IMG/VR virus record: IMGVR_UViG_3300030106_004815
Coordinates: 1 to 52,291 of that record
DNA from: a virus
Length of the DNA: 52,291 nt
Reading direction: 5' to 3' (one strand)
Part shown: positions 1 through 52,291 of the stretch, piece by piece
Layout: every line of letters starts with the position of its first letter
Position numbering within the stretch: the stretch's first letter is position 1
Made by a program: the position numbers and the translations under genes
The notes under the pieces: model-generated
What the model was told of the DNA's origin: nothing
Database searches by the model: none
What the model saw: the letters and a program-made list of their open reading frames with translations, nothing else

Positions 1-3
1 TGA

Positions 4-78
4 TCAAATAAACTCATCTGCATAACCACCAGTTTCGGAAAGACAATGATATGGATATAGTAACTGGTGGCTACACAT
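4..78 (-). CDS. possible 24-residue peptide at the window edge
   Basis: A short open frame starts at an ATG that overlaps the stop of the gene at 71-319 (ATGTGTAG junction). It encodes 24 residues and ends ETGGYADEFI. There is no clear ribosome-binding site and no recognised domain, so translation would rely on coupling to the upstream gene. A 9-bp inverted repeat (27-35 with 63-71) lies inside it, so the stretch could instead be a 3' untranslated hairpin. It is listed because nothing else explains the first 70 bases. Confidence 0.25.
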   Translation of the reverse strand: MCSHQLLYPYHCLSETGGYADEFI

Positions 79-319
79 TCTTAACCAAAGACAATCCTAA
101 GTTTTTTGCAACTTTTTTTCGTCCTTGTCGCCAAGCTCGTTCTGTTTTATCTAAAAACTGTAAACTAAAGTTCCCCATTCCAAAATCATTACCACAGTAA
201 AGCTGAAACATAATTGAAGTAAGTTCATCATAGGTTTTTTTATTAGGACTTATCATCACTAATTTTTCTAGCCCTTGATCAAACACTTCGTTTAGCGGTT
301 TTTTCTTTACTTCTGCCAA
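71..319 (-). CDS. hypothetical small early protein
   Basis: An 82-residue protein of unknown function. I place the start at TTG 319, not at the upstream start at 352, because a strong AAGGAG ribosome-binding site (326-331) sits six bases before this TTG. The protein is mixed-charge, has no membrane segment and ends in a basic stretch (WRQGRKKVAKNLG). It is separated by 167 bases from the next minus-strand gene, so it is probably transcribed through the inverted repeat there or from a promoter in that gap. No family was recognised. Confidence 0.7.
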   Translation of the reverse strand: MAEVKKKPLNEVFDQGLEKLVMISPNKKTYDELTSIMFQLYCGNDFGMGNFSLQFLDKTERAWRQGRKKVAKNLGLSLVKNV

Positions 320-486
320 AACAATCTCCTTTATTATTAATAATAAAAACAAGTTTGTTCGCTGTTCGGTAATTTAAGTAGATTGAAACCTCTACTTTTC
401 ATTGGGTTATGAGGAATACTCTTCTTCAGTAGCGTATAGTGAGCACAAAATCAAGTATTAATTTATACTCACTATACTATATGTGG
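320..486. other. 167-nt intergenic region with two hairpin-forming repeats
   Basis: This is one of the longer gene-free stretches. It holds a 7-bp inverted repeat (376-382 with 391-397, 8-nt loop) and a 10-bp inverted repeat (434-443 with 468-477), listed separately. It also contains the ribosome-binding site of the TTG-started gene. A 21-codon ATG frame on the minus strand has no ribosome-binding site, so I do not call it. A promoter, operator, small RNA or replication element is possible. Nothing resembling a tRNA was seen. Confidence 0.5.
434..477. repeat. 10-bp perfect inverted repeat with T7-promoter-like arms
   Basis: The arms GTATAGTGAG (434-443) and CTCACTATAC (468-477) are exact reverse complements separated by 24 AT-rich bases. 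Each arm contains CTCACTATA, which is the core of the T7 RNA polymerase promoter, and the two cores point outwards. The repeat begins about 10 nt after the stop of the gene at 487-702 (read on the minus strand). It has no U-tract, so it is not a standard terminator. A protein-binding site, a hairpin in mRNA, or divergent single-subunit polymerase promoters are all possible. Confidence 0.6.
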
Positions 487-702
487 TTATTTTCCGTTTA
501 ATTTTTTAGATCCCTGCACCAAAAGCTCTGCTTTAAGCTTTTCTACAGATTTACCCTGCTTTTTAGCAATAGCTTTTAGCTCGGAATCAGCTAATTTTGC
601 TATCATTGCACCTGGCCTTCTAAAGCCTTTTTCACCCATAGCAGTAATAATCTTATATGTATCGATATCTACGGCTACACTTTTCCACTTGTTCGTATCC
701 AT
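487..702 (-). CDS. small ribbon-helix-helix-like protein
   Basis: A 71-residue protein beginning MDTNKWKSVAVDIDTYKII, followed by a helix-rich, Lys-rich C-terminus. A short beta-strand (WKSVAVD) followed by two predicted helices resembles ribbon-helix-helix DNA-binding proteins of small phage regulators, which would suit a transcriptional regulator near early genes. The start has a GGAG site eight bases upstream. The gene overlaps the end of the upstream gene by 28 nt. The fold assignment is inferred from pattern only. Confidence 0.65.
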   Translation of the reverse strand: MDTNKWKSVAVDIDTYKIITAMGEKGFRRPGAMIAKLADSELKAIAKKQGKSVEKLKAELLVQGSKKLNGK

Positions 703-866
703 TTTTTATACTCCGTTTTAGTTTTACATTTTGATCTATACACTCTGTCGTATTCACACATGAATGCTTCAGTAGCGGCTCGGGCATTTCTTGATCTAGA
801 AATTTTACGGTTGATGGCATCGATTCTTTTACTTTGCCAGTTTTTCGCAGTTGTTTCTGTTGACAT
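675..866 (-). CDS. hypothetical basic protein
   Basis: A 63-residue, strongly basic protein of unknown function (KISRSRNARAATEAF in the centre, Lys-rich end). The start at ATG 866 is preferred over the upstream start at 911 because a GGAAGG site lies just before it. The extended N-terminus would only read through the lipoprotein gene in another frame. It overlaps the lipoprotein gene at 829-999 by 38 nt in a different frame and the next gene by 28 nt. The charge suggests nucleic-acid binding, but no domain is recognised. Confidence 0.6.
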   Translation of the reverse strand: MSTETTAKNWQSKRIDAINRKISRSRNARAATEAFMCEYDRVYRSKCKTKTEYKKWIRTSGKV

Positions 867-999
867 TTGTACCTTCCTTTTCAATAAACCAGACATAAGA
901 CCATTCGTCATGTCCTGGTGTACATTTTAATCCTAACTTCATGGTGTAACCACAGCCTGTTAGAAATAAAAATAACATTATTATAAAGATGTTTTTCAT
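829..999 (-). CDS. small lipoprotein
   Basis: A 56-residue frame starting ATG 999 and ending TAA at 829. It begins MKNIFIIMLFLFLTGCGYTM: two residues, a Lys, a hydrophobic core, and then the lipobox LTGC. The predicted mature protein is therefore only about 41 residues, anchored by a lipidated Cys, with two more cysteines. The start shares an ATGA junction with the stop of the upstream gene. The role is unknown. Small phage lipoproteins can be outer spanins or superinfection-exclusion proteins, but neither is shown here. Confidence 0.75.
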   Translation of the reverse strand: MKNIFIIMLFLFLTGCGYTMKLGLKCTPGHDEWSYVWFIEKEGTNVNRNNCEKLAK

Positions 1000-1208
1000 T
1001 TAAATTTTACCTCTTTATCTAGTTTTTCGATTTCTTTCTTTAAATGTTTCATTATATTAGTCACTCCTACAACAATTGTTTTTGATGTCGAAGTATCTAA
1101 ATTACCAAACATTTTTCCTATTTCACGATAAGCATTTAATTTACCAGCATTACTGGATTCACAATTCATATCGTTCATAATCTTTACTTGCTCTGCTATG
1201 TTATACAT
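996..1208 (-). CDS. hypothetical protein
   Basis: A 70-residue protein with a Lys- and Glu-rich helical C-terminus (MKHLKKEIEKLDKEVKF) that looks like a short coiled coil. There is no membrane segment. A strong GGAGG site sits five bases before the ATG, and the stop codon overlaps the start of the lipoprotein gene by four bases, so the two are probably translationally coupled. No family recognised. Confidence 0.7.
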   Translation of the reverse strand: MYNIAEQVKIMNDMNCESSNAGKLNAYREIGKMFGNLDTSTSKTIVVGVTNIMKHLKKEIEKLDKEVKFK

Positions 1209-1216
1209 CTTTCCTC

Positions 1217-1324
1217 CTATGAGTTAAAAATTGTATAGGCTAATACTCCTATAATTAAAAATAAAATTTTAGGTGGTATGATTAATATTAATATTAAAAA
1301 AAACAATCTTCCTAAATATTTCAT
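1217..1324 (-). CDS. small membrane protein
   Basis: A 35-residue frame starting MKYLGRLFF with two short hydrophobic runs either side of a PPK turn, so it could span the membrane once or form a hairpin. Its ATG overlaps the upstream stop in an ATGA junction, which supports real coupled translation. It ends nine bases before the next start codon. Its small size and hydrophobicity are all that can be seen. A role in host membrane modification or lysis control would be guesswork. Confidence 0.65.
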   Translation of the reverse strand: MKYLGRLFFLILILIIPPKILFLIIGVLAYTIFNS

Positions 1325-1596
1325 TGATCCGCCTTCTCGTTTTTGTTTTCAAGACTTTGTATTTCATCTTCTACAAAATCTGCTGCTACCCACATGTTAA
1401 GCATCTTTGATGGGTGTCCATCTTTGAAGTCAAGCTCAACATTAACAAGTCTATCTCTTGCATCAACAAAGCTTTCAGATGTGCAATCACATCTATTACC
1501 TTCTTTGTCGTGGGTTTGCACTTTAGACAAAATATCATCAACATCTTTCACAAACTTTTTAAAAGCTTTTGATGAACTTTTTAGTTTTACATCCAT
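1321..1596 (-). CDS. hypothetical protein
   Basis: A 91-residue acidic protein. The start is placed at ATG 1596, with GGAG six bases upstream, rather than at a TTG at 1608. It has a CDC motif in the middle (GNRCDCTSESF) and an acidic, probably helical C-terminus. It overlaps the upstream gene by 10 nt and the small membrane protein gene by four. No known family was recognised. The CxC pair could bind a metal, but there is no second pair. Confidence 0.65.
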   Translation of the reverse strand: MDVKLKSSSKAFKKFVKDVDDILSKVQTHDKEGNRCDCTSESFVDARDRLVNVELDFKDGHPSKMLNMWVAADFVEDEIQSLENKNEKADQ

Positions 1597-1886
1597 GCTG
1601 TTCTCCAAGATTTAAATTTATCTTGTAAGTAGTCAAACAAGGCATAAAAACCTGTCTCTGCTTTTACCACTCTTGCAAACACAGCTTTGTCTATCTCAAC
1701 TCCATTATGATAAAGTTTTAATTCACCCTTATCTCTTTCGTAAGTAATTAAGATAGCATCGGTCTCTGCACCTAATGTTTGCACAATGTCTCCGCCTGTT
1801 CCTGATTTAAAGTCAACTTCTCTAATGTTGCTTGCAAATACTTCGGATACATCTTTTGTCACACGTTTCTTATCTTTTTCATCCAT
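1587..1886 (-). CDS. hypothetical protein
   Basis: A 99-residue protein with a charged N-terminus (MDEKDKKRVTKDVSEVF), a central mixed-strand region and an aromatic C-terminus (FYALFDYLQDKFKSWRTAW). An AGGAG site lies just upstream of the ATG. It is the first gene of the leftward early block and diverges from the plus-strand gene at 1958, so the 71-nt gap between them should hold promoters for both. No function was recognised. Confidence 0.7.
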   Translation of the reverse strand: MDEKDKKRVTKDVSEVFASNIREVDFKSGTGGDIVQTLGAETDAILITYERDKGELKLYHNGVEIDKAVFARVVKAETGFYALFDYLQDKFKSWRTAWM

Positions 1887-1914
1887 GTTATACTCCTGTT
1901 ATTACTCCGCTTTT

Positions 1915-1930
1915 ATATCAATAATGATAT
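1915..1930. promoter_or_regulatory. 6-bp inverted repeat in a divergent intergenic region
   Basis: ATATCA (1915-1920) and TGATAT (1925-1930) are exact inverted copies four bases apart. They lie between the leftward gene starting at 1886 and the rightward gene starting at 1958, where an operator for a divergent promoter pair would be expected. Such a short AT-rich palindrome can occur by chance. Confidence 0.3.
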
Positions 1931-1957
1931 TAAATGCAAGGATTAAATGGGATATCT

Positions 1958-2170
1958 ATGAAGTTTATTCTTACAATGTATGTATGTTCTTTTTTACACC
2001 AGGACTGTGCTCCAGGTGTTGTATACCCTACACAATTTGACAGTTGGTATGATTGTACTATGCAGGCCCATGTAGAATCAACACAATTATTATTGTCAAT
2101 ACCACAAGCCCTAGTAGAAGAAAATAAAATAGCCACTAAATATACGTGTGTTCAACCCACAAATGCATAG
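1958..2170 (+). CDS. small secreted-type conserved phage protein
   Basis: A 70-residue protein starting MKFILTMYVCSF, at ATG 1958 rather than at the upstream in-frame ATG 1934. The short hydrophobic N-terminus, cysteines (CSF, DCAP, YDC, YTC) and the SWYDC motif resemble a family of small hypothetical proteins often seen in marine phages. Function unknown. An export signal is possible, though the hydrophobic part is short. It is the first of four plus-strand genes (1958-2804) facing away from most of the genome. Confidence 0.7.
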   Translation: MKFILTMYVCSFLHQDCAPGVVYPTQFDSWYDCTMQAHVESTQLLLSIPQALVEENKIATKYTCVQPTNA

Positions 2171-2172
2171 GG

Positions 2173-2202
2173 TTGTATTAACACCATAATATGTTATATA
2201 AT
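2173..2202 (+). promoter_or_regulatory. sigma70-type promoter, possibly giving a leaderless mRNA
   Basis: A perfect TATAAT box (2197-2202) lies 18 bases after TTGTAT (2173-2178), a weak match to the -35 consensus. Only five bases (CTCTC) separate the -10 box from the ATG at 2208. No ribosome-binding site is present, so transcription probably starts at or next to the A of the start codon. Confidence 0.5.
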
Positions 2203-2207
2203 CTCTC

Positions 2208-2468
2208 ATGAGCAGTTATCGAATTCAGATACGATCAGAAGGTAAGCATTATGATGGGATAATTGATGCTCAGGACGATGTTTCGGCTTTACGACAGTTC
2301 GGGAAAAAACTGACCAATGGTGAAATCGAAGCAAAAGATGAAGTTCTTTATACACCAAAAAGAATTTTCATCACATATGAGGAGCTAAAAAATGGCACTA
2401 CAAAAGCTAGTATCGGAGAAGCTTCAGTTGGAGTCCAAGTGGGCGAATCAAGCGTTACAACAAGGTAG
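2208..2468 (+). CDS. hypothetical protein
   Basis: An 86-residue protein beginning MSSYRIQIRSEGKHYDG, with a beta-strand-rich N-terminal half containing a DAQDDVSALRQF segment. The C-terminus is Ser/Gly/Val-rich. The start has no ribosome-binding site and sits five bases after a TATAAT box, suggesting a leaderless message. The last 77 nt overlap the next gene in another frame. No family was recognised. Confidence 0.65.
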   Translation: MSSYRIQIRSEGKHYDGIIDAQDDVSALRQFGKKLTNGEIEAKDEVLYTPKRIFITYEELKNGTTKASIGEASVGVQVGESSVTTR

Positions 2469-2577
2469 AGTAACGACTGATATGAAGTGGATTGATATAA
2501 GAATTAAAGATCTGAAAAAAAGAATCAATGAACAAAGTGTTCTTGATGCATCACAGGATCTTCTTACAAACAGCTAG
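2392..2577 (+). CDS. small helical protein
   Basis: A 61-residue, probably all-helical protein (MALQKLVSEKLQLESKW then WIDIRIKDLKKRINEQ) with coiled-coil character. A GAGGAG site precedes the ATG by about seven bases. The gene overlaps the end of the preceding gene by 77 nt in another frame. Both frames seem genuine: the upstream one keeps an open frame to its stop, and the downstream one has the better ribosome-binding site. Function unknown. Confidence 0.7.
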   Translation: MALQKLVSEKLQLESKWANQALQQGRVTTDMKWIDIRIKDLKKRINEQSVLDASQDLLTNS

Positions 2578-2627
2578 TAAAAAAGACTAGCAACCTATAA
2601 AAAAATCATTTATAACAAGGGCTATCT

Positions 2628-2804
2628 ATGGCTGTAAAAAAAGGAGATAGTTATGCACATATTCCTAACTATATTAGGCATTATATCGAATCAACCGAGC
2701 GAGGCCACATTATTAAAATTGTTACTGAAGGCGGAGTCGCAACATACAATTGTGAGTGGGCTGATTACAAAAGATCAGGAAAAATTACAAGACCAAAAGA
2801 TTAA
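2628..2804 (+). CDS. hypothetical protein, last of the plus-strand block
   Basis: A 58-residue protein starting MAVKKGDSYAHIPNYIRHY and ending with a GVATYNCEWADYKR region, which reads as a compact, well-formed domain. A weak AAGG lies nine bases before the ATG. The stop codon overlaps the stop of the convergent gene at 2801 on the other strand (shared TTAA). A second frame fits inside it (2653-2823). No known function. Confidence 0.65.
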   Translation: MAVKKGDSYAHIPNYIRHYIESTERGHIIKIVTEGGVATYNCEWADYKRSGKITRPKD

Positions 2805-2823
2805 AGTATTCCAAGATTTCTAA
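2653..2823 (+). CDS. possible nested out-of-frame gene
   Basis: A 56-codon frame lies almost wholly inside the gene at 2628-2804, shifted by one base. It starts ATG 2653 after an excellent AAAGGAG site and begins MHIFLTILGIISNQP, followed by a Leu/Lys-rich helix and a Gln/Lys-rich end. Its ribosome-binding site is better than that of the enclosing gene. It also crosses the convergent gene's stop by about 20 nt. It may be a real overprinted gene or a chance frame. Confidence 0.3.
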   Translation: MHIFLTILGIISNQPSEATLLKLLLKAESQHTIVSGLITKDQEKLQDQKIKVFQDF

Positions 2824-3022
2824 GTTCTTCCGGTGGCCGTTGTTTAGTACACATTGTGCAATCTACTCGAATCCTTTCGGTTTCAGAAGTATCTTTCCAT
2901 ACCCATATCTCACGGGTATCCTTACATCTTAGACAAGGTGTTTTTTTCTTTTTATCCATTTCAATCTTTGCGTCTGCAAATAATTTTAACATGGCTCTAT
3001 AAGCTGTTCCACTATTATACAT
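2801..3022 (-). CDS. small zinc-ribbon-like protein
   Basis: A 73-residue protein with two CxxC pairs (CLRC and CTMC) about 24 residues apart, separated by a strand-rich segment (REIWVWKDT). This is the usual arrangement of a zinc ribbon or DnaJ-like zinc centre. The N-terminal part is helical. It follows the small membrane protein gene by one base. The likely role is binding of a nucleic acid or protein through a zinc site. Its stop overlaps the stop of the plus-strand gene. Confidence 0.7.
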   Translation of the reverse strand: MYNSGTAYRAMLKLFADAKIEMDKKKKTPCLRCKDTREIWVWKDTSETERIRVDCTMCTKQRPPEELRNLGIL

Positions 3023-3023
3023 A

Positions 3024-3143
3024 TTAAAAAAACCTACCCAATCCTAAAGCTGCTGCACCAATTACCACAAGCCATATTAAGCCTTTAATTAAAAAGAAAT
3101 AAAATCCCCCTACAAGTAAATTTTTATATATTTTTTTTCTCAT
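3024..3143 (-). CDS. small membrane protein
   Basis: A 39-residue frame beginning MRKKIYKNLLVGGFYFFLI. A basic N-terminus precedes one or two hydrophobic segments, the second being Gly/Ala-rich, ending RFF. The ATG overlaps the upstream stop by four bases and the stop is one base from the next start, so it fits the tight packing of the operon. This is a single-pass or hairpin membrane peptide of unknown role. Confidence 0.65.
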   Translation of the reverse strand: MRKKIYKNLLVGGFYFFLIKGLIWLVVIGAAALGLGRFF

Positions 3144-3307
3144 ATATCAAGTTCGGGCCTTGAATAAACCCACATATAATTTTTCTTATAATATTTATAA
3201 AATTCTTTATCTTTAAAATAGTTTGCAATACGATCAGGCGACACTTGATCTGATACAATACATTCTGCTACGTTCTCATACTCAGATTTTTTTAATTTCT
3301 TACTCAT
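3140..3307 (-). CDS. hypothetical protein downstream of DNA polymerase
   Basis: A 55-residue protein starting MSKKLKKSEYENVAECI and rich in Lys, Tyr and acidic residues (YFKDKEFYKYYKKNYMW). The start at 3307 overlaps the end of the polymerase gene by eight bases. The longer frame from 3349 would sit deep in the polymerase gene, so it is rejected. There is no recognised domain. Its position suggests co-expression with replication genes. Confidence 0.65.
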   Translation of the reverse strand: MSKKLKKSEYENVAECIVSDQVSPDRIANYFKDKEFYKYYKKNYMWVYSRPELDI

Positions 3308-5174
3308 TTTCTTTTGCATCTCCCCAGCTATCGCCCAAAGCCACATCACATTTAAAAGGCACTTTTAAGTTCTCTACAGCATTTTCCATCTTACCTTTAA
3401 TAACTTTAATGTCTTCGTCCGTCCCTATACTAAAACATAGTTCATCATGTATTTGTAATAAAGGTAAATGTCCTGCCTTATAACAATCAATCATAGCTTG
3501 TTTTGCTTGATCAGCAGCAGATCCTTGAATAAGTCTGTTCAATGCTTTGTATGTAAATGCTCGTCTTATATTATTTCCATAATTAGCTTTAGCTTCATTG
3601 TAGTTCATAGCTTGATTCATTCCAAATGTAGCAGGTTCCCATTTATCAAATCTACATTTACGACCTTTAATAGTTCTAATAAAACCAAACTTACTAGCAG
3701 ATTGGGTCACAGCACTAGCTAATTTTTTTACAAAAGGGACTCTTGAGTTGTATTTATTTAAAAGAATCTCTGCTTTATCCTTACTAATTCCTAATTCTTT
3801 TGAAAGTTTTGCTTTACCCATACCATAAAACAATCCTAAATTAATTGTTTTAGCCTGTGTCCTAGATATATCAGCCATATCAGCTACAATTTGATGGAAG
3901 TCTGCAGACTCATCTTCGTAAGCTTGTATAAATTCTTCAGAACCATCTAATTTTTCTCCTATAGATGCAGAGTAATGGGCTACAAGTCTTGGCTCTTGTT
4001 GTGAATAATCAAAGGATCCCCACTGTCTTCCTTCTTCAGGCAAGAATAAACTTCTAATCTTATTTCCGTATTCTTTATTTCTAGCTGGTATTTGTTGAAG
4101 ATTTGGATTTGCATAAGACAAACGTCCAGATACTGTGCCTCCTTGATCAGAACGTAATTGGTTTATCTCTGCGTGTATTCTACCCTTATGAACATATCTT
4201 TGTATAGAATCAATAAAAGTAGAATGAAACTTATTTATTTCTCTTGCCTCTCTAATCAAAGCTGCAACTGGATGTTCACAATTTTGTAACCAGTTAGTTG
4301 TAAATGATGGTTCGTTTGATTTTGCAGTTCTTGGATACTCTACTCCTAATCTATCAAATACTTGTGCTACACTTCTTGCAGCCCAAATGTCTACACCAAT
4401 TGTCGTTTCTTTTTTTATCTTCTGTAAAACTTCTTTCTCTTTTAATCTAAATTCTTTTTTTAAAACGTGAGCTTTTTCCTCGTTTACTCTTATGCCTACT
4501 TGTCTCATTTTTAGTAGAATTGGTAACAGATCCATTTCCATTTCCCAAACATCATTAATAGATTGTTTTTGTATCTCAGCTTTAAATCTGTGCCATAGTT
4601 TTAAAGTTAATGCTGCGTCTTGCTCTGCATAGAAACCAACATAACCCGCAGGCATTTTCCACAAATCTTGTTTAGGATCTATACCCCACTCTTTTGCTTT
4701 TTCTTTTAAAAATGTTTCGTTTTTTATTTCTCCTAAATAATCTTTTGCACATGCGTTTAGGGAGAAGCTCCATCTATTCTCATCAATCAAAGCTGCAGCT
4801 ACCATAGTATCTACAATCTTACCATTAATCTCAAAACCATTAGCAATCAACCAACCCACATCATAAGAAGCATTATGAAATATCTTTGTGCTAGGTCTTT
4901 TAAGTAAATCTACCATCCAAGCTGTTGTAACAGCTAAATCCATATTACCACCAGCATCGTGTGCTATTGGAAAATACCATTGCTTACCTAATGCAGCCAC
5001 GGCAAACCCCACAACATGGCCTTTACCTGTTGCCCAACCCGATCCTAACTTTTTAAGCTCAGGATCTTTTGTTTCCAAATCAATCGCAACTTCATCTGCT
5101 TCTCTTAAGTCAGGGTATTCTGATGGTGCTACCCAATCAGAGTCATTATATATAAAATTTAATTGATGACTCAT
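3300..5174 (-). CDS. polA: DNA polymerase family A with 3'-5' exonuclease
   Basis: A 624-residue replicative polymerase. The N-terminal proofreading domain has Exo I (DLE, 32-34), Exo II (N101, D105) and Exo III (Y182, D186). The polymerase domain shows motif A (DYSQQEPR, 389-396), motif B (R438, K442, Y450) and motif C (HDE, 576-578). There is no 5' nuclease domain, as is usual for phage enzymes. The residue matching E. coli Phe762 is Leu446, a variant known from marine virus polymerases. The start at 5174 makes an ATGA junction with the DUF3310 gene. It should copy the phage genome with the adjacent helicase and primase. Confidence 0.97.
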   Translation of the reverse strand: MSHQLNFIYNDSDWVAPSEYPDLREADEVAIDLETKDPELKKLGSGWATGKGHVVGFAVAALGKQWYFPIAHDAGGNMDLAVTTAWMVDLLKRPSTKIFHNASYDVGWLIANGFEINGKIVDTMVAAALIDENRWSFSLNACAKDYLGEIKNETFLKEKAKEWGIDPKQDLWKMPAGYVGFYAEQDAALTLKLWHRFKAEIQKQSINDVWEMEMDLLPILLKMRQVGIRVNEEKAHVLKKEFRLKEKEVLQKIKKETTIGVDIWAARSVAQVFDRLGVEYPRTAKSNEPSFTTNWLQNCEHPVAALIREAREINKFHSTFIDSIQRYVHKGRIHAEINQLRSDQGGTVSGRLSYANPNLQQIPARNKEYGNKIRSLFLPEEGRQWGSFDYSQQEPRLVAHYSASIGEKLDGSEEFIQAYEDESADFHQIVADMADISRTQAKTINLGLFYGMGKAKLSKELGISKDKAEILLNKYNSRVPFVKKLASAVTQSASKFGFIRTIKGRKCRFDKWEPATFGMNQAMNYNEAKANYGNNIRRAFTYKALNRLIQGSAADQAKQAMIDCYKAGHLPLLQIHDELCFSIGTDEDIKVIKGKMENAVENLKVPFKCDVALGDSWGDAKENE

Positions 5175-5455
5175 GCGTCTTGCATTTGTGCTACCATTTG
5201 TGCCCACTCCTCTTCTTTCTCAATAGAATCATCTGGAAGTTCTACTCTCTTTTTTTTCTTTTTCATAAAATCTATTTCCATCTCACAATAATGAATTATC
5301 TTTTGTAAATCTTGAATTCCACCTTTGTTTTTGTATCTGCACGTATATCTTATTACATTGGCTTGAAAAGGATTAAGTTCGTTTTCTTGTATAAATGTCC
5401 AAGGCTCTATGACAAAAGATTTATAGTGAGATCCACCAATTTGTTTCTTAGGCAT
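5171..5455 (-). CDS. DUF3310 family protein
   Basis: A 94-residue protein matching the DUF3310 pattern: a GGSHYKSF start, an NPFQANVIRYTCRYKNKGG core and a DLQKIIHY helix. These proteins are widespread in phages, usually beside replication or nucleotide genes, and their biochemical role is unsettled. The gene lies between the SF1 helicase (8-nt overlap) and DNA polymerase (4-nt overlap), in keeping with co-expression. The C-terminus is charged and probably disordered. Confidence 0.85.
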   Translation of the reverse strand: MPKKQIGGSHYKSFVIEPWTFIQENELNPFQANVIRYTCRYKNKGGIQDLQKIIHYCEMEIDFMKKKKKRVELPDDSIEKEEEWAQMVAQMQDA

Positions 5456-7058
5456 AGTTACTTTTATACAATTTATAATATTTACTCAAGGGAAAATGAT
5501 ACTTATGATATGTGCCTAGTAAGTGTAATGTATTTATGCTTCTTGTAACTCCTGTATACCATACCCTAAGTTCTTTGATTCGATCTTGTAAACTTTTTCT
5601 TTCAAAATGTGAAGGGAAATTGCATTTAGCTGATATTACTACATTGTCCGCTTCTCCTCCTTTTACTTGGTGAATAGTATCTATGATGATTCTTGCTTTG
5701 TCATCTAAATTAAAATTGTTGTTTAGAAGTTTTCTAAAGTATATTTTTTCCTTATCTTTAAACTTTCTTTGAAAAGCATCCATCCAATTTTTTCTTTCCT
5801 CGACCATACCTCCTTGTAAATGTAATTCATCAAAGTTAAATACTTGATTGGGGTGAGCAAAACTCCATTTCTTGCTGTCCGTTGACCGGTAGCCGTGATC
5901 TATGTTTAATAAAAAATTGTACATGTTACAGGCATCTTCTCTCGTAATTGCACCACCATCACATATCGTTTGCCAGTCACAAATAGCTTTCCATTGATTA
6001 ATATCAAATGATTTGTTTCCACGCATATCTTGAAAATACAAACCTAATTTTCTAGCTTCGTCTTGTAGTTCTTTCTTAACATCATTAATTCTTGCAAGGA
6101 CCATCCAAGATCCTTCTGTTTTCCATGGTATCTTTTTTAATGTGCTCCACTTATAAATTGCCCCATCATTACCATTAGATGTAAATTCTTTTTCGATTCG
6201 GTGTCCTTCCATACCGTTTAAAAGACACTTGGAAAAGAAATGCACTCTTTTATTTAATCTTCTAGATTCTTTTAATATTTTTATCTTTCCAGGGAATGTT
6301 TGAAAAAATAATACATCAGCACCATTCCACTCATAGATAGCCTGGTCATCATCACCTGCAATGTAAACTTTATCAGAGTGTAATGCTAACTTTACAACCA
6401 TGTCCCACTGCAGAGGGGTAAGATCTTGAGCTTCATCTACCATTAAAACTTTAAAAGGTATAGGTAAACCTGTATCAATATATTTTTGTACCATGTCTGT
6501 AAAATCTAAACGATCGTTTTTAAATTTACCTGGTGTGGATTCATATGTTTTATATCGTTCATACCCTGCAATAATCGATTTAAATTGTTGTAACCTAACT
6601 TTTTTACGAGGCTCTCTCTTGTATAAATCTATGGGATTCATTTTCATATTTCTAGCTCTGTCATAAATTTGTAAAGACCAATTGTTGTATACCTTTTGAT
6701 CGTCCCATGTAGGTTTGTAATTAAGCTTTACCGTTCCATACTGTGTATGAAACTGGAGCATATCTACTTTTGGATCTAGTACAGGTATGTCAGAAAATTG
6801 TTGTCTTGCTAAACTATGTAAGGTTCTAAAGTATTTAAAGTCATCCTCATCATAACCTTTAAATTGTTTACGGACTCTATCTCTACATTCTTCTACAGCT
6901 TTATTAGTAAAGGATATGTAACAAATTTCATCAGGAGATATCCCACGTTTTAAAAATCTTTCGACTCTTTTTAAAAGTCTATGTGTTTTTCCTGTTCCTG
7001 GTGGGCCAAAGAACTTAATCGTTTTCCCATGGAGCTTTTGTTTTATTAAATTTGACAT
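5448..7058 (-). CDS. UvrD-like superfamily 1 DNA helicase
   Basis: A 536-residue ATP-dependent helicase. Visible motifs are Walker A GPPGTGKT (18-25), motif Ia FTNKAV, motif II DEAQD (208-212), motif III GDDDQAIYEW (235-244), a TIHQVKGGE motif V and a VTRS motif VI near the C-terminus. This order is typical of UvrD/Rep/Dda enzymes, which move 3'-5' or 5'-3' on single strands. The start at 7058 lies 14 residues before the nucleotide-binding loop and overlaps the primase gene by 44 nt. No DnaB-type helicase is present, so this may be the fork helicase. Confidence 0.93.
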   Translation of the reverse strand: MSNLIKQKLHGKTIKFFGPPGTGKTHRLLKRVERFLKRGISPDEICYISFTNKAVEECRDRVRKQFKGYDEDDFKYFRTLHSLARQQFSDIPVLDPKVDMLQFHTQYGTVKLNYKPTWDDQKVYNNWSLQIYDRARNMKMNPIDLYKREPRKKVRLQQFKSIIAGYERYKTYESTPGKFKNDRLDFTDMVQKYIDTGLPIPFKVLMVDEAQDLTPLQWDMVVKLALHSDKVYIAGDDDQAIYEWNGADVLFFQTFPGKIKILKESRRLNKRVHFFSKCLLNGMEGHRIEKEFTSNGNDGAIYKWSTLKKIPWKTEGSWMVLARINDVKKELQDEARKLGLYFQDMRGNKSFDINQWKAICDWQTICDGGAITREDACNMYNFLLNIDHGYRSTDSKKWSFAHPNQVFNFDELHLQGGMVEERKNWMDAFQRKFKDKEKIYFRKLLNNNFNLDDKARIIIDTIHQVKGGEADNVVISAKCNFPSHFERKSLQDRIKELRVWYTGVTRSINTLHLLGTYHKYHFPLSKYYKLYKSNYA

Positions 7059-8586
7059 CCTTGTTCCTGTGTTCAGTTTGTTTTGGTAATGTTGCAACCC
7101 AATGTCTCGCCTGTACTCCTTGAAATTTTGCACTTTTCTTACATCCAGCTCCTTGTAAAAATATTGTACAATCTTTTTCGGACCAGTTATACCCTTGTTT
7201 TTTCATAAATTGTCTAAAAGTCTCAAGTTTAAATCTAATTTCTTTACCATCTTGAAAAATATTATCATGTTCGATTTGATCAAACTCTGTAATCGTATCT
7301 GTATCTTCAAAGAATTTTACAATTCTAGTATTGAATACTTCTTTTTTCTCTTCTTCTCCATCAAAACCTTCCATATCTTGTTTGTTAGTTATTAATTCTT
7401 CTAACCAATCTCTATAAGGATCGGGATCTCTTTTGCTTGGCTTCAAGGGCCTCCAAACGATATCATAATTTAATAATCTCTCCCCTAGTAATTGTTGTTG
7501 ATATAATTGTTTTGTATCTAATTTGACAACTTTACCTTGTATAGGTAGTAGCCAGTAAGGATCAGGATACGAATTTACTTTTATTAATTTACCTACTTCA
7601 GGTATTGCTTCGTTTAAACCAATTCCAAATTTTCTTTTCGCACATTGTGTAGATCCATTACAATACATTCTTGCAACAGAAGTACCACATTTATATGAAT
7701 AATCTTTCTTATCAACTTGATCAATAACTTTAGCTATTTCTTTTGGTGTGAGAGGAGGAACACAAATTGTTTTATTCATCTCTCTAATTTCTGCTTCCCA
7801 ATAATCTTTATCTTCATTTATTTTTTTACATAAGACACCAACATTAAACATAGCATCATTACGACCTTCGCCTTCTCTAATTTGATTCCTAACAAATTTG
7901 TTCACACAATTAGGCCATTGTTTGTTTTCGCTGTCCGTTGCTGTTTTTAAATTTTTAAATTGCTCTTTTGTAATTACAAATTGTTTTACATGTTCCAAAT
8001 ATTTTTCAAATGATAAGCTGTTAGCTTCGTCATCCATAGCACATCGTGTTGGAAATTTTGCATTTTGATAAGGTAAATTTACAAACTGTCCTTTTTGTTT
8101 GTCATCCCACTTCTCAGGAGTAAGATCTACAGTATCTTGTGCAGGAAAAATATCTGTCTTTGTATCATTAACTCCTAGATCAGATGCGATAGCTATCATC
8201 TTCTTTCTCATTTCAGATGCAGCAACAGGTTCGTCTAAATGTAAAATTAAGTGTAAGCCATTTGATTTTGATCTATATGGGACAAATGGATATTTTCTTT
8301 TTCTAATTGTTTTTATAAATTTTTTATGATCAATGTTGTATCTATCAACATCTATTACTCCCCAACTTGCTGTTGAGTCATCTCTTATGGGCACAGTGCC
8401 AAAACTATCTTTACCCTCTAAATGATCAAGCCAATTTTGATCGGTCATAGGAATAGGATTTATCCAACTACGCCATTCATCTTTTCCGTCAGACCTTTTC
8501 TTGCCTAACTTTTTAGACTGACCATGATATGTATCAGACCCTTGGAACAGCTTTTTAAACTGCTCCAAGGATTTATTGAAGTCCAT
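7015..8586 (-). CDS. archaeo-eukaryotic-type primase (AEP superfamily)
   Basis: A 523-residue protein. The N-terminal third carries AEP hallmarks: a DVD metal site (79-81) after WGVI, an SNGLHL segment with His112, and a DIFPAQ region with Asp145. A helical domain (NKFVRNQ, LTPKEIAKVI) resembles the PriCT module. A Cys cluster (CGTSVARMYC, then QC) may bind zinc. The C-terminal 180 residues are not recognised. It should make primers for the adjacent family A polymerase. It overlaps the helicase gene and follows the ssDNA-binding gene by two bases. Confidence 0.85.
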   Translation of the reverse strand: MDFNKSLEQFKKLFQGSDTYHGQSKKLGKKRSDGKDEWRSWINPIPMTDQNWLDHLEGKDSFGTVPIRDDSTASWGVIDVDRYNIDHKKFIKTIRKRKYPFVPYRSKSNGLHLILHLDEPVAASEMRKKMIAIASDLGVNDTKTDIFPAQDTVDLTPEKWDDKQKGQFVNLPYQNAKFPTRCAMDDEANSLSFEKYLEHVKQFVITKEQFKNLKTATDSENKQWPNCVNKFVRNQIREGEGRNDAMFNVGVLCKKINEDKDYWEAEIREMNKTICVPPLTPKEIAKVIDQVDKKDYSYKCGTSVARMYCNGSTQCAKRKFGIGLNEAIPEVGKLIKVNSYPDPYWLLPIQGKVVKLDTKQLYQQQLLGERLLNYDIVWRPLKPSKRDPDPYRDWLEELITNKQDMEGFDGEEEKKEVFNTRIVKFFEDTDTITEFDQIEHDNIFQDGKEIRFKLETFRQFMKKQGYNWSEKDCTIFLQGAGCKKSAKFQGVQARHWVATLPKQTEHRNKDVKFNKTKAPWEND

Positions 8587-8588
8587 AT

Positions 8589-9368
8589 TTAAAATGGAGT
8601 TTTCTCTGATGATTCTTCTTGGCCGTGTTTAACTTTAACACTTCCACTCATTAAAGATTGTCTAAACTTATAAGCTCTATTAACTAAGCTTTCGTCTTGA
8701 ACTAATCCTTCTGATGTAATTTCCCAACCATACCATGAGCCTAATTGGTTTTTCTCCAAAACAGTTTTTAATCTGTATTGTTGAGTGAATGGTGCAGGTC
8801 TAAAGAAACCTTTGCCATCTTTTTTAGGAACTTGCATCATATTCATCATTGAATTCCACTTTTTAGATTTTTTCCTTTGAGTAGATTTCATTGTGATTAA
8901 TGCTTCGCTAGCCATACTTTCTTCGACTACAACTACAAAATGAGAGGCTGTCTCTTCAATGTAGTTTCCAGATTGCAATCTATCTTTACCATCATCACCT
9001 CTATTTGTTTTAGACATGATATCGCTATCAGCTGGATAGATATTTCTAGGTGCATTACTACCTTCTTGTCCTCTGTCTGCCCATTCAATGTATTCAAACT
9101 TGTAATAAGCAGGTATCACTAACATACCTTTATTACCGTCATAGAGTTTATCTGTAACAGTATTGTAGATCATTCCTGGTTTCGCAGTTTCGATATACTT
9201 TGAATCTCCAGCTGTCACTTGTGGTGATAACTGACCTAAGATTTTAAGAAATGGTAACTGCAGTGATTTGCTATCAATGTTTTCAAAACCTTGATCTGCA
9301 AATTTTTCGATGTCGATTGTTGCTACTTCGTTTTTACTCTTCGTAGCCACTTGTTTGTCGTTAGACAT
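8589..9368 (-). CDS. probable single-stranded DNA-binding protein
   Basis: A 259-residue protein of a type common in phages beside replication genes (KSLQLPFLKILGQLSPQV, then PGMIYNTVT). It ends EESSEKTPF: an acidic tail with terminal Pro-Phe, like bacterial SSB tips, and a terminal Phe as in T7 gp2.5. Such tails dock polymerase and helicase. GGAG lies before the ATG. The assignment rests on the tail, size and neighbours (primase downstream, coiled-coil protein upstream); the core fold is not proven. Confidence 0.6.
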   Translation of the reverse strand: MSNDKQVATKSKNEVATIDIEKFADQGFENIDSKSLQLPFLKILGQLSPQVTAGDSKYIETAKPGMIYNTVTDKLYDGNKGMLVIPAYYKFEYIEWADRGQEGSNAPRNIYPADSDIMSKTNRGDDGKDRLQSGNYIEETASHFVVVVEESMASEALITMKSTQRKKSKKWNSMMNMMQVPKKDGKGFFRPAPFTQQYRLKTVLEKNQLGSWYGWEITSEGLVQDESLVNRAYKFRQSLMSGSVKVKHGQEESSEKTPF

Positions 9369-9370
9369 GT

Positions 9371-9913
9371 TTACTCCTTCGTTTTTAGTTTTGCTTTATT
9401 TGCAATATAGATACCAAATAAATCAAACGGGAGTTCCTTTCCTTTTTCAACTTGTTCTTTAGCAAATGCTTTTAAAGTCATTGGTTCTACCTTTTGCTTT
9501 TGCAAATATTTAAAACCAAAGTTTTCACAAACCTTTACTAGTTCTGCAACTTGATTGTCTTGTCCTCTGTTAAAAGTTGTAGTAACCGTATTTTTAATTA
9601 GATCACCAAAACCTTTTTCACGAAGCCAACTAAAAGCTTCATCGGTACGACTCTCAGGTATTCTAGCACCATAAAAGGGCTTAACTTCAACTTGCGTACC
9701 ATCAGCAAGTTTAATTGCGTTAACACCTGCTTCTTGCATAAGCTCTGGTATTTTACGTTCCTGATAATCTTTGTATTTAGCTTTTTTAAGAGAAAGAACT
9801 TCCTCAGCTTGGTCTATTTCATTTTCAAGTTTTTTCATTTCATTACAAGCATCCGAGATTGATTTCGTGCTCGCAGTATCAACTTCTAAATTTGAAAATT
9901 TTTCGATATCCAT
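9371..9913 (-). CDS. conserved phage coiled-coil protein
   Basis: A 180-residue protein with an N-terminal coiled coil (about residues 25-60, LENEIDQAEEVLSLKKAKY) and a conserved-looking core (DGTQVEVKPFYGARIP, then WLREKGFGDLIKN). I recognise the type as a phage protein that commonly travels with ssDNA-binding protein genes, but not its activity. It is the first gene of the leftward replication operon. A promoter lies 11 bases upstream of the ATG and there is no ribosome-binding site, so the leader would be only a few bases. Confidence 0.7.
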   Translation of the reverse strand: MDIEKFSNLEVDTASTKSISDACNEMKKLENEIDQAEEVLSLKKAKYKDYQERKIPELMQEAGVNAIKLADGTQVEVKPFYGARIPESRTDEAFSWLREKGFGDLIKNTVTTTFNRGQDNQVAELVKVCENFGFKYLQKQKVEPMTLKAFAKEQVEKGKELPFDLFGIYIANKAKLKTKE

Positions 9914-9924
9914 ATCTGATTTGG

Positions 9925-9952
9925 TTTATAGACTTTCTTCTTGCAAAGTCAA
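9925..9952 (-). promoter_or_regulatory. sigma70-type promoter of the replication operon
   Basis: On the minus strand TTGACT (9947-9952) and TATAAA (9925-9930) are 16 bases apart, both close to consensus. The -10 box ends 11 bases before the ATG of the coiled-coil gene, predicting a 5' leader of about four bases. The -35 region adjoins a possible plus-strand promoter for the SNF2 helicase (TTGCAA 9941-9946, TATACA 9962-9967). Confidence 0.6.
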
Positions 9953-9979
9953 ATAGAAAAATATACAAGATAATTGGAT

Positions 9980-11413
9980 ATGGCAGAATGGAAATACCCC
10001 TATAAAACGAAACCCTATGAACATCAAAGACAAGCATTAGCCGAATCAGCTGATAGAACAACATATGCTTTGTTTATGGAAATGGGTACAGGTAAAACTA
10101 AAACTACAATAGACAACATTGGTTACCTTTATTTTAAAAAACGTATAGATTCAGCCCTTATTGTTGCACCCAAATCAGTATATACAGTTTGGAAAAATGA
10201 GATTGAAATGCATTTACCCACAGAAATTAAAAGATCAATCTTTGCTTGGAAGGTAGATAAACCTAAACAATACAAAAAATTCTTGACCGAAAAAGATACT
10301 CTTAAATTTTTTCTAATAAATGTTGAGGCTTTATCAACGAAAAAAGGATTAGACGAGTGTAATAGATTTTTAATTAATCAACCAAATAATATTATGGTGA
10401 TTGATGAATCAACAACCATAAAAAACCCAAAAGCAAAACGAACAAAAAACATTTTAGCACTAAGGTGGCGAGCACGTATAAGGCGTATATTAACAGGATC
10501 ACCAGTAACAAAATCTCCATTAGATCTTTATACACAATGTTCCTTCCTTGATCCAGCTTTATTAGGCTTTAAAAGCTTTTATGCCTTTAGAAACAGATAT
10601 TGCACTTTTGATGAAGTGTACGTAGCTAGAGGTGAAGCTATTATGGTCCCTGATGGTTTTACAAATTTAGATGAACTTGAACAAAAACTTAAAGTTTTTT
10701 CTTTAAGAATAACCAAAGATGAATGTTTAGATATTCCTGACAAAATTTATCAAAAGAGAGAAATTATAATTACGGGAGATCAAAAAAGAGTTTATGACAG
10801 ATTAAGAATCGAAGCTTTAGCAAAGTTTGAAAATGAAACTATTTCTGTACACAACCAATTGACAGAACTTTTGAGGTTACACCAAGTTGCTAATGGTTAT
10901 TGCAAAAGTGATGATGGTGAAATACTTCAATTTAACAATGAAAAGCTTAAAGCCATGATGGAAATTTTAGAAGAAACAGATCAAAAAGTAATTATATGGG
11001 CAACTTATGTGCACAATATTCATGAAATAATTGGAGCTTTAAATGATAAGTATGGGAGTGAATCAGTAGTTGCAATATATGGAGAAGTTTCTCAACAAGA
11101 TAGAATGAATGCTGTTGAACGTTTCCAAAATGATAGTTCATGTAGATTTTTTGTGGGTAATCCTACTACAGGTGGTTATGGTTTAACTTTAACTGCAGCT
11201 AAATATGTCATTTATTATTCTAACAACTATAATCTAGAAGTACGTAAACAATCAGAAGACAGGGCTCATAGAATTGGTCAAACAAAAAATGTTGTTTACA
11301 TAGATATTATGGCTAAAGACACAATCGATGAAAAAATTGTGCAGGCTTTGAAGAAAAAAAATCAACTTTCGGCAAAGACTCTTGGAGACAAAGCTAAAGA
11401 TTGGTTGCTTTAA
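9980..11413 (+). CDS. SNF2-like superfamily 2 helicase
   Basis: A 477-residue helicase on the strand opposite its neighbours. Motifs: a Q-like PYEHQRQAL start, Walker A MGTGKT (35-40), a VAPKSV motif Ia, motif II DEST (142-145), LTGSP motif III (171-175) and the SNF2-type RAHRIGQ motif VI near residue 437. ATG 9980 is preferred; a TTG two codons earlier is possible. Phage SNF2 proteins are thought to remodel or unwind DNA during replication or recombination. Its stop overlaps the stop of the convergent exonuclease gene (shared TTAA). Confidence 0.92.
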   Translation: MAEWKYPYKTKPYEHQRQALAESADRTTYALFMEMGTGKTKTTIDNIGYLYFKKRIDSALIVAPKSVYTVWKNEIEMHLPTEIKRSIFAWKVDKPKQYKKFLTEKDTLKFFLINVEALSTKKGLDECNRFLINQPNNIMVIDESTTIKNPKAKRTKNILALRWRARIRRILTGSPVTKSPLDLYTQCSFLDPALLGFKSFYAFRNRYCTFDEVYVARGEAIMVPDGFTNLDELEQKLKVFSLRITKDECLDIPDKIYQKREIIITGDQKRVYDRLRIEALAKFENETISVHNQLTELLRLHQVANGYCKSDDGEILQFNNEKLKAMMEILEETDQKVIIWATYVHNIHEIIGALNDKYGSESVVAIYGEVSQQDRMNAVERFQNDSSCRFFVGNPTTGGYGLTLTAAKYVIYYSNNYNLEVRKQSEDRAHRIGQTKNVVYIDIMAKDTIDEKIVQALKKKNQLSAKTLGDKAKDWLL

Positions 11414-12123
11414 CCTTTTACCATTGCTTTTTTATATTGTTCTAATCTTTCTAGGAATTTTTCAGCATATTCGTTCAATAGAGGCTCAGAGAGCTTGAAT
11501 TCTTGATATTGAAGGTCTCGGGTCGCAATAGCTACTATACCCTGCTCTATGGGCCCGTAATGCGTTTTATGAGCTAAAAAATAGGCACCCAACTGACACT
11601 TGTAGTCTTCTACCCATTCTTCTCGTTTTGCACGATTTGCTTGTTTAAAATCTACAATAGAGGGTTTACCATATGCGACTCCAACTAAATCTGTTGTTCC
11701 TGCATAATCTTGATTATAAGCTAATGAAACTTCGTTACCCCACACTTCGTCAATCTTTAAACTATCTTTAATAACTGCTGCCATCATTCTAGGTTTTTTG
11801 CCTTCTTCAGTTTCATTATAATATTTTTCATTATTATAATAATATTCTAAAACCTTATGCATTTCAGTTCCTACTGTTGCTGCATTGTTCATAATACGAT
11901 CAGCTTCAGCATTACCAACTCTTCTTCTCCAATCATCTAATCCTTTTTTATCTTTAGTTACTGATAGTATTGTGGTTACGCTTGGGACAGGAGCTTCATT
12001 AACTAAATATTTTCTACCTGTTTCTGATTGAAATCTATTATGTTTTTTATAAGGATATTTTTTATTTATTTTAATTAATTTTATCTTGTCGTGGTGTGCT
12101 AGATCAGTAGAAAAATCATTCAT
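11410..12123 (-). CDS. PD-(D/E)XK nuclease, RecB/Cas4-like exonuclease
   Basis: A 237-residue nuclease. The core motifs are visible in order: GTEMH (85-89, the conserved His), Glu131, GTTDLV (Asp145), IVDFKQA (Asp158 and Lys160) and CQLGAYF (Gln177). This is the arrangement of RecB-like and Cas4-like exonucleases, which in phages degrade host DNA or make recombination substrates. The gene is between virion-type genes and the replication module and converges with the SNF2 helicase. No strong ribosome-binding site was seen. Confidence 0.88.
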   Translation of the reverse strand: MNDFSTDLAHHDKIKLIKINKKYPYKKHNRFQSETGRKYLVNEAPVPSVTTILSVTKDKKGLDDWRRRVGNAEADRIMNNAATVGTEMHKVLEYYYNNEKYYNETEEGKKPRMMAAVIKDSLKIDEVWGNEVSLAYNQDYAGTTDLVGVAYGKPSIVDFKQANRAKREEWVEDYKCQLGAYFLAHKTHYGPIEQGIVAIATRDLQYQEFKLSEPLLNEYAEKFLERLEQYKKAMVKG

Positions 12124-12128
12124 CTACA

Positions 12129-12329
12129 TTAATTAGCTAATAAATTTACTAAAGTCAAAATAATTGCACCCATTCCACCAACTAATGCAATAAAAAACCA
12201 ATTAATTTTTTGTCGTAAATCATCAAGACCTTTATGCATGTGGTCTTGTGTTTTTTTCAAACCTGTAATGTGCCCATACAAAGCCACTAGATGTTCGCCA
12301 GTTGTTTTTGGATATTTTCCGTTAGCCAC
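12129..12329 (-). CDS. small membrane protein with N-terminal coiled coil
   Basis: A 66-residue protein from GTG 12329, with GGAG about eight bases upstream. Residues 10-42 form an amphipathic helix (GLDDLRQKINWF) and the remainder is one transmembrane segment ending in a short tail. This is like XhlA-type or other holin-associated phage membrane proteins. It overlaps the large virion protein gene by eight bases. A lysis or membrane role is plausible but unproven. Confidence 0.65.
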   Translation of the reverse strand: MANGKYPKTTGEHLVALYGHITGLKKTQDHMHKGLDDLRQKINWFFIALVGGMGAIILTLVNLLAN

Positions 12330-15300
12330 GATTCTGTCTCCGTTGGGCTATAGCTGCTGTCGTTGTGTCAAATGGGAATAGTGTTTGTACTTGTTCTGCA
12401 GTGACCTGACCTGTGGGTTGTGTGGCTATTTGTGGTACTTGTGGTAAAGGAAGATTCGGCACTTCACTTTGTGCTATGTTATCTCTTGGATCTTCGAATG
12501 CATTCCTAGCTTGCTGTATGCTATTATCCATTGCACTATACAAATTAGTTTCTTCAGTCTTTTGTTTTTCAGTTGGTAGTTGTGTAAGTTCTTCATCATA
12601 CATAACACGAAGTGTAGACTCAGGAATATTTTCTAAGTTAGGTCCGTAATTTGGGGTATCAATTGAAACAGCTTTATCATTTAAGTAATTTGTTACTTGT
12701 TCAAAATCTACATTGTTAGGGTCAATTTCAATAAAATCAGCATCATCACTTGAGAATTTATTTAGTGCTTTGAAAAATGTTTGTCTTTTTTTCGCAGGTA
12801 AAATTTTTGCTTTTGGTGTTACCCTTCCTTTAACTATTTTAGCAATTTCTTCAGGTCTTAATGTATCATTAACTATTCTTAATAAATCTGGATCTACTAA
12901 AACTCTTCCAGCGTATCTACCTACAAGTAAAAAAGATAAAAATGTTAAAGCAGGATTATTAGTGTATGCACCTGCTCCCGCACCAATCGCTACTCCCGTC
13001 AGTCCTCCTAATCCCGATAATTGTAATCTTCTTTGAATGAAAGTAGATGAATTTGTTACAGGCACGTCAGAGAGAAGTTGTAAGTGTTGAGCAAAATCTC
13101 TTAGTTCTTGCACAGATTTTTTTGCTAAAGTTCTATCTTTAGTAATTGTAAAATACGCATCTTCTAGCATTTGTGATGCAGCTTGTGCTTGTCTTGTAGT
13201 TCCTATGCCAAGCGTATTAATAAATGTATTAGCATCAAATTCTTTATAATCATCAGGACCAAATTTATAATTTCTAGTGTTTACTATATTATCTGCACTT
13301 AGTTTTGAACTATAACTTCCTCCAGTATTTGCAAGATCTTGTAAACGATTTGCGTCTTTCATAACTTCAGTAAAAGGTTTAACGGTTAGATCACCATCTT
13401 TAAAAATTTTACCCAGTGTTCCTATTCCACGCATTCCTGGAATGCTTAAATCTATAGCTCCTTGTAATGGTTTACCTACAAAAGAACCTATGTATGCATC
13501 ATGTAAAAATTTCGAAAAAGAAGCTTTAAATAATTTAACTCCTTGTTCGCTAAAACCTTCAAAACCCTTTTCTGCTCCTATCATTTGTCTATAAGTTTTA
13601 AGTGCAGATGGAGATCTTGAAGCAAATACAGCGTCTTCAAATAGCCCAAATAATTCTTCTTTTGGCATGTTAGTTCTACCCATAAAATTAATTAAACCTT
13701 TACCTGTCAAAGCATTGGAGTCTATTTTCTGTAATTTTTTCTTTAAAAAATAACCATCGTTATCGTAAAGCTTCATTGTTCTTGAAAAAGCTTCGTTTGC
13801 ATCTTTCATTTTTTTTAGTAAAGCGTTTCCTGCTTTGATGGTTGTATCTATAATCTGTTTACCACCAGCACTTTTTAAACCACCAGCTCCAGCCACTGCT
13901 GCAGCAAAATTTCCATCTTTCATTAAAGAATTAGCATTTAAATTTTTAGAAAAACTTGCAACATCTAATTCTAACGCACTTTTTAACACACCAAATTCTT
14001 GATTCATTGCATAGTATTTAGTTTGATTTCCAACATCGTTTAAAAGTTGGTTCATAAATTTAAATTGTTTAAAAGTAATATTCTTTCCTTTCAAACTACC
14101 TACCATAGCCATAAATGCATTTAATGGATCACCATCCATTAATAATTTTTGCACTGCTTGAGCATTTGATTCATTAAATGATTTAAAAGCATCAGGTATT
14201 TCAGCACTTCTTCTTGATAAAAATTTCTGTGCTTCTCCTACAATGTTATCCGTAGTCATAATAGCAGGGTCTAAAGCAAGATCTGCAGCTTTATAAAAGT
14301 CATCATATAATTTGTCATAGGCAGCTACATTTTTTGAATACACATTTCTCATTTGATCTATTACTTCCTGGCCTAAAAAAGATTGATGATAAACAGGTGC
14401 CATAGATTCTACATTATCAAAAAATATTTTTGATGTGGTTTGTTCTGTCTTTAATAAAGCTTTATCAGCGATCGGAGAGATACCAGGGAATACACCAATA
14501 GTTTTAAAAAAATTTCTAGCTGGTCCTGACAAAGCACCATCTCTCATAAACCCTAACATAGGAGCATCTAAACCTTTATCTCTAGCAAATTCAGCGTATT
14601 TTTTTTGAGCTGTACCTGTTGTTCCAAACAACCAATTTAACGTTTTACCTCCTGCCATAAATAAAGGTGTGATACCTGTGGCTGCTGCGTTAAATATCGC
14701 AGCGTTTTTCATCGAGACTAAAGCAGATTCAATTGCATTTAATTTTTCAGGTGGCTTGTATGGTATCTCTGATAAGTCCTCCATAATAGAGTAATAAATA
14801 TCTTCACCTAAAATAGCATCAGCAGCGTCATAAGCTAAACTTCCAACACCTGCACCAGCTGTACCAGCAACCGCAGTTCCTAATTCAAATTTTGCTAATG
14901 GACCTCTAAGTTTACTTAATGGTCTAGCTGCAAATGTATCACCAAATTTTGCAGCAGCTGTTACAGCCGCTTTTGTATACTTAAATTGAGGTGGTAGTTT
15001 TTTAGCTAAATTTTCAAAAAATCTTATGCCTTTTGTTTTTAATTTACCTTTGTCTTTATACTGTTGAATAATTTTATCTTTATTAAAATACTGATAAGCT
15101 ACAGCTCCCCCTATGTCACCAGCCAATACAGAACTTGTTCTTCCAGTAAAGAAAGCATCACCTAAAGGTATTCTAGAGTCATCTATTTCAAAAGCAGCAG
15201 AGATTGGATCTCTAGCAACAGTCTCAGCTTGTGCTATATCAGTTCTTGCTTTATTTCTTTCTTCTAATATCTGTGTAACATTTTTTTCAGATTTTATTAT

Positions 15301-15426
15301 TCCGTTTTGAATTAAAACATCAACTGCTTGTCTTTCATTAACGTTTAGATTTTCGGGTGCAAACTTATTATCTTTAATAGCTTGAGTAATTTTATCAGCA
15401 AATTGTTGTTGTTGTGTAGTAGTCAT
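12322..15426 (-). CDS. very large internal virion-type protein
   Basis: A 1034-residue protein with no recognised enzymatic motif. It starts MTTTQQQQFADKI and contains long helical stretches, Gly/Ala-rich hydrophobic segments (near 170-205 and a GVAIGAGAGAY region in the last quarter) and a low-complexity Gln/Pro-rich C-terminus. Size, composition and position next to other virion proteins fit an ejected internal protein of a short-tailed phage, as T7 gp16 is. It shares a TAATG junction with the upstream gene. No transglycosylase motif was found. Confidence 0.65.
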   Translation of the reverse strand: MTTTQQQQFADKITQAIKDNKFAPENLNVNERQAVDVLIQNGIIKSEKNVTQILEERNKARTDIAQAETVARDPISAAFEIDDSRIPLGDAFFTGRTSSVLAGDIGGAVAYQYFNKDKIIQQYKDKGKLKTKGIRFFENLAKKLPPQFKYTKAAVTAAAKFGDTFAARPLSKLRGPLAKFELGTAVAGTAGAGVGSLAYDAADAILGEDIYYSIMEDLSEIPYKPPEKLNAIESALVSMKNAAIFNAAATGITPLFMAGGKTLNWLFGTTGTAQKKYAEFARDKGLDAPMLGFMRDGALSGPARNFFKTIGVFPGISPIADKALLKTEQTTSKIFFDNVESMAPVYHQSFLGQEVIDQMRNVYSKNVAAYDKLYDDFYKAADLALDPAIMTTDNIVGEAQKFLSRRSAEIPDAFKSFNESNAQAVQKLLMDGDPLNAFMAMVGSLKGKNITFKQFKFMNQLLNDVGNQTKYYAMNQEFGVLKSALELDVASFSKNLNANSLMKDGNFAAAVAGAGGLKSAGGKQIIDTTIKAGNALLKKMKDANEAFSRTMKLYDNDGYFLKKKLQKIDSNALTGKGLINFMGRTNMPKEELFGLFEDAVFASRSPSALKTYRQMIGAEKGFEGFSEQGVKLFKASFSKFLHDAYIGSFVGKPLQGAIDLSIPGMRGIGTLGKIFKDGDLTVKPFTEVMKDANRLQDLANTGGSYSSKLSADNIVNTRNYKFGPDDYKEFDANTFINTLGIGTTRQAQAASQMLEDAYFTITKDRTLAKKSVQELRDFAQHLQLLSDVPVTNSSTFIQRRLQLSGLGGLTGVAIGAGAGAYTNNPALTFLSFLLVGRYAGRVLVDPDLLRIVNDTLRPEEIAKIVKGRVTPKAKILPAKKRQTFFKALNKFSSDDADFIEIDPNNVDFEQVTNYLNDKAVSIDTPNYGPNLENIPESTLRVMYDEELTQLPTEKQKTEETNLYSAMDNSIQQARNAFEDPRDNIAQSEVPNLPLPQVPQIATQPTGQVTAEQVQTLFPFDTTTAAIAQRRQNRG

Positions 15427-17798
15427 TAGTTAGGTATCGCTTTTTTAATTAATACATCAAAAGCATCTTCAGTTGTAACTGGTGCTTTTGTTTTTTCTTG
15501 TGGCTGACCTTCCAATTGCGTAGCCTTTACTAGTCCGCCAATAATGTTTTGAATTGCTAAGTCAGAATTACCAAACGTACCAAATCTCTTACGTCTTACT
15601 TCATTTTTTTGCTTAACTCTTTCTAACAATATTCTATATTTTTCTCTTAGACGTTCTCTATTTTTAAATAATTTGAAGTCTGTAAGTTCTTCTAAAAGAA
15701 TTAAATCCCTATTCGTTAACCTATCTTTTTCTTTTAATGAATTAGCAAGTTGGTAAGTTAAAAACCTTGCATTAACTTCTAATTGACCTAAAACTTTTGC
15801 TGCAGCAGCATCATTTGCAGTTTTAGGATTTTTTAAAGCTTTTCCAAATTGGTCTTCTAGTCTTTTTAAAGCGTTGTTTATTCTTTTATCATAAGCCTTG
15901 TTTTCTTTTTCTGTCAATTCAGGATCTGGAGAATAAGTAAAATCACCACCCGCACCTTTAATTCCATCAAGTACCGCTCCAGGAAGATCTTTTAATGTAT
16001 CTGCAGCACTTAAAATAAGTGCAGCTGGACCCACTACTTTATCTCCTACATTAGGATCTTCAAATAATGCAATAGAATCTTGTAATAAATCTTGTGCAAT
16101 ATACCCATCAGATAAAAGTTTTATCTGGTCAAAATAATTTTTATCTACAACTCTCTTAAAAAATGTGCCTTGATTTGGATTTACAGGTATTAAACCACCT
16201 CGTTCATCAACTAGAAAAAAATTACCTGTATTTCTATCTTGTTTACCCTCACGATATATTCCATCTATTAAAATAGATCCATTATCATACTTACCTAGTT
16301 TCTTATCATCGTTAAACATTTTATATAATTTCATGTTTCTATCTGTCACTGCAGTTACAAAATCTCTATAGTTCTCATCATTTTTCATTTTTAAAGCTAT
16401 TGCACCATCAAAGGCGGGACCCATAACAGTCGCAGCAATTTCTACAGCTCCTGCTAAACCTCCTTTATTTGTTTTACCAGATATTAATCCTAGAGCTAAT
16501 TTTGTTAAAAAATAACTCTTTGGATTTATTTCAGTTTCTCTAGGGTTTTGTAAGTCAACTAAAAACTTTTTACCTAAATCTATTTCTCTATCTCCAGATG
16601 GAGTGCTTTGTTCGTTTTCTACAGGGTAACCTAAAGATTTTGCTAAAGTTACATTTGGATTTTCTTTAGATTCTTGAATAGTTTCAGGTTTCTCAGCTAC
16701 AGCCGTTGGATGATTAGGATCGTTTGCTTTATTTGGTATTTTTGCATATTCATTTTCATTACCCAGAATAGTTTGAATATTATCTTCACTTATTAGCCCT
16801 TCAGTCATAGCTGAAGCTATATTCAAAGCTTTTAACTGATCTGTAATATTGTATTTATTCATTATCTGCCCAGTAAGAATAGCAGCTTTGTCTCTCATGT
16901 CTGTTAAATTTTCAATTTCTTTTCTATTAGCTTGGTCTACTGTCATCATTTCTGTATCAGGATCTGATGTCATAGACTCCTCTACCACAACTCCTTGATC
17001 TAAAGTAGACTTTGCTTTTTTAGTATCTGATGCTAAGGCATCTAAATCTTGGTAATTATATCTCTTCTCTATAGCTTCATTTATATTAGCTATCTTATCT
17101 TTTTGTTCTTCTGTTAATGGTGTAGCAGATTCTTTAAAATCTCTTGATGCTATTGTAGTGGCTTTTGCAAGATCAGAAGTTCTAAAATTTGAAAACCCTC
17201 TAGTTAATCCAGGTAAATCTCTTTCATATAAGTTTAGTGCTTCTTCAACATCTATGTTATTTCTTTTCGCATACTCTTTTACAAATTCTCTTTCTTGTGC
17301 TCTATTTTTAAAACCTTGAATAAGTTTACCCCCACCATACGCAGCTAACCCTAAACCCGTAGCTCTCGGAAAACTCATTCCTGAAAGTAATCCAAAAGGT
17401 GTAAATCTTGAAGCTTTATTAACAAAGTTTTTAGCACCTGGTAAAAAACGAGCACCAAGTAAACCTATTTCACCTGTAGCAACTCCAGCTGCTAATCTTG
17501 GGTCAATAGCTTCTAATCCACCATAAATAGCCACCCCACCAGGTCCTGTTTTTAATGCTTCTTTACCCGTACCTTTTAAACCTGATATTCCTTTTCCTAC
17601 AAAGTTTTTAAATCTTTGAAACTTAGAAGGTTTAGGCATTTCTCTCATACTAATGTCTGATGGCATTGGACCAATGAAGTCTCCCATACGTCTAGGGCCT
17701 ATAAAGTCTCCATTTGCTGCTCTGATAGGTCTCAAGGCACCTTTTCTTAAAGCTTCTTGTCTAAATAATGGTCTGTTTAAAACTTTATTGAGAGACAT
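15426..17798 (-). CDS. large internal virion-type protein
   Basis: A 790-residue protein. The first 150 residues are Gly/Arg/Pro-rich with two GDFIGP repeats and hydrophobic glycine-rich runs (GGVAIYGGLEAI, GLGLAAYGGGKLI). The middle is charged and helical (residues 170-400) and the C-terminus is Lys/Arg-rich and helical. It probably belongs to the ejection apparatus with its two neighbours. It shares TAATG-type one-base junctions with the genes on both sides. No domain was recognised. Confidence 0.65.
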   Translation of the reverse strand: MSLNKVLNRPLFRQEALRKGALRPIRAANGDFIGPRRMGDFIGPMPSDISMREMPKPSKFQRFKNFVGKGISGLKGTGKEALKTGPGGVAIYGGLEAIDPRLAAGVATGEIGLLGARFLPGAKNFVNKASRFTPFGLLSGMSFPRATGLGLAAYGGGKLIQGFKNRAQEREFVKEYAKRNNIDVEEALNLYERDLPGLTRGFSNFRTSDLAKATTIASRDFKESATPLTEEQKDKIANINEAIEKRYNYQDLDALASDTKKAKSTLDQGVVVEESMTSDPDTEMMTVDQANRKEIENLTDMRDKAAILTGQIMNKYNITDQLKALNIASAMTEGLISEDNIQTILGNENEYAKIPNKANDPNHPTAVAEKPETIQESKENPNVTLAKSLGYPVENEQSTPSGDREIDLGKKFLVDLQNPRETEINPKSYFLTKLALGLISGKTNKGGLAGAVEIAATVMGPAFDGAIALKMKNDENYRDFVTAVTDRNMKLYKMFNDDKKLGKYDNGSILIDGIYREGKQDRNTGNFFLVDERGGLIPVNPNQGTFFKRVVDKNYFDQIKLLSDGYIAQDLLQDSIALFEDPNVGDKVVGPAALILSAADTLKDLPGAVLDGIKGAGGDFTYSPDPELTEKENKAYDKRINNALKRLEDQFGKALKNPKTANDAAAAKVLGQLEVNARFLTYQLANSLKEKDRLTNRDLILLEELTDFKLFKNRERLREKYRILLERVKQKNEVRRKRFGTFGNSDLAIQNIIGGLVKATQLEGQPQEKTKAPVTTEDAFDVLIKKAIPN

Positions 17799-18667
17799 TA
17801 GACCCTCCCTTGGCCACCCTGCATACCTTGGAATGCTTGGAATGCTCCAATACCAGTTCCAATAGATTGTGCTAATGGACTTGTTTGTGGTTGCGTTGAT
17901 GCAGCAATAGTTGATTGTGATTTTGGACCAGCAGCATAAAGATTAGATAAAAATTCAGCTCTTTGGTAAGGCTCGTAAGCTGTTTGTAATTGTGTTTGTC
18001 TAGCTGCGTCTAATGTATTTTGAGCTAACTGTCTTTGTACTCCACCTGCTCCCATTAATTGATTAATGTCAGCTTGTGCCATTGCTTGTTGACCTGAACC
18101 TATTTGAGCTAATGCGCTTCCAATGTTCCCTTGTAATTGTTGTTGTTGCTGTGCAGCTCCTAAAGCTGCTCCGAAGCCTCTTGACTGAGCTAAACCAACT
18201 TGACCTAATCTTGCTCTTTCTAATTCTGCTTGTGCAACACCTTCTCTACCCCCACCAAATGCACCTGACAATACAGCGTTTGCTGATAATTGATTTTGTG
18301 CTTGTGCAGCTTGTCTATTAATTTCATCTACAACATAAGATTGATAAGGATTAAAAAATTGGCTTATGTTAGGTGTTTGTGCAGCAAGTAGTTGTCCGAT
18401 GCCCGAGGTTACTGTTGGAGCACCCACTCCTGTTGTTCCCGCAGCAGTAAGTCCTTGTTGTTCTAAGGCACTAAATGGAGCAACACCAATAGCAGGTATT
18501 GATACTGGTTGTCCCGCAATACCACGGCCTAGATCCATTAATTCTATTTTTCGTTCTTCAATACCAGGAGCTTCCCTTATAATTGAAGTTTGCATTCCTG
18601 TTCCACCTGATGGTGCGGGTGCAGCAGCTTTACTTCCTCCTCCAAAAATATTTGATATTACTCCCAT
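17798..18667 (-). CDS. Gln/Ala-rich virion protein
   Basis: A 289-residue, low-complexity protein beginning MGVISNIFGGGSKAAAPA. The central part is Ala/Gln-rich and helical (LGAAQQQQQLQGNIGSALAQ) with an FNPYQSYVVDEINRQ motif that recurs in marine phage virion proteins. Probably an internal or ejection protein; T7 gp14 is an analogue in size and composition rather than in sequence. It is flanked by a GNAT-like protein and a 790-residue protein in a tight operon. Confidence 0.65.
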   Translation of the reverse strand: MGVISNIFGGGSKAAAPAPSGGTGMQTSIIREAPGIEERKIELMDLGRGIAGQPVSIPAIGVAPFSALEQQGLTAAGTTGVGAPTVTSGIGQLLAAQTPNISQFFNPYQSYVVDEINRQAAQAQNQLSANAVLSGAFGGGREGVAQAELERARLGQVGLAQSRGFGAALGAAQQQQQLQGNIGSALAQIGSGQQAMAQADINQLMGAGGVQRQLAQNTLDAARQTQLQTAYEPYQRAEFLSNLYAAGPKSQSTIAASTQPQTSPLAQSIGTGIGAFQAFQGMQGGQGRV

Positions 18668-19122
18668 TAAACTTCTCTTTCCATTTGTATATGTTTAGCT
18701 TTCCAACCCCATTTTTTTGAAATTCTTGCCCAACCAGGCCTGACCCAAAAACTTAATTTTTTGCATCCATTTAGTTTAGCAAATTTTGTAACAGTATTCA
18801 CTATCTTGTCCTCCCATAAATGCCTCTTTCTTCCCGTGCAGATAATAGCTTCAAGTTGATTGTAATTAGGTAAAGCAGCGATTCGAGTTACAAATAATGC
18901 AAAGACTTGATTTAACTCTTCTTCATCACTACCAAACACAAGAAACATTTGTGCTTCGTCTTTTTTGAGTAATTCTTTTATATACTTAGGCTCAGCCATA
19001 CCACCTGAATACTTTAAGGCCTCTGCAACCATAAAATCACATAAAGGCCAAAACTTATCTATATATTTTGGCTCAACTGATAAAACAGATATGTCAGGTT
19101 TAATTGGCTTTGGCTTGTGCAT
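18667..19122 (-). CDS. GNAT-like phage protein
   Basis: A 151-residue protein with a GNAT-type pattern. An N-terminal strand-helix (KYIDKFWPLCDFMVAEAL) is followed by central strands (AQMFLVFG, VFALFVTRIAAL), a basic loop with a helix (CTGRKRHLWEDKIVNTV), a strand (KLSFWVRPGW) and a final KKWGWKAKH strand. Phage proteins of this kind sit beside internal virion genes, and T7 gp13 has been described as similar. Acetyltransferase activity is uncertain because the acetyl-CoA loop is only partly conserved. It overlaps the upstream gene by 23 nt. Confidence 0.65.
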   Translation of the reverse strand: MHKPKPIKPDISVLSVEPKYIDKFWPLCDFMVAEALKYSGGMAEPKYIKELLKKDEAQMFLVFGSDEEELNQVFALFVTRIAALPNYNQLEAIICTGRKRHLWEDKIVNTVTKFAKLNGCKKLSFWVRPGWARISKKWGWKAKHIQMEREV

Positions 19123-20146
19123 TTCTACTTCCCTCTAATAAATCAAAAACTCTCTTATATCGTTTTTGTTGTTCGTAGAAGTATTGTGCACCTTTTTCTC
19201 TCATATCTTTCATACTGCCTGGGTTTGCACCAGCTATGATTCCTGCGCCTAATACTCCATCTGCTCTTGTTACAAATTCTCCATCTGCTAATTGAGCTAA
19301 CATTGTATCTTCGTCTTTATCTCCTGTGCCAGACCCGTCTTCGACATAACCCGATGCTCTTACATAATTATGTGCATCGTCTTCGTCATGAGACACTTTA
19401 CTTGGAAGATAGTTTACACCACCTTCATTAAATCTTTTAACCTCTGCTAAGCCACCGGCTTTTAACCTAGTCTTCTCAATTGCATAAGGTCCTTGTCTAA
19501 AGTCTCCTTGATTTGCAGGATCAGCCTCAGGTATATATGGTTGATCAAAAACTTTTTCATCTCCTGTTACAGGGTCAATATATTTAAAACCACCTCTTTG
19601 TTTTTGTAATTCTGCTACAGCTAAATTATAAGTTGGCGTGTAGATATCTTGTGGTTGAGGATCAAAAGCACCAGAAAAGTATGTTCCAAGACCAATTGCT
19701 GTTGCAACTTTGCCAGGACTAAACTCCATCTGTCCAGTAGATACACCAGTGACAGGATTTAATCTTTCTCTTCTTAATAATTTATTGAAAATATCTGTGA
19801 GACCACCTCCTGTATTAGGATCAGTATTTTGTGGTACATAAAAAGAACTATTCAAAGCAGCTAACTCTTTTGTTTGTGCTGCTGTAGTTGGTTGAATTCC
19901 TAAAAAGGGAAATGTTCTTCCTAAACTTTGTACTGGACCTAGTTGTGTAAAAGATGGCACAGTAGTTCCAAATCCTGCACCTTCTACTCCAGGAATCATC
20001 TTACCACCTTGGTATCCTAAGTATGCTCCTGTCGCTCCAGCTAATAGTCTTTGAAGTCCTGATCCTCCAGCATCTTTAGATCCTTTGTAACCTCTATAAC
20101 CACCGTAAGCGGCTAATGCGTATGGAAGTAATGCTTGAAAAGCCAT
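19100..20146 (-). CDS. virion protein with LADGEFV motif
   Basis: A 348-residue protein. The N-terminal 60 residues are Gly/Ala/Tyr-rich (YALAAYGGYRGYKGSKDAGG). The C-terminal third has an FNEGG segment, an acidic DEDDAHNY stretch and the motif DTMLAQLADGEFVTRADGV, which recurs in many phage tail and virion proteins of unknown role. It is the first gene of the internal protein operon, separated from the glycosyltransferase gene by 48 bases that may contain a promoter. Function unknown. Confidence 0.7.
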   Translation of the reverse strand: MAFQALLPYALAAYGGYRGYKGSKDAGGSGLQRLLAGATGAYLGYQGGKMIPGVEGAGFGTTVPSFTQLGPVQSLGRTFPFLGIQPTTAAQTKELAALNSSFYVPQNTDPNTGGGLTDIFNKLLRRERLNPVTGVSTGQMEFSPGKVATAIGLGTYFSGAFDPQPQDIYTPTYNLAVAELQKQRGGFKYIDPVTGDEKVFDQPYIPEADPANQGDFRQGPYAIEKTRLKAGGLAEVKRFNEGGVNYLPSKVSHDEDDAHNYVRASGYVEDGSGTGDKDEDTMLAQLADGEFVTRADGVLGAGIIAGANPGSMKDMREKGAQYFYEQQKRYKRVFDLLEGSRNAQAKAN

Positions 20147-20194
20147 ATGTAAATATTTTCTCCTTAATTTAGCAGATTAGGAAATATTACCATT

Positions 20195-21037
20195 TTAGTC
20201 TACCTTTATCAACTCATCAGCAAAACAACCTCGATATTGATGTTCGCCAACATGATTAATTCGGTCGGTTATTAAGGCATAACATTTACCACCTATATTT
20301 CTCCATCTTCTGCAGAACGCAAAATCTTCTCCCAAATAGGTTTTCGTAGACTGATCAAATTCAGTATCAAATAAATTATAAAAGAAAGGTCTGTTAATCA
20401 GCTCACCATTTACGACAGTTTTCTGAACTATTTCTTTTTCAGGATAAGCCTTGATCATTTTTTCTATAACTTCTCTCTTAATTAACATACACCCAGTAGG
20501 AGAGTGTGTTACTTCAATAACTCCATCTTTATCTATTTCAATATTTTTTTCATTTACTACTTTCATAGGGTATGTGTAGAGTCCTTTATATTTTAAATCT
20601 TTTGCATTTTTTATAGAACCGTTTTGTAATCTATCCCAACATTTATCCCACATAAGCTGTTTGAGTGGGTAAGGCACAGATATAACACCTTTATCTGCAG
20701 CGATCATTTTAAACACAGACTGTGCTTGAAATTCTATATCTGAATCCACGAATAATAAATGTGTGTCTTTACTTTCCATAAAACTAGATACACATAAATT
20801 TCTACCTTGTGTAACTAGAGAAGACTTCATAATTTGAAAAGAAGTTAATACGTCATTCTTCATACAAACCTTTTGAAACTCTAAACAAGCTTGAAAATAA
20901 TGTAGTGATACATCACTATGACATGGTGTGGCTACAAAGATAGAAAACTTTTTTGCTTTAAGGTCATGAATTTTTATATCTTTATCTTTTTCTTTATCTT
21001 TCTTATCAAACCACATTGGTTTATTTGGGTCTTGCAT
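20195..21037 (-). CDS. GT-A fold glycosyltransferase (family 2-like)
   Basis: A 280-residue protein. After a Lys/Asp-rich N-terminal tail comes a Rossmann-like start (FSIFVATPCHSD), a DSD metal and nucleotide-sugar motif (98-100, in LLFVDSDIEF) and an acceptor-side motif (LGEDFAFCRRW) about 145 residues later. These are hallmarks of GT-A enzymes. It overlaps the GT-B glycosyltransferase gene by 17 nt. The likely targets are phage structural proteins, host surface polysaccharide or DNA; none can be chosen from sequence. Confidence 0.8.
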   Translation of the reverse strand: MQDPNKPMWFDKKDKEKDKDIKIHDLKAKKFSIFVATPCHSDVSLHYFQACLEFQKVCMKNDVLTSFQIMKSSLVTQGRNLCVSSFMESKDTHLLFVDSDIEFQAQSVFKMIAADKGVISVPYPLKQLMWDKCWDRLQNGSIKNAKDLKYKGLYTYPMKVVNEKNIEIDKDGVIEVTHSPTGCMLIKREVIEKMIKAYPEKEIVQKTVVNGELINRPFFYNLFDTEFDQSTKTYLGEDFAFCRRWRNIGGKCYALITDRINHVGEHQYRGCFADELIKVD

Positions 21038-21953
21038 TTAAAGCTCCTCTCAAAAACTGTTCCCAATGTCCCGCTATATTCTTCCAGTTATAAAAATGAT
21101 TAAAAAAATTAGATTGATAGTTAAGATGATTATGGCATCCTTTTGAATTTATTTGATTAGGTATCCCATCAATAATGGCTGCAAATTGATGAGCTAAATT
21201 TTTAAAATTAGTATCGTATGGCACATACACAGGAAACTCTGAACAAGTTTCGTAAAGTGCTCCGTTGTCCGTTGTTACTACAAACAAACCACAAGCTAAT
21301 GCTTCAAGTGCAGAGATACAAAAAGTTTCTTCCCAAATATTTGGATACACAAAAGCATCATAAGTATGTAAGTTTTCAAGTATATATTCATTAGATTTAT
21401 ACCCAATGTAATTTACATTAGGTAATTTTTTTGCTTGGTCATATAACGCTTGATATCCTTGGTCATTTTCTTTTTTAAAATCATCACCGTATATCTGTGT
21501 ACTGCTGTAAACATCTAGTTCTATATTCTTATTATCTATAAGTTGCATGGCACCTAGTAAAATAGATAAGCCTCTCCAAGGAGTTGGATGATATATCAAT
21601 TTAATTTTATCTCTTTTAGGTGCTGGATCTCTTTTTTTAAAATCAAGTATTCCATTTTTAATTACGGTGCATCTTTCTAATGGTATATTGAACTGCTTAC
21701 GAAATTGTTCATAGTTCCAATGACTATTGAACACAAAGTAATCGTATTGTTTTATTTGCTCTGGGTCTTTAAAAAATTCTTGAAAGTGTGGTTGATCGGG
21801 TGCCATCTTTTGCCAAAGTATATTTATCTTATTGGCTGCTATGGGAACTTTGCCTGGTACTGACGTGCATATTTGAAAGTGGTCTAATAATTCTGAAGCT
21901 ACATGCTTCTTTAAAAATTCATGTTGTAATTCTGTTCCGCCTGCTGGTTTCAT
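21021..21953 (-). CDS. GT-B fold glycosyltransferase (family 1/4-like)
   Basis: A 310-residue protein with the C-terminal sugar-nucleotide site of family 1/4 enzymes: an E-x7-E arrangement in EETFCISALEALACG, preceded by a YHPTPWRGLSILL start of the donor-binding domain. The N-terminal domain begins with MKPAGGTELQHEFL, where the Gly-Gly may contact the nucleotide. It lies between the GT-A gene (17-nt overlap) and an oxygenase gene (ATGA junction), so all three are probably co-translated. Confidence 0.85.
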   Translation of the reverse strand: MKPAGGTELQHEFLKKHVASELLDHFQICTSVPGKVPIAANKINILWQKMAPDQPHFQEFFKDPEQIKQYDYFVFNSHWNYEQFRKQFNIPLERCTVIKNGILDFKKRDPAPKRDKIKLIYHPTPWRGLSILLGAMQLIDNKNIELDVYSSTQIYGDDFKKENDQGYQALYDQAKKLPNVNYIGYKSNEYILENLHTYDAFVYPNIWEETFCISALEALACGLFVVTTDNGALYETCSEFPVYVPYDTNFKNLAHQFAAIIDGIPNQINSKGCHNHLNYQSNFFNHFYNWKNIAGHWEQFLRGALNARPK

Positions 21954-22540
21954 ATTTTTTCTATAATTAAATTAGAAGCTACTGATACCCTATTACCAGA
22001 ACTTTTAAAAGGATAAACTGCGTGTTCTAGCCAAGATGGAAATATAAATAGATGGCCAACAAAAGGTAAAAAAACTCTACCGTTACTACTATGTGGTAAT
22101 TTTTCTCCATAAAAAAAATTTATTGATCCAGGTGGTGTTGTTGAGCCTGTACCCTTAAGGTCCTCGTTTGCTTCTTTTACCAAATCCCCAGGTACTTCTA
22201 AAAACATCACTGTAGAAAAATCACAATCTTCGTGTATATGTACTGGATTAAAATCTCCCGCTTTCATATAATTTACCCAAGAGCTTACAACCTTAATATT
22301 ACCTATATTGGCTTTGAAGTAATTATTATAATTTTCACGGAAGAAATTAAATTGGGGTTCTAAAATAGCTTGATACTTTTCCCTATCAATACGGTATTCT
22401 GATTTGAAATCACCAACTAGGTTTTCAGCAAACGAATTGTTTTCGTCTTGATTGCAAAGAGACTTAATTTTATTTACACTATCTTGTTCAACCTGACATC
22501 TAAACAGGATAGGACCAAAAATTATGTTTTCTGCCTTCAT
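21950..22540 (-). CDS. 2-oxoglutarate/Fe(II) oxygenase-like protein (HxH type)
   Basis: A 196-residue protein of the putative 2OG-Fe(II) oxygenase family PF13759 type. His101 and His103 (NPVHIHED) precede a STVMFLEVPGD strand; the distal His173 lies in FPSWLEHAVYP and Arg184 in NRVSVASN. These match the metal and 2-oxoglutarate positions of the fold. The substrate is unknown. It overlaps a 58-residue gene upstream and a glycosyltransferase downstream, each by four bases, which suggests one modification module. Confidence 0.8.
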   Translation of the reverse strand: MKAENIIFGPILFRCQVEQDSVNKIKSLCNQDENNSFAENLVGDFKSEYRIDREKYQAILEPQFNFFRENYNNYFKANIGNIKVVSSWVNYMKAGDFNPVHIHEDCDFSTVMFLEVPGDLVKEANEDLKGTGSTTPPGSINFFYGEKLPHSSNGRVFLPFVGHLFIFPSWLEHAVYPFKSSGNRVSVASNLIIEKI

Positions 22541-22713
22541 GACTTAGTTTTACTAAATATGGGTAAATCTGGAACAAGAACTTCTACATCAGTAGCAAGA
22601 TCTTCTTTAGGATGATTTTCTAAAAAAGCTGCTTCTGTTTCATATCTTTCATTAGTTTTAATACTTCTGTAGATTGTTTTTGTTTCACATTTAATTTTAT
22701 TTTGTATAGACAT
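22537..22713 (-). CDS. hypothetical small protein
   Basis: A 58-residue frame from ATG 22713, starting MSIQNKIKCETKTIYRS and containing an acidic C-terminal half (FLENHPKEDLATDVEVLV). It ends with an ATGA overlap into the 2OG oxygenase gene, which supports translation. There is no clear ribosome-binding site and no recognised domain. It is likely co-expressed with the oxygenase. Confidence 0.6.
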   Translation of the reverse strand: MSIQNKIKCETKTIYRSIKTNERYETEAAFLENHPKEDLATDVEVLVPDLPIFSKTKS

Positions 22714-22731
22714 ACATTTTTTTACAATAAT

Positions 22732-22866
22732 TTATCGTCCCTGTCCACGACTGCGTTTTCTCCTTGGTACTCTTTTTGACCAACTTTTATTATGCCTACC
22801 AGGCCTTTTTTTGGGAGTTCTTTTAGTATAATTACTTACACCAAATAACGGTTTTCTTTTACCCAT
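22732..22866 (-). CDS. very basic 44-residue protein
   Basis: A 44-residue protein starting MGKRKPLFGVSNYTKRTPKK, with about 40% Lys and Arg, and ending RGQGR. I recognise the KRTPKKRPG pattern from small proteins of many marine phages, but the function is unknown. It overlaps the 2OG oxygenase gene at 22859 by eight bases. Such charge suits nucleic-acid or virion binding. Confidence 0.7.
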   Translation of the reverse strand: MGKRKPLFGVSNYTKRTPKKRPGRHNKSWSKRVPRRKRSRGQGR

Positions 22867-23434
22867 CTACTAACTCTACTTGTACATTAAATGAGGCAGA
22901 GATTCTTTCTTCATCACTTTGATTAGGTTGTACTTCATGAGGCATATATGCTGGAAATAAAATAAATGTCCCTGCTTCTGGTTTAACTGAAACCTCAGAC
23001 TGAAATTCTGGATCCTCTAACTTATCAAAACCTTGCATAACAGAAGCTATATTAGGATTAGAAAATATAATGTCCCCACAATTTTTTGGTGCTTTAACAT
23101 AATAGACAGCAGAAAGGTGACCTCCTGGATGAATGTGCGTTCGATTAAATGATCCCTTATTGTTTCTGTTAATCCAAAAGTTTGTAATGTGAAATTTTGT
23201 GCTATGTCCTCTAAATAAATTTGTTAAACATTGATCCATAATAACTTTAATAAAAGTAAATATTTCTTCACACATTACGTCTTTAGTTTGAATTCCAAAA
23301 ACATTAGAGGCTTTGTTTAGGTAGTTTTTATCTTCTGCCTCTTTAAGTTTGGATAATAAAAGATTATTGAAGTCGTCATTTATTATCTTTAAATGCTGTA
23401 TAGATTCAGTAAATAAAACTGTTTTTTTAACCAT
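22859..23434 (-). CDS. 2-oxoglutarate/Fe(II) oxygenase-like protein (HxH type)
   Basis: A 191-residue protein of the same PF13759-like type as the gene at 21950. His100 and His102 (NRTHIHPGG) precede LSAVYYVKAP; distal His166 is in PAYMPHEVQP and Arg177 in ERISASFN. This is the best match of the three HxH-type proteins here. It overlaps a basic small protein gene downstream and a structural gene upstream. Substrate unknown. Confidence 0.85.
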   Translation of the reverse strand: MVKKTVLFTESIQHLKIINDDFNNLLLSKLKEAEDKNYLNKASNVFGIQTKDVMCEEIFTFIKVIMDQCLTNLFRGHSTKFHITNFWINRNNKGSFNRTHIHPGGHLSAVYYVKAPKNCGDIIFSNPNIASVMQGFDKLEDPEFQSEVSVKPEAGTFILFPAYMPHEVQPNQSDEERISASFNVQVELVDG

Positions 23435-23768
23435 TTTCCTGAGATCTATCTAATTGTGCGTAGGATATAATGCCTTGTATTTCATTTGCAGTGCCTGCTG
23501 TCATTTTTAAAATATCACCGCCTTCTAGAACTAATGTTTGCGTAATTATATTCGAAACAGTGTTAGCAGCAATAGCTTTCCTTGAAATTGAGTAGGTAGT
23601 TGAAGCAGATGTATCAGTTACTTGCACGGATAAGTTTACTGGGCTTCCACTAGAATTATCAACTTGTACTTGTCTTATTAAAAAAGTTGCACTTGTAGGA
23701 CACGTTAAAACAGAAGCTGTGCCTGTTGTAGTTAGATTTATACCTTGATTTTTATATTGTATGGTCAT
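23427..23768 (-). CDS. structural-type protein
   Basis: A 113-residue protein, Thr/Ser-rich and probably all-beta (TATFLIRQVQVDNSSGSPVN), with no charge clusters. The pattern is like small phage decoration or tail-associated proteins and is common in marine phages. It shares a TAATG junction with the upstream gene and overlaps the following oxygenase gene by eight bases. The assignment to the virion is inference. Confidence 0.6.
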   Translation of the reverse strand: MTIQYKNQGINLTTTGTASVLTCPTSATFLIRQVQVDNSSGSPVNLSVQVTDTSASTTYSISRKAIAANTVSNIITQTLVLEGGDILKMTAGTANEIQGIISYAQLDRSQENG

Positions 23769-23932
23769 TATGATAAAAAATAATTAAATGCATTAGTGTC
23801 ATTTTTTATATCATTCTCATATGAAAAGTTCAACTGAGACTGTAAAGTTCTAAAAGCTTGTAGTATTTGTCTTTGGTCTTCTTGAGAGTATTCTGTTTTA
23901 GGCTCAGGTATTTGTATTGTTATCTTTGCCAT
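23768..23932 (-). CDS. hypothetical small protein
   Basis: A 54-residue protein beginning MAKITIQIPEPKTEYSQEDQ and continuing as a helical segment to an FNYFLS end. It is linked by one-base TAATG junctions to the nozzle-like gene upstream and the structural gene downstream, so translation is almost certainly coupled. Similar short proteins are found at this place in marine phages. Function unknown. Confidence 0.7.
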   Translation of the reverse strand: MAKITIQIPEPKTEYSQEDQRQILQAFRTLQSQLNFSYENDIKNDTNAFNYFLS

Positions 23933-26109
23933 TATCTTCTACCATCTATTCTAACATCAAATCTAAACGTACCATATCTCCAACTCTCGTCTAAGTTTTC
24001 ATTCTCTATTTGAACTGCAGCTAATCTAGCTCTAGCTCTAGTATTAATTTTTGTTGTGGAACTACTTACTGTAAAAGGTCCTAAAGGACTTGAAGCCGCT
24101 GTGGTTCCTTGAGGAAAAGAATTTAAAAATATAGTTACTTTTGCATTACCACTTATTCTTTTGAAGTCAGGTAAAAATCTACTTATACTCATTATATACT
24201 CTCCATCTCCTGGAACACCAGCATTACCATTTAAATCAAACTCACCTGATTTTATAAAACAAGGTATAGCTGTTTCTGTTCCATCACCGTTTGCTTGATT
24301 AACTCCAACCTCGTGTGCATAATAAATTGAAGCTCCGTTTGACACACCATTTACAACTGGGAATGTAGGAGTCTCTGAAGCATTGTAATCAGTAGCATAA
24401 GGTTGTTCGTAAACTGTAGAGCCTACCCACGTTGTTCTATCAAGAGTGCCTGTAGTCCAAACATCCTCGGCAAAATTATAGGTTACTACTTTATCTACAA
24501 CTGATGATGAATTCGTTGGATAAAACCAATTTATTTCAGAATATAATTCATTTATACCACCAAAAACTAATTGCCCTGAATCATAGTTCAAACCAGGATT
24601 ACTACCATCAGTGGTAAAAACAAAATCTTCTACTAAACAAGGTAATGATTTTACTGTTCCATCATAAGCGTAAAAGCCACCTGTTTTACCCATCCAATAT
24701 ACAGCACCATTTGCAAATACTCCTGCGTGTTGCCCAAGTAAACCATTGTTAGATCCTACTTTTCTAATTGAGAAAGTAAAAGGTGGACCTACGAATTGCA
24801 TTTCATAAGCAGCGGTATCTGTTAAGACTAAAATATAATCTTTACCTTTAAAAGCTCCTACAATTTTTGTGCCATCATCTAATCTAAATGTCCCTGCGGT
24901 GTTCGTTGAAGTAGGTTCGTAATCACTTAAACTTTCTTGATCGGAGAATCTAATAAACATTTTGTCTTGTGATGTCGCTGTTCCTATAGTTGTTTCTGTT
25001 CCGAAATGAAATAAATGTCTGTCTCTATCAGATACAAGGGTCATTACAGATTTTGTTGGCATTCCAGAGCCTATGACAGCTCTAGTTTGTAAAGCGTTAC
25101 TTGCCGTTGGATCCCAGGTAAAAGTTTTTCCATTAGAAATTGTTGCTATTAAAATGTTTCCAAAATTATCTAAAGACCAGTTTGCAGGTTCGATACTTAC
25201 TGAACTCGAAGAAGAAGCGTCTCCCCAGCCTATATAATCACTTATGTCAGTAACTGTCGATCCGTCTGAGTGTGCAGCAGGTGTAGTTCCGTTTGCACCT
25301 CTTCCTAAAGTTTGAAGAGTATTACTATTTTTCGATGCGTAAGTAATGTCTTCAGAACCAATTCTAATTGTGCCTGAACTAGGAAAGCTAGAGGCATCTG
25401 TTAAAATTACTTGAGCTGTAGTTCCAGCGGCTAAAGTACCCCCGTTGTTCATCGTAGTGGTTACAGTTGCAACAGTTCTACCACCCCAAAGATAAGTACC
25501 CCAACCATATCCATAGGTTTGATTTAATGGTCCAACTGGTTCATAGGGTCGAACATCTAATGTTCCGTTGTTCGTTGTCCCTGAGCCTGTCTCTGCTGAA
25601 GGCATCGTAATTGTAAAAGTTTTTGTAGTGGGCACGCTTTGAACTTCAAACAATTGATCATCAAAACTTGTAGCTGTAAAACCTGTTTGGCCCGCATTGA
25701 ACGATCCTGCATTTGCAAACGTTGTTATTTCTCCAACTTCTAAATTGTGAGCACCTGTTGTTGTAATCGTAACAGTAGCTGAAGCGTTGGTTGTTGTAAT
25801 GTTAGCGCCCGTTTGGTAGTTATCTGTTTCAAGTGGAGTAATGTCATAAAAAGCACCTTCGTAATAAATTACTAAAACTTTGTCTGTACCTATTGCTGCA
25901 TACCTTTTACCATTAGTATCTGCCCAAACATGTTGTCCTCGTGCAGAGCCTACTAATTTTTTATTTACTAATGCTGACCAACCACCTATCTTTTCAGGTT
26001 CGCCATATCTAAACCTAACATTATCCCCATCTACCCATCTTCCTTCTGCATCAGAAGGTGTAGATTGTTTGTCGAAACCAGGTGCTATTGTTACTTTTGC
26101 TAAAGGCAT
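23932..26109 (-). CDS. nozzle or stabilisation-type tail protein
   Basis: A 725-residue, Thr/Ser/Gly-rich, mainly beta protein. It begins MPLAKVTIAPGFDKQSTPSD, then a WVDGDNVRFRYGEPEKIGGW segment seen in many marine phage structural proteins annotated as tail or stabilisation proteins. Regular strand repeats in the middle suggest a beta-propeller, like P22 gp10 or the T7 nozzle protein gp12. Its role would be the tail nozzle below the adaptor proteins. A TATAAT box five bases before the ATG suggests its own transcript with no leader. Confidence 0.75.
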   Translation of the reverse strand: MPLAKVTIAPGFDKQSTPSDAEGRWVDGDNVRFRYGEPEKIGGWSALVNKKLVGSARGQHVWADTNGKRYAAIGTDKVLVIYYEGAFYDITPLETDNYQTGANITTTNASATVTITTTGAHNLEVGEITTFANAGSFNAGQTGFTATSFDDQLFEVQSVPTTKTFTITMPSAETGSGTTNNGTLDVRPYEPVGPLNQTYGYGWGTYLWGGRTVATVTTTMNNGGTLAAGTTAQVILTDASSFPSSGTIRIGSEDITYASKNSNTLQTLGRGANGTTPAAHSDGSTVTDISDYIGWGDASSSSSVSIEPANWSLDNFGNILIATISNGKTFTWDPTASNALQTRAVIGSGMPTKSVMTLVSDRDRHLFHFGTETTIGTATSQDKMFIRFSDQESLSDYEPTSTNTAGTFRLDDGTKIVGAFKGKDYILVLTDTAAYEMQFVGPPFTFSIRKVGSNNGLLGQHAGVFANGAVYWMGKTGGFYAYDGTVKSLPCLVEDFVFTTDGSNPGLNYDSGQLVFGGINELYSEINWFYPTNSSSVVDKVVTYNFAEDVWTTGTLDRTTWVGSTVYEQPYATDYNASETPTFPVVNGVSNGASIYYAHEVGVNQANGDGTETAIPCFIKSGEFDLNGNAGVPGDGEYIMSISRFLPDFKRISGNAKVTIFLNSFPQGTTAASSPLGPFTVSSSTTKINTRARARLAAVQIENENLDESWRYGTFRFDVRIDGRR

Positions 26110-26114
26110 ATCAG

Positions 26115-26120
26115 ATTATA
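26115..26120 (-). promoter_or_regulatory. -10 box immediately before the nozzle-like gene
   Basis: TATAAT on the minus strand, five bases (CTGAT) before ATG 26109, with no ribosome-binding site at usual distance. No good -35 box was seen 16-18 bases upstream. This matches the spacing at 2197-2208, and both suggest leaderless transcription. Confidence 0.4.
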
Positions 26121-26157
26121 ACACCTTCAGTTTAATAAATAAACAAAGGCAAGCACC

Positions 26158-26673
26158 TTAAAATCTTTGTACTACGTTGAAATTAAAGGCTATTGCGTAC
26201 TTAGGGTCAGTTAATTGTTCATGGGGGGCTTCATGAAATATGAATCCGTTGAATACAACAAACACACCTTCTCTAGGTATAACTTCTACATCAAGCTCAG
26301 GAAATACCAAAGGCTGATTAGAGTTATTTAAATATAACACACCAGCATAATCAAACTTAGCATGGTTATGTGATGTTGTTTGAGCAGATCCTTGCATTTT
26401 GATACCCCAAGAATCTTGCAACGTGAAAGGACCTGATAAGTGTTTTGATAATTTTCCGTAAGCTTTTGCTAATGTTTTTTGAAAGTTTTCATCTTTGTTA
26501 AAAGCTTTCCAATCTGTCATTTGCCCCTTTACGTTTGTAACAAAATCTAAATTTTTTATTTCTAGCATTCTATTAATTTCAGAAATAAAATAATTAGCAT
26601 CTACATCTAATTTAGTTTCAATTAATAAAGCAGGTCTTTTAAGTTCAGTTTTAATTAATTTATCGATTGGCAT
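26158..26673 (-). CDS. 2-oxoglutarate/Fe(II) oxygenase-like protein (HxH type)
   Basis: A 171-residue protein. His102 and His104 (TTSHNHAKFD) precede YAGVLYLNN; distal His147 is in NGFIFHEAPH and a Lys158 takes the place of the usual Arg in DPKYAIAFNF. That change could weaken 2-oxoglutarate binding, so it may be inactive or use another cofactor contact. It overlaps the upstream oxygenase by 14 nt. It is the last of three adjacent oxygenase-like genes (27783 to 26158). Confidence 0.75.
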   Translation of the reverse strand: MPIDKLIKTELKRPALLIETKLDVDANYFISEINRMLEIKNLDFVTNVKGQMTDWKAFNKDENFQKTLAKAYGKLSKHLSGPFTLQDSWGIKMQGSAQTTSHNHAKFDYAGVLYLNNSNQPLVFPELDVEVIPREGVFVVFNGFIFHEAPHEQLTDPKYAIAFNFNVVQRF

Positions 26674-27214
26674 TCGGATTGAAAGGTTTTTTCATACCCC
26701 ATAATGCCCTTCCATCTACAGCTTGAGCTTTTTTATTTGTTTCAGGATCATAATAATGTAGAAAACATTGGGCATGATAATCTCCAGTAAAGGTTTCTCT
26801 CCAATGCGCAGCTTCACATCCTTTATAAACAATACCATCACCTGGCTTTAAATTAATTGGAGTTCCCTCTAGATATATAGGCCACTCTGTACCACACGAG
26901 TCTATCATTAAAGTAACACTATATTCACATTCAGGTCTATCTTTATGCTTTGGTAAAATATCTCCCATAGTATAAGACCGCCAATATGAATAAGTTGGCA
27001 TTACTTTCTTACCTACAATTTCAGCAATCTTCTTCGTTTGTTTAATCATTAAGCCTTCCATGATAGGATGGCCATAATAACCTGTTGTTGTGTGTCCAGG
27101 TTGTGTGTCAAACTCATCACAATTTATTCTATGAGTAATTTTACAATAATTTTTTAAAAGATCTAAAACGTCTTGTGATACAAAATTTTCTATTTTTTTA
27201 TATTTACCTTCCAT
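26660..27214 (-). CDS. 2-oxoglutarate/Fe(II) oxygenase
   Basis: A 184-residue protein from ATG 27214, linked to the upstream gene by a TAATG junction. The HxD metal motif is His90-Asp92 in LPKHKDRPE, and a distal His137 lies in CEAAHWRE after a LKPGDGIVY strand. This is the spacing of a double-stranded beta-helix oxygenase. The longer frame from 27286 is discarded because it runs into the upstream gene. Substrate unknown. Confidence 0.8.
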   Translation of the reverse strand: MEGKYKKIENFVSQDVLDLLKNYCKITHRINCDEFDTQPGHTTTGYYGHPIMEGLMIKQTKKIAEIVGKKVMPTYSYWRSYTMGDILPKHKDRPECEYSVTLMIDSCGTEWPIYLEGTPINLKPGDGIVYKGCEAAHWRETFTGDYHAQCFLHYYDPETNKKAQAVDGRALWGMKKPFNPNANR

Positions 27215-27783
27215 TATTGCCCCCAAGAAACTATGGCATATCTTATCCCTTTTGTCACTGGTTTTACTCCATGTGGAAACATCCAATAACTAGGCCAAAC
27301 AATTAATCTGCCTGGTTTAACATCTACCGTATATTCATTTGTTTTACAGTCAGGATCAAAAAAACTTAATTCACCACCTTCATAATCATTATTTAACATT
27401 AAGATAAAACTGACATTTCTAATAGGAGTTGTACCTGCATCAAAGTGTGGTCTAAAAAAATGACCTGGTTCATATTTTAATATGCTCATTTCATTTATGA
27501 AATTCATGTTAAGCGTACATCCTGTCTCTTGTTTATATCTAAAGAAGAAATTAAAGAAAGTTGTTTTTAAATAATTATGAATAAAAGCCATTGTCATGCT
27601 TTTTTTAACAGGAGCTACTTCATGCAAGAAAACTTTTCTAATGTTTGTATTTTCAACACCTTCGTCATTACCTATCTTACCTTTTTGAAATTCTTCTACA
27701 CTTCTACAATACAAGAGAATTTTATTTACATCCCCTTGACTTATGGCATTATCATAAACTTTCACTAGATCTTTTATTTCCAT
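27214..27783 (-). CDS. prolyl 4-hydroxylase-like 2OG/Fe(II) oxygenase
   Basis: A 189-residue protein with the clearest P4H-type motifs here: HFD (113-115), a FILMLNNDYEGGELSF strand pair, a VKPGRLIVWPS strand, distal His171 (PHGVKPV) and Arg181 in GIRYAIVSW. Family members hydroxylate proline in proteins or oxidise other substrates. The ATG at 27783 has GGAG nine bases upstream, better than a TTG at 27798. It overlaps the DUF6065-like gene by 10 nt. Confidence 0.9.
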   Translation of the reverse strand: MEIKDLVKVYDNAISQGDVNKILLYCRSVEEFQKGKIGNDEGVENTNIRKVFLHEVAPVKKSMTMAFIHNYLKTTFFNFFFRYKQETGCTLNMNFINEMSILKYEPGHFFRPHFDAGTTPIRNVSFILMLNNDYEGGELSFFDPDCKTNEYTVDVKPGRLIVWPSYWMFPHGVKPVTKGIRYAIVSWGQ

Positions 27784-28538
27784 CTCGTTTTTCTCCAAAA
27801 AAATCTTTTATAGGCATATAAAAAACTTGCTTGTATACTATTAATAACACTATATTTTTTCTTTATATCAACAGGACCTATGGAGTGAGACCAAGATTCT
27901 CTTTTAAAAGGTATTACTTGTACAACAGGTGTACCCACTTTAATAATTGTATCTATCTGTTCATATTTATCACCGTTTAAAGTGAAAGGAAAATTAATAT
28001 GATTGTAATAAGTATCAGTGGCTACGATGCCAGATATAATCTCAAATCTATCATCTCTATTATTCAGAGGTGCTGTAAAAAGACAAGAATACCCAGGAGG
28101 CGTAACAATAATCCAAGGGTTTAAAATTTTGTGAAATTCTAAATTTTTATTTTTTGCAACAAGAGGCGATTCTCCTAATTGTTTTGGGCTGTGTAATTGA
28201 GGTCCTTCTGGATAGTTTATTCTTCTACCTAAATCAGGATCAGAGATTGAATACTTTACTTCTCCTTTACCATGAACTTTTTTTCCATCAGGACCGTCCC
28301 ATTCATTTAACATGTTATGTCTTATGTGAGTATCCTGATAGTTTCTAATTAAATATCCTGTTTGTAATGTTTCCAAAAAAGGTATACAGCCTTTGATTGT
28401 CTTATCATCAACACTATGATTTAAAGACTTAAACCATTTTGGAATATTCAACTTAATAGGTTGTGGTAAAATATTTCTTTCTTTATGTGATTGAATGACT
28501 AAACTATCTGCTTTGAATTCAATGTTCTTATAAATCAT
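27774..28538 (-). CDS. DUF6065-like protein
   Basis: A 254-residue protein with conserved-looking blocks: LNIPKWFKSL, TIKGCIPFLE, NPWIIVTPPGYSCLF, HINFPFT and GTPVVQVIPFKRE. I recognise this as the phage protein family annotated DUF6065, function unknown. The beta-rich core could be cupin-like, and its place at the head of the oxygenase run hints at a related enzyme. A 7-bp inverted repeat sits three bases before its ATG and no ribosome-binding site is visible. Confidence 0.75.
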   Translation of the reverse strand: MIYKNIEFKADSLVIQSHKERNILPQPIKLNIPKWFKSLNHSVDDKTIKGCIPFLETLQTGYLIRNYQDTHIRHNMLNEWDGPDGKKVHGKGEVKYSISDPDLGRRINYPEGPQLHSPKQLGESPLVAKNKNLEFHKILNPWIIVTPPGYSCLFTAPLNNRDDRFEIISGIVATDTYYNHINFPFTLNGDKYEQIDTIIKVGTPVVQVIPFKRESWSHSIGPVDIKKKYSVINSIQASFLYAYKRFFWRKTRWK

Positions 28539-28540
28539 TA

Positions 28541-28560
28541 TGATTCTTATATTAGAATCA
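28541..28560 (-). repeat. palindrome just upstream of the DUF6065-like gene
   Basis: TGATTCT (28541-28547) and AGAATCA (28554-28560) are exact inverted copies with a 6-nt spacer. In RNA this would make a small hairpin ending three bases before the start codon at 28538. It could be an operator at the head of the oxygenase operon or a translational control hairpin. Confidence 0.5.
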
Positions 28561-28577
28561 AGTCCAAATTACAATTA

Positions 28578-28997
28578 TTATTTCATTGATATAAGAGGAC
28601 GAATTGGTGTGCCCGCTTCAGCAAGAATTGTATCGATAGGATTACTTGGGTTAGCAGGACATGTGTCTCTGTCTAAAGCTCTAATTAAAGTAAGTGCGTT
28701 ATCAGCATCCGGTTGATTTTCAGGAAAGTTTGTAGCTTGTTCATAAGCTGCAATGAAATTATCAATCTCTTCTTGCCAATTTACTAAAACTCTATTTGTT
28801 TCGACTGCAGGCTGCTGTGTAAAAGTAGTTCCATCAAAACTAAAACTATTACCTTCAACAAGCCAGTCGTAATCAGCATCACTTATTTCCATAGTTGTTG
28901 CTTCGATAGACCAGTTTGGGACGATATCATTTGGATCAACTCCTGGAGGAGCGATTTTAATAACACTATCACCTCTATGAATTATTGTAGCTGCCAT
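28578..28997 (-). CDS. hypothetical tail-associated protein
   Basis: A 139-residue protein (MAATIIHRGDSVIKIAPPG, then a helical WQEEIDNFIAAYEQ segment and a Pro-rich C-terminus). It follows the tail fibre-like gene by four bases. Position and size resemble tail fibre assembly or accessory proteins of marine phages, but there is no certain family match. The downstream gap of 39 nt contains the palindrome at 28541-28560. Confidence 0.55.
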   Translation of the reverse strand: MAATIIHRGDSVIKIAPPGVDPNDIVPNWSIEATTMEISDADYDWLVEGNSFSFDGTTFTQQPAVETNRVLVNWQEEIDNFIAAYEQATNFPENQPDADNALTLIRALDRDTCPANPSNPIDTILAEAGTPIRPLISMK

Positions 28998-29001
28998 ATT
29001 A

Positions 29002-30345
29002 TTATCCTGCTATATCCTCGTAAATTACAATTCCACCACCAGTATTACTAATAGTGGCAGGTGATTGTTGATTTGATGGTGATCCAGGTCTAGTAGCAGG
29101 GTTTCCTCCTCTGCTTTCCATTCCTAAGAAAGTTCCGCTTGGTCCTCCAGTAACATATGTTCCGTATCCAAAAATAAAACTTCTTTCAGATACTTGGTTA
29201 TTGTAGTTAGGAGTCATATCAATTCCTTGAGTTGAAGGTCCAAAAGTTCCAGAAGCACCTGGGTGATTAGCTGTACCACCGTTTGCAGTGTGTCCGTTAG
29301 GACCGCCCCAATTTGTTGCGCCCCCAGCTCCTGTGCTATTTCCACCATTAGCTCCTGTTGTTCCTACTGTGTAGGGAACGGAATATGGTTGTGTAATTGT
29401 TGTATGGAAAATTCCATAACCACCATGTCCAGCTGTACCACCTGGTGGGCCGTTTGGTGAAGGATTAAAAAATGCTCCTCCGCCACCTCCAACAAGGTGC
29501 ACTTGAATTTTAGTTGCTGCTGGATTGGCTGTGTAAGTTCCAGAAGGATTACTCGTATGTGTTAAAGTTGTAACGTAGATCATGTTATTTCCACCTGCTG
29601 CTCCTGAAGCTGCAGCTGTTAATCTTCCGTCTTCGTCAACAGTTATGTTTGCTGTTGTGTAAGTTCCTGCAGTCACTGCAGTTGATTGTAATTGACTTGG
29701 TCCAACAGAGTTGGCAGCCATTTTATTTAACGTAACATTTGATTGTAATATTTGAACAGTTCCTACAGCGTTAGGAGCCATTTTATTTTGAGTTACATTT
29801 GATTGTAAAATTTGTACAGTCCCAACTGCATTGGGTGCCATTTTATTTTGTGTTACGTTTGATTGTAAAATTTTTGCTGTTGTTACAGCGTCTGAAGCTA
29901 TTTGAGCTGCAGCTACTGTTCCACCTAAAGTATCTAAAGAAACTTCTTTTAAATTTGTGCCGTCTGAATAAGCTGCGTAAATTTTTGCTGCATCTAATGT
30001 AAAGCCTGTTCCTGATGCAGTTTTAATAGTTAAGTTTGCTGGGTTAGTTAAACCTGTTGCATCAAAGATATAAAATTTTTCAATACTGTCAGGTATAGTA
30101 CAAACTGTGCTAGCAGCGATAGATGCTGTAGCAAATTTAATTACCATGTTTCTAGCATTTGAAAGTGCTGCATTTGACATAGCAAGTGCTAATGTTCCAC
30201 CACTTGATAATGTTACTTGTTCAAAACCAGCTATTGCTTGTTGTACTAAGTTTAAGTTTGTATTAGTTTTATCACCCCATGTACCAGCGTTTTCGCCAGT
30301 TGTCATTAACTCCAATTTGAGGTCTGTAGAATAATTTGATGCCAT
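29002..30345 (-). CDS. tail fibre-type protein with glycine-rich tip
   Basis: A 447-residue protein. It begins MASNYSTDLKLELMTTGENA, with a TWGDKTNTNLNLVQQA motif common at the N-terminus of marine phage fibres. A section of three 20-residue repeats (KMAPNAVGTVQILQSNVTQN type, about residues 160-215) probably forms a shaft. From about 255 the protein is glycine-rich, with a VHLVGGGGGA strand and many GG(T/N) turns, as in glycine-rich receptor-binding tips such as T2-type gp38. It should recognise the host surface. Confidence 0.75.
   Translation of the reverse strand: MASNYSTDLKLELMTTGENAGTWGDKTNTNLNLVQQAIAGFEQVTLSSGGTLALAMSNAALSNARNMVIKFATASIAASTVCTIPDSIEKFYIFDATGLTNPANLTIKTASGTGFTLDAAKIYAAYSDGTNLKEVSLDTLGGTVAAAQIASDAVTTAKILQSNVTQNKMAPNAVGTVQILQSNVTQNKMAPNAVGTVQILQSNVTLNKMAANSVGPSQLQSTAVTAGTYTTANITVDEDGRLTAAASGAAGGNNMIYVTTLTHTSNPSGTYTANPAATKIQVHLVGGGGGAFFNPSPNGPPGGTAGHGGYGIFHTTITQPYSVPYTVGTTGANGGNSTGAGGATNWGGPNGHTANGGTANHPGASGTFGPSTQGIDMTPNYNNQVSERSFIFGYGTYVTGGPSGTFLGMESRGGNPATRPGSPSNQQSPATISNTGGGIVIYEDIAG
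29701..29880 (-). repeat. three tandem 60-bp repeats in the fibre gene
   Basis: Three consecutive 60-bp units (29701-29760, 29761-29820, 29821-29880) each encode a 20-residue motif with the core ILQSNVTQNKMAPNAVG. They keep the reading frame, so gain or loss of units would lengthen or shorten the fibre shaft. The units differ at several third positions, so they are not a very recent duplication. Confidence 0.85.
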
Positions 30346-30366
30346 ATAATCCTTATTTTAACTTAA

Positions 30367-31470
30367 TTAAGCAGCAAGATCAACCTCGGACCAATTATTA
30401 GTTACCCCAGGATCTATCTCCTGCCATGTTGTTACATTAGGTGAGCCAATGCTTGCTGTCAACCCTATACCAGAAACGCTAATACCTGCAGTACCTGTAA
30501 TTGCTACTGATCCCACAGATGTAGATAATGCACCTGCAGTAGTTACAGGATATATTGATGATTGGCTAGCTGATCCTATTGCTGAAGTAACTGCTTGACC
30601 ACTTACTGCCTCGACTGTTGTTTGAACTAATGTAATAGAACCTAAAGAAAGTGAAGCTGATATTCCTGTTACATCCACAGGTATTTTTGGCTCAGGAACT
30701 ACTTGACCAATTGATCCTGCTAATGCTTGACCTGAAACACTTTCATTAGTTGTTTGAACTAAACTTTGTTGACCTAACGATGTTTGTAGTGCAGGTTCAC
30801 CTACAAAGACAGTAATGTTTCCATCAATTACAATTGACTCTAAACCTTGAGTTATAGTTAAAAGATTTAAACCTGTTTGAGATACTTGGTGATCTACTAC
30901 AACTGAAGGTGAGCCAAGCGAAGTTGACATTGATTGACCTTGTGCAACAGCAGAGAAAGCTCCTCCCCATACTAAGTTACCCCAAGATAATCTACCCCAA
31001 CCTTCACCAATTAAAAATCGTTCATCTATTGTTGCTGCACCAACGTTTGTAGTTGCTGCCTGTCCTGTTGGAATAATTGTTGCTCCTCCAGTAGCTTCTG
31101 AAGCTGTGCCTACTGAACTTGCTAAAGCTTGACCTGTTACTGCAACTACTGTTGCAATTTCAATTGATGATGATCCAACAGATGGAGTAAGGCTTTGTCC
31201 TGTTGGCGAATCACTTGAACCAAATTTTGCAGTTGCTCCACTTATACTGGTTGATAAAGATTGACCTAAGGCAACGATGTCACCTGCAACACCCCAAGCG
31301 TTCTCACCCCAAAATAATCTTCCCCAACCTTGATTTATTTCTCCTGAAACATCTGTTAGTGTTCCTAATGATGTTGTTGAACTTTGACCTGATACAGCGA
31401 CAGTTACGTTAGCTTGATCGCCCCAATCGTTTATACCCCATTGACCTTGACCCCATTTATTATCAGCCAT
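30367..31470 (-). CDS. repeat-rich Trp/Gly structural protein
   Basis: A 367-residue, nearly all-beta protein. It has three Trp-Gly segments (GQGQWGINDWG, GWGRLFWGENAWG, GWGRLSWGNLVWG) and about 13 degenerate repeats of roughly 20 residues with the core SGQALSTSIG. Trp-Gly repeat proteins of this type recur in marine phage virions. It is probably a tail or capsid surface protein, perhaps a carbohydrate-binding one. A GAGG site precedes the ATG by about seven bases. No enzymatic motif was seen. Confidence 0.65.
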   Translation of the reverse strand: MADNKWGQGQWGINDWGDQANVTVAVSGQSSTTSLGTLTDVSGEINQGWGRLFWGENAWGVAGDIVALGQSLSTSISGATAKFGSSDSPTGQSLTPSVGSSSIEIATVVAVTGQALASSVGTASEATGGATIIPTGQAATTNVGAATIDERFLIGEGWGRLSWGNLVWGGAFSAVAQGQSMSTSLGSPSVVVDHQVSQTGLNLLTITQGLESIVIDGNITVFVGEPALQTSLGQQSLVQTTNESVSGQALAGSIGQVVPEPKIPVDVTGISASLSLGSITLVQTTVEAVSGQAVTSAIGSASQSSIYPVTTAGALSTSVGSVAITGTAGISVSGIGLTASIGSPNVTTWQEIDPGVTNNWSEVDLAA

Positions 31471-31531
31471 GTATTACCTCGGGGAATAACGGAGAACCCG
31501 CTATGAAAAACAAATTAATAATGTTCGCCAT
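31463..31531 (-). CDS. possible 22-residue leader peptide
   Basis: A short frame MANIINLFFIAGSPLFPEVI... of 22 residues has an unusually good AAAGGAGGAG site a few bases before its ATG. Its stop codon overlaps the start of the Trp/Gly protein gene. It could be a tiny membrane peptide or a leader that couples translation to that gene. The strong ribosome-binding site is the main reason to list it. Confidence 0.35.
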   Translation of the reverse strand: MANIINLFFIAGSPLFPEVIHG

Positions 31532-31550
31532 AGCAGGCTCCTCCTTTAAG

Positions 31551-31988
31551 TTATGCGATTCTCAATATTGCTGCTGCCGTTGTAAATGCTGGAAACTGAA
31601 TTGTAAAAGTTCCGTTACTTGCAGTTTTTTCACCGCCAAAATCTAATACAGCCACTGCTTTATCGCCATTAGTGTCGTTATAAATTAAAGCGCCTCTTGC
31701 TGTGATTGTTACACCAACAAAAGATAAATCAGCAAAATCCGTTATTGCTGTGTTTGTTGCTAGTGATGTTCCTACATTAACAAGAGCTTTACCACCTGAC
31801 GAATATCCACCTGTTGGTGATGTTACTTGTCCGCCTGTAGTAAAAGACGTTGTTGATTTTCCTAAAGTAGCCGGTGTTCCGTACATTGATAACTTAAATG
31901 AGTTTCCACCAGGGTTACTAAAATTATGAGTTGCTTCTAATAATTCTTTTTTAAAAGAATTACAGATTGCGTTAGTTGTTATTGCCAT
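31551..31988 (-). CDS. marine phage structural-type protein
   Basis: A 145-residue protein beginning MAITTNAICNSFKKELLEAT, then a beta-rich Thr/Gly region (YGTPATLGKSTTSF, FTIQFPAF). I recognise this pattern from structural-region proteins of many marine phages. It probably belongs to the head, tail or decoration layer. It is separated from the adaptor gene by 17 bases and from the short leader frame by 19. Confidence 0.65.
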   Translation of the reverse strand: MAITTNAICNSFKKELLEATHNFSNPGGNSFKLSMYGTPATLGKSTTSFTTGGQVTSPTGGYSSGGKALVNVGTSLATNTAITDFADLSFVGVTITARGALIYNDTNGDKAVAVLDFGGEKTASNGTFTIQFPAFTTAAAILRIA

Positions 31989-32005
31989 TTTATCTCCTTA
32001 TAAAA

Positions 32006-32674
32006 TTATGGTGACGGTGAAGGTATTTTAATTCGAGGAACTCCACTGTCGTATTCTCCTCTTCTTCGTCTACCCATTTGTTGTAGACCAAAAGCTTGTA
32101 TGCTTTGATTATACCTGTCAGAATACAGTTTGTATAGGTCTTCAGGTCCTTTTAAGAAACCATAAGCCTCTTTAAGCACTCCGTATAATAATAGCTGTTC
32201 ATGTTGTTTTGAAAGTGTAGTGCTAGTTGAACTATCAAAATGTGGTGGATCTTTAATAAAGTTGACCTGAACTGTATCGGCTGCTGCTGGTGTTGGAGCA
32301 ACTAAAATAACAGGACCTTGTTGAACATTATCTTCCCAATTAGCCCAGTATTTAGGTGTGCCTGTTGCATCTGTTGGATTAAATTCTGTTATAAAACTTG
32401 TATCTCTTCTTTCTAAAAAAGATCTAGTCCCATTTGCTGCAATGTGCTGGACAGATCTAACTAAAATACAATCAGCTGGTAAAATAACATATCTATTATT
32501 AGCTGTGAAATTTGATGTGGAATACTTTCTTAAATCATCATAATCAACTTGTCCTGCTATTTCTAATTCTACATTTCTTATAAATTGATCTAAAATACTA
32601 TCACTTAAAACATTACTATCTACTTCTGTAAAGTTTCGTACTTGTGTTAAAAAATCTGAATGTGTAATAGCCAT
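32006..32674 (-). CDS. head-tail adaptor-type protein
   Basis: A 222-residue protein with the pattern of phage adaptor or tail tubular proteins: an N-terminal helical bundle (DFLTQVRNFTEVDS, LDQFIRNVELEIAGQ), a beta region (RYVILPADCILVRSVQ) and a C-terminal helix (QHEQLLLYGVLKEAYGFL) ending in a basic, Pro-rich tail. It should attach below the portal ring. It shares a one-base junction with the next structural gene upstream. A second protein of similar layout lies at 33114. Confidence 0.7.
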   Translation of the reverse strand: MAITHSDFLTQVRNFTEVDSNVLSDSILDQFIRNVELEIAGQVDYDDLRKYSTSNFTANNRYVILPADCILVRSVQHIAANGTRSFLERRDTSFITEFNPTDATGTPKYWANWEDNVQQGPVILVAPTPAAADTVQVNFIKDPPHFDSSTSTTLSKQHEQLLLYGVLKEAYGFLKGPEDLYKLYSDRYNQSIQAFGLQQMGRRRRGEYDSGVPRIKIPSPSP

Positions 32675-33114
32675 TATGAAATACTCACTGTTATGTTTCC
32701 TAAAAATGTTGAAGCTTCTCTTCTTCTGTTTTGTAATGAAGGATCTTCTGGAATCATACTATGTAATATAGACGTTACCCCATTTCTTGTAATTTCAAAG
32801 TCTTGTGTTTTAAATGCAAATTGGCCAGGTAAACTTAGATTAGCCACGCCAACCATAGTTCCACCAGAATCAGCTAATGTATCATCATTAGAAGCAACAG
32901 TTTTAGGTTGTTGAAATCTTTGAGGTCTTACTGTTCTTAATGCGATAGCATCAGTTACGTTTCTTCTTCTCGTAATTTGTGGTTGTTTAGGATCATATTC
33001 AGATAAGTGAACAAAAGAGCCATTCCATTCTGTAACCATTTCCTGATATGGAAAAGCTAATCCACTTCTATCAGATATTGCTAATGATCTTTTACCGCTT
33101 GCATATTTAGCCAT
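32674..33114 (-). CDS. conserved marine phage structural protein
   Basis: A 146-residue protein (MAKYASGKRSLAISDRSGLA, FPYQEMVTEWNG, VHLSEYDPKQPQI) of a type common between adaptor genes in marine phages. The sequence is mostly beta with charged loops. It shares one-base junctions with both neighbours, both adaptor-type proteins, so it is likely part of the head-tail connector. No named domain. Confidence 0.65.
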   Translation of the reverse strand: MAKYASGKRSLAISDRSGLAFPYQEMVTEWNGSFVHLSEYDPKQPQITRRRNVTDAIALRTVRPQRFQQPKTVASNDDTLADSGGTMVGVANLSLPGQFAFKTQDFEITRNGVTSILHSMIPEDPSLQNRRREASTFLGNITVSIS

Positions 33115-33815
33115 TATGATACATTTGGAAAGTACGACTGAGGTGAGATATATAATGATGTTCTCTGCCCGTCTTCTTCCAAAGCTCTTTTCATTTCATC
33201 TTCGTATATTAATTTCATTGCTTCAAGTTTTTCAGGTGCTTTTTTCATAGCTAAATAATAAGCTAGACCTGCACACATGCATGGTAAAAATCTGTAAACT
33301 ACATCAGCTTGTTGATCATTGTAAGCTGTTGCGTCTTCAATTCTGTTTATAGTGTAATATTTTAAAGTTGTGTATGTTGATGCATCAGGTGCAACATATA
33401 AACTTATTTTTGGAGTTACTTGTCTATCAACATAATATTGTGATGGTTGTCCTGTTGCTAATTTATTAGGTTTAGCTGAATAAGCAGATCTGTCTATTTT
33501 TGTAAGCGCTACATCTTGTGTATTAGCGTTATCAGATGCTGCTGCTGTTGTTGATATGTAAGCCTCTAAAACATCACTTACAGTTGCCGCAACACTGTAC
33601 GTAGCTGTGCCTGCTGTTAATGCTTGTTCATTTAATTCAACTTTCCAAAGATGTATTCCTCTGTTTCCCCAATCAGAAAATAATAAATTTAATGATCTTC
33701 TTGCTGTTTTTAAATCATAACCTGTGCTTGGTCTTATCCCACCACATCTTTCGAAGCCTTCATCTATTACCTCGTCAATATTTAAATTAAATGATGTTGA
33801 TCCTGATGTTGCCAT
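33114..33815 (-). CDS. adaptor or tail tubular A-type protein
   Basis: A 233-residue protein with an N-terminal helical part (IDEVIDEGFERCGG, TARRSLNLLFSDWGNRG), a beta-rich middle and a C-terminal helix (FLPCMCAGLAYYLAMKKA). This layout matches phage tail tubular/adaptor proteins that bind the portal. It lies two bases after a basic protein gene. Together with the gene at 32006 it suggests a two-layer connector, as in short-tailed phages. Confidence 0.7.
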   Translation of the reverse strand: MATSGSTSFNLNIDEVIDEGFERCGGIRPSTGYDLKTARRSLNLLFSDWGNRGIHLWKVELNEQALTAGTATYSVAATVSDVLEAYISTTAAASDNANTQDVALTKIDRSAYSAKPNKLATGQPSQYYVDRQVTPKISLYVAPDASTYTTLKYYTINRIEDATAYNDQQADVVYRFLPCMCAGLAYYLAMKKAPEKLEAMKLIYEDEMKRALEEDGQRTSLYISPQSYFPNVS

Positions 33816-33817
33816 AA

Positions 33818-34396
33818 TTAAAACCTTTTCCTATACGTTATTCTCATACTATCTTTTTTAGCACTTATATTCAACTCACCCTTTTTATAAATTGTGTTGT
33901 AATTTAATTCAGGGTTTATTCTTGCTTTAGACATCCTAATATTTTTTTCTAAATTTGCTAAATTAGGGTCTGGTGGTGGACCTGAAATTTCAAACAAATT
34001 TAACTTTAAAGTTCCTTTGGGTTTTAATTTTTTAACATCTCCACCCATATCTCTTTTTAAAACAGTTTTTACATTTGTAGGTTTACCACCTACTCCTTGT
34101 GCTCTACTTCTTTTCCTTGCAACGGCACTCCGTCTCTGGGATTCTGTCATGCTTGCTGCTTTTGCAGCAGGGACGCACTTTGGATATTTTCTTTTTGATC
34201 CACTTGCAGATTTTCTTCCACATTCTTTGTAACCTCCACCTTTCTTTTTAGAACCTATGTCTACCCATTTTTCTTGAAACCATTTTTTTAAACCACCTGT
34301 TTTCATTCCAGCAGGAACACAATTAGGAACCATCTTATTTCCTTTTTTCTTCATTCCTTTTTGTTCGTATCCTACCCAACAAGTACCTCTAGCCAT
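33818..34396 (-). CDS. basic protein with DUF5872-like region
   Basis: A 192-residue, very basic protein. Residues about 35-95 (GGLKKWFQEKWVDIG, then ECGRK, YPKCVPA, MTESQRRSAVARK) match the DUF5872 pattern, with paired cysteines that may bind zinc. The C-terminal part is Lys-rich and unrelated. Such proteins occur in marine phages and some large viruses. It lies in a cluster of four basic genes and may bind the packaged genome. The function is unproven. Confidence 0.7.
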   Translation of the reverse strand: MARGTCWVGYEQKGMKKKGNKMVPNCVPAGMKTGGLKKWFQEKWVDIGSKKKGGGYKECGRKSASGSKRKYPKCVPAAKAASMTESQRRSAVARKRSRAQGVGGKPTNVKTVLKRDMGGDVKKLKPKGTLKLNLFEISGPPPDPNLANLEKNIRMSKARINPELNYNTIYKKGELNISAKKDSMRITYRKRF

Positions 34397-34821
34397 TAGA
34401 TCATACCCTTGTAATATTTTCTGTATGATTTATTTGAAACTTTTTGTCCATCAAGATCACCTTTAATATAAGGACCATTATAATCCTGACCAACTTCAGG
34501 CATTTTATTTAAAATTATTTTATCTTTTTGTTTTATGGGTTGATCATTATGATAACCATCTTTAGCTTTAATTGTTTTCAGAGTTCTTGCTTGAGCAGCA
34601 TGTAGTTTTGAAGCTTTGGTCAAAGCCTTAGCTACTTTATTAATTTTTATCGAAGCTCCTTTTGAAGCTTTTTTAGGACCCCAATCTTTTTTCCTTTTTC
34701 CAGAAGGATCTTTAATTTTACCTGCACAAATTTTACTGGCATAGGCGTTAGCATATGCGCTTGGGTACACTGCGAATTTTCTTTTCGCTGCGGCTTTACC
34801 TCTAGGACATAGTTTTGTCAT
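34396..34821 (-). CDS. basic Ala/Lys-rich protein of marine-virus type
   Basis: A 141-residue protein with the N-terminal signature CPRGKAAAKRKFAVYPSAYA and NAYASKICAGK, seen in many marine phages and some large algal virus proteins. It continues as a Lys-rich linker and ends SYRKYYKGMI. A GGAGG site precedes the ATG. It shares a TAATG junction with the DUF5872-like gene. A DNA- or RNA-binding virion role is plausible. Confidence 0.7.
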   Translation of the reverse strand: MTKLCPRGKAAAKRKFAVYPSAYANAYASKICAGKIKDPSGKRKKDWGPKKASKGASIKINKVAKALTKASKLHAAQARTLKTIKAKDGYHNDQPIKQKDKIILNKMPEVGQDYNGPYIKGDLDGQKVSNKSYRKYYKGMI

Positions 34822-34969
34822 CTGACTCCTCCAATTTTATTTGTGCGGCCGCATTAAGAGTGTCAATTCTCTTTTTTTTACGGTTGTACAACTTCTTGGA
34901 TTGTATCACTTTAGGCTTGAATGTTCTAGACCTTAGACTTTTTGCGACTGGATTTGTAGATTTTACCAT
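34802..34969 (-). CDS. small basic protein
   Basis: A 55-residue protein starting MVKSTNPVAKSLRSRTFKPK, continuing KKLYNRKKKRID. I place the start at ATG 34969 because the upstream part of the frame would only duplicate the gene at 34926-35075 in another frame. It overlaps that gene by 44 nt and the following one by 20 nt. The type (NPVAK, LRS...F..KV) is familiar from marine phages. Function unknown. Confidence 0.65.
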   Translation of the reverse strand: MVKSTNPVAKSLRSRTFKPKVIQSKKLYNRKKKRIDTLNAAAQIKLEESDDKTMS

Positions 34970-35075
34970 GTGTTTTTTCCAACACTTTTCTAAATTTGCT
35001 TTTTTCTGCTCTTCCCCAACCTCTTCCAAGACCAGGTTCTAACTGTTTTTTTATTTGACTTCTAGTTATTGCCAT
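34926..35075 (-). CDS. small basic protein
   Basis: A 49-residue frame starting MAITRSQIKKQLEPGLGRGW, very basic. It has an AAGG site about seven bases before its ATG and overlaps the next gene in another frame by 44 nt. It begins the cluster of four basic proteins running to 33818. The MAITRSQ start resembles short marine phage proteins. Function unknown. Confidence 0.6.
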   Translation of the reverse strand: MAITRSQIKKQLEPGLGRGWGRAEKSKFRKVLEKTHGKIYKSSRKKSKV

Positions 35076-35086
35076 TAAATTACCTT

Positions 35087-35596
35087 CTACACGTAGTTAA
35101 TATTCAATAAATATCTTTTATGTACGTCTGTTTGATATTTAGCTTTGTGTTTTATGTCTCCATCAAATATTAACATTCTATTTTCCTTACTGTCAACTTC
35201 TCTGTGTTTACCATTATCATCTAAAATTGTCTTACCATTATTATTATTCAAATAAAAAATAGCTGTTTTATTATTTGGTATATCTGGATAATCTACATGC
35301 CATTTTGAACTAATAGAATCAACATCCCGCAAGTTTAAATTAGCTCTAATTTGTATAGGGGCTACAATATTTAATTTCGTTAAAAGTAATTCTATTTCTT
35401 TAGAATGTGGTGCTAAAAATTGCCAATGATTAAAAATACAATGATTAAAAAAACCATTCTTACTTAAGTTTTTTTGTTCATCCTCTAATGGAACATCTTG
35501 ATCCATCCAATACCAAGGTATTGTACTTGATAGAAAGTGTTCTTGAATTTTTTTAAAATGTTGATCTTCTAAAAAATTATCAATAACCTTTATCAT
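35087..35596 (-). CDS. 2-oxoglutarate/Fe(II) oxygenase
   Basis: A 169-residue protein with HxD at 100-102 (SKWHVDYPD), an AIFYLNNNNG strand pair, distal His150 (DIKHKAKYQ) and Arg161 in HKRYLLNI. These are the iron and 2-oxoglutarate positions of a 2OG oxygenase. The start at ATG 35596 makes an ATGA junction with the M15 peptidase gene. This sixth oxygenase is separate from the others, and its substrate is unknown. Confidence 0.85.
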   Translation of the reverse strand: MIKVIDNFLEDQHFKKIQEHFLSSTIPWYWMDQDVPLEDEQKNLSKNGFFNHCIFNHWQFLAPHSKEIELLLTKLNIVAPIQIRANLNLRDVDSISSKWHVDYPDIPNNKTAIFYLNNNNGKTILDDNGKHREVDSKENRMLIFDGDIKHKAKYQTDVHKRYLLNINYV

Positions 35597-36063
35597 TCTA
35601 ACCAAGGTGTATAAGAAACTTTACCATCCACTCTTTGTGCTCTTAAAGATTGATTTCGGTTGTTGCCTGACGAATATGAACAATGTATCCAGCCCGAAGT
35701 TGGTTCGTTGTCTCGGTAGAACTCAAGGATCAATTGATCAAATTCTAACTCTGATTTAATCCACGAAGCTAGCTCTCTGTTATCCACGCCAGGTATTTCA
35801 AAGTCTGCTGCAGCCGCTTGGTCATCTGCTACATGTTGAGAATTTACTGAACTTCCAATTTCTAGGCAGAGCTGAGCACAACGGAATCCTGATGATATGA
35901 TTAATGGTTTTTCAAAGTGTGAACGAACTGGTTGTAGTATGTTTACTGCTAACGCTTTTAGATTTTCAATTTGCTGTGGGTTAGGATTATTATTAATACC
36001 CTTCCTTTCAGCTATTTGGCTTTTGGTAAGCTCGTCTAATGTTATGTTTGCTGTTAACTTCAT
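35593..36063 (-). CDS. M15-family peptidase, probable endolysin
   Basis: A 156-residue peptidase. Zinc ligands are visible as His77 (NSQHVADD), Asp87 (AAADFEI) and His127 (GWIHCSY), with the SSGFRC loop before them. The order and size match Peptidase M15A/M15_3 (D-Ala-D-Ala type) enzymes, which phages use to cut peptidoglycan cross-links. GAGGAG precedes the ATG. Its position beside small membrane proteins supports a lysis role. There is no signal peptide, so a holin would release it. Confidence 0.9.
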   Translation of the reverse strand: MKLTANITLDELTKSQIAERKGINNNPNPQQIENLKALAVNILQPVRSHFEKPLIISSGFRCAQLCLEIGSSVNSQHVADDQAAAADFEIPGVDNRELASWIKSELEFDQLILEFYRDNEPTSGWIHCSYSSGNNRNQSLRAQRVDGKVSYTPWLE

Positions 36064-36704
36064 TTTTTCTCCTCTATTTCATAAAAAAATTTATCTGTAT
36101 CTTCTGTTTGCCACTTTCTGGAATCTTCCACATTCCACTCAGAAGTTTGTACTTTCCAATCTGGTACATTATCCTTAACTGTAAAGGATGGAATGTCCCA
36201 AATCAACCTGTTGTTTGGTTGTGCTGCATAATTACCATCATCTAAAGCCAATATATGTGCACATTTATGTTCGTGTGGTATTTCAGAATGGTCTGTATCT
36301 ATAATATTACTTTCGGGGTGTGCAAAATCTACAGTAAAAAGATAAGCACCTGAATGCCACTTTTTATCTTTACCAATATATTTTCCTGCTTGACCGTCTA
36401 GAATATCCCAAGAAGTAACAGCAGGATAGTAACTAAAACAGTTCCATAGAACCAACTCATCAAGCCTACGTTTAGGAACATCATCCGGTTTAAAGCCTCT
36501 TTGAATGAATGCAGATATCGGTAAACGATAGTAGACAGCTCCATTTTCCATAATACAATGAAAAAGTAAGGAACGTCCCGTAATAGACGTAATACCAAAA
36601 ATAATACAGTCTTCAACTTCTCCATGATGTTTTTTAAGATCATATAAATATTCTCTCCTAATTTGTGCATATGTAACTGGTATGTTTGCGTTCAAGTAGC
36701 TCAT
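36060..36704 (-). CDS. conserved marine phage hypothetical protein
   Basis: A 214-residue protein beginning MSYLNANIPVTYAQIRREYL. It contains an LFHCIMENGAVYYRLP strand pair, a HEHKCAHILALDDG core and a C-terminus of DWKVQTSEWNVED and KWQTEDTDKFFYEIE. I recognise this type as recurring in marine phages near lysis genes; function unknown. The His-rich DHSEIPHEHKCAH could bind metal. It shares an ATGA junction with the M15 gene. Confidence 0.65.
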   Translation of the reverse strand: MSYLNANIPVTYAQIRREYLYDLKKHHGEVEDCIIFGITSITGRSLLFHCIMENGAVYYRLPISAFIQRGFKPDDVPKRRLDELVLWNCFSYYPAVTSWDILDGQAGKYIGKDKKWHSGAYLFTVDFAHPESNIIDTDHSEIPHEHKCAHILALDDGNYAAQPNNRLIWDIPSFTVKDNVPDWKVQTSEWNVEDSRKWQTEDTDKFFYEIEEKK

Positions 36705-36718
36705 ATTTTAAATATATA

Positions 36719-36919
36719 TTATTCTTGATCGTCATGCCACCGTTCATTAATTTTACGAGCCATCCAATATGCCACAGGAATACATAATAAGAAAGTTATT
36801 TCTGCAGCTCTCAATACACTTACGTCCCATAGTTTATAAACTATATGGTGAATCATAATAGGAACAAACGCACCCACACAGAATAAAACTATCATTCTAA
36901 ATTCGTAAGGAAGTTTCAT
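36719..36919 (-). CDS. small membrane protein, two TM segments
   Basis: A 66-residue protein with two hydrophobic segments (about 8-30 and 38-55) and a charged C-terminus (KINERWHDDQE), as expected for a small class II holin-like or lysis-associated protein. It shares a one-base junction with the upstream small gene. Holin function is possible given the M15 endolysin nearby, but not shown. Confidence 0.65.
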   Translation of the reverse strand: MKLPYEFRMIVLFCVGAFVPIMIHHIVYKLWDVSVLRAAEITFLLCIPVAYWMARKINERWHDDQE

Positions 36920-37128
36920 TACTCTACTATACTTAAAATTTTCTTACGATCCATGTATATTTCAGTCTTAGCTTTTACCTTTTTACAAGTAAATACAACT
37001 CGCTCGGGATTGACCTCGTTCTGCGCGATACGCTTGGATTTCAAACAATCGGATAACGAGTTTTTATATACATGCTCTATCATCGTTCCGTTTAATGTAA
37101 GCAATAAAGCAAATACAGTTTCTATCAT
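36919..37128 (-). CDS. small secreted or anchored protein
   Basis: A 69-residue protein with a short hydrophobic start (MIETVFALLLTLNGT), two cysteines and a Lys-rich middle (SDCLKSKRIAQNE). The N-terminus looks like an export signal or membrane anchor. Similar proteins occur next to lysis genes in marine phages. It overlaps its upstream neighbour by four bases. Function unknown. Confidence 0.65.
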   Translation of the reverse strand: MIETVFALLLTLNGTMIEHVYKNSLSDCLKSKRIAQNEVNPERVVFTCKKVKAKTEIYMDRKKILSIVE

Positions 37129-37523
37129 TGATGACTCCCATTTCTAATTAGTTTCTCTACATCTTCAGTTAGCTTCTCAGTTCTTTTCTTTAAAAATTCT
37201 ATATTAACAGCATTATTTCTCATACTCTTAATCTCTGCCTCTACATCTTCTAATAAACCACTAACGTGTTCCACAATCATAAAAAGTTCAGCTTCTCCAG
37301 CTGATTGACCTAACTCACCTCTTGGATATTTAATTCTGAACTCTGTGTTTTGTTCTAAATCTTTTGTTATTAATTCTAATTGTGTTGAGTGATTGTTAAG
37401 CGTTTCGTGCAATCCAAAATATGCCCAGGTTCCGATGGCTACCATCGCGATCAAACTGGCAACGGTCTTCATAGGCATTTGCACAGCGGCCTCTTCGGAT
37501 ATTTTCATTGGTTTATTTGCCAT
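37125..37523 (-). CDS. membrane-anchored coiled-coil protein
   Basis: A 132-residue protein with one transmembrane segment (about 20-38, VASLIAMVAIGTWAYFG) and a long periplasm- or cytoplasm-facing coiled coil (LELITKDLEQN, then VEAEIKSM and KLTEDVEKL). The topology resembles the inner spanin of Gram-negative phages. The type is common in marine phages without a tested function. Linked to its neighbours by four-base and one-base overlaps. Confidence 0.7.
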   Translation of the reverse strand: MANKPMKISEEAAVQMPMKTVASLIAMVAIGTWAYFGLHETLNNHSTQLELITKDLEQNTEFRIKYPRGELGQSAGEAELFMIVEHVSGLLEDVEAEIKSMRNNAVNIEFLKKRTEKLTEDVEKLIRNGSHQ

Positions 37524-38023
37524 TACTGTCCTTCGAACACTGGTCTATCAGGGTTCTCTTTTTTCCAATTATCTTTTAGCACAGTCCAATAACTAATACT
37601 AGCATCAGGTCTATCATCAGAATATGATGTAGATGTAACACCTAATTTTAAACACATATTTATTAATTCAGCAAACTCTACTGGTGGAGGATTGATTTTA
37701 GGTACTCTTTTACACTCTTTTACTAATTCAAGTTGAGTTTTTAATTTTTGTTTTTTCTTTTGTTCTGCAATATATTCTTCATCACACACTGCACCAAAAG
37801 GCATTCTAAATCTAAAACCTAATGTTTGATCTTGATATTCATCACTTGTGCCCGATTTATATTCGTGTTGTCTTACCTCTGTATAGGTCTCCCAATGGCC
37901 TCTTTCACATGCGTAAGCACCATCATTAAGGTATTCGTTACGTGCTTGTGCTGATGTTACCACAAACAGAAAAAAGATAACCCAGAATAGATTACCTGTT
38001 AAGATCTTTGATATCGTATTCAT
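37523..38023 (-). CDS. secreted protein with signal peptide
   Basis: A 166-residue protein beginning MNTISKILTGNLFWVIFFLF and then VVTSAQARNEY: a hydrophobic core followed by a likely cleavage site after SAQA. The mature part has several cysteines (ACERG, VCDEEY, KECKRV, NMCLKL) that could form disulphides, and a Lys-rich helix. This is a probable periplasmic or envelope protein of the lysis region. It overlaps the upstream membrane protein by 32 nt. Confidence 0.7.
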   Translation of the reverse strand: MNTISKILTGNLFWVIFFLFVVTSAQARNEYLNDGAYACERGHWETYTEVRQHEYKSGTSDEYQDQTLGFRFRMPFGAVCDEEYIAEQKKKQKLKTQLELVKECKRVPKINPPPVEFAELINMCLKLGVTSTSYSDDRPDASISYWTVLKDNWKKENPDRPVFEGQ

Positions 38024-38309
38024 GTTGCCTCACTTGATCTGCTAATTGTTGAAATATATTTTCAGCCATGTCCCAAGTGGCTTCTGCTCTTGCTAATCTA
38101 TTTTTAATATCACTGAGCGCTTCTTTTTGTAATTCAAGATCTTGAGTTACTTGTGTAAGTATTTCTTTATTAATTTGAATAGTATCTGTCATAGTAAGTA
38201 CATATCTGACAGACGTAAAAGTTCCGGCAAGGATTGCTCCAACAACCGGAACTATTACTATGTTTTTTTTAAACCATTCTAGTTTACTTTTAGGTTTTTT
38301 TGTTGCCAT
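37992..38309 (-). CDS. membrane-anchored coiled-coil protein
   Basis: A 105-residue protein: basic N-terminus (MATKKPKSKLEWFKKN), one transmembrane segment (about 18-38) and a C-terminal coiled coil (LELQKEALSDIKNRLARAEA). The layout is like spanin or holin-accessory proteins. It starts the run of four membrane or secreted proteins that ends at 36719. The gene follows a 37-residue basic peptide by three bases. Confidence 0.65.
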   Translation of the reverse strand: MATKKPKSKLEWFKKNIVIVPVVGAILAGTFTSVRYVLTMTDTIQINKEILTQVTQDLELQKEALSDIKNRLARAEATWDMAENIFQQLADQVRQHEYDIKDLNR

Positions 38310-38312
38310 AAA

Positions 38313-38426
38313 TTATTTATAGAAACCTTTAAATACCCAACTTACCCATTTGTTCCAGATAAGTTTAATTCTTCTAGGAATCTCTCTGGATATCCATAAA
38401 ATTTTTTGTTTAATATTTTCTAACAT
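38313..38426 (-). CDS. small basic Trp-rich peptide
   Basis: A 37-residue frame starting MLENIKQKILWISREIPRRI, with four Trp and many Lys/Arg. An AGGAG site lies six bases before its ATG, and the start overlaps the upstream stop by seven bases. The sequence is amphipathic, so it could bind membranes. Its real existence is supported mainly by the ribosome-binding site. Confidence 0.55.
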   Translation of the reverse strand: MLENIKQKILWISREIPRRIKLIWNKWVSWVFKGFYK

Positions 38427-38683
38427 TTCCATCTCCTTCTAGCTTGTCTTAATCTAGAGTTTGGGTCTTTAGCTGCTTTTGGAAACTTCTTCATTTGTCC
38501 AGCACTTCTAGCACAAAATGATTTACGCCTCTTTGCAGCCTTAGATCCAGGTTTTACTTTTCCTGTAACAGCAGTTTTCAATTTAGATCCAGGGTTTTGA
38601 GCCCTATATCTTGCAACACCTGCTGCTGTCATTCCCGCACCTTTTTTAGTAGCACGAAAATACTTTTTACTTCGTGGAGGCAT
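38420..38683 (-). CDS. basic DUF6321-like protein
   Basis: An 87-residue protein from ATG 38683 (MPPRSKKYFRATKKGAGMTA). It has the AAGVARYRAQNPGSKLKTAV core, then a Lys/Arg-rich stretch with cysteines (RRKSFCARSAGQ, RRRWKC at the end). I recognise this as the DUF6321 pattern of marine phages and some large viruses. The longer frame from 38740 lacks a ribosome-binding site. The proper site GGAGG lies inside a 9-bp stem with the start codon (38673-38698), so translation is probably controlled. Confidence 0.75.
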   Translation of the reverse strand: MPPRSKKYFRATKKGAGMTAAGVARYRAQNPGSKLKTAVTGKVKPGSKAAKRRKSFCARSAGQMKKFPKAAKDPNSRLRQARRRWKC

Positions 38684-38698
38684 AACATCGCCTCCACG
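38673..38698 (-). promoter_or_regulatory. hairpin enclosing the ribosome-binding site and start codon
   Basis: CGTGGAGGC and GCCTCCACG form a perfect 9-bp, GC-rich stem with an 8-nt loop in the minus-strand RNA. The 5' arm contains the GGAGG site of the DUF6321-like gene; the loop ends with AT of the start codon, and the 3' arm holds codons 2-4. The ribosome-binding site is thus masked unless the helix opens. There is no U-tract, so it is not a standard terminator. Confidence 0.75.
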
Positions 38699-38726
38699 CT
38701 TTAATTTTAAAAGTTCTAAAGTATAT

Positions 38727-39338
38727 TTAGTAACTTCCATCGAAAAATACCGTTACACTATCAAATCCACCACTGATGTCGATATATGCACCATCAGGAT
38801 AACGGATACCTTCATCAGGGATATAAGGATCAATCATACCAGCTGCAGCAGGTGCATCTAGTTCTAATCTTTTATCTCCTGTTTGAGATCCGTTTCTAAT
38901 GATCATAGCTCCAGCAGCTGAAGATTTTGATACTCCATGCATTCCTCTAACTCTTGTCGCTCCAGCAAATACGATACCAGTAGTATCAGTCGTTGCTGTA
39001 AATCCAGCAGAAACTGCTGAAATAGTTGCTGAGTGACTGATTTGAGTCACTGTTAGAAACTTTGTTGATCCCGTTACCGTGTTGTTATTTGGACCAGTAC
39101 CAATTGTTTCAGAAGCAGCATTACCACTCGCGTCAGTTCCTGTGATTGTAAAAGAAACAGAAGCGTTATTGTTAGCAGAGGTTAGTGTAACAGTCGTTGA
39201 CATGTTTGAGCCGTCATTCACAGCAGATCCAGTCAGGGTCATATTTCCTGCACCTGATGGAGATTGCACAGCAGCAATAGCTGTTGCGCTTGCTGAGACA
39301 GCTTTAAACATTTTCGCCTGTATACTTGTACTTGACAT
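38727..39338 (-). CDS. structural protein, decoration type
   Basis: A 203-residue, Thr/Ser/Ala/Gly-rich and mostly beta protein. It starts MSSTSIQAKMFKAVSASATA, has Ig-like strand repeats (VTLTSANNNASVSFTITG) and ends FDSVTVFFDGSY. Composition and position downstream of the capsid gene fit a capsid decoration or head fibre protein. It is preceded by a UUCG hairpin and followed by the hairpin at 38673. No named domain. Confidence 0.65.
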   Translation of the reverse strand: MSSTSIQAKMFKAVSASATAIAAVQSPSGAGNMTLTGSAVNDGSNMSTTVTLTSANNNASVSFTITGTDASGNAASETIGTGPNNNTVTGSTKFLTVTQISHSATISAVSAGFTATTDTTGIVFAGATRVRGMHGVSKSSAAGAMIIRNGSQTGDKRLELDAPAAAGMIDPYIPDEGIRYPDGAYIDISGGFDSVTVFFDGSY

Positions 39339-39354
39339 ATTTTCTCCAAATTAG

Positions 39355-39372
39355 GTGCTCCCGAAGGAGCAC
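39355..39372 (-). promoter_or_regulatory. stable UUCG-tetraloop hairpin
   Basis: In minus-strand RNA, GUGCUCC-UUCG-GGAGCAC forms a 7-bp stem with a closing C-G pair and the very stable UUCG loop. It lies between the stop of the gene at 39389 and the ribosome-binding site of the next gene. There is no following U-run, so it is better read as an mRNA-stability or weak pause element than as a terminator. Confidence 0.65.
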
Positions 39373-39388
39373 TAGTTAATTTAATTTA

Positions 39389-39934
39389 TTAAAACTGTTG
39401 AATGTTTATAATAAATCTAAAGTTACCGTTAGCTGATGCGTTTGCAGTGTTTGTAATTTGCAAGAAAATATTTCTCGCTGCGCCAGAAACGTTAGCTGCT
39501 GGAGATGCTGCAGGTGATGCATCACTTCCAGTTGTGTTTATTAATGTTAAGTTGTAACCAGCTCCTGCGGGAACAGTAGTTCCGCCATCAAGAATTTGAT
39601 CTGTGATTGCAGCTACTAATTGTGCTCCACCTGTTGCAGTTCCTACTTTGAAACCAATGTCACCAGATCCTGTTAAAGTTGGTGCAGAAGTACAAACAAT
39701 GTCAATAGAAGTAATGATAGAATTGTCTGGCTGAGAGAATTGTACCTCAGTTGTTCCAGCTGTTGATGCTACGATTACGTCTGCCGTTCCTTGTGCAACA
39801 AGTTTTGTACCTGTGTAAGCACCTGTTGAACTAATTGCGAATACATTTGTAAAAACACCTGTAGACGCGTTTTTCGTTGCTCCAATAAAACCGTTTTCCG
39901 ATCGTACCGGTCCCGAAAATGTTGTGTTAGCCAT
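39389..39934 (-). CDS. structural protein, decoration type
   Basis: A 181-residue protein beginning MANTTFSGPVRSENGFIGAT, the start of a protein family common after capsid genes in marine phages. It is mostly beta with Ala/Thr-rich loops and ends NFRFIINIQQF. A good AAAGGAG site precedes the ATG. It is the first gene transcribed from the promoter at 40023-40051. Probably a capsid decoration or head protein. Confidence 0.7.
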   Translation of the reverse strand: MANTTFSGPVRSENGFIGATKNASTGVFTNVFAISSTGAYTGTKLVAQGTADVIVASTAGTTEVQFSQPDNSIITSIDIVCTSAPTLTGSGDIGFKVGTATGGAQLVAAITDQILDGGTTVPAGAGYNLTLINTTGSDASPAASPAANVSGAARNIFLQITNTANASANGNFRFIINIQQF

Positions 39935-40022
39935 AATTTTCTCCTTTGTATAGCGTTAGTTATGTCGTCTCTATACCGTCTGCCTAGCCAGTCGACATAA
40001 TAATTTAATCTAGGTCGTTTTC

Positions 40023-40051
40023 ATTATACATAAAAAAAGGGGCGATGTGAA
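40023..40051 (-). promoter_or_regulatory. strong sigma70-type promoter overlapping a terminator
   Basis: On the minus strand TTCACA (40046-40051; five of six consensus bases) and TATAAT (40023-40028; perfect) are separated by exactly 17 bases. The -35 box lies in the loop of the terminator hairpin and the spacer covers its 3' arm and U-tract. It should drive the decoration-type gene at 39389, with a leader of about 80 nt. Confidence 0.75.
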
Positions 40052-40062
40052 CACCGCCCCTT
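40032..40062 (-). terminator. Rho-independent terminator after the major capsid gene
   Basis: In minus-strand RNA the stem AAGGGGCG / CGCCCCUU with a 10-nt loop is followed at once by a run of uridines. It lies about 25 nt after the stop codon of the capsid gene. It is the clearest intrinsic terminator in the window and should separate capsid transcription from the genes to the left. Confidence 0.85.
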
Positions 40063-40087
40063 AAATTTGTAATACTGTTATTTAGTA

Positions 40088-41005
40088 TTAAGCTGTTGGT
40101 AATTTACCATTACCAAAGATAGCTCTTGGATCAGAAAATCCAAATGAGTATCTTTCTCTAGCTTTAAATCTAACGTTTCCAGTATCGAAGTCACCTTCCA
40201 TTGCTGTTTTGATTGGTGATCTAACAAACATTTTCATGCCGTTAGGTACATCAGTCAATAAGAAGAATGAGTCACTGTCAGTTAAAAAGTTATTAACTCT
40301 GTAACCTTGAGGTACCATTCCCATTGAAACAATAGCGTTGATGTCGTTATCTGCTGTTCCTACTCTTTGAGGAGTTTTCATCAATCTGTCAGCTGTAAAT
40401 TGTAATTCTTTTGGAATTATCATTTTTACACCTTGAGCAGCGATTTTTAAACCTCTTTCATCAACGAAAGATTGGATGTCGATTAAAGACTGTTCCAAAG
40501 ATGTTTCGTTAAGGTCAGCAGCAGTGCTTAAAACGTTTGAGAAAACGCCACCAGTAGATAATGGGTGTGAAGCATTGATTAATGATACTCCATCTCCACC
40601 AGTTACTGTTGTTACTTGTGCGTTGTTCAATACGTTTGCAGCTTTCACTTGCTTCGTGTTAGCCATAGATCTTGCTAATGCTCTAGTGTATCTAGCAGCA
40701 AGTCTATCGTAAAGGTTATCTTCGATTGCTTCTTCAGTAATTGCGAAAGCTAATGCGACTGTTTCGTGATTGTATCTAGCAGTGAAAGTTTCATTTGCTT
40801 GATCAAAAACTACGCCAGCACCTTCTTGCTTAACTGGTGCTCCAGCGAATCCAGCCAACATTACTTCTTCTTCAAAAGCTCTGTCAGATGTTTCTGTAGT
40901 ATAAATCTCAGCGTGCTGATTTTCATACCTTTTGTATTCCAGGCCGAATAGTGCATTCAATCCTGGCTCTAGTTCTTTTACTAGTTGCGAACGTGATATT
41001 GCCAT
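40088..41005 (-). CDS. major capsid protein
   Basis: A 305-residue protein. The order of elements suits a phage capsid protein: a helical N-terminus (SRSQLVKELEPGLNALFG), a beta-rich middle (YNHETVALAFAITEEAI), a LARSMANTKQVKAANVL helix and a C-terminus with a SPIKTAMEGDFDTGNVRF strand. The pattern resembles capsid proteins of the Mu gpT-like type, with an HK97 fold. There is no separate N-terminal delta domain, in agreement with a separate scaffold gene at 42137. It is followed by a strong terminator. Confidence 0.85.
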   Translation of the reverse strand: MAISRSQLVKELEPGLNALFGLEYKRYENQHAEIYTTETSDRAFEEEVMLAGFAGAPVKQEGAGVVFDQANETFTARYNHETVALAFAITEEAIEDNLYDRLAARYTRALARSMANTKQVKAANVLNNAQVTTVTGGDGVSLINASHPLSTGGVFSNVLSTAADLNETSLEQSLIDIQSFVDERGLKIAAQGVKMIIPKELQFTADRLMKTPQRVGTADNDINAIVSMGMVPQGYRVNNFLTDSDSFFLLTDVPNGMKMFVRSPIKTAMEGDFDTGNVRFKARERYSFGFSDPRAIFGNGKLPTA

Positions 41006-41017
41006 AATTTTATACTC

Positions 41018-41608
41018 CTATATGCCTGTTCTGCTTCTGTATTGGTGATGATTAATTCTTACCAATATATTAGCGTTGCTCGTTGCGGTATCTGAGTTAT
41101 CAGGGTCCTGACAAATATCAATTGCTTGAAGCACGAATGATACTGTAGTACCTGAGTTACTTACATCTAATTGAGCTTTAGATATACCTGTTTGTGTTAC
41201 ACCTGTTGTGTTCGTAACAGCGTAGTTTCTAAAAAGATCTGCTCTTGTAAAAGCTTCATCAGCGTTTGCCAAGAAGACCGCGTCTGGGTCATCCACTACA
41301 AAAGCTGTTATATCACTTGCAACAACACTACCTGGGTAGTAATTTTTGTAAGTTGGCTTTTGAGTAGTTGGATCTGTATAAAACACACCGTTAAAAACGC
41401 CCACTGCAGCTGTCGATAAACCAGCTGAGTTGTTGGTATTGTTGTATTTCTCAACATTACCAGCTGTAGTCACAATTACCAAGTCGCCTTGGTAAATTGC
41501 ATGTCCCATATTACTAGCTATCGTGTATCTGTTTTGGGCACCAACCAATGGTGTACCGTCTAGTTTTCTGTACGGTCTTAGACCGAACTTCTCTTGTACG
41601 TTTGCCAT
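41018..41608 (-). CDS. capsid-associated structural protein
   Basis: A 196-residue, beta-rich protein (MANVQEKFGLRPYRKLDGTP, IYQGDLVIVTTAGNV) of a type that regularly accompanies capsid genes in marine phages. It may be a decoration or head fibre protein. It lies 12 bases from the capsid gene in the same operon. The 61-nt gap to the next upstream gene has no clear terminator. Confidence 0.7.
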   Translation of the reverse strand: MANVQEKFGLRPYRKLDGTPLVGAQNRYTIASNMGHAIYQGDLVIVTTAGNVEKYNNTNNSAGLSTAAVGVFNGVFYTDPTTQKPTYKNYYPGSVVASDITAFVVDDPDAVFLANADEAFTRADLFRNYAVTNTTGVTQTGISKAQLDVSNSGTTVSFVLQAIDICQDPDNSDTATSNANILVRINHHQYRSRTGI

Positions 41609-41669
41609 AGTTTAGTTTCCTTATATTTTAACGTTTTATCTTAAAGACCCGATAGCAATTGCAAAAAAA

Positions 41670-42137
41670 TTATTTCTTGCGACTACCACCAAAGGTCACT
41701 TTAGACTGCCTCTCAATATTGATTGGCATGTCTGGATGTTGTTCCTTCATGAGATCTTGATCAATCGCGTCAGCTCTATCTTGAGTTATCTTTCTAAAAT
41801 AGGCTTCTCGCGCTTGTAGGATCTCCAAAGGGATTCTCCCCAACACAAGGCCTCCAATTCCGATTAACCCCTGATGTTTACCTTCAGAAATTGTTGGATA
41901 ATCATTTTTGCCTAACTCACTTACGATCGTATCGGCTCTAACAAATTCCCAACCCTCTCTTAGTTTTCTAGATACGTTAGACGTATCTTCGAAACCTTGC
42001 ACTGATGTTCTTATCCATCTATGTGCAAAACCTTTCGGTGCAGGTGGCGCATCCAAACTGGATGATGGAGCCCAATCTAGTTTTCTCTCGGTTTTTTTCC
42101 GAGTATCGGACTCGCGTGAAGTTCTTATCTTTTCCAT
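41670..42137 (-). CDS. conserved structural-region protein
   Basis: A 155-residue protein with a Lys/Arg/Ser-rich N-terminus and a recognisable marine phage core: GFAHRWIRTSVQGFEDTSN, then KLREGWEFVRAD, GIGGLVLGRIPLEILQAREA. It shares a one-base TAATG-type junction with the scaffold gene. It presumably takes part in head assembly. No named family. Confidence 0.7.
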   Translation of the reverse strand: MEKIRTSRESDTRKKTERKLDWAPSSSLDAPPAPKGFAHRWIRTSVQGFEDTSNVSRKLREGWEFVRADTIVSELGKNDYPTISEGKHQGLIGIGGLVLGRIPLEILQAREAYFRKITQDRADAIDQDLMKEQHPDMPINIERQSKVTFGGSRKK

Positions 42138-43147
42138 TAGTTTCCTCCCTTCACGAATTTTGCGTATTCCTCTAGTGGCACCCCTAATTTCTTAGCGATT
42201 ACTACCTGTGACTTGGTGAGTTTCACAGACTTGCGTCCTCCTTGTCTTCGACTTACCCCAGCAACATTTTGGACGGGTTGCTTCGTAACAGGCTCTTTAT
42301 CAGTCGAATCCTGGGCAAACTTTTGAGGGAAATACTCCTTCATTCGTTTGTTAATGTTATTATAATACTCATCACTCTCTGTAGCAATACCCTGCCCTGC
42401 AAGTTCTTCGTGGATGGCCATAGCAGCGTTAGTCATAACCCTGTCTGTGCCAAACCATTCGTTTTTTGAAGCCCATTGCTGTGCTTTTTCACTTACTTGA
42501 ACAGGTTGTTCACCGGAACCTTGCTCGTCTTGTGATGATTTTTTTTCTTCTTCTGCTTCTTTTTTCTTACTCTCTCTGTCTTGTAATGTTAAATTAACCT
42601 TTTCGTTTTCAACAGCTAACTTAGTCATTTGAGAGTTTATTTCAGCTATCTTCTCAGCATCTTGCGCGTTAATTGCTTCTTTAAGAGAATTTTTTAATTT
42701 CCCTTGTTCAGATTCAACTCTAGCTTGGATTTCCTTAAGATAGTTGTTATCAGTTTCGTTAAGTTTGGTCTCAACGTTTTGATATTTCTTTTTTAGTCCT
42801 TTAGCATAGTTCAAAGCAGCCTTTTCTCTTCTCTCTGCTTCTTTAGCTTGAAAAACTAATTCGTTGATTCTTTTTTGATAACTTGATTGTTTTTCTTTTA
42901 AATTATCAGGTTTAGTTTCAACTTTATTTTCCTCTACTTCAACTTCAGTTGTAGGCTCTTCCTTTTTTTCTTCAGGCTCAGCTTCAACTTTTTTGTCTTG
43001 TATTGGATCTGTGTAACCTAAATCAACATCCTCTTTTTTAGCAAATGCTTCATCAGGTTCTTTTGGTTGTTCAACACTAATGGATTCCTCATTTACGCCA
43101 TCAGTATCTAACTCAACCTCTTGTTGAGTGTTTTGCTCTTCTGCCAT
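42137..43147 (-). CDS. scaffolding protein
   Basis: A 336-residue, highly charged protein. The first 110 residues are Glu/Lys/Pro-rich and probably disordered, followed by a long coiled coil (about 115-225, YQKRINELVFQAKEAERREK) and a C-terminus with a basic helix (RKSVKLTKSQVVIAKKLGV). This is the profile of a phage scaffold, whose basic C-terminus binds capsid. It lies between the co-chaperonin gene and the capsid genes. It has a good AGGAGG site. Confidence 0.85.
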   Translation of the reverse strand: MAEEQNTQQEVELDTDGVNEESISVEQPKEPDEAFAKKEDVDLGYTDPIQDKKVEAEPEEKKEEPTTEVEVEENKVETKPDNLKEKQSSYQKRINELVFQAKEAERREKAALNYAKGLKKKYQNVETKLNETDNNYLKEIQARVESEQGKLKNSLKEAINAQDAEKIAEINSQMTKLAVENEKVNLTLQDRESKKKEAEEEKKSSQDEQGSGEQPVQVSEKAQQWASKNEWFGTDRVMTNAAMAIHEELAGQGIATESDEYYNNINKRMKEYFPQKFAQDSTDKEPVTKQPVQNVAGVSRRQGGRKSVKLTKSQVVIAKKLGVPLEEYAKFVKGGN

Positions 43148-43155
43148 TTTACCTC

Positions 43156-43602
43156 CTAGTAATGGTGCAAAATATCAGCAGGATTAGATATGGTAGCGAT
43201 GATTTCATCATCGTTTAAGATCCGCACTTCTCCTCCGTCTATTTTGAATCGAGAGCCTGCGTATCTTCCGAAGATAACCCAATCTTTTTCGTTACACCAT
43301 TTGCCAATAGGAAATTTTTCTTTGTCTCTATAACAAAGATTTCCTTGTTTAAGCACAAGGCCAACAACAGTTGTTAACTGAATTGTTTCTTGGGTTTGTT
43401 CACTAAGATATAAACCACCTTTAGTCTTTTTAGGACCTGAATACGGAAGAATTAACATTCTATAACCCGTAGGCGTTGGTAATCTATCTAATAATGATTT
43501 GTCGATTGACTTTTCGTCTAAGACTTTTTTGACTTCAGCTTCTTCTTTGTAAGCTTTTTTCAATGTCTCAGTCCGTTTCGGTTGCTCCGTGGACTCTGTC
43601 AT
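43156..43602 (-). CDS. GroES-like co-chaperonin
   Basis: A 148-residue protein whose first 40 residues are a charged extension. The Cpn10 fold begins at LPTPTGYRMLILPY (41-54), has a mobile loop with GGLYL (62-66), equivalent to the GroEL-contacting GGI(V/L)L of GroES, and continues VIFGRYAGSRFKIDGGE. It should cap host GroEL during folding of capsid protein, as T4 gp31 does. It is between scaffold and a small coiled-coil gene. It is longer than bacterial GroES (97 residues) by the N-terminal extension. Confidence 0.88.
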   Translation of the reverse strand: MTESTEQPKRTETLKKAYKEEAEVKKVLDEKSIDKSLLDRLPTPTGYRMLILPYSGPKKTKGGLYLSEQTQETIQLTTVVGLVLKQGNLCYRDKEKFPIGKWCNEKDWVIFGRYAGSRFKIDGGEVRILNDDEIIATISNPADILHHY

Positions 43603-43603
43603 T

Positions 43604-43792
43604 TTATTGCTCCTGTTTTTTTAACAAGTCTTTTATGTCTTGTTGCAAGTCATCTAATGACTTGATTTGTCCTCTAATATAGTAAAGGTCGTTAGTGTTG
43701 TCAACATCACGCACTAAAGTTTCTTTCAAACGTTCCTTACGTCTGTGTATCAAAGTTTTTATTACATCATTAGATGCAGTATCAATCGCCAT
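43604..43792 (-). CDS. small coiled-coil protein
   Basis: A 62-residue, helical, charged protein (LIHRRKERLKETLVRDVDN, YIRGQIKSLDDLQQDIKDLL) with heptad pattern. It lies two bases from the GroES-like gene and overlaps the methyltransferase gene by 11 nt. This type recurs next to portal and chaperonin genes in marine phages. It may help head assembly; function unknown. Confidence 0.65.
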   Translation of the reverse strand: MAIDTASNDVIKTLIHRRKERLKETLVRDVDNTNDLYYIRGQIKSLDDLQQDIKDLLKKQEQ

Positions 43793-44360
43793 TTTTCTCC
43801 ATGAGTAATTTTAATCTTCCTGATTCTACAACTTCAAATCCAAACTCCTTCATGGCCTCTTGTATCATTGACATCTTATAAGTAATCCAATCATCAAAAA
43901 CAATTCTACATCTTGGTGCAGCCTTGTTTGCAAACCAAACAGCTTCTGTTAACACATCTCTTGTTGTATGTGGCCCATCTAACATAACAAAGGCAAATTT
44001 AGACTCATTATAATGAGGATGTTTCATAAACTCTGTGTCTGTCATGTTGTGAAAACGAAATTTTCCTGAATTTAAATACCATTTAAAATCTTGCAACATG
44101 GTATCTCTCATACTGTCTGGATAAGTTGGGGAGATTCCGTCTTTATGCTTTATGCCACTGTTTTTATCAAAGTGCTCATATTCTCTATCTCCATATGGAT
44201 CTACTCCTACATGTAAAAAATTATTTTTTACACTATCCATTATAATTTTTGAACTGTAGCCTTGTCTTACCCCTATCTCGCAAGAATAGTATCCCTGACA
44301 ATCAAAATCTTTAGTCCATTTTCTGAATAAATCGTATTCTTCTGAATCTCCTTCGATCAT
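43782..44360 (-). CDS. class I SAM-dependent methyltransferase-like protein
   Basis: A 192-residue protein with a Rossmann-type SAM-binding start: SCEIGVRQGYSS (motif I, E-x-G-x-x-x-G), then FLHVGVDPYG (motif II), FAFVMLDGPHTTRD (motif IV) and IVFDDWITY. This resembles the Methyltransf_24 type. Phage members often act on sugars or small molecules, so a role with the two glycosyltransferases is possible. It has no ribosome-binding site. It starts 36 bases after the holin-like gene ends. Confidence 0.8.
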   Translation of the reverse strand: MIEGDSEEYDLFRKWTKDFDCQGYYSCEIGVRQGYSSKIIMDSVKNNFLHVGVDPYGDREYEHFDKNSGIKHKDGISPTYPDSMRDTMLQDFKWYLNSGKFRFHNMTDTEFMKHPHYNESKFAFVMLDGPHTTRDVLTEAVWFANKAAPRCRIVFDDWITYKMSMIQEAMKEFGFEVVESGRLKLLMEKNGD

Positions 44361-44396
44361 AAGAAGTGTTTAACATTTTATAGACTCAAAGCAAGT

Positions 44397-44789
44397 TTAT
44401 TTTTTACCTTGTCCGCCTCTAAATATCTGAGTTCCTTTAATACCAAAAATAGAAGCCACTACTAAAATCCATAAATTAGTGAACCATTTCGGAAGGTCTT
44501 GAAAATATTCAAAAAACAGTTTTACCTTCTCCATAGCTGTTGGATCGTCTGACATTACTGCCCACATTAACACAATGATGGGCGCAGAAATAATGACGAG
44601 TACAAATTCGTCCTTATAGTCGTTTTGGCGGGCTTCTAAAAGTTTGCCCTGGTAAGATTCTTCTCCTCGGGCCATCTTCTCTGCATGCATAAGTTGTGCA
44701 TCGGACATTGCCATCTTAGTTTTTTGTTTATTTGAATATATTTTAGCTCCTGCTTGTAATGCAATCTTTGCTAAACTGAACCATGCCAT
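44397..44789 (-). CDS. putative holin-like membrane protein
   Basis: A 130-residue protein: an N-terminal helix (LAKIALQAGAKIY), a charged region (MHAEKMARGEESYQ), then two transmembrane segments (about 64-82 and 105-122). The layout and sequence resemble the phage/GTA three-TM holin type. It lies in the packaging region, away from the M15 endolysin, so another membrane role is possible. Its start overlaps the homing endonuclease gene by 19 nt. Confidence 0.6.
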   Translation of the reverse strand: MAWFSLAKIALQAGAKIYSNKQKTKMAMSDAQLMHAEKMARGEESYQGKLLEARQNDYKDEFVLVIISAPIIVLMWAVMSDDPTAMEKVKLFFEYFQDLPKWFTNLWILVVASIFGIKGTQIFRGGQGKK

Positions 44790-45265
44790 TTTAATACTCC
44801 ATTTAACTTTTTATACTTCTCTCTTGCGTTAGCATCATTACAATAAGCTTTTAAAACTTCTGTAATTTTGTTTTTTCTTCTGTCACATAGATAATTATAT
44901 ATTTTGAAGTAAATATCAACTGCACCCTTACCTCGTATTCGCCATCTCCAACAATTTTTGTGGTGTTTTTTTCTTGGCTTGATGAAAACTACAGTTCCCT
45001 TACCAAAAAATTGATGAATTTTATCAATTACATCTTTATCTGTCATTTCTACTGATATAGATGGTGTAGAATAATCTTTTTTAGTTTTTTCGTAAGATAT
45101 ACAGCCTTCTCCATCAATAATTCCAGCAAAATATGCTTCTTGATTACTTTTTTGTTGCTCTTTTCTTAAGGGAAACTTTAATACCTTGAGGGTTTGGTCC
45201 TCGTTTAGGTGGTGGTCCGTATTTTTTTCCTCCACTAAGCCCCCTTTGTTTTCTTCTGGACACAT
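44771..45265 (-). CDS. LAGLIDADG homing endonuclease
   Basis: A 164-residue protein. The single LAGLIDADG motif is YFAGIIDGEG (45-54), with the acidic residue that binds Mg2+; later strands (TPSISVEMTD) and a basic region (CWRWRIRGKGAV) complete the fold. With one motif it should act as a dimer, cutting a long recognition site and spreading by double-strand break repair. Its first 40 codons overlap a conserved 39-residue gene in another frame. It is free-standing, not in an intron or intein. Confidence 0.9.
   Translation of the reverse strand: MCPEENKGGLVEEKNTDHHLNEDQTLKVLKFPLRKEQQKSNQEAYFAGIIDGEGCISYEKTKKDYSTPSISVEMTDKDVIDKIHQFFGKGTVVFIKPRKKHHKNCWRWRIRGKGAVDIYFKIYNYLCDRRKNKITEVLKAYCNDANAREKYKKLNGVLKWHGSV
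45144..45263 (-). CDS. small basic marine phage protein (GTG start)
   Basis: A 39-residue frame, beginning at GTG 45263 as (M)SRRKQRGLSGGKKYGPPPKR. The core SGGKKYGPPPKRGPNPQG is a pattern I know from short proteins next to portal genes in marine phages, so this frame is the ancestral gene. AAAGGA lies six bases before GTG but only four before the endonuclease ATG at 45265. Its last bases are close to the endonuclease active-site motif in the overlapping frame. Function unknown. Confidence 0.7.
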   Translation of the reverse strand: MSRRKQRGLSGGKKYGPPPKRGPNPQGIKVSLKKRATKK

Positions 45266-45463
45266 TTAATCCTTTAAATCTGGAAATTCTTTTAATTCTC
45301 TGTTCACTGTCTTAGCAGCTTCTTTGTGAGCTGACGATGAGCTTAAACCTGCAGCTCTATTTTCATCATACTCTTTTTTGAGTAGTTTATTAAATTTTTT
45401 TGTGGCACCTTTTACTATTGGATCACCTAATTTAAATGCAACTCCTAAAAATCTTATAACCAT
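45266..45463 (-). CDS. hypothetical small protein
   Basis: A 65-residue protein (MVIRFLGVAFKLGDPIVKGA, KKFNKLLKKEYDENRAAG). It is helical and Lys-rich and lies between the portal gene (one-base TAATG junction) and the homing endonuclease region (stop next to the ATG). Possibly a virion or assembly protein. Similar short genes occur in related positions in marine phages. Confidence 0.65.
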   Translation of the reverse strand: MVIRFLGVAFKLGDPIVKGATKKFNKLLKKEYDENRAAGLSSSSAHKEAAKTVNRELKEFPDLKD

Positions 45464-47787
45464 TATTTTTCTAGTTTCCTTTCTGCTATATCTAGTCTCT
45501 TATCAGATGCTTCATCTTGTTGTTGAAGTCTATCATATTGAAAACCTAGCTTATCTGCTTCTCTTTGGTTCTCTTGTTCTTGTTTGTATCTAGTTTCTTC
45601 TGCTTTTCTTTGCATATCCATTGCTCTTAAATCAATTTCTTGTTGTTTAATTCTTACAAGAGGGTCTTGTTTAGCCATGTTAGCTTGATTTTCACTTCTA
45701 ACCAACTCAGTAGTTATCTCTGCAACTGCTGTAGCTACTGCGTTATCGAATGCAATTTGATAAGATTGAGGATCATCCTGTTGTAAAGCCATCATATTTT
45801 GATCCTGCATCATTTGTTCAGTAACTTCTTTTCTCGCTTTATAAGAAATGTGATCTGAAATATGGGATTGTAACAAAGCATAGACTTGAGGATTAATTTG
45901 AACCATTCTAGATGCCATAAAAGCTGAGTGTGCAGCTATATGTGCATCATGATCTTGAAATTCAAACGCTACTAATAGTTTCATTTGCAATGCTCTTGCG
46001 TTTTCTTTAGCAGGATCCATTGGTGTAGGTTGTTTTGGTGCAGGTTTTAGTAAAGTTTCGATTTGTTTTGTACCGAGTGCTTCATAAACTCTTCTATAAG
46101 CTTCATGTATGTTGTGTAATTGTGGATTTGAAGTAGCAATTTGTAATTGTGTTTGTGCTAAAGTTACTCTTTGTGCCATAGACATAATATTTGGATCAGC
46201 AACAGGTAAAACATCTATTCTTTGATCAAAATCTGCAGCCTTAATTTGTCTTGGTCCACCAAATACATCATAAGGATATTCAGGTGGTAAGTATTCTGAA
46301 CAAATTCTTGCTAAAATTTTAAATTCAAGTCTCATTGCGTAGTAACAACGCTTATGAACACCACTCATCACTCTAGAACCACGTTCTAAAAGAGCAATAG
46401 TTGTGCCCACAGCCCTGTTCTGCGTGTCATTACCCACTGCCGTATCGGTTATAGCAGCAAATTTTTGACCCGCTTGCACTACAAAACCAAGTAAATTAAA
46501 TAATGTTGTACTTGGTTCAGAGAAAGGTAAATTAAAAAACTGATCTCTTATGTTTCCGCCTGGTGCATCAACATCTCTAAACTCTCCAGGTTGTATTGGT
46601 TGGTCATCATCTCTAACTCTTATGCCTCTTGATTTAAATCCTGCTGGTAAATTTTTTAAAGTACCAGCATCAATCAATTGTCTTAAAGCTACGGTCGCAG
46701 CTCTCGATAAACCTCCGATTGTGTGAATTAATCCAAAGCCATAAAATCCAAGACCAGGTAAAAATTTAAAGTGTACAAAATATTCTATTCTAGTGTAGTT
46801 AGGATCATCTACTCTGTAGTTTCTATATATAGATAAAACTTCGCTTGAACTTTCGTCTATAGTTACGATGTATGGAATCTTGATTGCTTTTTTAGTTCTG
46901 TTATCAAAGTTCTCATAATCATCTAGGTTTAATTCAACGTGCATTTCAAGAACGGTGTGAATATAGTCTGTAAACCCTGGCTTAACTCCATCAAGGTTAT
47001 CAATTTTTTGTTGTAAATCTGACTCTTCTGTATTAGGTTTTGGTAAATCTATATCTCTATAAAATCCTGCTGCCATTTTTTTATTTAATTCGTTTTCACC
47101 CATTTTAATGACGTGAGTAATTCTTCCTGCATCTTTTAAATCTGAAGCATAATAAGGAACAACTAAATCTTCTGCTGGTACAAACTTTGATACAGGTCTT
47201 TTTAAAAATTCATCATAATAAACTTTTTTAAATGTAGAACCTGATAGAGGAAGATAATAAAGCATTTGATCCATATCTGTAGTGTAGTCTTCCATCTTTT
47301 CCATAAGAAGATAATTCATATATTCTTTTACCCGATCAGCTTGTTGTTCGGTGCCCGGTGTACGGATACCTAGAACCTGTGTTCTGACTGGACCATCACT
47401 TGGTAATAATTCTTTGTAGGCAGATGCTTGGAAAGTCGTAGCACTTTCACTTAACAACGGATGGGTGACACCGGAAGCTCCTTTGAAAGGTCTTGTCTGC
47501 TCGTTATATTTAACACCAAGAAGATCTAACCCTTTTGTGTATCCATCTTCCCATTCTTTTCTAGATTCTTTGTCTTTTTTGTATTCTGTAATTAACTCCA
47601 TGCCTAAACGCTTAAGAGTTCTCTCATCCATATCTTCAGCTAGATTGGCATTGAAATCATCATTGACTTCTTCTTCAACTGGCTCTTCTGCTTCAACGCT
47701 TACATTTACTTCTTCAACGCCAGGAGATACTTCATCAACTATCTCTTCTACTTTTTCTGTGATTTCGTTATTTTTCTCAACTGCCAT
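45463..47787 (-). CDS. portal protein
   Basis: A 774-residue portal. After an acidic tail (about 1-60) come an ITEYKKDKESRKEWEDGY helix, a GASGVTHPLLSESATTFQA motif and a central region (LPLSGSTFKKVYYD, FKGVA-type loops), as in P22-like portals. The C-terminal 180 residues are Gln/Lys/Glu-rich helix (DLRAMDMQRKAEETRYKQEQ), a barrel or coiled-coil part of long portals. It forms the ring through which DNA enters the capsid. It overlaps the polyvalent-like gene by 11 nt. Confidence 0.9.
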   Translation of the reverse strand: MAVEKNNEITEKVEEIVDEVSPGVEEVNVSVEAEEPVEEEVNDDFNANLAEDMDERTLKRLGMELITEYKKDKESRKEWEDGYTKGLDLLGVKYNEQTRPFKGASGVTHPLLSESATTFQASAYKELLPSDGPVRTQVLGIRTPGTEQQADRVKEYMNYLLMEKMEDYTTDMDQMLYYLPLSGSTFKKVYYDEFLKRPVSKFVPAEDLVVPYYASDLKDAGRITHVIKMGENELNKKMAAGFYRDIDLPKPNTEESDLQQKIDNLDGVKPGFTDYIHTVLEMHVELNLDDYENFDNRTKKAIKIPYIVTIDESSSEVLSIYRNYRVDDPNYTRIEYFVHFKFLPGLGFYGFGLIHTIGGLSRAATVALRQLIDAGTLKNLPAGFKSRGIRVRDDDQPIQPGEFRDVDAPGGNIRDQFFNLPFSEPSTTLFNLLGFVVQAGQKFAAITDTAVGNDTQNRAVGTTIALLERGSRVMSGVHKRCYYAMRLEFKILARICSEYLPPEYPYDVFGGPRQIKAADFDQRIDVLPVADPNIMSMAQRVTLAQTQLQIATSNPQLHNIHEAYRRVYEALGTKQIETLLKPAPKQPTPMDPAKENARALQMKLLVAFEFQDHDAHIAAHSAFMASRMVQINPQVYALLQSHISDHISYKARKEVTEQMMQDQNMMALQQDDPQSYQIAFDNAVATAVAEITTELVRSENQANMAKQDPLVRIKQQEIDLRAMDMQRKAEETRYKQEQENQREADKLGFQYDRLQQQDEASDKRLDIAERKLEK

Positions 47788-49666
47788 ATTGTACTAAGCC
47801 ACCTTCTTTTTTGTATAATTTCTGGGTTTGTAGCATTAATGGAGATACTTTAACACCATAAGCTTCACCATACAAGTTCAAATCATATTTACCAATGAAC
47901 CTATATCCTGGCATTGTAACGGAAGAGGAATCTGCATGATACTTAATTTTATATTTTTTATCTAATTCTACTTCCCTAAAGTCTATCTTTTTGTATGGTT
48001 TATTAGGATCAGACAAACTGAATTTTATTTTACCTGCAGTTGTATCAAATAAACTTGCTTGTTTTTTCATTTCACTTGGTAATGATGCTAAAGATTTACC
48101 TTTTAAAGATTTCGCTCCAGATGCAAATCCATAGTTATCTATCGTTCCTAAAAATTTATCAGTATCAGCACCTCTCTTCATGTAATTAGCTGGAATTACT
48201 GCTACGTAGTCGGCTTTTTCTCTAGCCGCTTTGTTCAATAAAAGTTTTAAAGCGTAATTGTTGTAACTACTTCTATCTAACATAGGATAGTAATTAGCAA
48301 GTTCTGTCGTTTCGAAGTCATCTTGAAAATATTTTACTTGATCAGGTTTACCAGCACCTTTTCTAAGTAAAACATTATCAATAGATTTTATTGCTCTTGA
48401 TGCTTGATCACTTTCTACTCTACCCATTCCACCAGCAATAATTTTATCTCCAATTTTTTTTCTCGCATTTAACAAAAACGCAATTTCAGCATCTTTTTGA
48501 AAAGGGTTTTGTCTTACACTAGCATCGTAAGCAGGTGTTCTAGATTTCCGTAATGCTTTAGCAAGACGTTGTTGGGTATCAGATTGTATTTCATGAATCA
48601 TTAAAATTTTATCGCCATTAGGTGTATATCTTGTATCGTATCTGATATGCATGATAGGATTTTCTAAACCTTTATCTTTGTAATGTCCAAAGAATTTTTT
48701 TGGATTATTCCCTGGTATTTCTTCTGGTAATGAAACTACAGTTTCTCTATAGTTTTGACCCCCCTCAAAAGTATACCCTTCTTGATCTTCGTATCTTGGT
48801 TTTCTAACACTTTTTTTAACTCTTTGTAAATCATCAAACTCAAAATTTAATTGTTGGAACTCTCTTTGAAACTGAGGGTATTTATTTGCTAATGAAGCGA
48901 AATTAGGTTTGTTAGTTATTCCTCTATCTAAAGAATCAGTGAATTGATTAAGTATTTTATTTACTTCGGGGTCACTAATTGAAGTATTTATTTTATTATA
49001 AGTAGTTCTAAATTTATCTAAAATTCTTTTTTTTACTGGATCCGCTAATTCAGTCGCAAACTCAGTAGCTTGTAATCTGTTTGCTGGATTTAATCTTACT
49101 AGACTAGTTAAAACTCCGCCTGGAATTTTTATACCAGCTAATTTTGCAGCGTGTAAAACGCCACCTGTTAATTCACCTGATGGTGAGAAAGCAGCTATGT
49201 TAGCATCAAATAATTCTTCTAAAGGCACTGTCGTTTGTTTACCAGCTAGATATCCTGCTGTATTATCATAATTAAATTTTACTGGATTTAAAACTTTTTC
49301 TGTGTAGTTTTGTCCAAATATTTTTAAACTTCTTTCCCTTCGGTCTGTTAAAAACTTCATCCATTCATCAGCTGTAAATGTTCCTGGTCCTTTCTGTGCT
49401 ATACGATCATACAACGCACTTCCAAACATTAAGTTTTGATTTGACGGTGAGCCCATTTGCAGAGCGCCTGTTCTTGGTGGAGTTGGGTATTGTTGAATTG
49501 CTAAATCTTTTCTAACAGATTTAATTGCAGTGTCACCTGTTGTTTGAGGTAAAGTTTGTGGTGGTTTGTTTTGCACACGTTGAACAGGACTCGGATCAAC
49601 GACATTCTTTTTTTCTTTTTTTAATAAAGCTGAGATTCCTCGTTTAAAAAGATCTTTGAGGGCCAT
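47777..49666 (-). CDS. large protein with polyvalent-protein-like domain
   Basis: A 629-residue protein. The N-terminal 90 residues are Pro/Gln-rich; a helical middle follows. Around 305-370 there is an ETVVSLPEE strand, HYKDKGLENPI, HIRYDTRY (340-347) and HEIQSDTQQ (358-366), then AREKADYVAVIPANY near residue 480. This block resembles a domain of phage polyvalent and virion proteins with an unknown enzymatic role. It is placed between portal and the Gly-Met proteins, so it may be packaged and injected. No known catalytic set was identified. Confidence 0.6.
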   Translation of the reverse strand: MALKDLFKRGISALLKKEKKNVVDPSPVQRVQNKPPQTLPQTTGDTAIKSVRKDLAIQQYPTPPRTGALQMGSPSNQNLMFGSALYDRIAQKGPGTFTADEWMKFLTDRRERSLKIFGQNYTEKVLNPVKFNYDNTAGYLAGKQTTVPLEELFDANIAAFSPSGELTGGVLHAAKLAGIKIPGGVLTSLVRLNPANRLQATEFATELADPVKKRILDKFRTTYNKINTSISDPEVNKILNQFTDSLDRGITNKPNFASLANKYPQFQREFQQLNFEFDDLQRVKKSVRKPRYEDQEGYTFEGGQNYRETVVSLPEEIPGNNPKKFFGHYKDKGLENPIMHIRYDTRYTPNGDKILMIHEIQSDTQQRLAKALRKSRTPAYDASVRQNPFQKDAEIAFLLNARKKIGDKIIAGGMGRVESDQASRAIKSIDNVLLRKGAGKPDQVKYFQDDFETTELANYYPMLDRSSYNNYALKLLLNKAAREKADYVAVIPANYMKRGADTDKFLGTIDNYGFASGAKSLKGKSLASLPSEMKKQASLFDTTAGKIKFSLSDPNKPYKKIDFREVELDKKYKIKYHADSSSVTMPGYRFIGKYDLNLYGEAYGVKVSPLMLQTQKLYKKEGGLVQYGS

Positions 49667-49674
49667 TGACCCTC

Positions 49675-50598
49675 CTAGTACATTTTTGTAGGTTTGTTTC
49701 TACCCAATTTTACTTTGACTAAAACACCTTTTTTATAACCCATTGGGTTTGGTCTCATCATCATGCCACCGCCCATCATCTTCTTTTTTTTCTTTTCATC
49801 GTAATAATCTAAAGAAGGTTTTGCTCCACCTGGTTTAGGTTTGAAAGGACCAATAGAAAATGTTCCTTGATTTAATGAGCCTTTTTTATAACCTGGAACT
49901 TTCTTCATCATGCCACCGCCCATTTTTTTCTTAGCCTTAGCCTTTTCTTCATTCTTTTTCATTTTTCTTTTTAAATATTCTTTTGCTCCTAATCCTGCTG
50001 CTGCAACACCTAAAGCGATCTTACCTATTGTAGTTGCTCTAGCAGCTTTTAAAGCGAATCTAGCAGCTTTAGCTGCTTTTGAGTTTGCTCTAAGGGTTGG
50101 TTTTGTTCCTGATATTGTTGCTACTCTACCTTTGTCTTGTGGTCCTTGGAATACTTTTGAAAAACCTCTAAAGTTTTTTTTGTTTGCCATATCGCCTGAA
50201 TTTGCTTTCATAACTTTACCTGGTTTCATTTTCTCATCTTGTAAACCCATGCCTCTGCCTTTTGCTTTTTCAGCTCTAAGCACAGCAAAATCTTTTTTAT
50301 CAATTTTATTTCTTGGTGGAGCTTTAGCTGCAATCTTAGCTTGACCACCTGTTAATCTACTTATAGGTCGTTGTTTTAATCTTTTTCTTAAATCTTCATC
50401 TGTCATGCTTTGTCTTTGATAATCTCTTGGAAGTCGTCTATCTTCCATCTGATCTCCAAAATCTTTACCTGGAGATGGTGCAGCAAATGGTCCAGGTGAT
50501 CTTCGACCCGTTCCGCTACCTAAACCACCAAGTCCTGTTGGTCCCTTTCGAGGTCGTTTAGTTCTTCTTTTTCTTTTTTCTTCTACTCTTATTGGCAT
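49675..50598 (-). CDS. basic protein with Gly-Met repeat motif
   Basis: A 307-residue, Lys/Arg/Gly-rich protein. It carries an Ala-rich hydrophobic helix (RATTIGKIALGVAAAGLGAK) and two copies of a KMGGGMMKKVPGYKKG-type motif near the C-terminus (second: MMGGGMMMRPNPMGYKKG). The same motif appears in the gene upstream. Such proteins occur next to terminase and portal in marine phages, and the role is unknown. The motif is a good candidate for a protein or nucleic-acid contact. Confidence 0.65.
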   Translation of the reverse strand: MPIRVEEKRKRRTKRPRKGPTGLGGLGSGTGRRSPGPFAAPSPGKDFGDQMEDRRLPRDYQRQSMTDEDLRKRLKQRPISRLTGGQAKIAAKAPPRNKIDKKDFAVLRAEKAKGRGMGLQDEKMKPGKVMKANSGDMANKKNFRGFSKVFQGPQDKGRVATISGTKPTLRANSKAAKAARFALKAARATTIGKIALGVAAAGLGAKEYLKRKMKKNEEKAKAKKKMGGGMMKKVPGYKKGSLNQGTFSIGPFKPKPGGAKPSLDYYDEKKKKKMMGGGMMMRPNPMGYKKGVLVKVKLGRNKPTKMY

Positions 50599-51377
50599 TA
50601 TTTAACTCCTTTAAAATTTCCACCTCTGATAGCTGCACCCATACCTTTGCACACACCACCAGTTGTATAACCCATAGGCTTCTTCATCATACCACCGCCC
50701 ATTAGTTTTTTCTCTGTTTTTTTATTTTTTTTATAAGCTTGTTTAGTTTCAAGAGCTGCTCTTCTTTCCGCTCTGTCTAATCCTTCATCATAATCTTTTG
50801 CGTGAAGTTGAGCTTGTTTTGATCCAGCATATTTAATAAATTTTTTATCTAACATTTTTCCAAATGTATCTCCACCTGTAGCCATAGGTGCCACTTTATA
50901 ACCAGGCTTCATTGTTTCTTGTAAAAAATAATCCATAGTCCCAGGTTTAGGTCCTTGTTTTTTCATTTTACCCAGTGGTGTAACGGGTTTGTTATATTTT
51001 TCTTTTCTTTTCTCTTTAAATTTTTTTAAATCCTTCATGCTTTCTTTAAGATTTTTATGAGATTCCTTAAGTTTTTCATTTAGACTTAAACCTTTTTTTC
51101 CAGCCCCACCTAATCCACGTCCAGCTGCTCTTCCTAAACCACCAACATTGAAAGATTTTTTCTTAGATGCTCTTTGTCTAATTTTTCGAATAATTTCTTC
51201 TTCTAAAGTTGGTTTGCGTGAATCTTCAAACATTCCACTAGAAGGATCATCTTTTAATCGGTCTGCAAATTTCTTGGCACGTTCTCCGATTTTTTTCATA
51301 TCTACACCTTTAATCCTGTCTCCAGATCTTAGTTTTTTAAGAAATTCTATATCTCTTTGTGTTAGTCTATCAGCCAT
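50598..51377 (-). CDS. basic protein with Gly-Met motif
   Basis: A 259-residue, Lys-rich protein (LTQRDIEFLKKLRSGDRIKG at the start, a coiled coil at LKESHKNLKESMKDLKKFKE) with a C-terminal MGGGMMKKPMGYTTGG motif shared with the next gene. It shares a one-base junction with that gene and overlaps the terminase by eight bases. This could be a small-terminase-like or packaging protein by position, but the sequence does not show the typical fold. Confidence 0.6.
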   Translation of the reverse strand: MADRLTQRDIEFLKKLRSGDRIKGVDMKKIGERAKKFADRLKDDPSSGMFEDSRKPTLEEEIIRKIRQRASKKKSFNVGGLGRAAGRGLGGAGKKGLSLNEKLKESHKNLKESMKDLKKFKEKRKEKYNKPVTPLGKMKKQGPKPGTMDYFLQETMKPGYKVAPMATGGDTFGKMLDKKFIKYAGSKQAQLHAKDYDEGLDRAERRAALETKQAYKKNKKTEKKLMGGGMMKKPMGYTTGGVCKGMGAAIRGGNFKGVK

Positions 51378-52291
51378 AATACTTATAGTCCTTTTCTATC
51401 TTAAAATTAGGTGCATCTAAAGCATCGTTATATGTTGTTACAAATCCACCTTCCCTGAATCTTATCACTGCTTGGGTCATAGAGTCAACATAGTCATCGA
51501 ATTGTCCATGAGGAAAAGCAGCAACTTCTTCAATAACATCTTGGGCAAATTTCTCGTCTGTAGGGGCAAAAACCATACCAGACTCAAATATAGGAGCAAC
51601 AGAGTTTATTCTAGTATACTTATCCCTACCTCTTGCAGGCACATAATCGATCACAGGAATACCTGCTCTTCTTAACTCATGAATTAAAGGTTGTCCTGAA
51701 GCTTTAGCTTCAATGATAGTTGTTTCCGGTTGCCAGTATTGATATTGCTCTAACGCTAAATTTTTTAAATCTGGAAAGTCGAACCTTCCTTTAATTGCAT
51801 CTAATAAGATAATACAATCTTCATAACCTTCTGCAGGTTGAAATATTCCCCATGTTGTAATAGCAGAATAGTCCGAAGTTTCTTTTTTAGAATATGCAGT
51901 ATCATAACTTTGAATAACATGTTTAAGTACCGGTATCCGTTCTTCGTTCCACGGTTGCCACCAATCTCTTTTAATGATTGCACCTTCCTCTGACGTAGGG
52001 TCCTGCATGTATTGTGCATTCCAGTTTTTCGTTGTCACCGATGCTTTAACTTTTTCTAATTCTTCTAGTGGCCAGTATTCAGGCCATACAGGTTGTTCGT
52101 TGTCCAGTATTGCTGGAAAGCTTACAACTCTCCATGTATCTGCTTTTGGTTCTGATTGTGATTTGATGAGCCTTCCTGTTAAGTCATCCGTTGCCCATCT
52201 TGTCATAACAACGACTATCGAACCACCAGGTTGTAAACGCTGTCTGGGTCCTGATGAATACCATTCATAAGCACGTTCCATTGCAGAATCT
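51370..52291 (-). CDS. terL: large terminase subunit, C-terminal part (truncated by window end)
   Basis: At least 306 residues of the packaging motor; the frame stays open to the last base, so the N-terminal ATPase domain lies outside. SIVVVMTRW is the end of the ATPase core (coupling and ARG region). The RNase H-like nuclease has Asp127 (IQSYDTAYS), Glu191 (TIIEAKASG) and Asp262/263/266 (GQFDDYVDS). It cuts and translocates the genome into the capsid through the portal. The gene heads the leftward structural operon. Confidence 0.92.
   Translation of the reverse strand, partial: DSAMERAYEWYSSGPRQRLQPGGSIVVVMTRWATDDLTGRLIKSQSEPKADTWRVVSFPAILDNEQPVWPEYWPLEELEKVKASVTTKNWNAQYMQDPTSEEGAIIKRDWWQPWNEERIPVLKHVIQSYDTAYSKKETSDYSAITTWGIFQPAEGYEDCIILLDAIKGRFDFPDLKNLALEQYQYWQPETTIIEAKASGQPLIHELRRAGIPVIDYVPARGRDKYTRINSVAPIFESGMVFAPTDEKFAQDVIEEVAAFPHGQFDDYVDSMTQAVIRFREGGFVTTYNDALDAPNFKIEKDYKYYG

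What the first reader, a model, noticed from the sequence alone, without database searches (positions are those of the whole stretch)
20195..28538. Modification-gene island of two glycosyltransferases and five 2OG/Fe(II) oxygenase-like proteins among virion genes
Two glycosyltransferases (GT-A and GT-B types) are followed by two oxygenase-like proteins; after the nozzle-like gene three more oxygenases and a DUF6065-like protein form a tight run. A sixth oxygenase is at 35087. Three have canonical HxD...H sites (27214, 26660, 35087) and three the HxH type (21950, 22859, 26158). Marine phages often carry such oxygenases, but this density, coupled by 4-base overlaps to a glycosyltransferase, suggests a pathway: hydroxylation of a residue or base, then sugar transfer, as in hydroxylysine or hydroxyproline glycosylation. 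The target (tail fibre, capsid, host envelope or DNA) is inference.
Basis: partly seen in the sequence, partly recalled or inferred. Interest (0 to 1): 0.7.

Follow-up and report, generated by a model that had tools for sequence, protein, structure and literature searches.

The report
Mobile oxygenase cassette beside phage fibre
An ocean virus related to those that kill the abundant bacterium Pelagibacter carries six intact-looking oxygen-using enzymes, and two of them (one long mislabelled as a haem enzyme) travel together between unrelated viruses and usually settle beside the gene for the virus's cell-gripping fibre, which suggests that they chemically modify that fibre.

Summary
The window is a relative of HTVC023P-type Pelagibacter phages. 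It has GT-A and GT-B glycosyltransferases, five 2OG/Fe(II) oxygenases in the island and a sixth at 35087. All six keep the metal triad and five keep the 2OG-binding Arg/Lys. That HTVC023P-type phages carry many such oxygenases was published in 2022.

New here: (1) the 'ferrochelatase' partner (OXD) has a prolyl-hydroxylase-type oxygenase fold and is not a chelatase. (2) OXE and OXD form one unit: 163 of 164 OXD loci have an OXE gene close by on the same strand, the two co-vary (r=0.92) largely independently of the adjoining nozzle gene (r=0.25-0.30), and they are fused in cyanophages. (3) The unit recurs beside fibre genes in unrelated phages, usually near a glycine-rich adhesin. (4) DUF6065 has a dUTPase-like fold without dUTPase catalytic residues. 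(5) The glycosyltransferases follow the phage backbone, so an obligate hydroxylase-then-glycosyltransferase pathway is not supported.

Best reading: a transferable hydroxylase cassette acting on the receptor-binding fibre or adhesin. The target is inferred. HTVC027P-like phages, with an antisense cassette and no Gly-rich gene, limit the adhesin link.

The parts
20195..21037 (-). GT-A type glycosyltransferase (GTA), DxD motif; phrog_1574
   Evidence: present in 28/28 complete nozzle-to-gene-19 intervals
21021..21953 (-). GT-B (GT4-like) glycosyltransferase (GTB)
   Evidence: PF00534 2e-15, phrog_2170; co-varies with nozzle r=0.90
21950..22540 (-). OXA, 2OG-FeII_Oxy_5 oxygenase, H101xH103...H173, R184; 4-base overlap with GTB
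   Evidence: variable insert
22859..23434 (-). OXB, 2OG-FeII_Oxy_5 oxygenase, H100xH102...H166, R177
   Evidence: PF13759 3e-29; TIGR02466; PDB 2rg4 by sequence
23427..23768 (-). h23, small conserved protein between nozzle and GTB
   Evidence: synteny
23932..26109 (-). nozzle-like virion protein (phrog_3287), used as backbone anchor
26158..26673 (-). OXC, divergent 2OG-FeII_Oxy_5 oxygenase, H102xH104...H147, K158 (K/R in family)
26660..27214 (-). OXD, 2OG/Fe(II) oxygenase fold annotated elsewhere as 'ferrochelatase' (phrog_2954); H90xD92...H137, R139, H153 (numbering from ATG at 27214)
   Evidence: AF2 pLDDT 92.6; Foldseek E 6e-8, VIA Z 14.8-16.4, all 2OG-type oxygenases; no Pfam or NCBIfam hit
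27214..27783 (-). OXE, PF13640 prolyl-hydroxylase-type oxygenase, HxD...H...R conserved; ends in 1-base overlap with OXD
27774..28538 (-). DUF6065-like protein (phrog_7084), dUTPase-like beta-clip fold, catalytic Asp not conserved
28578..28997 (-). g28, small protein between fibre and cassette (fibre-assembly role is only a guess)
   Evidence: position; no family hit
29002..30345 (-). tail fibre with Gly-rich C-terminal part (23% Gly in last 180 aa)
   Evidence: PHROG tail-fibre hits
35087..35605 (-). OXF, 2OG oxygenase annotated elsewhere as 'DNA endonuclease V' (phrog_274); H103xD105...H153, R164
   Evidence: PF13640 1.5e-4, NCBIfam FlmC-type 2OG-Fe 1.4e-4; profile match to OXE P 8e-7

Best explanation
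The island is two things side by side. (1) A transferable cassette, OXE + OXD and often the DUF6065 protein, sits between the receptor-binding tail fibre and the nozzle gene, with extra oxygenases (OXA, OXB, OXC, OXF) gained and lost around it. OXE and OXD both have the residues of active 2OG/Fe(II) oxygenases of the prolyl-hydroxylase type and most likely act as a pair. I infer that they hydroxylate side chains on the newly made fibre or adhesin, in most phages a Gly-rich one, and so change its stability or receptor specificity. (2) A vertically inherited GT-B/GT-A pair, a core function of this phage group, probably glycosylates a virion or host-surface acceptor independently of the cassette. 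Shown here: gene content, OXD fold (predicted model), conserved catalytic residues, inheritance as a unit, fibre-side location in unrelated phages. Inferred: enzyme activity, the substrate, the effect on adsorption.
For: Metal residues conserved at 90% or more in each family. OXD fold: Z 14.8-16.4 to P4H, PHD2, P3H1 and 2rg4-type structures. OXE sequence: only PDB match is collagen prolyl 3-hydroxylase 1, E=1.5e-7; NCBIfam PKHD-type hydroxylases. OXD has an OXE-family partner on the same strand within 2.2 kb in 163/164 loci; Mantel r=0.92 (p=0.0005, 2,000 permutations) against 0.25-0.30 with the nozzle. Fused in S-SCSM1 (453 aa) and ACG-2014f (362 aa). Beside fibre or structural genes in HTVC008M, EXVC030M, HTVC033P and S-SCSM1. 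HTVC008M and EXVC030M each have one ORF with 30% or more Gly in over 140 kb, with OXD 1.0-1.2 kb away (random placement p 0.025, 0.030), although other oxygenases are scattered over those genomes. All 22 sense-oriented OXD clusters with enough flank have a Gly-rich ORF (25% or more) within 6 kb. Glycosyltransferases follow the backbone.
Against: In HTVC027P-like phages the cassette lies antisense in the late operon and no Gly-rich adhesin is present, an arrangement typical of host-directed morons. Two loci have a Gly-rich gene without OXD (L043, L068). The Gly-rich statistics depend on the threshold: Fisher p=0.0003 at 25%, 0.04 at 30%, 0.31 at 35%. In cyanophage ACG-2014f the fusion is not beside a fibre gene. 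OXD lacks the usual 2OG-binding Arg, so its activity is less sure. Co-variation of adjacent genes can come from linkage alone. No biochemical or mass-spectrometric data.
Confidence: 0.45

Rival explanations
1. Host-directed moron cluster: the oxygenases act on host metabolites, envelope or host proteins during infection, and the fibre-nozzle interval is simply a permissive insertion hotspot.
For: Antisense orientation of the cassette in HTVC027P-like phages and HTVC008M; oxygenases of other families are scattered over T4-like pelagiphage genomes; the extra oxygenases vary from phage to phage; iron-transport genes are upregulated during HTVC027P infection (PMC12753301).
Against: A hotspot does not explain why OXE-OXD is kept as a pair (163/164) and recurs at fibre loci in phages with different genome plans, while other oxygenases of the same genomes lie elsewhere.
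Confidence: 0.3
2. One pathway: oxygenases hydroxylate a residue and GT-B/GT-A add sugar to that hydroxyl.
For: Proximity; 4-base OXA/GT-B overlap; both sets almost always present in this phage group; a GTA homologue lies among tail-collar genes in cyanophage ACG-2014f.
Against: Different inheritance; OXE-OXD occurs in many phages at loci without the GT pair (HTVC008M, EXVC030M, HTVC033P); an oxygenase directly before GT-B in only 9/28.
Confidence: 0.1
3. DNA, RNA or nucleotide modification (AlkB/TET-like), supported by a dUTPase-fold DUF6065 protein.
For: DUF6065 has a dUTPase-like fold; its halovirus homologue sits beside thymidylate synthase and near DNA polymerase; OXD lists an AlkB-type structure (3tht) among its Foldseek matches.
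Against: Cassette lies among virion genes; no thymidylate synthase (PF00303) in the record; dUTPase catalytic Asp and RSG motif not conserved; structural matches of OXD are mostly protein hydroxylases.
Confidence: 0.1
4. Published reading: OXD is a ferrochelatase that supplies or uses iron/haem together with 2OG oxygenases (PMC9599517, PMC11561400).
For: Database labels only.
Against: High-confidence double-stranded beta-helix model; conserved HxD...H; no ferrochelatase family hit in Pfam or NCBIfam.
Confidence: 0.01

Closest known systems
2OG-Fe(II) oxygenase plus 'ferrochelatase' partner genes of HTVC023P-type pelagiphages (Wittmers et al. 2022, PMC9599517)
   Same: Same phage group and same gene neighbourhood: eight non-orthologous 2OG oxygenases, 'ferrochelatase' always adjacent to a 2OG oxygenase, glycosyltransferases.
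   Different: There OXD was taken as a chelatase; here it is an oxygenase. The cassette unit, its fusion, its recurrence at fibre loci, the DUF6065 fold and the separate inheritance of the glycosyltransferases are added here.
Prolyl hydroxylases (P3H1, bacterial P4H, PHD2, viral vCPH of PBCV-1)
   Same: OXE has a sequence match to P3H1; the OXD model superposes on P4H/PHD2 (Z about 15).
   Different: OXD lacks the usual 2OG-binding Arg after the distal His; substrate unknown; small single-domain phage proteins.
TIGR02466 / PF13759 oxygenases (PDB 2rg4, 3bvc)
   Same: OXB above the family cut-off; OXA and OXC related; HxH...H...R/K.
   Different: 2rg4 and 3bvc are themselves uncharacterised, so they give no function.
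Trimeric dUTPases
   Same: DUF6065 model gives only dUTPases among its top PDB matches (Z 9.3-11.3); profile alignment pairs motif III and IV regions.
   Different: Catalytic Asp not conserved (Ala in the window), RSG motif absent.
gp38 polyglycine-II adhesins of T2/S16/PP01 phages (PMC12892980)
   Same: Gly-rich distal fibre protein that carries receptor-binding loops.
   Different: No oxygenase partner is known there; homology of the pelagiphage Gly-rich proteins to gp38 was not tested.

Membership tests
2OG/Fe(II) oxygenase superfamily | Double-stranded beta-helix fold | tested here: met
   OXD by AF2 and fold search; OXA, OXB, OXE by Pfam over cut-off; OXC and OXF by sub-threshold Pfam plus profile matches
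2OG/Fe(II) oxygenase superfamily | Metal-binding H-x-D/E...H triad | tested here: met
   Conserved in OXD, OXE, OXF; OXA, OXB, OXC have HxH...H, also conserved, as in their PF13759 relative 2rg4
2OG/Fe(II) oxygenase superfamily | 2OG-binding Arg/Lys about 10-11 residues after the distal His | tested here: inconclusive
   Met in OXA, OXB, OXE, OXF (Arg) and OXC (Lys/Arg); not present at that spacing in OXD, which has invariant R139 and H153 and near-invariant R79
2OG/Fe(II) oxygenase superfamily | 2OG-dependent turnover | not testable with these tools
   needs purified protein
Ferrochelatase (PHROG label of OXD) | Sequence family match | tested here: not met
   No Pfam or NCBIfam ferrochelatase hit for OXD or 41 relatives
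Ferrochelatase (PHROG label of OXD) | Alpha/beta two-domain chelatase fold, about 300 aa | tested here: not met
   184-aa beta-helix model, pLDDT 92.6, whose matches are 2OG-type oxygenases
Protein (prolyl) hydroxylase | Fold and active site of P4H/P3H/PHD | tested here: met
   (OXD deviates at the 2OG Arg)
Protein (prolyl) hydroxylase | Hydroxylates protein prolines | not testable with these tools
   substrate unknown
dUTPase (DUF6065 protein) | Trimeric dUTPase-type fold | tested here: met
   Z 9.3-11.3 over about 105-129 residues, only dUTPases in the top 50; Foldseek E only 0.01-0.08; trimer not tested
dUTPase (DUF6065 protein) | Catalytic Asp of motif III and RSG motif II | tested here: not met
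   GIVDTD aligns with GLIDSD, but the first Asp is Ala, His or Gln in several members including the window; no RSG
Hydroxylation-glycosylation pathway | Oxygenase and glycosyltransferase inherited together | tested here: not met
DNA hypermodification system | Thymidylate-synthase-type enzyme making the modified base | tested here: not met
   PF00303 absent from the 60-kb record; other routes not tested

The most novel reading that the evidence does not exclude
Marine phages carry a portable 'adhesin hydroxylase' cassette: two prolyl-hydroxylase-like enzymes, perhaps helped by a dUTPase-fold protein, hydroxylate residues of a Gly-rich, collagen-like or polyglycine-II fibre tip, analogous to collagen maturation, to stabilise it or alter its receptor specificity.
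Probability: 0.3. Interest if true: 0.8.

Novelty: new variant of a known kind. Interest (0 to 1): 0.55.

Why it matters
[quoted passage not shown] If OXD is an oxygenase and the pair acts on the fibre, that reading changes from host metabolism to virion maturation and receptor binding, and it becomes testable in cultured phages: HTVC023P carries OXD and an OXE relative, while HTVC027P on the same host lacks OXD. Enzymatic hydroxylation of a phage adhesin would be a new kind of virion modification as far as the searched literature shows.

Tried and rejected
Ferrochelatase reading of OXD: rejected. 'DNA endonuclease V' label of OXF: rejected, oxygenase residues and PF13640/FlmC matches only. 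One hydroxylase-GT pathway: weakened by separate inheritance. Profile search of PDB sequences with OXD and DUF6065 alignments gave nothing useful. Co-variation of the cassette with the fibre protein itself was weak (r=0.26-0.38), so it adds no support. A Gly-rich threshold of 35% removes the statistical association in the nozzle-anchored set. A first de-replicated count was discarded because many loci were cut before the fibre side; one search replaces it, on a smaller set. Papers on DUF6065: none. The attempt to fetch dUTPases by taxonomic order failed; phage dUTPases were used instead.
Full report
What the window is. It is 52 kb of a 60,015-base virus record whose portal is 61% identical to Pelagibacter phage HTVC023P, 53% to HTVC027P and 54% to 023Pt_psg01, with matching gene order over the late region. 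All genes of the finding lie on the minus strand.

Observation. The two glycosyltransferases, five oxygenases in the island, the DUF6065-like protein and the sixth oxygenase at 35087 are real and at the stated coordinates. Names used here: GTA 20195, GTB 21021, OXA 21950, OXB 22859, OXC 26158, OXD 26660, OXE 27214, OXF 35087. The HxD and HxH assignments are right, and the metal-binding residues are conserved at 90% or more in each family; the residue that normally binds the 2OG carboxylate (Arg, or Lys/Arg in OXC) is present in five of six. OXD is the exception. Its likely start is the ATG at 27214, so the run OXE-OXD-OXC has 1- and 14-base overlaps.

OXD is not a ferrochelatase. PHROG labels OXD 'ferrochelatase' (phrog_2954), a label that has passed into phage records and papers (PMC9599517; PMC11561400). 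No Pfam or NCBIfam ferrochelatase model matches it or its relatives. An AlphaFold2 model from 40 sequences has pLDDT 92.6. The listed Foldseek matches and the top 50 VIA matches are 2OG-type oxygenases and their relatives: P4H (4j25), PHD2, 2rg4, P3H1 (8k0m), Z 14.8-16.4. H90, D92 and H137 are conserved as the triad expects. OXF carries another doubtful label, 'DNA endonuclease V' (phrog_274): it matches PF13640 and FlmC-type oxygenase models and keeps HxD...H...R.

Two inheritance units. In 80 IMG/VR loci around the nozzle gene, 38 span fibre to nozzle: 37 have at least one oxygenase there, 31 have OXD and 29 have OXE and OXD adjacent. In 28 that span nozzle to the gene-19 block, all 28 have GTB and GTA. 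Pairwise protein distances show that OXE, OXD and DUF6065 vary together (r=0.72, 0.77, 0.62) but hardly with the nozzle (0.22, 0.15, 0.16), though OXD is often next to it, while GTB and GTA follow the nozzle (0.90, 0.81). In a larger set of 194 pairs from several phage groups, OXD-OXE r=0.92 (Mantel p=0.0005, 2,000 permutations), against 0.25-0.30 with the nozzle; DUF6065 correlates 0.76-0.90 with the cassette and 0.50 with the nozzle. OXD has an OXE-family gene on the same strand within 2.2 kb in 163 of 164 loci, and the two are one polypeptide in cyanophages S-SCSM1 and ACG-2014f. Linkage alone can make neighbours co-vary, but the sharp boundary at the nozzle and the fusion argue for a functional pair. 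Many loci are close relatives, so the counts overstate the number of independent events.

Fibre-side location. The cassette recurs next to fibre or other tail genes in T4-like pelagiphages HTVC008M and EXVC030M, in HTVC033P, and in cyanophage S-SCSM1. Gly-rich proteins lie close by: HTVC008M and EXVC030M each have a single ORF of 130 aa or more with 30% or more Gly per 100 aa in over 140 kb, and OXD is 1.0 and 1.2 kb from it (random placement 0.025 and 0.030; HTVC033P 0.16, HTVC023P 0.24, psg01 0.26). HTVC008M and EXVC030M are related, so these two are not fully independent. Other oxygenase families are scattered through the same two genomes, so this is not a property of oxygenases at large. 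OXD loci found with the HTVC033P protein: 50 of 50 with enough upstream flank have such a protein within 6 kb; with the HTVC008M protein: 26 of 31. After clustering at 80% OXD identity and requiring flank on the fibre side, 22 of 24 clusters (all 22 in sense orientation) have a Gly-rich ORF at the 25% threshold. Limits: in HTVC027P-like phages the cassette is antisense and no Gly-rich gene is present; two Gly-rich loci lack OXD; and in the nozzle-anchored set the association falls from p=0.0003 at 25% to 0.31 at 35%. In the window itself the fibre has 23% Gly in its last 180 residues, a modest case.

DUF6065. The model (pLDDT 81) matches only dUTPases in the VIA top 50 (Z 9.3-11.3; Foldseek E 0.01-0.08). 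A profile alignment pairs GIVDTD with dUTPase motif III and KGTPYVQVI with motif IV (P 7e-4). The motif III Asp is not conserved (Ala in the window) and RSG is absent, so it is unlikely to be an active dUTPase. In haloarchaeal tailed viruses the homologue lies beside thymidylate synthase. Its role here is unknown.

Mechanism. The best-supported reading is a hydroxylase pair carried with the fibre locus and acting on fibre or adhesin proteins. OXE's only PDB sequence match is collagen prolyl 3-hydroxylase 1, and the best-characterised phage Gly-rich adhesins are polyglycine-II lattices with receptor loops (PMC12892980). Activity, substrate and effect are inferred. The main rival is host-directed action from a cargo hotspot. 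The glycosyltransferases look like a separate core function; a GTA homologue lies among tail-collar genes in cyanophage ACG-2014f, compatible with virion glycosylation.

Known versus new. Wittmers et al. 2022 (PMC9599517) already reported eight non-orthologous 2OG oxygenases, the adjacent 'ferrochelatases' and glycosyltransferases in this phage group. New here are the reassignment of OXD (and OXF), the cassette unit with its fusion, the recurrence at fibre loci, the separate inheritance of the glycosyltransferases and the DUF6065 fold. Literature was searched only in the open library available.

Noticed in passing
26660-27214 and homologues in 156 phage records: PHROG label 'ferrochelatase' (phrog_2954, phrog_3531) appears wrong: the protein has a 2OG oxygenase fold. 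Published seasonal-enrichment claims rest on this label.
   Followed up: yes
35087-35605; also HTVC008M and EXVC030M genes: PHROG label 'DNA endonuclease V' (phrog_274, also 'DNA endonuclease' phrog_2297) is attached to 2OG oxygenases.
   Followed up: partly
27774-28538: DUF6065 has a dUTPase-like fold; homologues occur in haloarchaeal tailed viruses next to thymidylate synthase (HSTV-2 gp40).
   Followed up: partly
36060-36704: PHROG calls this 'ferredoxin' while the HTVC023P record calls its 61% identical homologue PurM; no Pfam hit, so both labels are doubtful.
   Followed up: no
22541-22858: The gap between OXB and OXA holds two short open frames on the minus strand, one a very basic peptide (RTPKKRPGRHNKSW...), below the 60-aa listing limit.
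   Followed up: no
L072, L056, L048 (IMG/VR relatives): Fibre-nozzle intervals with up to seven oxygenase genes in a row.
   Followed up: partly
L247, L249: Another podovirus group has the cassette in the order OXE-OXD-DUF6065 directly after a Gly-rich fibre, showing that DUF6065 moves within the unit.
   Followed up: no
MT647606 (EXVC030M) 40320-44735: OXE-OXD-OXF and other oxygenases lie beside genes annotated as heme oxygenase and phycocyanobilin:ferredoxin oxidoreductase.
   Followed up: no
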